From: Bacteroidota bacterium
GTDB lineage: Bacteria > Bacteroidota > Bacteroidia > Bacteroidales > Prolixibacteraceae
DNA length: 43,709 bases
Assembly: GCA_023251435.1 (NCBI GenBank)
Contig: JAHEYU010000004.1
Location: forward strand, 1-43,709
Direction of reading: 5' to 3'
Both the position numbers and the translations under genes were made by a program. The notes under the pieces are model-generated. The model was not told where the DNA came from and did no database searches. It saw only the letters and a program-made list of their open reading frames with translations. Shown here in pieces: positions 1-43,709 of this stretch; position 1 is the stretch's first letter; each line of letters begins with the position of its first letter.

Positions 1-91
1 ATAACGGCTATCCATATTATTCTCCCCTAGAAAAGTAATATTTTACATCTTTATCAAAGAAAATACTATTTTTTATTGATTTTGTAGCCAC

Positions 92-99
92 TACATTTG
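92..99 (+). promoter_or_regulatory. Putative Bacteroidota -7 promoter box for the corrinoid cluster
   Basis: TACATTTG matches the Bacteroidota -7 consensus TAnnTTTG exactly and lies 27 bases before the ATG of the corrinoid protein. TTG triplets at 76-78 and 82-84 are too close to be a normal -33 element, so the match is partial. The rest of bases 1-126 shows no recognisable riboswitch or gene. Confidence 0.4.
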
Positions 100-126
100 A
101 AACACTAAAAATGTAAAACTCAAATC

Positions 127-795
127 ATGAACGAATTATTAATGAAACTGGCAGAATGTATTGAATTTGGCAAGATAAACATGGCTTCTCCGTATCCCCC
201 TCAAATGAAAGGGCAGGAAGGTGCCGACGAAATTACCCGCCGTGCTCTTGAAGAAGGTGTTCCACCACAGGACATTCTATCAAATGGACTGATGCCGGGC
301 ATGGAACGGATTGGCGTAAAGTTCCGCGAAAACAAAGTGTTTGTTCCTCAGGTACTGATGTCGGCAAAAGCGATGAGCACGGCCATGCTTCATCTGAAAC
401 CTCACTTTTTATCGGGAGCTGCTAAGCAGAAAGGAACTTTTATCATTGGAACTGTTTTGGGCGATTTGCACGACATCGGCAAAAATCTGGTTGGAATGAT
501 GGTGGAAGGCAACGGATACAAGGTAATTGATCTGGGCACCGATGTCGGTTCAGAAAAATTCATTGAAGCGGTAAGGCAAAATCCTGAAGCAGTGGTTGGA
601 TTGTCGGCATTGCTGACCACCACAATGGTAAACATGGAAAAAATCACCCGTGAAATTAAGGAAGCAATGCCCGGAACGCTTGTTACCATTGGCGGAGCTC
701 CTGTAAACAACGATTTTTGTTCAAAAATCGGGGCCGACAATTATTCACCCGATCCGCAGGGCGTGGTTGAATATCTGAACAGTAAAATTGCTTAA
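127..795 (+). CDS. Methyltransferase cognate corrinoid protein (B12-binding)
   Basis: This 222-residue protein has the MtaC/MtbC/MtvC layout and length. A helical cap fills about residues 1-95, and a Rossmann-type cobalamin-binding domain fills about 100-222. The base-off/His-on signature DxHxxG is intact as D113-L-H115-D-I-G118, so His115 should be the lower axial ligand to cobalt. Family members carry a methyl group as methyl-Co(III) between two methyltransferases in the cytoplasm. The next genes encode a UroD-type methyltransferase, a homocysteine methyltransferase and a reactivation protein, which are natural partners. The domain order also equals the cobalamin module of MetH. The substrate cannot be read from this protein. 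A -7 box at 92-99 probably drives it. The family call is very secure; the pathway role is inference. Confidence 0.95.
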   Translation: MNELLMKLAECIEFGKINMASPYPPQMKGQEGADEITRRALEEGVPPQDILSNGLMPGMERIGVKFRENKVFVPQVLMSAKAMSTAMLHLKPHFLSGAAKQKGTFIIGTVLGDLHDIGKNLVGMMVEGNGYKVIDLGTDVGSEKFIEAVRQNPEAVVGLSALLTTTMVNMEKITREIKEAMPGTLVTIGGAPVNNDFCSKIGADNYSPDPQGVVEYLNSKIA

Positions 796-846
796 ATCGA
801 TTTTCCGCTTAATTACCTGATTGGTTTTTTGTAGCAGTCAATTGTT

Positions 847-913
847 GTCATTCATAGTCATTAAGTTGTCAGTTCAAGTCAACTTAATGACCACCTAATG
901 ACAATTAAATGAC
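847..913. repeat. Intergenic inverted repeat built from GTCATT/AATGAC words
   Basis: A perfect 12-base inverted repeat, GTCATTAAGTTG at 857-868 and CAACTTAATGAC at 880-891, is flanked by further copies of the same word. GTCATT occurs at 847 and 857, and AATGAC at 886, 897 and 908. The element can fold into a long hairpin between the corrinoid protein gene and the methyltransferase gene. It has no T-run of terminator quality right after the 12-bp stem. It may be an mRNA stability or partial-termination element, or a dispersed intergenic repeat. Confidence 0.65.
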
Positions 914-968
914 TTTTTAAGACATGAGGTAAATTTAATGATATACCAACAGACTAAAACGAACAAAA

Positions 969-2588
969 ATGCACGGACTTTCACTAATAAAACAGGCAAT
1001 CAGACTCAAACCTGTTGCACGCATTCCATGGGTTCCTTTTGTGGGCGTTCATGGCGGATATTTAATCGGAGTAGATGCCGAAGAGTATCTAAAATCATCC
1101 AAACACATGATTGCAGGATTGAACAAGGCCATCGAATTGTACAAACCGGACGGGATTCCTGTCAGTTTTGATTTACAGCTTGAAGCCGAAATTCTGGGAT
1201 GCAAATTGAAATGGGCGAAGGAAAATCCACCGGCAGTGGTTTCGCATCCATTGGTGGAAGGAACATTGCTAAGTTCATTAAAAATTCCTGAAGCGCACGA
1301 AGGCCGCATTCCGCTGGTTTTGGAAACAACCCGTGCATTGCGTGCCAGTCATCCTGAAATTGCTTTGTACGGACTGATTACCGGCCCGTTTACACTTGCA
1401 CTGCACTTGCTTGGCACCGATATATTTATGAAGTTGTTTGACGATCCGGAATATGTGATGGAGGTGATGAATTTTTGTACCGATGTAGCCATCAAATATT
1501 CGGAAATGCTGATCGATGCCGGATGCGATGTAATTGCGGTGGTTGATCCGATGACCAGCCAAATTGATCCGCTGTCGTTCGAAACTTTTGTGACTCCTTT
1601 TGCAAGCCGCATTTTTGATTTTGTGCGCGAAAAACAAAAGCTGAGTTCATTCTTTGTCTGCGGACATGCCCAGCAAAACATTGAAGCAATGTGCGATTGC
1701 CGTCCCGACAATATTTCGATTGATGAAAATATTCCGCTCGAATTTGTGAAAGAAATTGCACTGGCAAAAAATATCAGTTTCGGTGGCAATTTGAAACTTA
1801 CTGTGGTTTTGCTGATGGGCGATGCGGATGATGCAAAACATGATGCGCTGGCTTGCATGGATTCAGGCGGAAACCTCGGTTTTATTCTGGCACCGGGTTG
1901 CGATTTGCCGATGCAAACTCCGGTCGAAAATATTCAGGCAGTTTCTGAACTGGTTTTCAGTCAGTATCTTCAGGATATTGCCCGAAATCTGGATAAGAAG
2001 GAAAGCAAACTGGATATCATGAACATGAAGGATTACGGGCAGTCCGACAAAGTGATTGTTGATATCATCACCCTCGATTCAGAATCCTGCGCGCCGTGTC
2101 AATACATGGTGGAAGCGGTAAAAAGAATTGCTCCTCATTTCGACGGTGTAGTTGAATGGCGCGAACATCCGATCAAAAAAATGGAAGCGGTGTCGTTCAT
2201 GTCGTCGATGATGGTGAAAAATATTCCAACTATATGTATCGACGGAAAGATTGTTTTCGTATCGCAGATACCGCCGCAAAGCCAGTTAATTGAGGCCATT
2301 CAGAAACGCGTCAACGAAAAATTAAAACTCCGGATTAAGTCGAAACGCAGTGAAATACTGATTCTTGGCGAAACCGAAAAGGAATGTGCCGAACTTGCCA
2401 AAAAGGTTAAACGAGCCATTGCCGAACTGGGCAAAAATATAACAGTGACAGTCGTTGCCGATAAAGTACAGATGAATTCCTACGGAATAAAGAAAGGCCC
2501 TGCTGTCGTAACGGTGAACTACAAGATGAAATCATCGGCAACGGTTCCTTCGCTGGATGTTATCAAAGAATGGGTGAAGGAGATATAG
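969..2588 (+). CDS. UroD/MtaA-type corrinoid methyltransferase fused to two thioredoxin-like domains
   Basis: This protein has 539 residues, about 200 more than a usual MtaA-type enzyme. Residues 1-340 form a uroporphyrinogen-decarboxylase-superfamily barrel of the MtaA/MtbA/CmuA methyltransferase group. The zinc-ligand region HxC...C is recognisable but altered: Cys231 is present in VCGH, the His expected two residues before it is Phe229, and a His sits at 233. The second Cys is kept in PGC311DLP. Residues about 360-450 are a thioredoxin fold with a CxxC motif (C374-A-P-C377) and a cis-Pro-type IPT segment. Residues about 460-539 look like a second thioredoxin-like domain without CxxC. The enzyme probably exchanges methyl groups with the corrinoid protein encoded upstream; the thioredoxin part could reduce the site or act as a thiol partner. 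A true haem-pathway HemE is unlikely given the context and tail. Confidence 0.88.
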   Translation: MHGLSLIKQAIRLKPVARIPWVPFVGVHGGYLIGVDAEEYLKSSKHMIAGLNKAIELYKPDGIPVSFDLQLEAEILGCKLKWAKENPPAVVSHPLVEGTLLSSLKIPEAHEGRIPLVLETTRALRASHPEIALYGLITGPFTLALHLLGTDIFMKLFDDPEYVMEVMNFCTDVAIKYSEMLIDAGCDVIAVVDPMTSQIDPLSFETFVTPFASRIFDFVREKQKLSSFFVCGHAQQNIEAMCDCRPDNISIDENIPLEFVKEIALAKNISFGGNLKLTVVLLMGDADDAKHDALACMDSGGNLGFILAPGCDLPMQTPVENIQAVSELVFSQYLQDIARNLDKKESKLDIMNMKDYGQSDKVIVDIITLDSESCAPCQYMVEAVKRIAPHFDGVVEWREHPIKKMEAVSFMSSMMVKNIPTICIDGKIVFVSQIPPQSQLIEAIQKRVNEKLKLRIKSKRSEILILGETEKECAELAKKVKRAIAELGKNITVTVVADKVQMNSYGIKKGPAVVTVNYKMKSSATVPSLDVIKEWVKEI

Positions 2589-2610
2589 AAGTACAAAGTG
2601 TTTGAATGAA

Positions 2611-2698
2611 AATTTACAATTAGACGATTTACTATTTACATTCATTGTGAAAGTGTCAACCATAAATCGTAAATTGTCAATGGACAAATCGTAAATAG
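2611..2698. repeat. Intergenic ATTTAC/GTAAAT word repeat
   Basis: ATTTAC occurs three times on the left (within AATTTACAATT, CGATTTAC and TATTTAC, 2610-2639). Its complement GTAAAT occurs twice on the right, each time joined to AAATC (2664-2677 and 2686-2698). The arms share permuted words rather than one clean stem, so several alternative hairpins are possible. The element lies between the UroD-thioredoxin gene and the homocysteine methyltransferase gene and contains no ORF. Confidence 0.5.
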
Positions 2699-2733
2699 CT
2701 CAATATTTTGCACTAACTATTAACATATTGATT

Positions 2734-3618
2734 ATGAATAAACTAATAAACGAAATAAACAAAGGTCGGGTGCTCGTTTCGGATGGCGCGTGGGGAACTT
2801 TCCTTCAGCAAAAAGGATTGAAACCTTCTGAATGTCCCGAAGAATGGAATATTTCGAGGGCTTCCGATGTTTTTGACATTGCCAAAAGTTACGTGGATGC
2901 AGGTGCCGATATGATTGAAACCAACAGTTTCGGCGGAAATTATTTCAAACTGAAAAATTATGGTTTTGAAGATCGTGTTTTCGAAATAAACAAAGCCGCC
3001 GCCGAAATTAGCCGAAAAGCTGCCGGTGCCGATCGGTTTGTGCTGGGTTCTGTGGGGCCAACCGGCAAACTGCTGATGATGGAAGAAGTTACCGAAGCGG
3101 AACTTTATGAGGCATTTAAAGAACAATCAATTGCCCTTGAAGCCGGAGGTGCGGATGCAATTGTGATTGAAACCATGACCGACCTTGAAGAAGCGCGCAT
3201 TGCGGTGAAAGCTGCCAAAGAAAATACCGGTTGCGAAGTTTTTTGCACCATGACTTTCGATAAAATCATTGGCGGCGAATACCGCACCATGATGGGAATT
3301 TCGCCCACAGAAATGACCGAAACGCTGGCAGAAGCCGGTGCTGCGGTAATCGGTGCAAATTGCGGAAACGGTATCGCCGATATGATTGGTATTGTAAAGG
3401 AAATCAGGCAGGCGAATGCGACCATCCCGATTTTAATTCATGCAAATGCCGGAATGCCAAATTATTGCGACGGAGAAACTACTTTTCCCGAATCGCCGGA
3501 TGACATGGCCGCAAATGTGAAAGAAATTACCGAAGCCGGCGCCAACATTATTGGTGGCTGCTGCGGCACAACGCCCGGTCACATTTGCAAAGTTCGCGAG
3601 GTGGTGAAAAGTTTGTGA
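2734..3618 (+). CDS. Homocysteine S-methyltransferase family protein (MetH domain-1 type)
   Basis: This 294-residue protein is a stand-alone equivalent of the homocysteine-binding barrel of cobalamin-dependent methionine synthase. The zinc ligands of the family are visible: Cys210 in GANCGNG and the adjacent pair Cys276-Cys277 in GGCCGTTP. The N-terminal VSDGAWGT segment is also typical. Zinc-bound homocysteine would take a methyl group, here most plausibly from the neighbouring methyl-corrinoid protein, to form methionine. A TTG six bases upstream is in frame, but ATG at 2734 fits the usual start of the family. MmuM/BHMT-like enzymes using other donors belong to the same superfamily, so the acceptor or donor could differ. 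The family is certain; coupling to the upstream corrinoid protein is inferred from gene order. Confidence 0.92.
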   Translation: MNKLINEINKGRVLVSDGAWGTFLQQKGLKPSECPEEWNISRASDVFDIAKSYVDAGADMIETNSFGGNYFKLKNYGFEDRVFEINKAAAEISRKAAGADRFVLGSVGPTGKLLMMEEVTEAELYEAFKEQSIALEAGGADAIVIETMTDLEEARIAVKAAKENTGCEVFCTMTFDKIIGGEYRTMMGISPTEMTETLAEAGAAVIGANCGNGIADMIGIVKEIRQANATIPILIHANAGMPNYCDGETTFPESPDDMAANVKEITEAGANIIGGCCGTTPGHICKVREVVKSL

Positions 3619-3697
3619 ATTAAAGCGGCTGGCAACTGGCAACTAGCTGCTGGAAAAAAAAGAATCAATCCTTCAGTAAATCAATACTTAAAGCTTC

Positions 3698-4603
3698 ATG
3701 GTTGTGATACCGATGCAATTGGTTACAGGCTTTCTGGGAAGTGGCAAAACTACTTTCCTGAAAAATTATCTGGAAGAATTTTCAGCAGGGAGAAAAATTG
3801 GCATCATTCAGAACGAATTTTCGGAAGTGAATGTTGACAGCCATGAACTTCGGAAAGGGAATGCTGATTTTCAAATTCTCGAAGTCAATAATGGCTCCGT
3901 TTTTTGTGTTTGTTTGCTGGGGAGTTTCATGGATTCGCTGGCCGCATTTATCGACCAGTACCAGCCCGATGAATTGATTCTGGAAGCCTCCGGAATGTCA
4001 GATCCGCTGAGTATCGGGCAAATATTGCAATCACCAATCCTGAAGGACAAAGTATATCTCGACCATGTTTGGTGCCTGGTGGATGCCCTGAATTTCGAAA
4101 AAATAAGCCGTCTGCAAATACGGGTCAATCACCAGATACGGATTGCCGATACCATCATCGTAAACAAAACAGATTTAGCTGAAAATAAGAATGATGCGGT
4201 CATTCAACGGATCAAATACCTGAACCCATTCGCAGCCGTCATGATCACCAGTTTTGCCCGTATCGATTTCACTGAACGGAAATCAGTCATGAAGTTTTTC
4301 CCTTCAGGAGAAAAGGCAGAAAATAGCCGTCCGGATCTTCAGTCGATGGTTATAAAAAGCAACCGCAAAATTTGTCCTGAAAAGTTGGATGAATTTCTGA
4401 AAGTCATTCATTCAGGTTGCATCCGTAGCAAAGGTTACATCAACTTGAGTTCAGGAGTAAAAGTATTTTTACAGGGAAGTTATGACCTGTTCACACTTCA
4501 GGAGGTGGAAGCATTTGCAGCGCCGACTGAATTTATCGTTATTGGCAATTTTTCAGGAGAACAAAATCATCAAAAACTATTCGAAAATCTTTGCGCATCA
4601 TGA
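3698..4603 (+). CDS. CobW/G3E-family GTPase, putative metallochaperone
   Basis: This 301-residue protein has the COG0523 layout. Walker A GFLGSGKTT is at 11-19, a switch region with NEFSEVNVD at about 39-47, EASGMSDP at 96-103, guanine-specificity NKTD at 156-159, and a CobW C-terminal domain at about 210-301. The metal-binding CxCC motif is reduced to C70-V-C72-L, so one Cys is missing. Family members deliver zinc or cobalt to client proteins using GTP. The likely clients here are the zinc-dependent methyltransferases or the corrinoid system of this cluster. The stop codon overlaps the start of the next gene as ATGA, which indicates translational coupling with the reactivation protein. An alternative start is ATG at 3713. 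Confidence 0.9.
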   Translation: MVVIPMQLVTGFLGSGKTTFLKNYLEEFSAGRKIGIIQNEFSEVNVDSHELRKGNADFQILEVNNGSVFCVCLLGSFMDSLAAFIDQYQPDELILEASGMSDPLSIGQILQSPILKDKVYLDHVWCLVDALNFEKISRLQIRVNHQIRIADTIIVNKTDLAENKNDAVIQRIKYLNPFAAVMITSFARIDFTERKSVMKFFPSGEKAENSRPDLQSMVIKSNRKICPEKLDEFLKVIHSGCIRSKGYINLSSGVKVFLQGSYDLFTLQEVEAFAAPTEFIVIGNFSGEQNHQKLFENLCAS

Positions 4604-5310
4604 TATATCAATTTTCATATTCTTTTGGCGAACTTACTTTAGACAGGAATTATCTGTCGGCCATGCTCGGGTTTCCCGATGGTGTTCTTCCTGAACCATT
4701 CGACGAGTATGTTGCCGAAGCAATTCATGAAGCCGAATCGCTGAGTGATATTCGCGGCGCTTTTTGTTTTCAGCAAAACAGTGAGTTTATTGCCGGCAAT
4801 AGTTGTATTTCGGTGGATGGAATCGAATTTGGAATAGGCAAAACCGTCGCCAAAGAATTGCGGAATTCCACTTCGGTTGCCTTGTTCATTTGTACAGCCG
4901 GTGAAGGAATCAGCGGGCGATCGAAAGAATTATTAACAGGTGAAAACCCTGTATTGGGCTATATTTTCGATGTTTTGGGCTCAATGATTGTTGAAACTGC
5001 CACCGACCAGCTGCAGAATGAGATCTCTAGGATTGCGAATTCAGAAGATCTTTCAATTACGAATCGCTACAGTCCGGGTTATTGCAAATGGAGCGTGGCC
5101 GACCAGCACAAACTGTTTTCATTCTTTCCGCCCAACTGCTGCGGAATTAGTTTAACCGACTCGGCATTGATGCATCCGATTAAATCAGTCAGCGGAATGA
5201 TCGGCCTCGGGAAAGAGGTGAAATTCAGGGAATATACCTGCGATTTATGCAGTCAGACTGAATGTTTTCATCGAAATCACCAAAGAGACAAGCAAAATGT
5301 TGTGAAATAG
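4600..5310 (+). CDS. MetH-type activation-domain protein, corrinoid reactivation
   Basis: This 236-residue stand-alone protein resembles the C-terminal activation domain of cobalamin-dependent methionine synthase. The signature RYSPGYCKW is at about 156-164 (RxSPGYP in MetH), followed by LTDSALMHPIKSVSG. In MetH this domain binds S-adenosylmethionine and drives reductive methylation of inactive Co(II) cobalamin. A C-terminal Cys cluster, Cys214, Cys217 and Cys222, is absent from E. coli-type MetH and could bind zinc or an iron-sulfur centre for electron delivery. The ATG lies inside the stop of the CobW-type gene (ATGA), and an in-frame TTG at 4591 is less likely. It probably rescues one or both corrinoid proteins of the window. 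Confidence 0.88.
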   Translation: MIYQFSYSFGELTLDRNYLSAMLGFPDGVLPEPFDEYVAEAIHEAESLSDIRGAFCFQQNSEFIAGNSCISVDGIEFGIGKTVAKELRNSTSVALFICTAGEGISGRSKELLTGENPVLGYIFDVLGSMIVETATDQLQNEISRIANSEDLSITNRYSPGYCKWSVADQHKLFSFFPPNCCGISLTDSALMHPIKSVSGMIGLGKEVKFREYTCDLCSQTECFHRNHQRDKQNVVK

Positions 5311-5385
5311 CCAATCGAAGAAACTTCTGCATTTCTTGTTCGTTATATAGGAGATCAGGAGATTGTAAATTCAAAACTTTGCGCT

Positions 5386-5883
5386 ATGAAGACAATGAAA
5401 ATATTTACCGTTGTTACTCTTTTTCTGGTTTTTACCGGATTTCAACCCGGTGATAGAAAACAGAAGAGGTTGCAAAAAGAAAAGGAAATATACGAACTGA
5501 TCGAATCAGGCCATTTTCGTTTTTTAGCCAATTCAGCCAAATCCAGCTTGGGAAATTTCGATAATCTGGGAACTAATTATCATTTGGTATTCGACAGCTT
5601 GAAGTTGACGGCCTATTTGCCTTACTACGGAAGGGCGTATTCGGTTCCTTATGGTGGTGACGGAGGTGTTAAATTTGAACTTACAGCCGAAAAAATTGAA
5701 AAAGTCTGGAATGAAAAGAAGAAGATGTACACCTTTAGAACAGTTGTAGCCGATTCACAGGATTCGTATTTGATATATCTTACCACAGGATTGAGCGGAT
5801 ATGCTGATCTGAGAATAACATTCAGAAACAGGCAAATGATTAGCTATTACGGTGTAATTGAAAAAATTAAAAGTGAAAATTGA
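5386..5883 (+). CDS. DUF4251 family secreted protein
   Basis: This protein has 165 residues with an N-terminal hydrophobic segment (about residues 5-20) that reads as a signal peptide without a clear lipobox. The body carries the DUF4251 hallmark LPYYGRAYSVPYGG followed by GGVKFE, and a beta-rich C-terminal half. DUF4251 proteins are almost confined to Bacteroidota, and their function is unknown to me. It lies 75 bases after the reactivation-protein gene on the same strand, but nothing ties it to methyl transfer. Confidence 0.8.
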   Translation: MKTMKIFTVVTLFLVFTGFQPGDRKQKRLQKEKEIYELIESGHFRFLANSAKSSLGNFDNLGTNYHLVFDSLKLTAYLPYYGRAYSVPYGGDGGVKFELTAEKIEKVWNEKKKMYTFRTVVADSQDSYLIYLTTGLSGYADLRITFRNRQMISYYGVIEKIKSEN

Positions 5884-6018
5884 TGAAATTGAAACCTGAT
5901 CATGGGATAAACCAAAAATGAATGTTGCTGCAAACTTATAACAAATAGTAAAATTCAAATATCTTCCTTTAAAATCATATTTTGGTTCGTTTAACTGTCA
6001 TTTCCACGGCAATTTTCC

Positions 6019-6026
6019 TAGTTTTG
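6019..6026 (+). promoter_or_regulatory. Putative -7 promoter box upstream of the secreted isomerase-like gene
   Basis: TAGTTTTG fits TAnnTTTG exactly and lies 24 bases before the ATG at 6051. No TTG is seen at the 17-23 base spacing expected for a -33 element, so only half of the promoter is supported. Confidence 0.4.
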
Positions 6027-6050
6027 TAAACCTGTAAACCAATAAATTAA

Positions 6051-6908
6051 ATGGCTACTACTATGAGACGACTATCATTTTTTCTACTATTTGTACTATT
6101 GGTTGTTACTTCTGTTAAAGCTCAGGAGCAACAGCGCCCCGGACAGCAACCTGCCCCCGAAACCGGCGAAAAATTCAAAATCGGTATGGCCGGTTATTCA
6201 TTTGTCAAATTAAATGATTTGGATAAATCGCTGGCAACCATGCAACGTGTTGATGTTCATTATCTCTGCATCAAAGATTTTCATTTGCCATTTAAAAGCA
6301 CCGATGCTGAAATTGCAGCTTTTCATGCTAAGTTGAAAGAAAAAGGAGTGACCGGTTATGCGGTTGGACCTATTTACATGAAAACCGAAGCAGATATCGA
6401 CAATGCTTTTGAATATGCCAAAAGGGTAGGAGTGAAGTTGATTGTTGGTGTTCCGAACTACGAACTTTTACCGTATGTCGATAAAAAAGTGAAAGAATAC
6501 GGATTCAACTATGCCATTCATTTGCACGGACCTGATATTAAACTTTATCCGGATGCCGAAGATGTTTGGAACAATGTAAAAGATCTTGATCCCCGTATTG
6601 GCATGTGTCTGGATATTGGTCACGACACCCGCAATGGAAAAGATCCGGTGGCCGACCTGAAAAAATACCATACCCGTGTATTTGATGTTCACATTAAAGA
6701 TGTAACCGGAAACACCAAATTGGGTTATTCGCTCGAAATTGGTCGCGGAGTAATTGATTTTCCGGCATTCGTAAAAATGCTGCGCAAAGTTGGCTACACT
6801 GGCGTTTGCAGCCTTGAGCACGAAAAAGATATGGCTGACCCGTTTATGGGAATTGCCGAGTCAATCGGTTATTTCAGGGGCGTAATTGAAGCAACAAAAA
6901 AGAAATAG
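6051..6908 (+). CDS. Secreted sugar phosphate isomerase/epimerase-like TIM-barrel protein
   Basis: This 285-residue protein has a signal peptide (hydrophobic run ending in VKAQ, about residues 8-25) and a Gln/Pro-rich linker. An AP-endonuclease-2/xylose-isomerase-type barrel follows at about 42-280. Candidate metal-site residues are visible in IHLHGPD, CLDIGHD, DVHIKDV and SLEHE, which matches the Glu/Asp/His metal-binding pattern of the superfamily. Members isomerise or epimerise sugars or inositols. Export suggests action in the periplasm, as seen for many Bacteroidota homologues near carbohydrate genes, though none lie here. ATG at 6063 is an alternative start. The gene has a putative promoter at 6019 and a terminator at 6935. 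The substrate is unknown. Confidence 0.85.
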   Translation: MATTMRRLSFFLLFVLLVVTSVKAQEQQRPGQQPAPETGEKFKIGMAGYSFVKLNDLDKSLATMQRVDVHYLCIKDFHLPFKSTDAEIAAFHAKLKEKGVTGYAVGPIYMKTEADIDNAFEYAKRVGVKLIVGVPNYELLPYVDKKVKEYGFNYAIHLHGPDIKLYPDAEDVWNNVKDLDPRIGMCLDIGHDTRNGKDPVADLKKYHTRVFDVHIKDVTGNTKLGYSLEIGRGVIDFPAFVKMLRKVGYTGVCSLEHEKDMADPFMGIAESIGYFRGVIEATKKK

Positions 6909-6934
6909 ATTTCCAATCAAAAATATACAGAATA

Positions 6935-6964
6935 GGCTGTTACCGGAAGGTAGCGGCCTTTTTT
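6935..6964 (+). terminator. Rho-independent terminator
   Basis: A 10-base stem with two G-T pairs (6935-6944 with 6949-6958) is closed by a GGAA tetraloop and followed by six T (6959-6964). It lies 26 bases after the isomerase-like stop codon and ends that transcription unit. Confidence 0.85.
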
Positions 6965-7042
6965 GTTCTCGGATGGGTTGATTAAAATAATTGATCTTTC
7001 AGAAGCGTTGAACTGCAAAAGATTGTTATTTTTATCAGCTTA

Positions 7043-7068
7043 CCTGAAAATTAAGAATTTCAGGTTTT
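7043..7068 (+). other. Hairpin just upstream of the M28 peptidase start
   Basis: CCTGAAAATT (7043-7052) pairs with AATTTCAGG (7056-7064) with one bulged A and is followed by TTTT. The T-run is too short for a confident terminator. Its position 31 bases before the ATG at 7096 would allow a role in attenuation or mRNA stability. Confidence 0.35.
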
Positions 7069-7095
7069 GTGGCTACAAAATTTAAACTGAAGGTT

Positions 7096-8880
7096 ATGAG
7101 ACTGCTCGAAAAGCTTATTGTTATTCTGCTTGTTGTTATTTCGTTTTCGTTTACAAAAGAGAAAATTAAATCGCCGGAAGTTACTGTTGATGAGCTTAAA
7201 AAGCACATCAGCTATCTGGCGTCAGAAGATTTAAAAGGGCGTCGTACCGGAACTGAAGGTGATAGCCTTGCTGCCGAATACATCCGTGCCGAATTAAAAG
7301 CAAGTGGCTTGATTCCATTGTATAACAAGGGTTTTCAGCGGTTCAGGGTAACTGATAAAATTATTTGCGGGCCAGCCAATAGCCTGATGGTAAATGGTGC
7401 TTCGCTGAAAATTGATGCTGATTTTGCTCCTTTCGCATTTTCGGAGAATGCTTCTTTTGCGGGCGAAGTCGTATTTGCCGGTTATGGTTTCGACATTAAT
7501 GAAGATAGCCTGAAATGGAAAGATTATGAAGGACTGGACGTTAAAGGCAAAATTGTTCTGATTTTGCGTGCCGATCCCGAAATCGAAAAAAATATGAGCC
7601 CATTTGTAAAATACAGTAAAGACCGCGACAAAGTGCTTCAGGCAAAAGATATGGGAGCAACAGCTGTTTTGTTGGTTTCGGGCAAAGTTTTCGATCCTGA
7701 AGATAAATTCGAGCCACTCGCAAAAGGAGACCAATCGGTTGGCATTCCTGCTTTCCGGATTTCAAGAAAAACAGCCAATTCGATTTTGGAGCCTAAAAAG
7801 CAGCTGATAGAAGAGTTGGAGAAAACAATGAATGAGGCTCGTAAACCAGCGGGTTTCACAACAGGAGTGAGCATTTCGGGGCATTCTGACGTTGCTCAGA
7901 CAACTTTGCCAACACGTAATGTGGTGATGGTTTTACCGGGAAGCGATAAACTGCTCAAAAACGAGTATGTGATTTTAGGGGCGCATTTCGATCACCTCGG
8001 AATGGGTGGACCTGGCTCCGGAAGCCGTGTACCCGATACTGTTGCCGTTCATTACGGAGCAGACGACAATGCATCGGGAATTGCAATGATCATTGAATTG
8101 GCTGAAAAACTGGCGGCTAATCCTAAAAGTCACAGACGAACAATTGTTGTTGCTGCTTTTTCGGGAGAAGAAATGGGACTGCTTGGTTCAAAATGGCTGG
8201 TTGAAAATCCGGAAATCGATTTGAGCAAAGTGAACGCCATGGTAAATATGGACATGGTTGGTCGCCTGAACGAAAATTCGCTATTGCAAATCGGTGGAGT
8301 TGGCACAGCCGAACCTTTCAAACAAATGATTGCCGTTAAAAATGATACTACCATCTTTAAACTTTCCTTGTCTGACGAAGGTTACGGTCCTTCTGATCAC
8401 GCTGCTTTTTACGGCAAAAATATTCCGGTGCTGTTTGTTTCAACCGGAGCTCATCTCGATTATCATACACCTGCCGATTCTGCCGGTAAAATTAATTACG
8501 ATGGAATGTTGAAACTTTCAGATTTGGCTTATCCAATTATTTCTGAACTTGCCAACATGGATACCAAACTGGTGTTTAAGGAAGCGGGGCCAAAAGAAGT
8601 TGCCGGACGTGGTACCCGTCGAAAAGGTGTAACTTTAGGGATAATGCCTGATTTTGCCGGAAATGTAAAAAATGGTTTGCGTGCCGATTTAATTACTCCC
8701 GGACGACCTGCCGCTATTGGTGGTATGAAGAAAGGCGATATCATAAATTCCATCAATGGGAAACCGGTCAATAACATTCAGGATTACATGTTTAGAATGG
8801 GACAGCTAAAGCATGGCGAAACCATTAATGTGGAAGTTTTACGCGACGGGAAAAAAGAAGTGCTGATTATTCAACTTTAA
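7096..8880 (+). CDS. Secreted M28-family zinc peptidase with PA and PDZ domains
   Basis: Read from ATG 7096 the protein has 594 residues; an in-frame GTG at 7069 would put nine polar residues before the signal peptide. A signal peptide is followed by a protease-associated domain region and an M28 catalytic domain. The di-zinc pattern is visible as LGAHFDHLG, GADDNASG, FSGEEMG, NMDMVGR and the last His region in LDYHTPAD. A C-terminal PDZ domain, about the last 90 residues, carries the carboxylate-binding region GIMPDF and MKKGDIINSINGK. M28 enzymes are aminopeptidases acting on exported peptides, and the PDZ domain may position substrates. The next gene starts 10 bases later, so the two are probably co-transcribed. 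Confidence 0.93.
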   Translation: MRLLEKLIVILLVVISFSFTKEKIKSPEVTVDELKKHISYLASEDLKGRRTGTEGDSLAAEYIRAELKASGLIPLYNKGFQRFRVTDKIICGPANSLMVNGASLKIDADFAPFAFSENASFAGEVVFAGYGFDINEDSLKWKDYEGLDVKGKIVLILRADPEIEKNMSPFVKYSKDRDKVLQAKDMGATAVLLVSGKVFDPEDKFEPLAKGDQSVGIPAFRISRKTANSILEPKKQLIEELEKTMNEARKPAGFTTGVSISGHSDVAQTTLPTRNVVMVLPGSDKLLKNEYVILGAHFDHLGMGGPGSGSRVPDTVAVHYGADDNASGIAMIIELAEKLAANPKSHRRTIVVAAFSGEEMGLLGSKWLVENPEIDLSKVNAMVNMDMVGRLNENSLLQIGGVGTAEPFKQMIAVKNDTTIFKLSLSDEGYGPSDHAAFYGKNIPVLFVSTGAHLDYHTPADSAGKINYDGMLKLSDLAYPIISELANMDTKLVFKEAGPKEVAGRGTRRKGVTLGIMPDFAGNVKNGLRADLITPGRPAAIGGMKKGDIINSINGKPVNNIQDYMFRMGQLKHGETINVEVLRDGKKEVLIIQL

Positions 8881-8890
8881 CGTATCGGTT

Positions 8891-9778
8891 ATGAAAACAT
8901 TTTTATTTTGGTTTTTTGCTTTTGTAATCACTATTTCTGCAGCTATTTATCAGCGGGCAACCGGTCCCACTTATCCGAAAAAACTGGATGTATCTGTTAA
9001 TAATGTGATTTATCCGGTAAAGCTTGTGCGAAGTCTGGGTTTGGATGAAGATCCGGCAGTTAAATTGAAAATAAACGATGCCACCATTTCTGCAAAAATT
9101 TATTTCAGGAGATATTTAACCAATGATGAATTTCAATCGGCTGATTTTCAGTTTAAAAGTAAACCGGTTGATTCATTCGTTATGAATAAAATCTTTAAAA
9201 TTGAGAAAGAAGAAGGTTTTTTTGCTGAAGTTCCGCAACAACCTGCAGCCGGTAAAATTGAGTACTACTTCGAAATATCCGATCAAATAGGAACTAAAAG
9301 TTACATGAAAGAAACTCCGGTTGTGATCCGTTTTAAAGGTGGGGTTCCGGCAGCAATACTCCTTCCGCATATTCTGTTCATGTTTATAGCCATGTTATTC
9401 TCTAATATTTCGGGACTGATGGCAGTTTTCAAAGTTAAAACCTTCAGGAAATATACTTTTTACACTTTTGGTTGCCTGTTAGTGGGAGGAATGATACTCG
9501 GGCCGGTGGTACAATTGTATGCATTTGGCGATTTATGGACAGGCATTCCTTTTGGCTGGGACTTGACTGACAACAAAACCCTGATCGCTTTTTTGTTTTG
9601 GGTTTTGGCCGTAGTAATGAATTGGCGGAAAGACAGGCCTGTTTACACGGTTGTTGCAGCCATTGTGCTATTGCTGATTTATTCCATTCCCCACAGCATG
9701 TTTGGTTCGCAGCTCGATTATAATTCAGGAAAAGTGATGCAGGGGATGATTATGAATTTAAGGCTGTTTATCGGGTAA
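8891..9778 (+). CDS. Hypothetical membrane protein with periplasmic beta domain
   Basis: I do not recognise a named family. The 295-residue protein has an N-terminal membrane anchor (residues 3-20), a soluble region of about 130 residues with beta-strand-like sequence, and about four transmembrane helices from residue 155 to near 285. The soluble part includes YYFEISD and VVIRFKGG, which recalls an immunoglobulin-like fold. It starts 10 bases after the M28 peptidase, so a shared envelope or proteolysis role is possible. Its last 21 bases overlap the convergent histidine kinase gene. Confidence 0.75.
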   Translation: MKTFLFWFFAFVITISAAIYQRATGPTYPKKLDVSVNNVIYPVKLVRSLGLDEDPAVKLKINDATISAKIYFRRYLTNDEFQSADFQFKSKPVDSFVMNKIFKIEKEEGFFAEVPQQPAAGKIEYYFEISDQIGTKSYMKETPVVIRFKGGVPAAILLPHILFMFIAMLFSNISGLMAVFKVKTFRKYTFYTFGCLLVGGMILGPVVQLYAFGDLWTGIPFGWDLTDNKTLIAFLFWVLAVVMNWRKDRPVYTVVAAIVLLLIYSIPHSMFGSQLDYNSGKVMQGMIMNLRLFIG

Positions 9779-10726
9779 TATATCCTGATTTGGGAAGGTG
9801 AAATAAAACTGGGTTCCAACATTTGGAACCGAATCGAATTTTAGTTGGCCGCCAAGTAATTTTACCAGTCCTTTACTGATCGCTAAACCTAATCCAAAGC
9901 CACGATTGCCGACTACCTCATTTTTTCCTTTGAAAAATGGTTTGAAAATCAATTCTTTGTTGTCGTCATCAATTCCGCAACCAGAGTCCATTACAAAAAA
10001 ATCTATTCCCGAAGCCAGTTTGCGGTATCCAAAACGAACGTAACCTTCGGTTGTAAAGAAAAAGGCATTGTGAATCAAATTTTTAAATACATGCGATAAT
10101 CTAATCGGGTCGGAAAACAACTCAAAATCATCATCATCAGTCCCTTTTATTAGTCTAAAATCTATTGATTTTCTGATTGATCGTAGTTCCGATTGCAGAA
10201 ATTCGTTTTTAATACTTTCCAGTAAAGGGTTGATTTTAAAGATCTTCTTCTTTATTTCATATTGATTTTCCTGTATTTTCGATATATCCAGTACATTATC
10301 AATGAGATTAAGTAAATCTTTTCCATTTTTATCCAAATGTTTTGCAAAAACCTGTTTGTCTTCATCCGAAAACTTATCGTCCATTATCAGTTCGCAAAAA
10401 CCCATTATTCCATTTAATGGCGTCCTTATTTCGTGCGACATATTCGATAAAAACGCAGATTTTAAACGGTCTGATTCTTCAGCTTTCTCCTTGGCTTTTA
10501 ATAATTCTGCTTCAATTTGGTTTTTCTTTTGTATCTCATTTCTGATGAGCAAAAATAAGAGACCTGCAGTAATGGTGACAAAAAACCAACCTTTATATGT
10601 CTGAAAATGAGATAATGTTTCGGCAGAACCAGCTATACTGCTGAGTAAACGATCGGAAAAAAGAATCCACAGAAAGCCGGCTAGAAAATAAATAAGCGTT
10701 ATTTTTATGGCAATTCTGTTTTTCAT
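9758..10726 (-). CDS. Two-TM sensor histidine kinase
   Basis: This 322-residue protein has two transmembrane helices at about 9-27 and 47-62, separated by a very short extracytoplasmic loop. A coiled coil follows, then HisKA with the phosphoacceptor His in MSHEIRTPLN, and a HATPase domain with DSGCGID and GFGLGLAIS boxes. It has no PAS or HAMP domain, so the signal probably comes through the membrane helices. No partner response regulator lies next to it. An upstream in-frame TTG (10768) is possible, but ATG at 10726 directly precedes the first helix. It converges on and overlaps the membrane protein gene by 21 bases. Confidence 0.9.
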   Translation of the reverse strand: MKNRIAIKITLIYFLAGFLWILFSDRLLSSIAGSAETLSHFQTYKGWFFVTITAGLLFLLIRNEIQKKNQIEAELLKAKEKAEESDRLKSAFLSNMSHEIRTPLNGIMGFCELIMDDKFSDEDKQVFAKHLDKNGKDLLNLIDNVLDISKIQENQYEIKKKIFKINPLLESIKNEFLQSELRSIRKSIDFRLIKGTDDDDFELFSDPIRLSHVFKNLIHNAFFFTTEGYVRFGYRKLASGIDFFVMDSGCGIDDDNKELIFKPFFKGKNEVVGNRGFGLGLAISKGLVKLLGGQLKFDSVPNVGTQFYFTFPNQDILPDKQP

Positions 10727-10788
10727 CTGATTATATTTTGTTTTATAATTGCCGGATGGAACTCGCAAGCGATAATCATCCTTCTTTG

Positions 10789-10804
10789 TCCCGATTAATA
10801 GGGA
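10789..10804. promoter_or_regulatory. 16-base near-palindrome in a divergent intergenic region
   Basis: TCCCGATTAATAGGGA is symmetrical except for one base pair and lies between the divergent histidine kinase and class IV aminotransferase genes (spacer 10727-10942). It could be an operator, or a small hairpin. No promoter box was recognised beside it. Confidence 0.25.
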
Positions 10805-10942
10805 TGGCTTGTTTGAATATTCGTTTTTATTATCAACAGATAATCAATTGCTTTAGTTTACTAAGATAGTAGTTTAATGTTTTGATTTAGAAATTCATGT
10901 TATAAAATAATGTGTTAAGATCTTTTATTAATATTACATAAA

Positions 10943-11779
10943 ATGACAAGTGAAAAAGTTTGGATACCAGGGTCATTAAATTATATCGTTACCAACAATG
11001 GAATCAGGCCATTTTCCGAAAAAGAGGCTTCATTGCAAAATTCCGATCGGTCTGTTTATGAGGTGATTCGGGTTATTGATGGTGTCGCACTTTTTCTTGA
11101 AGATCATTTTTACCGTCTTGTTTCGTCACTGCAAATCGGGGGTCTTCATCTCGATATGGGATTATCCGAATTCAGGCAAAATATAGCTGATCTTGTGAGT
11201 CTTAACCAAATTGAAAATGGAAATGTAAAGTTTGTTATTTCTGAAGGAACGACAGCAAATCAGTGGTCATTTTCATTTATTTCGCACAGTTATCCCGATT
11301 CAACCGATTATTTATCAGGTGTTCCCGTAGGTTTTCTTTTTGCTGAACGCGTAAATCCGACAGCCAAAATAATTCAGAACACTGTTCGTGAGCGGGCTAA
11401 TCAGATGATTGCTGACAATGGGCTTTACGAAGTGCTTTTGGTTGACCGAAACGAAAGAATAACAGAAGGTAGCCGCTCGAACGTTTTTTTTGTGAAAGGA
11501 AACCAGTTTTATACTGCTCCTGATTCAGTGGTTTTGTCGGGAGTCACGCGTAAAAAAGTAATGGAATGTCTTGCTGATTTGGAATTTTCAATCGTTGAAG
11601 AAGCCGTTTTTACTTCAGAAATAAGCACTTTCGATGCTGTATTTTTAACCGGAACCTCGCCCAAAGTTTTGCCTGTCAGATCAATCGGTAAACAGGTTTT
11701 CAATACACAATTGCTCGTTGTAAATGAACTGATGGATCAATATAATCATATAATTGATAATTATATAAAGGCGCATTAG
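10943..11779 (+). CDS. Class IV PLP-dependent aminotransferase
   Basis: This 278-residue protein is of the branched-chain aminotransferase/4-amino-4-deoxychorismate lyase fold. Visible hallmarks are VYEVIRV near the N-terminus, a candidate PLP lysine in NPTAKIIQN, the ERITEGSRSNVF segment and FLTGTSPKVLPV near the C-terminus. Family members transfer amino groups to 2-oxoacids or release pyruvate from aminodeoxychorismate. It stands alone between a divergent kinase and a convergent lipoprotein gene. With no pabB or ilv gene beside it, I cannot choose between an IlvE-like and a PabC-like role. Start ATG is clear. Confidence 0.9.
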   Translation: MTSEKVWIPGSLNYIVTNNGIRPFSEKEASLQNSDRSVYEVIRVIDGVALFLEDHFYRLVSSLQIGGLHLDMGLSEFRQNIADLVSLNQIENGNVKFVISEGTTANQWSFSFISHSYPDSTDYLSGVPVGFLFAERVNPTAKIIQNTVRERANQMIADNGLYEVLLVDRNERITEGSRSNVFFVKGNQFYTAPDSVVLSGVTRKKVMECLADLEFSIVEEAVFTSEISTFDAVFLTGTSPKVLPVRSIGKQVFNTQLLVVNELMDQYNHIIDNYIKAH

Positions 11780-11816
11780 ATATTTTCTTAACCCCTTGGC
11801 CTCGTTTTTACGTTTC

Positions 11817-12314
11817 CTATTCGATGTCAAATGACGTCATGCCTGCTCGAAGCCTAATCCGGCGAATTTTACTGTCGGTTCGTACCTCCAGTTTTTCTTC
11901 TTCAGTAAAAGGTGTTTGGAAATAAATATTGTAGGCGGCAGGGTAGGGAAGTAGTAATTTTTGTTTGGCTGCAGGAGGAAGTACTATTCCCATAACATCG
12001 CAGTAGCCAGCTTCTTTCCACACAATGTCTGTGACCATGTTAACAAACAATGTGTCAGTTGATTCGTTGATGACTGAAATTCTTTTAAAAGCTCGTTCGC
12101 TCTCAATTGGTACAAAATCATAATTTAACACACCGGCAAGTATAAACAATGACATGTTTAGACATCCTTCCCCAATGTTTTTGCCTACCCGGTTTGACTT
12201 CATATTCTTTTGGCGTCCGATGCTGACGGGGTCGGTCAAATAGCGGGTATTGGTGCAGCCGCCACAAAGAATGACGGCTGTCAATACCAAATATATTGTT
12301 CTTTTATGAAACAT
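11817..12314 (-). CDS. Predicted lipoprotein of unknown function
   Basis: This 165-residue protein has a short lipoprotein signal ending in the lipobox LCGGC, with Cys at residue 20. The mature part has no domain I recognise. It contains a hydrophobic stretch, MSLFILAGVLNYDFVP, and a beta-rich C-terminal half. Its ATG shares one base with the stop of the preceding NIPSNAP gene (TAATG), so the two are translationally coupled and probably act together at the envelope. Confidence 0.75.
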   Translation of the reverse strand: MFHKRTIYLVLTAVILCGGCTNTRYLTDPVSIGRQKNMKSNRVGKNIGEGCLNMSLFILAGVLNYDFVPIESERAFKRISVINESTDTLFVNMVTDIVWKEAGYCDVMGIVLPPAAKQKLLLPYPAAYNIYFQTPFTEEEKLEVRTDSKIRRIRLRAGMTSFDIE

Positions 12315-13090
12315 TAAATTTGAGAATAGTCGGTCGGTACCAGGAATTTTTTACGGACTTTGCTCACAGTATCTGCATAAATTTGTTTGCCCGACATGGC
12401 TTTCCATTCAGGGCTTTCACCAAATTTCTTCCAGTTAGCTTCACGTTCGTTCATATCGGTAAACCAAAGCATATACATTAATGCCGGCATGTACTTGCCA
12501 GCCAGTATTTTGCCAAAAAATACGGGATGAAGTCCCACCTTTTCAAACAAAGGCAACTCTTCGTCGTCGAACATAGCCACTTTACGACGAGCCGCATCCT
12601 CATTGTAACTTTCGTAGGTGCGAAGTTCAAATAATCCACGGTTTTTCTCCGGAAGTTTCAGTTTCGGAATTCCATCAAAAGCTTCCATCAGGAAAGTTTC
12701 GTATCGTTCAAATACCAGTTTGTTGGCCGGTAATTCGAAGTAAGATTTGGCGGCAGCCAGATATTCTTTATCAGCCGAAAGTTCTTTCTGCACCTGAAAA
12801 TAAACCTGTGCCGACGGATAAACAAACAGTGTGTAAACTTTGGGTGGATCTTCTTTGTCGAGTTCTTCGAAAGCCCCGAGTTTGGCCCCGAATTTTTTGA
12901 ATAGCGGCATTAATGCCTCGGTAAAATACGATTTTAAGGTGTTTTTTGCACCACCTCCGGTAAGTTGATAAACACGGAATTCATAAAACTCGTTGTCTTG
13001 TGCCGGAAGGTTATTGGCACTTAATGTACTGCCTGTTACCGTAACGGCAGCCACAGCAGCTGTGGCTTTTAAGAAATTTCGTCGTTTCAT
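12314..13090 (-). CDS. NIPSNAP family protein with Tat signal
   Basis: This 258-residue protein starts with a twin-arginine leader (KRRNFLK, then an Ala/Val-rich run to about residue 25). It contains two ferredoxin-like NIPSNAP repeats, recognisable by FYEFRVYQL near residue 36 and LFELRTYES near residue 150. Tat export implies that it folds in the cytoplasm before export, perhaps with a ligand. The biochemical role of bacterial NIPSNAP proteins is unknown. It is coupled by TAATG to a lipoprotein gene downstream. Confidence 0.88.
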   Translation of the reverse strand: MKRRNFLKATAAVAAVTVTGSTLSANNLPAQDNEFYEFRVYQLTGGGAKNTLKSYFTEALMPLFKKFGAKLGAFEELDKEDPPKVYTLFVYPSAQVYFQVQKELSADKEYLAAAKSYFELPANKLVFERYETFLMEAFDGIPKLKLPEKNRGLFELRTYESYNEDAARRKVAMFDDEELPLFEKVGLHPVFFGKILAGKYMPALMYMLWFTDMNEREANWKKFGESPEWKAMSGKQIYADTVSKVRKKFLVPTDYSQI

Positions 13091-13143
13091 TGCTGGTTTA
13101 ATTTAGTTTGTCGAAAGTAGCCATTTTTCATAAAACGATGTAA

Positions 13144-14424
13144 TTATTTATACCTTTTTCCCCAAAGACTTTTAAGTCTTTCCAGTATTTTTAATTCTAG
13201 CGGATTATTCTGGGGCGTATAAAACCGGTGGTTTTTTATTTTTTTCGGTAAAAAATCCTGTTCAACAAAGTTCTTTTCGTAGGAATGAGCATATTTATAA
13301 TCTTTGCCATAGCCCAATTCTTTCATCAATTTGGTGGGGGCATTGCGGATATGCAACGGAACCGGCAGGTTCCCGGTGGCTTTAACCAATGCAATGGCCT
13401 CGTCGATAGCAGAATAAGCAGAGTTGCTTTTTGCCGAAGTGGCAAGGTAAATAGCACATTGCGACAAAATGATTCGGGCTTCGGGATTGCCTATTTTATG
13501 CACCGCATCAAAAGTTCCCTGTGCAAGCAATAAGGCATTCGGATTGGCCAGTCCAATGTCTTCGGCAGCAAGGATTAACATCCGGCGGGCGATGAATTTC
13601 ACATCTTCGCCACCTTCAATCATTCGGGCAAGCCAGTAAACCGTGGCATCGGGATCGCTTCCGCGCATACTTTTTATAAAAGCAGAAATAATGTCGTAAT
13701 GCATTTCTCCGTTTTTATCGTACATCGCCATGTTATTCTGAAGCCGGTCGATAACGAGGTCGTTGGTGACTGTAATCGTCTGGTTTTCTTCCGAATTCAC
13801 CAGCAATTCCAGCACGTTGAGCAGTTTTCGTGCATCTCCTCCCGAGAAACGGAGCAAAGCTTCATCTTCTTCAATCAAAACTTCCTTCGTTTTCAGGTAT
13901 GGATCTTTCGTAAGGGCCAGATGTACAATTTTAAGTAAGTCGTTCTTGTCGAGCGATTTAAGTATATAAACCTGACAACGCGATAAGAGCGGTGAAATAA
14001 CTTCGAATGAAGGATTTTCGGTGGTCGCGCCAATCAGGGTTACTACTCCCTGCTCGACAGCTCCCAGCAACGAATCTTGCTGCGATTTACTGAAACGATG
14101 AATTTCGTCGATGAAAAGGATTGGATTGGGTTGGTTAAAGAATTGGGTTTTCATTGCCTTCTCAATCACATCGCGAATGTCTTTCACTCCTGAATTAACA
14201 GCACTTAAGGTGTAAAATGGTCTGTTAAGTGTGTTGGCTATAATTTTGGCAAGAGTTGTTTTTCCAACCCCGGGCGGCCCCCAAAGTATGAATGATGAGA
14301 TTTTGCCTGATTCAATCATTTTGCGCAAAACAGCCCCTTCTCCAATCAGGTGTTCCTGCCCGATGTAATCGTTTAGTGTTGCGGGTCGCAATCGTTCTGC
14401 TAGGGGTTGATTGGCAAATTGCAT
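13144..14424 (-). CDS. rarA: Replication-associated recombination protein A (AAA+ ATPase)
   Basis: The 426-residue length and sequence match RarA/MgsA/WRNIP1. The N-terminal PLAERLRPATLNDYIGQEHL is diagnostic. Walker A is WGPPGVGKTT at about 48-57, Walker B is LFIDEIHRF, sensor-1 is GATTENPSF, and the C-terminal half carries the tetramerisation domain (YWLARMIEGGEDVKFIARR). The protein acts at stalled replication forks. The TPR-protein gene lies immediately upstream on the same strand with an 11-base gap, so they form a transcription unit, although no functional link is known to me. Confidence 0.97.
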   Translation of the reverse strand: MQFANQPLAERLRPATLNDYIGQEHLIGEGAVLRKMIESGKISSFILWGPPGVGKTTLAKIIANTLNRPFYTLSAVNSGVKDIRDVIEKAMKTQFFNQPNPILFIDEIHRFSKSQQDSLLGAVEQGVVTLIGATTENPSFEVISPLLSRCQVYILKSLDKNDLLKIVHLALTKDPYLKTKEVLIEEDEALLRFSGGDARKLLNVLELLVNSEENQTITVTNDLVIDRLQNNMAMYDKNGEMHYDIISAFIKSMRGSDPDATVYWLARMIEGGEDVKFIARRMLILAAEDIGLANPNALLLAQGTFDAVHKIGNPEARIILSQCAIYLATSAKSNSAYSAIDEAIALVKATGNLPVPLHIRNAPTKLMKELGYGKDYKYAHSYEKNFVEQDFLPKKIKNHRFYTPQNNPLELKILERLKSLWGKRYK

Positions 14425-14435
14425 GAATGAAATTA

Positions 14436-16376
<1,941 letters not shown>

Positions 16377-16396
16377 GCGGTGCAATTTATACATAG

Positions 16397-16404
16397 CAAA
16401 AATA
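16397..16404 (-). promoter_or_regulatory. Putative -7 promoter box for the TPR-rarA unit
   Basis: On the minus strand TATTTTTG matches TAnnTTTG and ends 20 bases before the ATG at 16376. No -33 TTG was found at the expected distance. Confidence 0.4.
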
Positions 16405-16524
16405 GTATTTTAGCCTTAAAGCCTCTCTTTTCGATTTTTTTATTTATTTTTTGAATTATTAACCAACATCGCCAATCCGAATATAAAAAGTTCGTAAACT
16501 TATAGACTGTTTAAATCTAAAAAA

Positions 16525-17085
16525 ATGGAAAACCGTTGCGAATGGGCACAGAAAAATGAATTAATGGCAAAATACCACGACGAAGAGTGGGGCAGGCCGG
16601 TGCACGATGATCAGAAGTTATTTGAATTTCTGATTTTGGAAGGAATGCAGGCTGGTTTAAGCTGGCAAACTATCCTGAACAAAAGGGAATCATTCAGAAA
16701 AGCTTTTGAAAATTTTGATGTCAGCAAAGTGGCTCTTTTTGACCAATCAAAAGTTGATGAGCTGATGTTGGATGCCGGAATAATCAGGAACAGACTAAAA
16801 ATTGAAGCCAGCATAAACAATGCAAAGCATTTCCTCGAAATCGTTGAAGAGTTTGGCAGCTTCGACCGGTATATATGGAAATTTGTTGACTACCAGCCAA
16901 TTGTTAACCATTGGGAAAAACTGTCTGAATTGCCTGCAAAAACCCGACTATCGGATATTATCAGCGATGATTTACGTCGCAGAGGATTTAAATTTGTTGG
17001 TTCCACCATCATTTATGCCCACATGCAGGCAACAGGAATGGTGAACGACCATCTGGAGCATTGCTTATGCCGTTCTAAAATATAG
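16525..17085 (+). CDS. tag: DNA-3-methyladenine glycosylase I
   Basis: The 186-residue length and sequence match Tag. RCEWA with Cys5, then YHDEEWG with His18, and the C-terminal NDHLEH...C provide the zinc-binding Cys/His set known in the E. coli enzyme. EGMQAGLSWQTIL is the diagnostic substrate-pocket segment. The enzyme excises 3-methyladenine from alkylated DNA. It is transcribed divergently from the TPR-rarA unit, and its last 11 bases overlap the convergent sugar transferase gene. Confidence 0.97.
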   Translation: MENRCEWAQKNELMAKYHDEEWGRPVHDDQKLFEFLILEGMQAGLSWQTILNKRESFRKAFENFDVSKVALFDQSKVDELMLDAGIIRNRLKIEASINNAKHFLEIVEEFGSFDRYIWKFVDYQPIVNHWEKLSELPAKTRLSDIISDDLRRRGFKFVGSTIIYAHMQATGMVNDHLEHCLCRSKI

Positions 17086-18175
17086 TTCGAATAATTATCC
17101 AGATATCTTTCCAGAAAGAGTAAGGGTTTTTCACAAAGTCAGAATATTTGTTTTGCAGGCTATTCCTTTCTTCGTGCGACATCGATTTTAATTTTCTTCG
17201 GGTCACCGCTTTCCAGGGGCCGGTAATACCCGCTGTGCTGTGAAAACGATCGGCCCAGTCGCTGGTGGTTAAAAGTTCGGCTTCGTAAAGTGGCAAAGGC
17301 CTGTTTCCAACCATCGACATGTCGCCTTTAATTACATTGTATAACTGCGGGAGTTCGTCAATTTTCAGTTTGCGAATGATATGCCCGATTCTGGTAATCC
17401 GCGGATCTCCTACATTGGTGGTATTCCCGTAACGATAGTCGATCGCCGAATTTAAGCCTGAAATTGATTTTACATCGTTGGCTGCCTGTTCTTCTTTAAC
17501 AAATTGGTTTACATGGGCGAGCTCTTTCAGTCGTTTGTCTGATTTGATGTACATTGAGCGTAGCTTGTAAAAGTCGAAAACCATGAACCCGGAACTAACT
17601 CTTTTTGAGATATAAAATACATTTCCTTTGGATCCGATGCTTATGGCTGCAATGAAAATTAACAGAATGGGCGATACCACCAACAATCCTAATGAGGCAA
17701 CAACCACATCAAAAACTCGTTTTAAAATGGGCAATTTATAAGGAATGTAGGCTTTTATATTCGGGGCATCTGTTTTGTTTGCCGCTGGTTTCGATTGCTT
17801 TAAAACGACTATTCTGCTTATCAGCGTTTCTGCTGTCAGTGGTTTAGACAGAACATCATCAGGATTATTCTGCGGGGGCATTGAAGCGGTTTCCTGATTA
17901 TTTGATTCTTCAAGTAAAATAAAAGGAATTCGTCTATCCTGATCAAAATAATTGGTCCAAAAGTCGTAAAAATCAGACCCATTATCGCCTGTAAGTTTTC
18001 TTTCACAAACAATCGCATCCGGCAAGCCATTGGCCATTATCCACTGGCTGACAGAAAACGGATTGTCAATTGTTTCAATTTCAGCCACATAATTTTCGAA
18101 AATAACGGGGGATGGAAACTCCGGATCGGCACCGATGTGAAGAATTCTCAACTTTTCCTTAATGTTCTTTTCCAT
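17075..18175 (-). CDS. Initiating sugar transferase with N-terminal pseudo-receiver domain
   Basis: This 366-residue protein has two parts. Residues about 9-125 follow the receiver-domain pattern, with a PDAIVCERKLTGDNG strand-loop and a DDVLSKPL segment with the conserved Lys. The phosphoacceptor Asp is replaced by Glu58. Residues about 155-366 are a bacterial sugar transferase (WcaJ/PglC-type polyprenyl-phosphate hexose-1-phosphate transferase) with one membrane hairpin (VFDVVVASLGLLVVSPILLI). KRVFDVVVA, FYKLRSM, KLDELPQL-like KIDELPQLYNV and GNRPLPLYE are visible. It would load the first sugar onto undecaprenyl phosphate for capsule, exopolysaccharide or O-antigen. No other polysaccharide gene lies beside it. 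The receiver-like part could regulate it constitutively or by protein contact. Confidence 0.9.
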   Translation of the reverse strand: MEKNIKEKLRILHIGADPEFPSPVIFENYVAEIETIDNPFSVSQWIMANGLPDAIVCERKLTGDNGSDFYDFWTNYFDQDRRIPFILLEESNNQETASMPPQNNPDDVLSKPLTAETLISRIVVLKQSKPAANKTDAPNIKAYIPYKLPILKRVFDVVVASLGLLVVSPILLIFIAAISIGSKGNVFYISKRVSSGFMVFDFYKLRSMYIKSDKRLKELAHVNQFVKEEQAANDVKSISGLNSAIDYRYGNTTNVGDPRITRIGHIIRKLKIDELPQLYNVIKGDMSMVGNRPLPLYEAELLTTSDWADRFHSTAGITGPWKAVTRRKLKSMSHEERNSLQNKYSDFVKNPYSFWKDIWIIIRTIF

Positions 18176-18310
18176 TGGTCAGACTTTTAGTCGGTTAGTT
18201 TTTTTTGAACCTGACCAAATTTATACAAAAAATATAGATTTCCTTAGTATTGAAGTTTTTAGTTGAAATATGCCGTATGGGGGATTTGATATGGGATTTG
18301 AGGAGATATA

Positions 18311-18343
18311 TAAAAAGAAAAAAGGTAGATTCAACAATCTACC
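18311..18343 (-). terminator. Rho-independent terminator of the sensor/corrinoid operon
   Basis: Read on the minus strand, GGTAGATT (18343-18336), a GTTG loop and AATCTACC (18331-18324) form a perfect 8-bp stem followed by a T-rich run of TTTTTTCTTTTT. It lies 250 bases after the last gene of the nine-gene operon. The remainder of the 417-base gap 18176-18592 has no gene that I can support. Confidence 0.75.
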
Positions 18344-18350
18344 CTTTCTC

Positions 18351-18400
18351 TAAACCTAACTAAACCTAACTAAACCAATAAAACTAATCAAACCTAACTT
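18351..18400. repeat. Tandem TAAACCTAAC decamer tract
   Basis: TAAACCTAAC occurs twice in tandem (18351-18370), followed by three degenerate decamers ending in AACCTAACTT. On the plus strand the tract runs straight into ATGAAATGC at 18401, which opens an eight-codon ORF ending at 18427. Similar unstructured AACC/AAACT-rich leaders precede some Bacteroidota outer-membrane protein genes, as I recall, so this may be the relic of such a leader. On the minus strand it lies in the 3' region of the operon just before the terminator. Confidence 0.6.
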
Positions 18401-18592
18401 ATGAAATGCGTTATATATCTTTTGTGATTTTTTTTCTGAAACAAAGATATGCTCTGGAATATTAGCAGGTGTTAAGTGAATCTTAACTTTTGTGTTATAA
18501 AACATTAAGTTATTGCGGCTATGTTTCCTGATAATTAATTAGCACGTTAATTAAAGTTGTTTCAAATAACCAGATATATGTTTTTAAGTAGT

Positions 18593-20848
18593 TCAAACGA
18601 ACCTTTTAATTGGAATGGTGAAGAAGAAATCGGAATAATTTTCAGGTTCCGATTCAACCCAAATAGTACCTCCAAGCAATTCGACCAGGTTTTTAGAGAT
18701 AGCCAATCCTAATCCATTTCCACCGTATTTACGAGTTTTGGTATTATCAATTTGCCTGAATCGCTCAAAAATTGCCTGAAAATATTCTGATCTAATGCCA
18801 ATTCCTGTATCTTTTACATGAAATCTAACTAAATTACCCTTCACTTGAAATCCTATTTCAATGTATCCTTCATTGGTAAATTTAATTGAATTACCTATTA
18901 AGTTATTAAAAATCTGCATGATGCGGTATTTGTCGCTTTCGATTTCGACATCGGATTCATTATTTGACTCATCGAGGCGGAGCTGAATTCCTTTTGTTCT
19001 TGCCTTGTGACCAAATTCTGCCAATAGTTCAGTCAGAAGTGATTTTGCCGAAATACTCACATTCCGTAGTTTCAACTGACCAGCTTCAAGCATAGAAAAA
19101 TCCATTATGTCACTGATAATCAGCAGTAGATTGTTGCCGTTATCAACGATATGCTTTATGAATTCAGTTTTTTGTTCATCCTCAAAATCGGGATCACTAA
19201 GTAGTTCAGAGAAACCAATAATGCTATTTAGCGGAGTGCGAATTTCGTGCGACATATTCGCAAGAAAGGCAGATTTTAACTGGTCACTTTCATTGGCTTT
19301 TGCAAGCGCAAGAATTAACTCGGATTCCATTTGTTTGCGGAAACTTATATCTTCCTTAATTGCTATATAGTTGGTAATTATACCCTTTTCGTTTTTTATT
19401 GATGTAAGCGTTACCGATTCCCAGAATACCGATCCATTTTTTCGTTTATTAATAAGTTCCTTTTTCCAAATATTGCCTGAAGAGATTGTTTCCCATAAAT
19501 TTGAATAAACATCGGAAGGCATTTCGTACGATTTCAGGATACGTGCATGTTGTCCGATAATTTCTTCAAAAGTGTATCCTGTTGCCTCACAAAGTTTGGG
19601 ATTTACATATTCAATAATCCCCTTAAGATCAGTTATTTCTATTGAAACAGGACTTTGTTCAATCGCCTTTGATAATTTCAGTATCTTATCCTGTGCTTGT
19701 TTTTGTTCAGTTATCTCACGACCAATTCCGACTAATCCAATTATATTTCCAAGTTCATCAGAAAATGGAATTTTAGAAGTTAGTAACCATCTTTCACTTC
19801 CTGCTTTATCGTAGAATATTTCTTCTCTGTTAATTACCGATTTTCCGGTATTAATAACAAGTAAATCGTCCTCGTAACCTCGCTGAGCTATTTCAGTATT
19901 GTAAAGTTCCAAATCAGTTTTTCCAAATACTTCGGCTTCTGATTCGGCTCCAATAAAATCGAGATCCAGCCGGTTTGCAATTATTTTGCGGCACTCTAAA
20001 TCTTTAACATAAATTGTAACCGGTAAATTGTCAATCAAAGTGCGCAGCAATTTTCTTTCACGACGCAATTCTTCTTCCGCTTTTTTCCTTTCAGTAATAT
20101 CGTTTATTAATACATGTTGTGCATTGCGTTGATTGAAAATAATGGCATGTGAAATGATTTCAACTGTTATGAGTTCTTGATTTTTTTTTCTGTGAATAAC
20201 TTCACCTACACTATTATAAGTGCCACCGATTGACTCTATCGTATCAATAAGTCTTTGAATTTCACCGGGAGGGCGAATATCTTTAAGTGTCATCGATAAA
20301 AATTCATCTTCGGTATAGCCATAGTGCTTGATCGCAGCTTCGTTTACTTCAAGAAAAGCCAATGTTTCAACATCGAAGATCCACATGGGTTGCGGATTGT
20401 TATGAAACATATACCGATATTTGGCTTCATTCAGTTTGATTGTTTCGTATGCTTCAATTCGTTCTTTGCGGATTTTGCTTTGGTCGAGTGCATTTAAAAC
20501 TGAAGATCCCAGACGTTTTAGCGAGTCTTTCAGTACATAATCGGTAGCACCGGCTTTCATGCATTCAACGGCGGTATCTTCGTTGATAGAGCCTGTTACA
20601 ACAATGAAAGGAGTTAGCGGACAAATTTCTTTTGCTAGTTTTAGCGCGGAAAGTCCGTCGAAAGTTGGCATATTATAGTCGGAAATAATTAAATCCGGAA
20701 GAAAAGATTGTATTAAATCCAGGTAATCTTTTTTATTGTCAACGATTTTGAACCTGGAGTGGGGCAATACCTTTTTTATTTCCCTTATATTGAGTTCTGC
20801 ATCGTGAGATTCATCCTCGACTATTAATATGTTATAGTGTTGATTCAT
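18593..20848 (-). CDS. Receiver-PAS-PAS-PAS hybrid sensor histidine kinase
   Basis: This 751-residue cytoplasmic protein has an N-terminal receiver (about 5-125, phosphoacceptor Asp57 in ISDYNMP, Lys in YVLKDSL). Three PAS domains follow, at about 145-260, 275-385 and 392-510. HisKA carries the phospho-His in MSHEIRTPLN, and the HATPase has DTGIGIR and GGNGLGLAIS boxes. With the receiver at the N-terminus, the kinase is probably controlled by another kinase of the operon as well as by its PAS ligands. It is the last gene of the operon, 41 bases after the stand-alone receiver gene, and is followed by a strong terminator. It has no membrane helix. Confidence 0.93.
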   Translation of the reverse strand: MNQHYNILIVEDESHDAELNIREIKKVLPHSRFKIVDNKKDYLDLIQSFLPDLIISDYNMPTFDGLSALKLAKEICPLTPFIVVTGSINEDTAVECMKAGATDYVLKDSLKRLGSSVLNALDQSKIRKERIEAYETIKLNEAKYRYMFHNNPQPMWIFDVETLAFLEVNEAAIKHYGYTEDEFLSMTLKDIRPPGEIQRLIDTIESIGGTYNSVGEVIHRKKNQELITVEIISHAIIFNQRNAQHVLINDITERKKAEEELRRERKLLRTLIDNLPVTIYVKDLECRKIIANRLDLDFIGAESEAEVFGKTDLELYNTEIAQRGYEDDLLVINTGKSVINREEIFYDKAGSERWLLTSKIPFSDELGNIIGLVGIGREITEQKQAQDKILKLSKAIEQSPVSIEITDLKGIIEYVNPKLCEATGYTFEEIIGQHARILKSYEMPSDVYSNLWETISSGNIWKKELINKRKNGSVFWESVTLTSIKNEKGIITNYIAIKEDISFRKQMESELILALAKANESDQLKSAFLANMSHEIRTPLNSIIGFSELLSDPDFEDEQKTEFIKHIVDNGNNLLLIISDIMDFSMLEAGQLKLRNVSISAKSLLTELLAEFGHKARTKGIQLRLDESNNESDVEIESDKYRIMQIFNNLIGNSIKFTNEGYIEIGFQVKGNLVRFHVKDTGIGIRSEYFQAIFERFRQIDNTKTRKYGGNGLGLAISKNLVELLGGTIWVESEPENYSDFFFTIPIKRFV

Positions 20849-20889
20849 AGCAGTATAAATATACTTTTCAGCAGTTTTGTCAGTATTTT

Positions 20890-21336
20890 TTACCTGAAAG
20901 GTGGTTCGTTCACTAAAAGCCAGTAAAGTCCCGCATGCGACATGGAAGTCACAAAATCGTCGAAATTTACTGGTTTAACCACATAGCTGTTAACTCCCAA
21001 TTCATAAGCCTTTTTTATGTCAGGATCTTCACGCGACGAGGTGACCATGACTACGGGCAACATTTTAGTTTGTGGATTTGACCTTATTTCGCGAAGGACT
21101 TCAAGTCCGCTTATTTTTGGTAATTTAAGATCAAGAAAAATGACTTTTGGCGGATTTGTAATATTTCTGGAGGCGTATTTCCCTGTACAGAAAATAAAAT
21201 CGAGTGCCTCAGCGCCATCTTCGGCAATATAAAACTTGTTGGCCATGTTGTGTTTCCGGAGGGCGCGTAAAGTCAGTTCGGCATCCTGGGGGTTGTCTTC
21301 TACGATGAGTATTTCTACAACGTTCAGATCTTCCAT
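20890..21336 (-). CDS. Stand-alone response regulator, Rcp type
   Basis: From ATG 21336 the protein has 148 residues and is a single receiver domain. The acidic pair is in VEDNPQD, the phosphoacceptor is Asp69 in IFLDLKLPK, followed by VMVTSS and VVKPVNFDDF. The extra length and C-terminal YWLLVNEPP are typical of the Rcp1/cyanobacterial-phytochrome-partner class. There is no output domain, so it should relay phosphate or act by binding. The upstream in-frame extension to 21396 is hydrophobic and not expected in this family. It lies between two kinases of the same operon, which are its likely partners. Confidence 0.93.
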   Translation of the reverse strand: MEDLNVVEILIVEDNPQDAELTLRALRKHNMANKFYIAEDGAEALDFIFCTGKYASRNITNPPKVIFLDLKLPKISGLEVLREIRSNPQTKMLPVVMVTSSREDPDIKKAYELGVNSYVVKPVNFDDFVTSMSHAGLYWLLVNEPPFR

Positions 21337-21450
21337 TCGAAAAAGATTAATTTGTTTTATGAGATGTATAAATATAATGTTTTTTGCCTGAAACACATAT
21401 TCTACAGAACTAATTTCAATTACATGACTACGAACTGATAAATATACCTA

Positions 21451-23574
21451 TTAAGCCGGTAGAGAAAAATAGAATGTGGCGCCTTTCCCTACTTCGCCTT
21501 CAGCCCAGACCCGACCTCTGTGTCTTTTTATTATTCGTTGTACAATTGCCAATCCTACACCGGTTCCTTCAAACTCGTTCATACTGTGCAACCGGTGAAA
21601 TACGCCAAATAACTTATGTACATATTCCATATTAAATCCCACGCCATTGTCTTTTATGTAATAAACAATCTCATTTTGGTCAGGATAGGAGCCGATATCG
21701 ATTTGTACATCCTCATTTTTTGAAGAATATTTGAGTGCATTCGAAATGAGGTTTATCCATACTTGTTTTATCATGTTCTTATCGCCTGATGTGTGCGGAA
21801 GGTCGTGTATAAGAACATTTTTGTGCGATAGATCCTGTAGTGCTTCAAAATCGGCAATAACACTTTTTACAAGGCTATCCATGTCAATTTTCGAATGGTT
21901 AAACTCACTCCTGATGAGCCGTGAAAATGAAAGCAGATCATCAATCAGTTGTCCCATTTTCGTGGCATTCGATTGAATGATGCCACAGATCCGCTTGCCT
22001 TCATCGTCAAGAACCTTTTCATAATCTTCGACCAAAATACTTACAAAACCATTGATTGCCCGCAACGGTGCTCTCAAATCGTGAGAAACGGAATAACTAA
22101 AGGCTTCGAGTTCTTTATTGGCAACTTCGAGTTGTGCTGTACTGCGCTGAAGTTCATCAGATTTTAGGTTTAGATCTTCAACAAGATTCAATAATGCTGC
22201 CTCGTTGTTTAACAGTTCGTGGCTTCTCCTTTGCAGTTCGTTTGTTCGGTCAATTACTTTTTGTTCGAGTTCTTCATTTAGCTTAATAATTTCTTCTTCA
22301 GCTATTTTTCGGTCGGTAATATCCCTGAAATTAATCACAATGGCTTCGACACTCGGGTCGGAAAGTAAGTTGCTAAAGGTACTTTCAACCCATCTCCACT
22401 CGCCGTTTTTATCGCCGAATCTGTATTGTAAGGTAGAAACCTCCGATGGATTTTGAATCAGATTTTGCAATAGGGAAAGCACTAAAGGCAGATCGTCCGG
22501 ATGGGTCAATTCCATTGGATGGGCAGTAACTTCATCGGTGTTTGAATATCCGAACATTTTACGGGTTGATGGACTTATAAATTTAAAATTACCATCAGCA
22601 TTTATAAGTACAATTCCGTCGGGAGCCTTCTCAATCAATGCCTGGTAATGTTGTCCCATTCGGATAATTTTCTGTTCTGTTTCCTTGCGTTCCGAAATGT
22701 CGCGTACAAAACCAAGTATCATTTCCGAGCCATCTATTTCAATCAGGCTGGTGCTTATTTCAACAGGAAATGAACTTCCATTTTTATGACGGTGAACTGA
22801 TTCAAAGGTTCGGCTTTCACCGAGATTCATTTCATGAAATTTCGATTTTAATTTTTCATTCTCATTAAATTCGGCATCTAAATCCGTGATTTTCAATTTT
22901 AGCAGCTCATCGCGGGTATAACCCAGACTTTTGCAGGCTTGTTGATTCGTATCAATGATATTGCCTTCTATATCGGAGAGGTACATTGCGTCGGTGGCCT
23001 GTTCGATGATTGTGCGGAATCGTTTTTCGCTTTCTGAAAGCTCTCTGGTGCGGGCTTCGACCAGGCTTTCCAGATTATGCATTATAGTCGAATTCCGAAG
23101 TTCTATTGCCAGTACTCCTGAAAGTGCATCGAACGAATCGAGAATTGACTGAATATTATGAATATCGAAAATGTCGTGTATCGCAAGTATTCCAACGCGC
23201 TGATTTATAGATTCGAGCGGAACAATAATCGTATGTTGACCACTAAACCCGCTAAGTAGTTGTTCTATATTATTGCCGTCTTTTTTATGCTGGAAAAGGG
23301 TTGTAGTATGAAAATCGTGACTGGCAATGGCAATTTCATTCCATTTGTTCAGATTAAAATCGTTTAGATTACGAGCCGGACAAATTCCCAGCAGATTGTG
23401 ATGATTCTCTGAAATTTCTGAATTGTGAGACAACAATATAACCAACCTGCAACCAACCAATTCTCTTATCTGGGAGGTGATGTATTTTCCCAGTTCAGCA
23501 GGATTATCGGCCATACTGAGAATATTTTTCAGTATATCGAGTACAAGGTAGTTTATCGCGTTGTCAACCTTCAT
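21451..23574 (-). CDS. GAF/PAS sensor histidine kinase
   Basis: This 707-residue soluble protein has an N-terminal GAF-like domain (about 8-165) and PAS domains at about 185-300 and 308-425. A coiled coil (about 425-485) leads to HisKA with His498 in SVSHDLRAPL and a HATPase ending at 707 (DNGVGFN, GTGVGLAIV). The SVSHDLRAPLRAI type is the class often paired with Rcp-type receivers, such as the one encoded next. Its ATG overlaps the stop of the DUF1638 gene by four bases (ATGA), so kinase and DUF1638 protein are translationally coupled. That is direct evidence that the corrinoid module and the signalling genes are expressed together. Confidence 0.93.
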   Translation of the reverse strand: MKVDNAINYLVLDILKNILSMADNPAELGKYITSQIRELVGCRLVILLSHNSEISENHHNLLGICPARNLNDFNLNKWNEIAIASHDFHTTTLFQHKKDGNNIEQLLSGFSGQHTIIVPLESINQRVGILAIHDIFDIHNIQSILDSFDALSGVLAIELRNSTIMHNLESLVEARTRELSESEKRFRTIIEQATDAMYLSDIEGNIIDTNQQACKSLGYTRDELLKLKITDLDAEFNENEKLKSKFHEMNLGESRTFESVHRHKNGSSFPVEISTSLIEIDGSEMILGFVRDISERKETEQKIIRMGQHYQALIEKAPDGIVLINADGNFKFISPSTRKMFGYSNTDEVTAHPMELTHPDDLPLVLSLLQNLIQNPSEVSTLQYRFGDKNGEWRWVESTFSNLLSDPSVEAIVINFRDITDRKIAEEEIIKLNEELEQKVIDRTNELQRRSHELLNNEAALLNLVEDLNLKSDELQRSTAQLEVANKELEAFSYSVSHDLRAPLRAINGFVSILVEDYEKVLDDEGKRICGIIQSNATKMGQLIDDLLSFSRLIRSEFNHSKIDMDSLVKSVIADFEALQDLSHKNVLIHDLPHTSGDKNMIKQVWINLISNALKYSSKNEDVQIDIGSYPDQNEIVYYIKDNGVGFNMEYVHKLFGVFHRLHSMNEFEGTGVGLAIVQRIIKRHRGRVWAEGEVGKGATFYFSLPA

Positions 23575-24146
23575 TTTGTCATCTTTTTTAGGCCACTTTT
23601 GATGGCATTTTCCAAATGTATCAAATCAATTTCAATTACTTCAACGGGTAACGAAAAATAGCTGGAAATGTCTTCGAGCGTTTTAAACGGCACTTCATGA
23701 ACACCTGTATTCACATAAATTAATTTTTTATGCAGTTCGGTCATAAACTGTTCTGCAAGCTTTTGTTCCTGAAATCCCAGCAATTCTTTAAAAATCCGTT
23801 CCCATTTCAGCGTCCATTCAGGTAAAAGAAAAAAAGCACCTTCTCTCCGGAGTTTTCTGTAGGTTTCTTTTCCCAGAAAAATCTCCACACAATTTAAGCC
23901 GTTTACACGCTCTATCAATCCTGAATTTTCTTGTTGAATCATGCGTGAATGACAATCTCCGTAACAGAATAAGCAATCGGGTCTGATCAATTTTTCAAGC
24001 ACCTGATTCAACTCCTGCGGGTTCATGTGCAATTCAGAATCTACAAAGGTAAACGGTATGTTTAGTTTCCCTTTTTCGATCAGAAATTCGATTTCATGTC
24101 TGAAAATACTACATGCGATAACGGTTGATTGCGATTCTTTGTCCAC
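23571..24146 (-). CDS. DUF1638 family protein of a corrinoid methyltransferase module
   Basis: This 191-residue protein starts at GTG 24146, six bases after the methyltransferase gene. The DUF1638 pattern is clear: IACSIFRHEI at 10-19, VDSELHMNP at about 35-43, LFCYGDCHSRM at 59-69, and NCVEIFLGKETY and FFLLPEWTLKW further on. Conserved Cys12, Cys58, Cys61 and Cys65 could bind metal or a cofactor. DUF1638 genes tend to sit next to MtaA-type and MtbC-type genes in anaerobes (from memory), but the biochemical role is not known to me. The stop overlaps the next kinase gene as ATGA. Family call is firm and function unknown. Confidence 0.85.
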   Translation of the reverse strand: MDKESQSTVIACSIFRHEIEFLIEKGKLNIPFTFVDSELHMNPQELNQVLEKLIRPDCLFCYGDCHSRMIQQENSGLIERVNGLNCVEIFLGKETYRKLRREGAFFLLPEWTLKWERIFKELLGFQEQKLAEQFMTELHKKLIYVNTGVHEVPFKTLEDISSYFSLPVEVIEIDLIHLENAIKSGLKKMTK

Positions 24147-24152
24147 TTTAGA

Positions 24153-25163
24153 TTATGAGTTTTTAATAATATTGGCTATCACCTTTAAGTTTTCAAGCGG
24201 GGTGTCAAACGGAATGTCGGCATTCGACGAGGCAAAAATAAAATGCCTGTCGTCTTTGCGGTTTTCAATGATATTGTTGGTCCATTTTTCGATGATTTTT
24301 GGAGTGGCTTTCCATAGTTGTGGACCATTTATATTTCCGAAAATGGTCAGGTTGTTTCCCACAATTTTTCTGGTTTCTTCAAAGCTGTCTTTAGGCGAAA
24401 TAACCACTCCAGCCAAATTTGGAAGTTGCGGATATAAATCAAGGAATGGAATAATATTGGGGCCACCATGATGGAAGATAATTGGACCGTTTATTTGTGC
24501 ATAGCTTTCTTTAAGCACCGGAATCGTATTTTCTTCAGCAATTTTCCGGGTAATAATTGTTGGATTCGAGAAGTTGGCCAATGTTACAATACAGGCCGCT
24601 CCGGCCGTTAGAAGCGCATTGGCAAACTGCACAAAAAAACGCGATGTTAGTTCCATTATAAGACTGGCTTCCTTCGGTTGAAAAAGTAAGGTTTCGAGCC
24701 AGCCTTCAATACCCATTATCAGGGCGGGGAGTTCTGTTGGTGAAGTACATACTGCGGCAACAGGTATTTGCCCTTTGTATTGCTCCGAAAGTAATCGTGT
24801 ACTTTCAATAAGATATATCAGGCTCGGATGATTTTCGAGATCGGGCATTTGGAGCGATGAAATTCCGGAGTGATCAGTAATTGCCGGTTTTTTTAGATTC
24901 GGAGGATTATTACCTGAATAAATGGATACAGATCCGAACGACTCGGCTTCCTTCACTATTGCAAACGGAGAAAACAGGATGTCGGGTTCAATTTCATTTA
25001 CAACAGCTATTTGACCTTTAAGGTATTTTTCCGGATCGGAATAGTATTCTGGAACCAGGTAGCCGGTTAGTTTTGCGCCATAAAGTGAAGTGGTGAGCGT
25101 AAATGGTGTCCGATCGACCGGATTTCCCATAATGGTGCCAAAAACTCGTTCGATGGATTGCAT
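24153..25163 (-). CDS. UroD-superfamily methyltransferase-like protein with altered metal site
   Basis: From ATG 25163 the protein has 336 residues, the usual length for MtaA/UroD proteins; a longer reading would overlap the preceding gene out of frame. NPVDRTPFTLTTSLYGA at the N-terminus and DIPFDTPLENLKVI at the C-terminus place it in the superfamily. The zinc motif HxC...C is not intact: the first site reads FH231-H232-G-G, with Gly where Cys is expected, and the C-terminal PGCD equivalent reads SNAD. It follows the corrinoid protein gene by four bases, so the two surely work together. It may demethylate a specific substrate using another metal set, or act as a sensor of a methyl donor. 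Confidence 0.85.
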   Translation of the reverse strand: MQSIERVFGTIMGNPVDRTPFTLTTSLYGAKLTGYLVPEYYSDPEKYLKGQIAVVNEIEPDILFSPFAIVKEAESFGSVSIYSGNNPPNLKKPAITDHSGISSLQMPDLENHPSLIYLIESTRLLSEQYKGQIPVAAVCTSPTELPALIMGIEGWLETLLFQPKEASLIMELTSRFFVQFANALLTAGAACIVTLANFSNPTIITRKIAEENTIPVLKESYAQINGPIIFHHGGPNIIPFLDLYPQLPNLAGVVISPKDSFEETRKIVGNNLTIFGNINGPQLWKATPKIIEKWTNNIIENRKDDRHFIFASSNADIPFDTPLENLKVIANIIKNS

Positions 25164-25167
25164 AAAA

Positions 25168-25839
25168 TTAGTTTTTGATCGTAAGTAATAATTCTGAAAA
25201 TAGCGCCGGTACTTGTGTTGCATTACTGCTGGTTCCATCGCCGCCAACTTCGGCGGTCAGTTCGGGCCGCACCTTAAAAATAGCCCCTCCAACTGCCAGT
25301 TTTATTTTATCCTGAAGATTTCGGCTATCAATTTCTTCACGTACTTTTCTGATGTTAATTGCGGTGGTGTACATCATTGCTGAAACCCCGATAATTGGAG
25401 CCTGATATTGAACTGCAGCATCGACCATTTCGGCAGCTGTAACATCGTTTCCCAGATCGTAAACCTGCCAGCCGCTTGCCTGAAGGAAGGTAGCTACCAT
25501 TTTGCGTCCGAGTGAATGAAAATCATCTTCGATATTTGCCAAAACAACCGGTATTTTATTTATGGTTGTTTTCGACTGCCAGTCAGAAGTTTGCAATGCA
25601 TTTTGGAGGACATCCTCCGTTATTTTTGCTGCCACGTACCCTTGCGCCAGCGATAACTTTTCTTTCGACCACATTTCTCCGATTTCGATCAAAACAGGTT
25701 CAAGAATTTCGTTGATAGCAACGAAATAACCTGTTTCCTCCGAAATTTTATCAATCAGGTGCACTGCATCAGCTCGATGAGCCCCAATGATCAGCTCGGT
25801 GAGTGAATTTCTGAATTCGTTTATTTCGGCTTCTGTCAT
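25168..25839 (-). CDS. Second corrinoid protein (B12-binding, MtbC-like)
   Basis: This 223-residue protein has a helical cap (about 5-90) with the conserved LEPVLIEIGEMWSKEKLSLAQ stretch, then a cobalamin-binding domain (about 95-223). The axial-ligand motif DxHxxG is intact as D106-F-H108-S-L-G111, so it should bind a corrinoid base-off. GGAIF and the preceding strand match the nucleotide-loop part of the pocket. It is only distantly similar to the corrinoid protein at 127-795. It lies 38 bases after a membrane PAS sensor gene and 4 bases before the methyltransferase-like gene, in the middle of the sensor-kinase operon. It may carry methyl groups or serve as the sensory cobalamin subunit. 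Confidence 0.93.
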   Translation of the reverse strand: MTEAEINEFRNSLTELIIGAHRADAVHLIDKISEETGYFVAINEILEPVLIEIGEMWSKEKLSLAQGYVAAKITEDVLQNALQTSDWQSKTTINKIPVVLANIEDDFHSLGRKMVATFLQASGWQVYDLGNDVTAAEMVDAAVQYQAPIIGVSAMMYTTAINIRKVREEIDSRNLQDKIKLAVGGAIFKVRPELTAEVGGDGTSSNATQVPALFSELLLTIKN

Positions 25840-25877
25840 TTCTGTTGTTTTTTGTTGTTTTTAAGATATTCAGTTGT

Positions 25878-27701
25878 TTAGTTTTTCGATAATAGTTCCA
25901 GTTTTTCTTCCAATGCTTTTATCTGATTTTTTAATTCAACCATTCGCAATTCGCGCCCTATAAATAGCTTATTCATTCGGGCAAGTTCAATATTTTTAAT
26001 TTCCAACTCCCTGGTGCGTTCAATTACGCGTTCTTCAAGTTCTTCGTTGAGCAGGTTTATTTTATTCTCCGCTTTTTTACGTTCGGTAACATCCTCACCA
26101 ATACTGGCTATGCCCGAAATCGATCCGTTTGTCAGACGTTGGGTAACATTGCTCCAAACGATGTCTAATTCTTTTCCCGATTTTGTTCTGATCGAATTCT
26201 CAAATCGTGGAGTGATGTTTCCGTTTCTAAACCCATCGATAAATATTTCTTTGACTTGTGAATTAGTGCCGGGAATCATCATGTCAAACCAATCTTTACC
26301 AATCATTTCTTCATGTTTATAGCCTGTAAGTTGAAGCAGATAATCGTTGCAGAATGTAATCTTTCCATTTGTATCAAGAATAATGGAGATGAGATTTACT
26401 TTTTCTAGCAACTCGCGAAAGCGAATCTCCGACATTATCAGCTTTTCTTCTGCAAGTTTTTGTTCATTTATATTTCTAACCGCCCCGTATATTCCTGACA
26501 AGCAGTTATTTTGTTCGTCCCATACGGGGTGCGCAAAAATCTGTACCCAAACAATTTCACCATTGCGGTTAATGGTTCGGAGCTGACTTGTGGTTTCTTC
26601 ATTGTTTCGTAATCGGGAAATATCAATGTCATCAATCGTATGATCTTCGGGAAGTATGGATGCTCGCCAACCGCCCCGATCTTTAAACTCCTCGACCGAG
26701 TAGCCCGAGATTGATTCGAAAGCACCGGCAACCCAATCGAGGTTCAGAGAGCCATCAGGCATCACTTTTGTCGAAAATGTGTAGTCGGTAGCCACGCTCG
26801 AAATCAGGCGGTATCTTTCTTCGCTTTTGCGAAGTGCAATCTCGGCTTCCTTGCGATAGGCAAAAATATGGTCGATATCATTACCAATTTTACGGGCAAT
26901 TCTTAACAAGATAAAACCAAATATAAAAACTGAAAGAATGGTCACCAATGTCGATACAAAAACGTGGTCGTTAAAGTATTGAGAAATAAATGCATCGACC
27001 CATCCGGAAATCACAATTAAAAACAGTGTAACCGGTAGAAAGTTGCGCATCAATCGGGCTCTGACCGATTCGCCAATAAACAATTTCATAGGGTAATGCT
27101 GCATTCCAAATCCAAAGAAAATGCCGGTAAACAAAAAAGTAAACGCTATAGATGTAGTAAATGCGGGGGGAATAATGTCTTGCCCATAAAACAGTGGTGT
27201 TCCGTAAAAATAACCCATCTCGAGTACGAAGGCAACCAACATTCCGAAGAAACTTAGGAGTATTGCCATTTTGTGCCATTTCCCCGATGGATTGGTAATT
27301 GTAAGCAACGAAATTGTGCTGATAAGAAATAGCCCGATTGTAAATGGCGACATCCGGGCCAATATGAAATCATCCGAAAAATTGTCGGGAGTACCAAAAA
27401 TTCGTTCAATACCAATAGGATATCCCAAGAGAGAATCGAATAATACTACAATATGAAATGCTAAAATTAGCAATAACGAAACTTGTACCTGCCTGTAATT
27501 TTTAGCTTTCTTTAAAATAATTATTGTTAAAGCACTCAATAAAATGAAAGATATGGCAGTTGCGGGCGCCATCGGAATATAATTTTCACCAATACTGGCA
27601 AACGATAAATTCTCAACAATCCAGCCAATCAATGCCAGAGCGCCAATAATTATCACAATTAAAAGAGCCTGTACCGATATTTTCTTTTGAAGTGTTTCCA
27701 T
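25878..27701 (-). CDS. Polytopic membrane PAS sensor lacking a kinase domain
   Basis: This 607-residue protein has about eight transmembrane helices in residues 10-275, forming a MASE-like membrane sensor. Two PAS domains follow, at about 290-410 and 418-540, and a long coiled coil (about 545-600). It ends there without HisKA, HATPase or any other output domain. The gap to the next gene is 38 bases and contains no remnant of a kinase, so the protein is not simply frameshifted. The terminal coiled coil (ARMNKLFIGRELRM) looks like a conserved ending of kinase-less PAS proteins. It probably pairs with the 7-PAS kinase encoded 23 bases upstream or another kinase of the operon. Confidence 0.88.
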   Translation of the reverse strand: METLQKKISVQALLIVIIIGALALIGWIVENLSFASIGENYIPMAPATAISFILLSALTIIILKKAKNYRQVQVSLLLILAFHIVVLFDSLLGYPIGIERIFGTPDNFSDDFILARMSPFTIGLFLISTISLLTITNPSGKWHKMAILLSFFGMLVAFVLEMGYFYGTPLFYGQDIIPPAFTTSIAFTFLFTGIFFGFGMQHYPMKLFIGESVRARLMRNFLPVTLFLIVISGWVDAFISQYFNDHVFVSTLVTILSVFIFGFILLRIARKIGNDIDHIFAYRKEAEIALRKSEERYRLISSVATDYTFSTKVMPDGSLNLDWVAGAFESISGYSVEEFKDRGGWRASILPEDHTIDDIDISRLRNNEETTSQLRTINRNGEIVWVQIFAHPVWDEQNNCLSGIYGAVRNINEQKLAEEKLIMSEIRFRELLEKVNLISIILDTNGKITFCNDYLLQLTGYKHEEMIGKDWFDMMIPGTNSQVKEIFIDGFRNGNITPRFENSIRTKSGKELDIVWSNVTQRLTNGSISGIASIGEDVTERKKAENKINLLNEELEERVIERTRELEIKNIELARMNKLFIGRELRMVELKNQIKALEEKLELLSKN

Positions 27702-27724
27702 TCTCTAATCTAATTGTTTAATAA

Positions 27725-30700
27725 TCAAACCTGTTTCAATGTGAAAGAGAATGTGCTCCCTTTCCCTTCCTCGCTTTCAACCCGAATGGTTCCACCGTGT
27801 TTTTCAATAAATTCCTTGCATAAAATCAGGCCTAAACCTGTTCCTTTTTCATTTTCGGTACCTCGTTTTGTAAAGTTTGAATCAACTTTAAAAAGCTTTT
27901 CAATGTCTTCCTTATTAATTCCGGTACCTGTATCTTTTACCGAAATTTCAATTTCTCCAACTCCTGATTTTGCAGTTACCTCGATTTTTCCATTGGCTGG
28001 TGTAAATTTTAAAGCATTCGAAATCAGGTTCCGCAGAATGGTTTTCAGCATTTCCTGATCGGCCAGAATAATCTTTTGTTCGGTGATATTGTTGATAACA
28101 GATACCTTTTTCCGGTTTGCTTTCTCCATATTCAGCTCTGTTACTTCGCTAATCAGTTTCTTTAATAGAATCGGTTCCGGATTAAATGTGATTCTGGATT
28201 GCTGGATTCTGGCCCAATCGAGCAGGTTCTCCAACAACTTATAGGTATTGCCCGAGGTTGAATGGATAATATCGGAATACTGTATTATTGTTTCAATATC
28301 AAGGTCTTTTGCCTCGTCTTTCAGTATTTCGCTTAAGCCCAGAATGCTGTTAAACGGCGTTTTTAGGTCGTGGGCAATAATCGAGAAAAACTTGTCTTTA
28401 GTTGCAATTAATTCCTGTAATTCGGCAGAATATTTATGAAGTTGCATTTCTGCTATTTTCCGATCGGTAACATCGCGTGAAATGCCTTCATGGTAAATAA
28501 TTTTTCCTTGTTTGTCTTCAACATACCAACCGTGATCTTCTATCCAAACTGCCGATCCGTCTTTCTTTCTTAGCGGATAAACATCAAGTTCTCCCGGATT
28601 TAATTTCAGCACCAAACTTTCACGATCCGATGGTTTAAAATACAGATCCTTATTGATATCAATTGCCATTAATTCTTCTTTGCTGCTGTATCCAAGAATT
28701 TTTACCATTGCCGGATTTACTTCAACAAATTTGCCTTCAGGAGTGCTTCGGTAAACACCATCGGGCATCGATTCAATAAGGGTTCGGTATTTTTTCTCGC
28801 TAACACGGAGTAATTCTTCTGCTTGTTTTCGTTCGGTTATATCCCGAAAAACACCAAAAGTGCCTGCAAATTTGCCTTCATCGTTTAATTGGGGAGTCGC
28901 TGTTATGAGTAAATTTTTAATTTTTCCGTCAGGGCACATAATGTCAATTTCGTAGGTCGATCGTTTGTTTTTTGATCGTTTCCCCGATTCCTGATTCAGG
29001 CGTTCAAGATGATTTGGAGATATGAATTTTCGAAGATTTTGACCCGTCAGTTTCCCCGGTTCAATCCCAAAAATAATTTCGGCAGCTGGATTGACGAAAA
29101 TAAAATTCTCATCCGGATCAACCAGCCCAACGCCTTCACCTTGGTTTTCAATTAGTAATCTGAATCGCTTTTCGCTTTCTATGAGTGCTTTCTCTGATTG
29201 TTTTCTGTCAGTAATATTCCTGAAAACACCCTGGATAACCGGAATTCCATTGATGTGAATACGGTTAGCCATTATTTCGACCGGAATCTCTGTTCCATCG
29301 GAGCAGCTAATCAGATTTTCGTGAGATTGAGCTTTAAGATCAGTTTTTTGCCTGCTTGCATCTATATCGAACTTTTCTTTCGAATAGCCTATATTTCGTT
29401 TCGGATGAATATCAGTTTGATGTAATCCAATAATTTCATTCAAAGGCTTTTTCATTAATACCGAAGCTGCCGCATTCGCATCGATGATAATTCCTGTTTT
29501 GGCATCGGCCAGCAGAATAGCATCAGGAGAACCTTCAAAGAATGACCGGTACCTTTCCTCACTTTCCTTGAGTGACTGTTCTGCCATTTTTCGTTCGGTT
29601 ATATCAACAGCAACGCCAACCAATCCAATGATTTCTCCATTTTCATCCTGAACGACCGATGTAGAAAGTGATATAGGAAAATCGGTACCATCTTTTCGTC
29701 TGTTCACGATTTCGCCAACCCAACCTGCGTCAGCAGTAATTGTCAAAATCTGATTTACTATCTCCGGATCATTTTTCGGTGAACGGACAATTGAAATGTC
29801 CATTCCAATAAGTTCGCTTTCATCAGTATATCCATAGGTTTTTATAAATGCGTCATTCACAAAAAGAATACGATCATTTGTGTTGGTTATGCTGACACAT
29901 TCGTTGATGCTTTTTAAGGTGTGGGCTATCAGTTGCAGTTTTTGTTCTGCCTTTTTTCTTTCGGTCACATCCCTGAAATTCCATACTCGTCCAATAGGCA
30001 CCCCGTCTAATTTCTGTGGGCACGAAAAACGCTCCAAAATCCGGCCATCTTTCAATTCTATAATGTCAAAACTTTCCAATTCCGGATTTTCATAAAGGTA
30101 TTTTACCTTGGAAACAAATAGATCCGGATCTTTTAACTGGATTAAAACTGATTCAATTGCGACACTATCTTTCCCCGATTGAAGAACTTCTTCGGAATGA
30201 TTAAATATTTTACTGAATTGTTTGTTATAGCTTATTATTTTTCCAAAATGATCCACAACCAATATCCCGTCAGCGGTTGAATCGAGGGTGGCCTGCAATA
30301 GCGACAATGAAAGTCTTAATTGTTCTTCGGCCAACTTTCGTTCAGAAAGATCTCTGATAGTTCCCTCAATTCCAATAACCTGACCAGATTCGTTGATTAT
30401 AAAATGAGAATTTACAGATCCCCAAACTAATTGATTGTTTTTGCCTTTTAACAAAACTTCAAAGTCGTTGACTTCCCCTTTTTCAGTAATAATATTAATC
30501 AGCTTTTTCCGGTCATCTGGATTGTGGTAGAATTTATCAATTGGCTGTCCAATTATATCAGCATGAATATATTTGGAATACTTCTCAATTGAAGGACTAA
30601 TTTCTGTTATAATTCCTTCTAAATCGGTTCGGTAAAATACATCCTGAACGTTTTCAAATATCTTTTTGTACTTAGCTTCAGCATCAATATATGCTTGCCT

Positions 30701-31135
30701 GTTTTTCTTTAGTTCTTTAATTTCTTCGTTTACCGATATATTACGGATCAGAAATTGCAAAAATTGATGCTTGTTAATATATATTGAAGACAGGATGACG
30801 TGTGCTTCGAATTCTGTTCCGTCAGTCTTTACAAATCTCCAATTAAATTTTTGAGTGTATTTTTTGTTGGCCGAAGTTAAAATTTCAGTGGTCCGAGATT
30901 TCGAGTAAATTCCATCTGGCTGAACTTCAGGACTTAAATCGAATGGAAACCTGCCTGTGATTTCATTTTTTGATGCGAATCCAAATGTCAGTAATGCAGC
31001 TTCGTTGCATTCAATTATTTTTGAATCCTCGGTAAAGAATATGGCATCACTGGCATTTTCGAAAAGAATTTGTGAAAGTTCATTGCCGGCAAATAAGCTT
31101 ACAAAGTGATTTTGGTCTGAATCTTTTTGTTCCAT
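27725..31135 (-). CDS. Seven-PAS sensor histidine kinase
   Basis: From ATG 31135 the protein has 1136 residues; a strong GGAGGT five bases before this ATG fixes the start. No membrane helix is seen. Seven PAS domains in tandem cover about 18-890, most ending in the DITERK-type motif. HisKA follows with the phospho-His in IIAHDLKTPFNS, and the HATPase has DTGTGIN and GTGLGLILCK boxes. Such long PAS arrays integrate several redox, gas or ligand signals. It follows the globin gene by 99 bases and precedes the kinase-less PAS sensor by 23 bases. No cofactor (haem or flavin) can be assigned from sequence by eye. Confidence 0.93.
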   Translation of the reverse strand: MEQKDSDQNHFVSLFAGNELSQILFENASDAIFFTEDSKIIECNEAALLTFGFASKNEITGRFPFDLSPEVQPDGIYSKSRTTEILTSANKKYTQKFNWRFVKTDGTEFEAHVILSSIYINKHQFLQFLIRNISVNEEIKELKKNRQAYIDAEAKYKKIFENVQDVFYRTDLEGIITEISPSIEKYSKYIHADIIGQPIDKFYHNPDDRKKLINIITEKGEVNDFEVLLKGKNNQLVWGSVNSHFIINESGQVIGIEGTIRDLSERKLAEEQLRLSLSLLQATLDSTADGILVVDHFGKIISYNKQFSKIFNHSEEVLQSGKDSVAIESVLIQLKDPDLFVSKVKYLYENPELESFDIIELKDGRILERFSCPQKLDGVPIGRVWNFRDVTERKKAEQKLQLIAHTLKSINECVSITNTNDRILFVNDAFIKTYGYTDESELIGMDISIVRSPKNDPEIVNQILTITADAGWVGEIVNRRKDGTDFPISLSTSVVQDENGEIIGLVGVAVDITERKMAEQSLKESEERYRSFFEGSPDAILLADAKTGIIIDANAAASVLMKKPLNEIIGLHQTDIHPKRNIGYSKEKFDIDASRQKTDLKAQSHENLISCSDGTEIPVEIMANRIHINGIPVIQGVFRNITDRKQSEKALIESEKRFRLLIENQGEGVGLVDPDENFIFVNPAAEIIFGIEPGKLTGQNLRKFISPNHLERLNQESGKRSKNKRSTYEIDIMCPDGKIKNLLITATPQLNDEGKFAGTFGVFRDITERKQAEELLRVSEKKYRTLIESMPDGVYRSTPEGKFVEVNPAMVKILGYSSKEELMAIDINKDLYFKPSDRESLVLKLNPGELDVYPLRKKDGSAVWIEDHGWYVEDKQGKIIYHEGISRDVTDRKIAEMQLHKYSAELQELIATKDKFFSIIAHDLKTPFNSILGLSEILKDEAKDLDIETIIQYSDIIHSTSGNTYKLLENLLDWARIQQSRITFNPEPILLKKLISEVTELNMEKANRKKVSVINNITEQKIILADQEMLKTILRNLISNALKFTPANGKIEVTAKSGVGEIEISVKDTGTGINKEDIEKLFKVDSNFTKRGTENEKGTGLGLILCKEFIEKHGGTIRVESEEGKGSTFSFTLKQV

Positions 31136-31140
31136 AATAA

Positions 31141-31146
31141 ACCTCC
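31141..31146 (-). promoter_or_regulatory. Unusually strong Shine-Dalgarno for the seven-PAS kinase
   Basis: GGAGGT on the minus strand is spaced five bases from the ATG at 31135. Nearly all other genes here lack a Shine-Dalgarno sequence, as usual in Bacteroidota, so this site stands out. It decides the start against the longer reading from 31213. Confidence 0.7.
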
Positions 31147-31234
31147 GAATTGATGTATAAATATGGTAAAAAAATCGCAACAAATAAGAATACAACAAAT
31201 GCGGGGGGCACAAAAATATTTACAAGAACATGTT

Positions 31235-31672
31235 CTATGATGATTCATTGGTATTTACCATCCAGAAAGAGAAAACATTCAGGTAGTCCCAGAACGATTT
31301 TTTTAGTTCCAAAGGCAAATCAAGCTTCGAAATAACCTGACTGTAACAATCTAACCATACAATTCTTGCTTCGGGTGTTATTTTGAAAGGAGCATGACGT
31401 TTGGCCAACATTGGTTTGCCTCTGTTCTCGTTAAAATATGGGTGTCCGCCGCAAATCTGAATAAAAAAATCTGACGACCGCTGCTTGGCTTTGTCCAAAG
31501 CTTCTTCAATCCTGGGAAATAGATGTTTTATTTCACTAATGCTTAAAAGATCATAGTGATCGCTCACCAGCTGGCGAATTCCTACTTCTTTAAGTACTTT
31601 CAGAATTTCAGGAGAAGGAATGGTGACAGGTGGCCTTTGTCCAAATTCATATTGACTGATCGAAAAATCCAT
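31235..31672 (-). CDS. Truncated haemoglobin (globin)
   Basis: From ATG 31672 this is a 145-residue globin. The group II truncated-haemoglobin pattern is visible: HYDLLS in helix B with Tyr40, CGGHPYFNENRGKPML, then RHAPF with the proximal His93, and EARIVWL with the Trp at helix G. A longer reading from 31744 adds a hydrophobic tail not expected in this family. Globins of this type bind O2, NO or H2S. It is the first gene of the operon with sensor kinases and corrinoid genes, so it could supply, scavenge or report a gas ligand that affects the corrinoid or the PAS proteins. No promoter of good quality was found upstream. Confidence 0.85.
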   Translation of the reverse strand: MDFSISQYEFGQRPPVTIPSPEILKVLKEVGIRQLVSDHYDLLSISEIKHLFPRIEEALDKAKQRSSDFFIQICGGHPYFNENRGKPMLAKRHAPFKITPEARIVWLDCYSQVISKLDLPLELKKSFWDYLNVFSFWMVNTNESS

Positions 31673-31742
31673 GCGTTTAAAAATTGATTTGACTCTGATT
31701 AGTATTTTAAAATAACAAAATAGAACAGCATTGGTTGTCTGC

Positions 31743-31764
31743 AACGATATAAAGAACGTTATAT
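31743..31764. repeat. AACG(A/T)TAT-type direct repeat in a divergent spacer
   Basis: AACGATAT (31743-31750) is followed 12 bases later by AACGTTATAT (31755-31764). The pair lies in the 190-base spacer between the globin gene (-) and the XRE-cupin gene (+). It is a candidate binding site for a regulator acting on either side, perhaps the XRE protein. Nothing else was recognised in the spacer. Confidence 0.25.
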
Positions 31765-31862
31765 GTTTTGTTAAGTTTTTAAAAATGAACGAATTTAATA
31801 TTTTCGGGAGCAGATTTTAAAAAAGAATAAAAGCCGTATATTGAAATCAAAAAACTGACGCA

Positions 31863-32417
31863 ATGAACGAACAAATTCAAATGATCGCTTCACGAATAAA
31901 AGAACTACGTGAAATTGCTGGCATTTCGGCTGAAAGCCTTGCCCGCGAACTAAATATTGAACCAGAAAAGTTATCTAATTATGAAAGTGGGAATACTGAT
32001 ATACCTGTTGACTTTTTATTGAAGGTAGCTCATCGGTTTAATCTGGAACTTTCAGCACTTCTTCGTGGCGATCAGCCCAAATTGCATATTTATTCGGTGG
32101 TTCGAAAAGGTAAAGGTTTAAATGTCGATCGCCGTAAACAATACAAATACGAAAGCCTTGCCTTTAATTTCATCCAGAAAAAGGCTGAACCGTTTGTGGT
32201 GACTGTGGAGCCAGATGCTGCAAATTTTCCGCTGGAATTTAACTCTCATCCCGGCCAGGAATTCAACTTTGTGCTCGAAGGAACACTGATGATTGTGGTT
32301 GACGAACATGAAATTGTGCTGAACGAAGGTGATTCGGTTTATTTTGATTCAGGATATCAGCATGCCATGAAGGCCATGAATAATATGTCAGCGAGATTTC
32401 TAGCATTTATTGTTTAA
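31863..32417 (+). CDS. XRE-family regulator with cupin domain
   Basis: This 184-residue protein has an N-terminal XRE helix-turn-helix (about 8-62, [21 protein letters not shown]) and a C-terminal cupin (about 110-184). The cupin metal or ligand motifs are [12 protein letters not shown] and [16 protein letters not shown]. Regulators of this class sense small acids or their CoA derivatives and control neighbouring metabolic genes. The acyl-CoA synthetase gene starts 13 bases later, so the two form an operon and the synthetase or its substrate is the likely regulatory target. Confidence 0.93.
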
Positions 32418-32430
32418 AATTCAAATCAAT

Positions 32431-34089
32431 ATGATACTCGATAAATTTCTTTCACAAACAGAATTCTCATCCTATCAGGATTTTACGGATAACTTCAATA
32501 TCAATATTCCCGAAAATTTCAATTTTGCCTTCGATGTGGTCGATGAAATAGCCCGGCAAACGCCGGATAAAGTGGCAATGGTTTGGTGCAACGATTTGGG
32601 CGAGGAACGTATTTTTACTTTTGGCCAGATGAGAAAGTACAGCGACAAAGCCGCTAATTTTTTCAGATCGGCAGGAATTGGCAAAGGAGATCCTGTTATG
32701 CTGATTCTGAAAAGGCGCTTCGAATTTTGGTTTTGTACGCTGGCATTGAGCAAAATTGGGGCAATTACAATTCCAGCAACCCATTTGCTAAGTATCAAAG
32801 ATATTGTTTACCGGAACAATGCTGCAGATATCAAGATGATAGTTTGCGTTCCCGAAGCGGAAGTAATTCAGCACGTTGAAGAGGCTGAAGAAAAATCGCC
32901 CACCTTTAAAGTAAAGGCTTTGATTGGTGAAAACCGGGATGGCTGGCTTAATTTCAATTCAGGAATGGAAGGAAGTAGTGAAGAATTTGTTAGGCCTGTT
33001 GGTGATGAGTCGACTAAAAACGACGAAATCATGTTGCTTTATTTTACATCCGGAACTACCGGAATGCCTAAGATGGTCAATCACAACTACATCTATCCGC
33101 TGGGGCATATTCTGACCGCTAAATACTGGCAAAATGTTCAGGACAACGGCTTGCACTTTACAGTGGCCGATACAGGCTGGGCCAAATCGGCCTGGGGAAA
33201 ATTGTATGGCCAATGGCTCTCGGGAAGTGCAGTTATGACTTATGATTTCGACAAGTTTGTGCCGAAAAATCTAATGGAAGTAATTGAAAAGTATAAGGTT
33301 ACAACTTTTTGTGCACCTCCTACTATTTATCGTTTCCTGATAAAGGAAGACCTTACCAAGTTTGATTTAACTGCTTTGAAATACTGCGTGGTTGCCGGTG
33401 AACCGCTTAATCCTGAAGTGTATCGCCAATTTCTGGAAGCAACCGGAATAAAGCTGATGGAAGGTTACGGGCAGACCGAATGTACAGTGGCTTTGGCGAC
33501 TTATTCGTGGATGGAACCAAAACCGGGCTCTATGGGCAAACCTTCACCTGGGTATTGCATCGATTTAGTTGATGATGACGGGAATTCGTGTGAAGTAGGA
33601 GAGGAGGGGCAAATTGTAATTTATACCCATCAGAATCCGCCTGTAGGCATGTTTAACGGCTATTACCGCGACGATCGGCTGACCCAAAAAGTCTGGCACA
33701 ACGAGGTTTATTACACCGGCGATATGGCCTGGCGCGACGAAGATGGCTATTACTGGTTTGTTGGCCGTGCCGATGATGTGATAAAAAGTTCGGGTTACCG
33801 GATTGGTCCGTTCGAGGTAGAAAGTGCGTTGATTGAGCATCCGGCAGTTTTGGAATGTGCCATTACTGCGGTTCCCGATCCCGATCGCGGACAAGTTGTG
33901 AAGGCAACCATTATTCTGTCGAAGAACTATCAACCCAGCGACGAGTTGGCCAAAGAGCTTCAGGAACATGTGAAAAAAGTAACTGCTCCGTATAAATATC
34001 CCCGAATTGTTGAGTTTGTAACTGAGTTGCCAAAAACAATCAGTGGGAAAATCAGGAGGGTTCAGATTCGGGAAGAAGATGGAAAGTGA
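32431..34089 (+). CDS. AMP-forming acyl-CoA synthetase (ACSM/AMP-binding family)
   Basis: This 552-residue protein starts at ATG 32431; an in-frame TTG at 32410 overlaps the regulator gene and is less likely. Adenylate-forming motifs are all present: [12 protein letters not shown] (P-loop), YGQTECT (A5), [22 protein letters not shown] (A7/hinge) and the catalytic Lys in [10 protein letters not shown]. The sequence resembles medium-chain or aromatic acyl-CoA ligases more than acetyl-CoA synthetase. It would activate a carboxylic acid to its CoA thioester in the cytoplasm. The XRE-cupin gene immediately upstream probably regulates it. Confidence 0.94.
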
Positions 34090-34170
34090 TCAGTGATCAG
34101 TCGCAGTTTCCAATCCCAGTACCTGCATTTCTGTTCACTGCGACTGTACACTGGGACTGAACACTTTTTA
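34086..34170. repeat. Intergenic interleaved inverted repeats
   Basis: AGTCGCAGT (34099-34107) is complementary to ACTGCGACT (34137-34145), and CCCAGT (34115-34120) is complementary to ACTGGG (34150-34155). The order a-b-a'-b' would permit a pseudoknot. CAGTGATCAGT precedes it and a TTTTT run follows at 34166-34170. The element lies between the synthetase stop and the helicase start, and could terminate the former or regulate the latter. Confidence 0.5.
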
Positions 34171-34203
34171 AACTACCTTTGCAGCGAATAAATACATTTA
34201 AAC

Positions 34204-35547
34204 GTGACTTTTCAGGAATTAAACTTAAATACTCCGCTGCTTAATGCATTGATTGATATGGGTTTTGTTAGTCCAACGCCCATTCAGGAGAAAGTATACC
34301 CGGCAGTAATGTCGGGCCGCGATGCTGTTGGAATTGCGCAAACCGGTACCGGTAAAACCTTTGCATATCTGCTGCCAATACTTCGTCAGCTTAAATATTC
34401 GGATCAGAAGCATCCCCGGATTTTAATTGTGGTCCCTACCCGCGAATTGGTTTTGCAGGTGGTCGGCGAAATAGAAAAGCTTGCTAAATACATGACGGTA
34501 AGGGTTGTGGGAGTTTATGGCGGAACGAATATCAATACCCAGAAACAGGTAGTTTACAATGGGATGGATATTGTTGTTGCAACTCCGGGCCGTTTGGTCG
34601 ATTTGGTTTATACCGGCGTTTTGCGGGTAAAATCCATTCAAAAATTGGTGATCGACGAAGTAGATGAGATGCTTAATCTGGGCTTCCGTCCGCAACTGAT
34701 GAATTTTTTGGATAGTTTGCCGGTAAAACGTCAGAATCTGATGTTCTCGGCAACTTTAACAGAAGATGTTGCTGCACTGATTGATAACTATTTTTACGAT
34801 CCTGAAACCATTGAAATTCAAAGTCAGGGAACTCCGCTGGAGCAGATTTCGCAATATTATTATGCCGTTCCAAATTTTTTCACCAAAATAACCCTGCTCG
34901 AAAATTTGCTGTCCGATACGGAAGTATTTCAGCGGGTACTGATTTTTGTTTCGACTAAACAATTGGCCGACCGGATATTCGAATTGCTCGATCCTGTTTT
35001 TCCCGATCAGATTGGTGTTCTGCATTCCAACAAATCGCAAAATTTCAGGATCAATGCGCTTGAGCGATTCAGAAGCGGAACTTCACGAATGTTAATTTCG
35101 ACGGATGTGGCTTCACGAGGTCTTGATATTGCTGATATCTCGCATGTTATTAATTTCGATACTCCTGAAATTCCTGAAGATTATATCCATCGAACAGGCA
35201 GAACCGGCCGTGCCGAAAAGGCCGGAATCGCTATCACTTTTGTGAACGATGTTGAGTCGAAATTCCTTTCGGAAATAGAAAGGTTTATGAGTCGGCCTTT
35301 ACACGAAAAACCACTTCCGGATGGACTGACAGTTTCAAACATCTTTACGGATGAAGAACGACCGGTATTATTTGACAAGGATTATCTCGGAAAACCCAAT
35401 GCCATCACTGATTCGCAGGGGGCTTTTCACGAGAAAAAGGAGAAAAACAGAAAAGTAAATCTGGGCGGTCCCGGTGAACGGAAACCCAGAAAAACAAAAC
35501 CTGTTAACCGCGGGGTAATGAAAAAGAGAGCGGCAAAGGGAAAGTAG
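34204..35547 (+). CDS. DEAD-box RNA helicase
   Basis: This 447-residue protein starts at GTG 34204. Motifs are in order: TPIQ (Q motif), AQTGTGKT (I), PTRELVLQ (Ia), TPGR (Ib), DEVD (II, a variant of DEAD), SAT (III), STDVASRGLD (V) and HRTGRTGR (VI). The C-terminal about 45 residues are basic and may bind RNA. It is close to RhlE/DbpA-type helicases that remodel rRNA or mRNA. Motif II reads DEVD instead of DEAD, a tolerated variant. It ends one base before the convergent glycosyltransferase gene. Confidence 0.95.
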   Translation: MTFQELNLNTPLLNALIDMGFVSPTPIQEKVYPAVMSGRDAVGIAQTGTGKTFAYLLPILRQLKYSDQKHPRILIVVPTRELVLQVVGEIEKLAKYMTVRVVGVYGGTNINTQKQVVYNGMDIVVATPGRLVDLVYTGVLRVKSIQKLVIDEVDEMLNLGFRPQLMNFLDSLPVKRQNLMFSATLTEDVAALIDNYFYDPETIEIQSQGTPLEQISQYYYAVPNFFTKITLLENLLSDTEVFQRVLIFVSTKQLADRIFELLDPVFPDQIGVLHSNKSQNFRINALERFRSGTSRMLISTDVASRGLDIADISHVINFDTPEIPEDYIHRTGRTGRAEKAGIAITFVNDVESKFLSEIERFMSRPLHEKPLPDGLTVSNIFTDEERPVLFDKDYLGKPNAITDSQGAFHEKKEKNRKVNLGGPGERKPRKTKPVNRGVMKKRAAKGK

Positions 35548-35548
35548 A

Positions 35549-36670
35549 CTATTCCTCCAGTAACCGAATGATTTTCATTGCATTTTGATGGTTCGAAAAG
35601 GCGTCTTCCAAAATTAATCTTCGCTTTTCTATTTCTTCTGAAGTGAAATCCTGATCAAACAATTTGTTGATTGTGTCAATCATTTCTTTCGGTGTATCTG
35701 CCAGATAACAAAGGTGTTCGAGTCCGGTTTTATGTATCATCGGCGTATTGGCAATACAAAACCGCCCAGAGAAAAGTGAAGCCAGCAACTTTAGTTTTAA
35801 GCCGGTATCCTGAAATGTGGGAAGCAAACTAATGTGTGCATACTGAATCAAATTTTCCATCTGTTCATTTTCCGGATTCGAAACCAGTTGAATATGTTGG
35901 TATTGACTGATTTTTTGCGACAATTGTGCAGTTGGATTTTTACCTGCAATTATGACCGGTAGGTTTATTTTGCTGAAAACATTGGCAAGTAGATATTCAA
36001 CTGCCCGTATGTTTTCTGAAACCGACAAATTTCCGTGAAACAGGATATATTTTCCGCGACCAGATTTTGATTTAATCTGGCTGAAAGGATGAAAAGCCGG
36101 GATGAAATGCGAATGGCCGTAATTGTGGTCGAAATAAAAGTTGTCGTTGGGCGAAATACAAAGCAGGTGCGAAGCATTTTTTAGCACACTCTCATATATT
36201 TTCAGCTTGCACGCTTCCATTCTGAAAAATATTTTTCTGAATAAATTCGGTTCCGATTTGTATAAATTCAGGTAGTAATCGTGTTCAATGTTGTGGGTTC
36301 TCACCAGTCGGAGGTGGTCTGTTAACTTCGGATGATCAAGATAGAAACAGGTATGCAGTCCTTCGAATATTATTGGATGTTTATTTGTGTATAAGTTGTT
36401 TAATAATTGATCATTAACTCTTGTAATTACAATGTATGGTTTAGATGACAACTGGTAGCGAATTCCATTCTTCCTGGAATAGTAATAAACCTTCGCGCAG
36501 TACTTTTCGAGCTCCGGAGCCTGCGGACGATCGTATTCGAAACAATGCAGGTAAACAGAAATGCCACATTCAGCAAGTGCTTTAACTTTGTAGAAAATAT
36601 CTATTACCCCGCCATAATCGGGTGGATAAGGAATGTTGAATGCTACCAGTTGAATTGCTTTTTTCACCAT
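35549..36670 (-). CDS. Glycosyltransferase family protein (GT-B, GT4-like)
   Basis: This 373-residue protein has a GT-B layout. The N-terminal half begins QLVAFNIPYPPDYGGVIDIFYK, with the glycine-rich acceptor loop of GT4-type enzymes. The C-terminal half has ILFHGNLSVSENIRAVEYLL and a nucleotide-sugar region near HISLLPTFQDTGLKLKLL, where the Glu usual in the EX7E motif is not obvious. It probably adds a hexose to a cell-surface glycan. It is convergent with the helicase gene (gap of one base), and no other glycan gene is beside it; the sugar transferase at 17075-18175 is far away. Confidence 0.8.
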   Translation of the reverse strand: MVKKAIQLVAFNIPYPPDYGGVIDIFYKVKALAECGISVYLHCFEYDRPQAPELEKYCAKVYYYSRKNGIRYQLSSKPYIVITRVNDQLLNNLYTNKHPIIFEGLHTCFYLDHPKLTDHLRLVRTHNIEHDYYLNLYKSEPNLFRKIFFRMEACKLKIYESVLKNASHLLCISPNDNFYFDHNYGHSHFIPAFHPFSQIKSKSGRGKYILFHGNLSVSENIRAVEYLLANVFSKINLPVIIAGKNPTAQLSQKISQYQHIQLVSNPENEQMENLIQYAHISLLPTFQDTGLKLKLLASLFSGRFCIANTPMIHKTGLEHLCYLADTPKEMIDTINKLFDQDFTSEEIEKRRLILEDAFSNHQNAMKIIRLLEE

Positions 36671-36695
36671 TTAGAATTTGATTCTAAATATAGAA

Positions 36696-36733
36696 AATAA
36701 AAAACCATGAACCGATATTCGATTCATGGTTTT
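36696..36733 (-). terminator. Terminator after the ECF/anti-sigma/DUF4097 operon
   Basis: An 11-base perfect stem, AAAACCATGAA (36701-36711) with TTCATGGTTTT (36723-36733), has an inner CGA/TCG pairing. On the minus strand it is followed by a T-rich run. It lies 50 bases after the DUF4097 stop and can also act on the plus strand. Confidence 0.75.
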
Positions 36734-36782
36734 CTTTGTTCCTGTGACTGAAAACAGTTGCTGACCACTGCTTCCTCTTTTA

Positions 36783-37820
36783 TTATTCCATTAGTTTTAC
36801 ACCACCATACTTGCTGGTAATTGTAACTGATCCACCGCCGGTACCAACATTTCCATCGAGAGAAAACCGTTGATTATCTTTTATTCTATTGCCTTTGTAT
36901 CGTTCAGCAGGATAATTTACATCGCAATAACTGCAATCTGTTTTAAGCTTGTAATTCAATTCGTTTAGGCCAATATTAATACCACCGTAGCTGTTTGCAA
37001 TCTGAATTTTTTCGAATTTCGAATCTACTTTGCCAATCCTCACCGATCCATAACCGGTGTCGAGATCAAAACTTCCGGTAAGCAACCCAATTTTATAGTT
37101 GGTGTATTTCGATATGGATTTCAGCTTGTCAACTTCGTCGATATTAATTCCATCGTATTTCGAGTTCAAGGTCAAATTATTGGTTTTGTGCAGGTTGACT
37201 GTCGAATATTTCGTGTCAAGTTCAAGTTGTGCAATTTCTCCGGCATATAGTTTGGAATAATTAAATTCCATTTTTGCATTGTTAATCGACTCTATGTCAG
37301 CTTTTCCATAACTAACCACAACATTAATCGGATTTCCTGTCGGAGCTTTTAAATCGCCCGCGGTAAAATTTCCATAGCTAACATTGAAGGTTCCTTTTGC
37401 AACCAGCTCATTGATAATTACATTGCCATAGCGGTTGGTAACATCCATATCCCGGTCCTTTGGAATGTTAATCAGGTAATCAATTGTGAACGATTGCCTG
37501 CTTTTGAAATTGTCATCAATACTGGTTGTTGCACTCACCAATCCGCCTGATTTCTCAAAGTCAATATTAATCATGTCCATCAGTTCTTTTGCCTTGTTTC
37601 CGGTCTGATTTTCGACAGTAATTACGACTTTAATCGTAACAGAATCACCGCCCATGTCATTGATTTTTATTTCACCGAATTTATTGGATACTTTCAATGT
37701 TGTTACACCACTTTTGGGCCAGGCTTTTCTTACATTTTTTGAGTATTCAGCTCCTGCAGCACTAACCAGCATGGTTGAAAGCAGCAGCAGGGCAATTGTG
37801 AGTTTAAATTTCGATTTCAT
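36783..37820 (-). CDS. Secreted DUF4097-like beta-repeat protein
   Basis: This 345-residue protein has a signal peptide ending near AAGA (about residue 24). The rest is a repetitive beta-rich sequence with NKFGEI, NRYGNV, VSYGKA, TKYSTV and SKYDGI phrases at regular distance, as in DUF4097/DUF2807-type beta-helix proteins. Function is unknown; such proteins often accompany ECF sigma/anti-sigma pairs in Bacteroidota. Its first 17 bases overlap the end of the anti-sigma-like gene, so it is the third gene of that operon and a likely envelope target or signal partner. Confidence 0.82.
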   Translation of the reverse strand: MKSKFKLTIALLLLSTMLVSAAGAEYSKNVRKAWPKSGVTTLKVSNKFGEIKINDMGGDSVTIKVVITVENQTGNKAKELMDMINIDFEKSGGLVSATTSIDDNFKSRQSFTIDYLINIPKDRDMDVTNRYGNVIINELVAKGTFNVSYGNFTAGDLKAPTGNPINVVVSYGKADIESINNAKMEFNYSKLYAGEIAQLELDTKYSTVNLHKTNNLTLNSKYDGINIDEVDKLKSISKYTNYKIGLLTGSFDLDTGYGSVRIGKVDSKFEKIQIANSYGGINIGLNELNYKLKTDCSYCDVNYPAERYKGNRIKDNQRFSLDGNVGTGGGSVTITSKYGGVKLME

Positions 37821-38373
37821 GGCTTTTATTGTTTTTTAGTTGTTTTACTTCTTGTAATTTGTTAATAATCATTGATATTACATTCATCCTTGCCTGATAG
37901 TATTCGAGCATGGCGTTAATAACACGTTCGTCGTTTGGGTTTGCTTTTAATTCTTCCTGAAGTTGCTGATACATAAGATCAAATTCCTGTTGCTCTGTTT
38001 GCATCATTTTTTGTTCCGATTCGGATACAAATCCTTCGCTGCTAAGCTTTTCCCATTGATTCATGCCCACCTGAATGGCATTTGTATAATAGAATTCAAC
38101 TTCGCGGTATTCTTCCGAAATTGAACCCAGTGAGAGCGATTCTTCTTTTTCAGGAAAAAACCACATTCGGGTCTGATTACCAGCCAACAGCACAAATATT
38201 ACAATTGCGGCAATCTTCAATATAGGCCTGAAATTGATAACCCGGGTTGGTTTCGACGCCTTCTGAAGTCTAGCTTCAAATCGCTCAAAATGTCCTTCCA
38301 GTGGTTCTTCATCCTGAATAGAATGTCGGTTATTTGAGATTAATCTTTCCAGTTCATCTTTCATGACAGTCAT
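37804..38373 (-). CDS. Putative anti-sigma factor, single-pass membrane protein
   Basis: This 189-residue protein has a cytoplasmic N-terminus of about 45 residues, one transmembrane helix (about 50-65, ILKIAAIVIFVLLAG) and a helical extracytoplasmic part rich in Glu/Gln. The sequence is not strongly conserved. The position two bases after the ECF sigma gene and the topology are the basis for calling it an anti-sigma factor. ATG at 38364 is an alternative start. Its end overlaps the DUF4097 gene by 17 bases. Confidence 0.72.
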   Translation of the reverse strand: MTVMKDELERLISNNRHSIQDEEPLEGHFERFEARLQKASKPTRVINFRPILKIAAIVIFVLLAGNQTRMWFFPEKEESLSLGSISEEYREVEFYYTNAIQVGMNQWEKLSSEGFVSESEQKMMQTEQQEFDLMYQQLQEELKANPNDERVINAMLEYYQARMNVISMIINKLQEVKQLKNNKSHEIEI

Positions 38374-38375
38374 TT

Positions 38376-38930
38376 TTAGTTGTATTCAAACAATTCCTCT
38401 TTGTGTAACATCTCCCTAAGTTTGAGTTTGGCTCTCATATATTGCGATCGCGACGAAACATTGCTGATTCCCAATATTTGTGCAATTTCCTCATGATCAA
38501 ATCCTTCAAGTAAATAAAGACTTAGAACGACCCGGTACCCATCGGGTAATTGTTGAATTGCATTTTTTAGTTTTTCCATCTGAATTTCTGAAATATCTAT
38601 TGAAACAGGTTCTTCATCAGGAATTTTCTCATTCAGCTCTTCAAATTTTACTTTTCGTTTTTTTAGATAATCCAATGAACGGTTGATCACAATTTTTTTA
38701 AGCCAGGCGCCAAAACTAACAACTCCCTGATAGGTGTCGATTTTAGTAAACGCATTCAAAAAGGCTTCCTGCATCACATCTTCAGCGTCAACCTGCGAGC
38801 CAACCATGCGTAAACACACATTGTACATGGGTTTATAATACACTTTATAAAGCTCAAATTGTGCTTTTGTGTCTCCTTTCCGGCACCTTTCAACCAGGTC
38901 GTGATGAATGTTTTGGTACTGTGTTTCCAC
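38376..38930 (-). CDS. ECF-type RNA polymerase sigma factor
   Basis: This 184-residue protein has sigma region 2 (about 12-80, with DAEDVMQEAFLNAFTKID) and region 4 (about 120-175, with LEGFDHEEIAQILGISNVSSRSQYMRAKLKLR). The translation start is GTG at 38930. It heads a three-gene operon with the putative anti-sigma factor and the DUF4097 protein, and would direct RNA polymerase to an envelope-related regulon, often including its own promoter. Confidence 0.95.
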   Translation of the reverse strand: METQYQNIHHDLVERCRKGDTKAQFELYKVYYKPMYNVCLRMVGSQVDAEDVMQEAFLNAFTKIDTYQGVVSFGAWLKKIVINRSLDYLKKRKVKFEELNEKIPDEEPVSIDISEIQMEKLKNAIQQLPDGYRVVLSLYLLEGFDHEEIAQILGISNVSSRSQYMRAKLKLREMLHKEELFEYN

Positions 38931-39055
38931 CTATTTCGGATTGTTTACTGTTTGAAAGACGAATGCTTAAATTGAATGTTGCATTGAATTTATAAATATT
39001 CTTGATGCGACACAAATAAAAGTATATGTGTATGCTTGAACGTTGATTCAAAAAC

Positions 39056-39085
39056 TTGTTGATAAACGCATAAAAGCTACTTTTG
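39056..39085 (+). promoter_or_regulatory. Bacteroidota-type promoter of the CDF transporter gene
   Basis: TTG at 39056-39058, a 19-base spacer and TACTTTTG at 39078-39085 fit the TTG-N19-TAnnTTTG arrangement completely. The expected transcription start is about 15-18 bases before the ATG at 39109. This is the best promoter seen in the window. Confidence 0.7.
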
Positions 39086-39108
39086 ATAAACTTTGAATTA
39101 TAAAACGA

Positions 39109-39984
39109 ATGTCTCATCATCAGCATACTTCAAGAAATCTGGCCATCACGGTTATTTTGAACGGAATTATTACCATTGGCCAGTTTGCGGGCGGAATTAT
39201 ATCAGGCAGTTTGGCCCTCATTTCGGATGCACTTCATAACCTGAGCGATGTAATTTCTGTGATTCTGGCCTATTTGGCGCACCGAATCGGAATGAAGCCA
39301 CAAACTCTTCAATCAACTTTTGGCTACAAAAGAGCTGAAATACTGGCGGCTTTTATCAATGCGATTACCTTGATAGCCATTTCTGTTTATTTACTAATTG
39401 AGGCCGGAAAAAGGTTTATGAATCCAAAAGAAGTTGATTATATCTGGATGCTGGGACTGGGATTTCTGGGTTTTGTTGCAAACGGTCTTTCAGTATTGAT
39501 TCTTCATCACAATAAAGAGGAAAATCTGAATATCAGGGCTGCATATCTGCACCTGATAGGCGATGCACTAACTTCGGTGGCTGTAATGATTGGAGCCGTA
39601 TTTATCTGGTTATTCGAGGTTTACTGGATCGATCCGGTAGTAACAGTACTAATCAGCATTTATATTTTCGTACATACATTTAAAATTCTGAAAGAAAGTG
39701 TCGGGATACTAATGCAGTTTGCCCCGCCTGAAATTCAGCAGCAGGAGGTGGTGGCGATACTGAAAGAGATTCCTGAAATTGGTGGAGTTCATCATGTTCA
39801 TTTGTGGCAACTATCTGATCATCAGATTTATTTTGAAGCTCATCTGGTTTTGACCGAAAATTTTCTGGTCGCGGATACTCAATTAATTACTGAAAATGCG
39901 AAACGACTGTTAAACAGCCGTTTCGGTATAAGTCATACAACTTTTCAGTACGAATTTGTCTCTTGTCAGGAGGGAAAATGTTAG
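39109..39984 (+). CDS. Cation diffusion facilitator (CzcD/ZitB-like)
   Basis: This 291-residue protein has six transmembrane helices. The zinc-site motif SDALHNLSD is in helix II, and HLIGDALTS in helix V supplies the paired metal site (HxxxD). A cytoplasmic C-terminal domain is at about 210-291. CDF proteins export Zn2+, Co2+ or similar ions in exchange for protons. The His-rich N-terminus (MSHHQHT) is typical of CzcD. It is a single gene with a complete promoter at 39056-39085. Metal preference cannot be read from sequence. Confidence 0.95.
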   Translation: MSHHQHTSRNLAITVILNGIITIGQFAGGIISGSLALISDALHNLSDVISVILAYLAHRIGMKPQTLQSTFGYKRAEILAAFINAITLIAISVYLLIEAGKRFMNPKEVDYIWMLGLGFLGFVANGLSVLILHHNKEENLNIRAAYLHLIGDALTSVAVMIGAVFIWLFEVYWIDPVVTVLISIYIFVHTFKILKESVGILMQFAPPEIQQQEVVAILKEIPEIGGVHHVHLWQLSDHQIYFEAHLVLTENFLVADTQLITENAKRLLNSRFGISHTTFQYEFVSCQEGKC

Positions 39985-40030
39985 TGTTGAATTCTAAATC
40001 ATTCGCCAAAATACATTGAATCAATAATTA

Positions 40031-40909
40031 TTATATTTTCTTTAATTCGCTATCAATCATGTTGTAGGTTGATTCAGAAACCTGAACCAGCGGCAATCGC
40101 AACTGATTTTTTACCTTTCCCATCATTTTCATCAAAGCTTTTACTCCTCCGGGGTTTCCTTCCCTGAAAATTAATTTCAGCATTTCGCCTATTTGTAAAT
40201 GAAGCTGGCTGGCCAAAGTAATATTTCCCGAAATGGATGCATGGGTAAGTTCGCTTAATTTATTTGGTAATGCATTGGCAATAACTGATATAACTCCAAT
40301 AGAGCCAATTACAACCGACGGCAGAGTTAAGCCATCATCTCCGGAAATTAATTTAAAGTGAGCAGGAGCATTATTTATGATTTTTGCAAATTGGACCAGA
40401 TCACCCGAAGCTTCTTTAATTGCAACCACTTTATCAGATAAATTGGCAATTCGTAAAGTGGTGTCGGCATCCATATTTACTCCGGTACGTCCGGGAACAT
40501 TGTAAAGAATGATTTGAACCGGACAAGCTTCGACAACCATTTTAAAATGCTGAAAAAGACCTTCTTGTGTTGGTTTGTTGTAATATGGAGTAACCGAAAG
40601 AATCGCATCAACACCATTAAAATCAGTGTTCTGTATAGTTTGTACCAGTCCGGTTGTGTTATTTCCGCCCATTCCGACAACAATTTTCAGGCGGCCGGCA
40701 TTCTTTTCAATCACAAAGCGTACGATTTCCTTTTTTTCAGCTTCCGAAAGGGCAGGAGTTTCAGCAGTAGTTCCGAGTACCACCAGATAATCAATTCCTC
40801 CTGAAATCTGATCTTCAACTAATCTTTCCAACGCGCTGTAATCAACGCTTTTATCTTCATTAAAAGGAGTAATTAATGCAACTCCGGCTCCTGTAAATGG
40901 ATGTGTCAT
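40031..40909 (-). CDS. dapA: 4-hydroxy-tetrahydrodipicolinate synthase
   Basis: This 292-residue protein matches DapA in length and sequence. The catalytic Tyr is in ILYNVPGRTG and the Schiff-base Lys in VVAIKEASGD. TTAETPAL carries the Thr-Thr pair of the proton relay. It condenses pyruvate with aspartate semialdehyde in lysine and meso-diaminopimelate synthesis. Its ATG overlaps the stop of the DUF6913 gene (ATGA), so the two are translationally coupled. Confidence 0.97.
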   Translation of the reverse strand: MTHPFTGAGVALITPFNEDKSVDYSALERLVEDQISGGIDYLVVLGTTAETPALSEAEKKEIVRFVIEKNAGRLKIVVGMGGNNTTGLVQTIQNTDFNGVDAILSVTPYYNKPTQEGLFQHFKMVVEACPVQIILYNVPGRTGVNMDADTTLRIANLSDKVVAIKEASGDLVQFAKIINNAPAHFKLISGDDGLTLPSVVIGSIGVISVIANALPNKLSELTHASISGNITLASQLHLQIGEMLKLIFREGNPGGVKALMKMMGKVKNQLRLPLVQVSESTYNMIDSELKKI

Positions 40910-41427
40910 TCTATCGTCGTTTTATTTATTCTTTTTAAATAGTATAAAATTTGTTCGGTCAACTGGCTTGTTTCAGGTCTTTCCTGAAATTCAATATTCA
41001 AATCAAAATAGTTTGGCGAACTACCAGCATATCCAACTTTAAACGCCGCTTCCGATAAAGCTGTTATATATGCGATCGGAAAATGCTTCTGTCCGGTTAA
41101 ATCAATTAAAATGTCAAATTTCTGATGTATAAAATCTTCTGCTATATCAATTTTGGGAACCTCGCTCCAGCTCGTTTGCTTTCTCGTAAAACCATTAATT
41201 TCATCAGGAATAGCAACCTTTTTAAGTGGCGAGTAGCACAACCCAACGGTTTTGACACCTGCCTTTTTGAGCTCTTTTTCAATCAGGTTAAACGATTCCT
41301 GTTGATCAATTTCCCAAAGGATTCCGGCAGACTTGGCCGAATCTAGGTTAAAAACCTTTTTTTCTCTGGAAACAGAGCTCATTTTTGAACTCAATATCCG
41401 TTTGGCAATTTTTGATTTTAATCCCAT
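40906..41427 (-). CDS. DUF6913 family protein
   Basis: From ATG 41427 (MGLKSKIAKR) the protein has 173 residues; a longer reading to 41499 is unlikely. The pattern DILIDLTGQKHFPIAYITALSEA and FKVGYAGSS is the hallmark of this Bacteroidota family. No catalytic motif is recognised and the function is unknown. It is coupled by ATGA to dapA downstream, a linkage that I recall being common in the phylum, and has a -7 box at 41437-41444. Confidence 0.82.
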   Translation of the reverse strand: MGLKSKIAKRILSSKMSSVSREKKVFNLDSAKSAGILWEIDQQESFNLIEKELKKAGVKTVGLCYSPLKKVAIPDEINGFTRKQTSWSEVPKIDIAEDFIHQKFDILIDLTGQKHFPIAYITALSEAAFKVGYAGSSPNYFDLNIEFQERPETSQLTEQILYYLKRINKTTIE

Positions 41428-41436
41428 AATTTTGTG

Positions 41437-41444
41437 CAAAAATA
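41437..41444 (-). promoter_or_regulatory. Putative -7 box of the DUF6913-dapA unit
   Basis: On the minus strand TATTTTTG fits TAnnTTTG and ends nine bases before the ATG at 41427, which would give a leader of only a few bases. No -33 TTG is at the right distance. Confidence 0.35.
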
Positions 41445-41530
41445 ACAATTCGTTTGTTTTTCGATGTTTGAAATTGCTAAAAGTTTTAGATTGACACAAA
41501 AAACCTCAATAAAATAATAATCTGTCACTT

Positions 41531-43688
<2,158 letters not shown>

Positions 43689-43709
43689 AACAGGAAGATG
43701 AAGTAAAAA

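Follow-up and report, generated by a model that had tools for sequence, protein, structure and literature searches.

A corrinoid protein, methyltransferase and DUF1638 cassette that probably serves as an exchangeable sensory head

Corrinoid methyltransferase systems comprise a methyltransferase I (MTI), a corrinoid protein, a second methyltransferase (MTII) and an activase, and the type 1 mlp gene cluster holds several MtaA-like proteins with a His-Cys-Cys site together with Ram/RACE. MtsD and MtsH are fused corrinoid/methyl-transfer proteins, CarH-type photoreceptors carry a W-x9-EH signature, and in H-NOX- and NosP-partner kinases a separate cytosolic sensor protein, a haem gas sensor, hands the signal to the kinase. 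In the available parts of the published accounts, the three-component systems (O-demethylases and Cdm chloromethane) pair a corrinoid protein with MTI, a zinc-free form of which has been described (PMC13222342). The mec cassette of dichloromethane degraders places a corrinoid protein and an MtaA/CmuA-family methyltransferase beside a two-component system whose kinase has a PocR domain; MTII and a transporter are present, and the available text does not name DUF1638 (PMC9768040). In the split methionine synthase of Phaeobacter inhibens, a metabolic system with a RamA-like partner, DUF1638 lies beside a corrinoid protein and is tied to B12 reactivation, with no kinase named in the part available (PMC5764234). 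The Methanosarcina kinases MsmS and RdmS are tied to methyltransferases and lack the H-box, haem/corrinoid or cysteine has been proposed as their means of sensing, and MtsD and MtsH are named there as regulators; a conserved head of three proteins whose outputs are exchanged is not described in the available text (PMC11784639, PMC11619418). CarH and other B12-binding light receptors sense through a B12 domain that is coupled to varied outputs, and no methyltransferase partner is named in the part available (PMC11796333).

The locus described here lies in a 43,709-nt stretch of DNA (the window) and contains a cassette of a corrinoid protein (CorrP), a UroD-type methyltransferase, DUF1638 and a GAF-like domain of about 165 aa. 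The cassette shares the corrinoid protein and MTI pairing with the three-component systems but has no second methyltransferase, and its next gene encodes a kinase, GGDEF or HD-GYP protein. It resembles mec in its two-component neighbours, the P. inhibens system in placing DUF1638 beside a corrinoid protein, MsmS and RdmS in the tie between kinase and methyltransferase, and the light receptors in its B12 domain. H-NOX/NosP kinases are similar in having a separate cytosolic sensor but lack a corrinoid enzyme pair, whereas MtsD and MtsH may be the nearest precedent for regulation by a fused corrinoid/methyl-transfer protein. The literature searches found no account of a sensory head built from a corrinoid methyltransferase.

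ORF and Pfam/NCBIfam checks recovered all nine minus-strand genes and the families given in the initial annotation (Table 1), and the ORF ends reproduced its intergenic gaps of 99, 23, 38, 4, 6, −4, 114 and 41 bases, a spacing that suggests a single transcript. UroD starts with the ATG at 25163 and DUF1638 with GTG. The annotated terminator is present as a stem with a T-run, but as the scanned region held 16 terminator-like sites versus 13.2 in shuffles, it stands out solely by the length of its stem, 16 pairs. The kinase-less sensor has PAS domains and a hydrophobic N terminus; eight transmembrane segments had been annotated there, and a hydropathy scan gave 11 overlapping ones. Pfam found HisKA and HATPase_c in the array but no GAF in the window kinase; we keep the GAF label for its head because homologous heads in L151 and L183 score as GAF. 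Elsewhere, the window holds a Met_synt_B12 activation-domain protein at 4591–5310.

Table 1 Features of the array and of the cassette within it.
Feature	Position	Strand	Evidence
Intrinsic-terminator-like stem with T-run, 3′ of array	18316..18351	-	Consensus scan
Receiver-PAS histidine kinase, resident array gene	18593..20848	-	Pfam; congener counterparts
Lone receiver of the resident array, candidate phosphate acceptor	20890..21336	-	Response_reg 1.2e-20; counterparts L072, L073, L075, L076
Body (PAS-PAS-HisKA-HATPase) of resident kinase, putative recipient of head	21451..23046	-	L072 congener kinase of 5TM type, 73% identical across 550 aa
GAF-like kinase head, residues 1–165, cassette component 4	23080..23574	-	Aligns with cassette-kinase heads from different families and phyla
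DUF1638 protein, cassette component 3	23571..24146	-	PF07796 3.9e-24
UroD-superfamily methyltransferase-like protein, cassette component 2	24153..25163	-	URO-D 5.9e-51
Corrinoid-binding protein (CorrP), cassette component 1	25168..25839	-	B12-binding 3.3e-22; B12-binding_2 1.5e-06
Kinase-less membrane PAS sensor of the resident array	25878..27701	-	PAS only by Pfam; L072 counterpart
7-PAS histidine kinase (HisKA/HATPase), resident array gene	27725..31135	-	Pfam/NCBIfam; congener counterparts
Truncated haemoglobin, genus-core gene outside cassette	31235..31669	-	Bac_globin 1e-16; 18/23 genus genomes

Comparison with congeners indicates that the nine genes are not one ancestral unit and that the cassette sits in a pre-existing PAS/receiver array. 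At this site four cassette-free congeners carry a globin, a PAS kinase, further PAS genes or kinases, a receiver and a receiver-PAS kinase, and others carry shorter forms. The cassette lies within the array in the window and in one other species of the genus (G002, locus L017), which has the same gene order but lacks the lone receiver, and whose kinase-less PAS gene is of 5TM-LYT type. Among 22 congeners, DUF1638 matched only in G002 and, at another place, in G020; a weak match in G041 (E = 4.3e-4), with no label in the wider region, was dropped. The globin, present in 18 of the 23 genus genomes (the window's included) and mostly found without the cassette, was ruled out as a system component and is a genus-core neighbour outside the module. 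The globin-headed nine-gene operon of the initial annotation thus falls as a unit, whereas its association of corrinoid genes with kinases stands: the link is conserved far beyond the strain, and at some loci DUF1638 and a kinase form one fusion protein. The body of the window kinase (~550 aa) is 73% identical to a 5TM-type kinase of a cassette-free congener (L072), yet the N-terminal ~165 aa match heads found in cassettes at other loci; the alignments thus indicate that a resident kinase traded its membrane head for the GAF-like head of the cassette. The membrane PAS sensor matches its own L072 counterpart at 64% (285 aa) and 41% (431 aa).

The cassette was surveyed at 38 loci in Bacteroidota/Ignavibacteriae and a second phylum. 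At 35 of these a signalling protein lay next downstream or was fused: 28 histidine kinases, one GGDEF protein, one HD-GYP protein, one PAS/GAF protein cut by the end of the fetched sequence and four cases in which only the head preceded the contig end. At 75 non-cassette DUF1638 loci, by contrast, no same-strand kinase was found within 4 kb downstream, and a same-strand histidine kinase lay upstream at one. DUF1638 was fused to a kinase at L021, L196, L229, L230 and L231 and to GAF-PAS-HD-GYP at L151; a UroD–kinase fusion at L236, whose frame resembles an internal deletion, was excluded from the counts. On the tree, two changes suffice for the signalling DUF1638 rows, against a mean of 20.1 after shuffling. 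Between the window and L038 of Ignavibacteriae, identity was 67% for CorrP, 57% for UroD, 64% for DUF1638 and 46% for the GAF head but 24% for the kinase core, a conserved head with varied outputs.

CorrP carries the B12-binding motif DFHSLG, which is intact in all 21 complete CorrP rows, but scores below the NCBIfam cut-offs for MtbC (85.9 versus 350 bits) and pyl_corrinoid (88.4 versus 215.3). UroD likewise missed those for MtaA and MtbA (102.4 versus 244 and 77.3 versus 400 bits), although it is predicted to keep a methyltransferase fold (pLDDT 94.4; best PDB match, methyltransferase 4ay8, TM 0.89). Its His-Cys-Cys zinc site is not intact: in the alignment the HxC motif falls on H232-G-G234, a column away from the invariant H231, and A315 occupies the position of the second Cys. 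With these Cys ligands absent, a role as thiol-type second methyltransferase is unsupported. DUF1638 scored 85.8 bits against the curated 27 for PF07796; C12, C65 and C86 are invariant and H40 nearly so, and Foldseek found no structural relative in the PDB under E = 1e-3.

We consider it rather likely that CorrP, UroD and DUF1638, usually together with the GAF-like domain, make up a single cytosolic sensory head on interchangeable signalling outputs, and that in the window this unit stands where a resident PAS histidine kinase once had its membrane head. The sensory role itself is well supported, and a module that senses for the kinase is favoured over a kinase that regulates the module because the kinase's sensor head was exchanged and the outputs vary. 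Several observations count against this reading. Distance correlations among the head parts (0.48–0.69) overlap those between parts and kinase core (0.16–0.49), the kinase lies only upstream at L200, DUF1638 went undetected in three of the 38 cassettes (L225–L227), and the GAF-head profile matched in only 22 of 38, to which Pfam adds a GAF hit at L225 and a GAF_2 hit at L156. The zinc-site residues of UroD also vary between cassette subgroups.

The cassette could instead be a metabolic demethylase with its own regulatory kinases, as in mec, where two-component genes lie beside corrinoid methyltransferases (PMC9768040, in the part available); the enzyme would then feed methyl groups to metabolism. 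The intact B12 motif, the predicted fold and two loci of one genus (L233 and L234) that have CorrP, UroD and DUF1638 without a signalling gene, and so also count against the sensory head, fit this explanation. We nevertheless regard it as unlikely: Pfam found neither a second methyltransferase nor a transporter among the nine genes, the cassette head substitutes for a kinase's sensor domain, c-di-GMP enzymes are among the outputs and DUF1638 is fused to kinases. The window's genome also lacks a RACo-type activase (PF14574), a finding counted against the sensory head as well. Of a corrinoid methyltransferase system the locus thus has the corrinoid protein but neither MTII nor RACo, and a type 1 mlp cluster does not fit a single UroD without Cys ligands and nine genes without a Pfam activase family.

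Improbable, too, is a corrinoid sensor without methyl transfer, in which the cobalamin of CorrP would sense light, oxygen/redox or cobalamin supply and UroD would be a scaffold. The lost His-Cys-Cys site and the varied outputs of published B12-domain photoreceptors (PMC11796333, in the part available) speak for it, but UroD retains a predicted methyltransferase fold, and a zinc-free MTI has a precedent (PMC13222342, likewise). A CarH-type identity was rejected: the signature occurs in none of 23 CorrP rows (two truncated), and Pfam found no HTH family among the nine genes. That the neighbourhood arose by chance or is peculiar to one lineage, in a genome rich in kinases (104 HATPase_c matches in 5.7 Mb), is very improbable and already contradicted by conservation in two phyla, by the fusions and by signalling neighbours at 35/38 cassettes against downstream kinases at 0/75 other DUF1638 loci.

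For the sensory head, we infer the methyl transfer, ligand, readout and phosphate path as follows. The window kinase would respond to the corrinoid methyltransferase complex, and the head probably reports the methylation or redox state of the protein-bound corrinoid. UroD would demethylate a small compound and transfer the methyl group to the cobalt of CorrP; since UroD has lost its His-Cys-Cys site, an O-methyl or halogen-methyl compound is a likelier donor than a thiol. Relatives of DUF1638 take part in corrinoid reactivation, and DUF1638 itself may engage CorrP depending on whether the cobalt is methylated, Co(I) or Co(II), and convey this to the GAF head; the adjacent lone receiver and receiver-PAS kinase are the likely phosphate acceptors. 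More tentatively, one half-reaction of a corrinoid methyltransferase may have been retained for sensing, which would make the cassette the first of a new class of sensory inputs. Its signal would be the methylation state of protein-bound cobalt; the Cys/His protein DUF1638 would read this state and a GAF adaptor would relay it to kinases or c-di-GMP enzymes, with the whole unit moving as a head from one output to another.

The window kinase and its cassette-free counterpart offer a natural domain-swap pair, in which the kinase body bears the corrinoid head in the former and a membrane head in the latter, and this makes the idea directly testable. If it is true, DUF1638 would gain a role, and caution would be due in calling every corrinoid–UroD–DUF1638 cluster in anaerobe genomes methylotrophy. 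B12 methyl-transfer chemistry would then serve cells as an information device, for sensing rather than feeding.

The window (G000:C14:1-43709) lies within a 5.73 Mb draft genome and carries nine minus-strand genes, with open reading frames spaced by 99, 23, 38, 4, 6, -4, 114 and 41 bases, as described in the initial annotation. A family profile scan confirmed its assignments: globin, PAS kinase, PAS sensor, corrinoid protein, UroD-type methyltransferase (UroD), DUF1638, a further PAS kinase, receiver and receiver-PAS kinase. Coordinates are collected in the table.

Features of the array, of its surroundings and of related loci (L, locus)
Feature	Location	Strand	Remark
Nine-gene array	window 18593-31669	-	
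Terminator-like stem	window 18351-18316	-	after the array
Composite kinase	window 21451-23574		follows DUF1638
PAS kinase after globin	window 27725-31135		length varies among congeners
TPR-like protein	window 14436-16394		poly-Gln run; TPR call by eye
Second corrinoid cluster	window 127-5310	+	corrinoid protein, MtaA-like UroD fused to thioredoxin folds, homocysteine S-methyltransferase, CobW, B12 activation domain
Second corrinoid-kinase array	L021 (G000:C87:1-20000)		two corrinoid proteins, CheB-CheR-PAS protein
DUF1638-kinase fusion	L021:7949-9661		in the second array
Corrinoid protein-UroD-DUF1638	L233:4457-6935		no signalling gene; amidohydrolase upstream
Corrinoid protein-UroD-DUF1638	L234:3116-5748		no signalling gene
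DUF1638-ATPase fusion	L126:4840-7776		hydantoinase-like ATPase

Of the 23 genomes of the genus, 18, the window's own among them, gave a globin match; wider regions, labelled by blastp, were examined in 14 congeners. At L072, L073, L075 and L076 the array runs from the globin through a PAS kinase and one or two additional PAS genes or kinases to a receiver and a receiver-PAS kinase. It is shorter or fused in L077, L078, L080, L084 and L085; L079 has the globin with a single fused kinase, L082 and L083 have the globin only, and contig ends interrupt the arrays of L074 and L081. Corrinoid protein, UroD or DUF1638 labels appeared in none of the 14 regions (blastp). A DUF1638 protein query against 22 congeners matched G002 and G020 only, and in G020 cassette and globin lie on different contigs. 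The PAS kinase after the globin ranges from 642 to 1136 aa across the window, L017 (the G002 locus), L072, L073, L075, L076, L077, L084 and L085, suggesting PAS gain and loss.

The kinase that follows the cassette in the window is a composite. Its residues 162-707 are 73% identical to the 5TM-type kinase of the cassette-free L072, and identity to those of L077 and L076 is 69%, starting at residues 169 and 177, respectively. The N-terminal ~165 residues, by contrast, align with the N-termini of cassette-following kinases from other families and phyla, and the join falls in the linker C-terminal to the GAF-like domain. The same composite is present in G002 (75% over 707 aa) and is therefore not an assembly artefact of one draft. 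In G002, a 5TM-LYT piece is left upstream as a kinase-less open reading frame, with a 52% match to the L072 kinase head.

A UroD-alignment scan of genome contigs returned 13 loci, including one Ignavibacteriae and one Geobacteraceae record. Within the order, 344 genomes were searched with a UroD profile; 21 of them yielded 24 matches, with regions obtained for 23 (G1008 left out). DUF1638 was matched in 5 of 395 genomes of the window's phylum and in 62 of 247 of the phylum of the Geobacteraceae record, where regions cover 82 of the 83 matches listed (81 in 80 regions, plus L040; a partial match in G639 was left out).

Requiring a UroD score >250 bits against the cassette profile gave 42 rows, or 38 cassettes after removal of duplicates (L035, L036, L221) and of L131, with no corrinoid protein before UroD and no kinase found. 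The corrinoid protein is present in 36 (contig edges cut the other two) and DUF1638 in 35; a GAF-head profile, built from these same loci, matched 22. A signalling protein follows or is fused to 35 of the 38, counting four (L019, L020, L029, L157) in which the head alone precedes the contig end. The output is a histidine kinase (HK) domain at 28 (27 by profile, plus L199), GGDEF in L040, HD-GYP in L151 and, in L227, a PAS/GAF protein running off the region obtained. Each of the seven second-phylum cassettes (L040, L151, L152, L156, L157, L158, L183) precedes, or is fused to, a signalling protein or the head of one. The exceptions among the 38 are L233 and L234, with none, and L200, where a kinase lies directly upstream and the nearest downstream kinase ~5 kb off. 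DUF1638 was not detected in L225, L226 and L227, where a GAF/PAS signalling protein comes after corrinoid protein and UroD; in L226 a contig edge precedes UroD. A metabolic role for the cassette, as a demethylase, is possible, above all for L233 and L234, which have no signalling protein. Four weak UroD matches (L237-L240) had neither DUF1638 nor a kinase among their listed neighbours.

For comparison, L196 and L236, cassette relatives with UroD cut or decayed, were set aside from 77 non-cassette DUF1638 rows. The remaining 75 comprise one row of the window's phylum and 74 of the second. On the same strand, an HK domain was found within 4 kb downstream at 0/75 loci, some of whose contigs end within that distance, and upstream at one (L176), by a profile blind to GGDEF and HD-GYP proteins. 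Opposite-strand kinases lie near L132, L155, L175 and L184.

DUF1638-kinase fusions occur in L196, L229, L230 and L231 as well as in the second array of the window's genome; in L151 DUF1638 is fused to GAF-PAS-PAS-HD-GYP, and in L232 to UroD. On a 96-row DUF1638 tree, the 22 signalling rows need 2 label changes versus a shuffled mean of 20.1, the placement of L021 and L196 being unsure because of long branches. Across 15 complete loci, distances among head parts correlate at 0.48-0.69, whereas those between head parts and kinase core correlate at 0.16-0.49, a contrast clear for UroD (0.16) and GAF (0.30) but weak for the corrinoid protein (0.35) and DUF1638 (0.49).

All complete rows of the corrinoid protein (21 of 23; two are truncated) keep the DxHxxG motif. 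The UroD model (pLDDT 94.4) is nearest to the methyltransferase 4ay8 (TM 0.89), ahead of HemE structures. Its HxC zinc motif column reads H232-G-G234, one column off the invariant H231, and A315 stands where the second Cys would be; none of 25 rows has Cys at this second position, and five L040-type rows among them carry a Cys close to, not at, the first site. Loss of Cys ligands is reported for O-methyltransferases of the superfamily (PMC10418091), and a chloromethane methyltransferase without zinc is described (PMC13222342). In DUF1638, C12, C65 and C86 are invariant and H40 nearly so across cassette and other rows, which suggests, from sequence, a possible metal site; its model (pLDDT 94.4) had no PDB match below E 1e-3. 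A Phaeobacter inhibens DUF1638 protein is linked with B12 reactivation (PMC5764234), and in L159 DUF1638 is flanked by a corrinoid protein and a RACo gene. The L126 fusion is possibly a one-piece corrinoid activator.

No description of such a corrinoid-methyltransferase sensory head was found in the literature searched, from which most subscription papers were missing. The cassette looks like an exchangeable sensory module, with a conserved head, changing outputs and a resident kinase that has traded its own sensor head for this one. The chemistry of the protein families points to a putative methyl-transfer readout.
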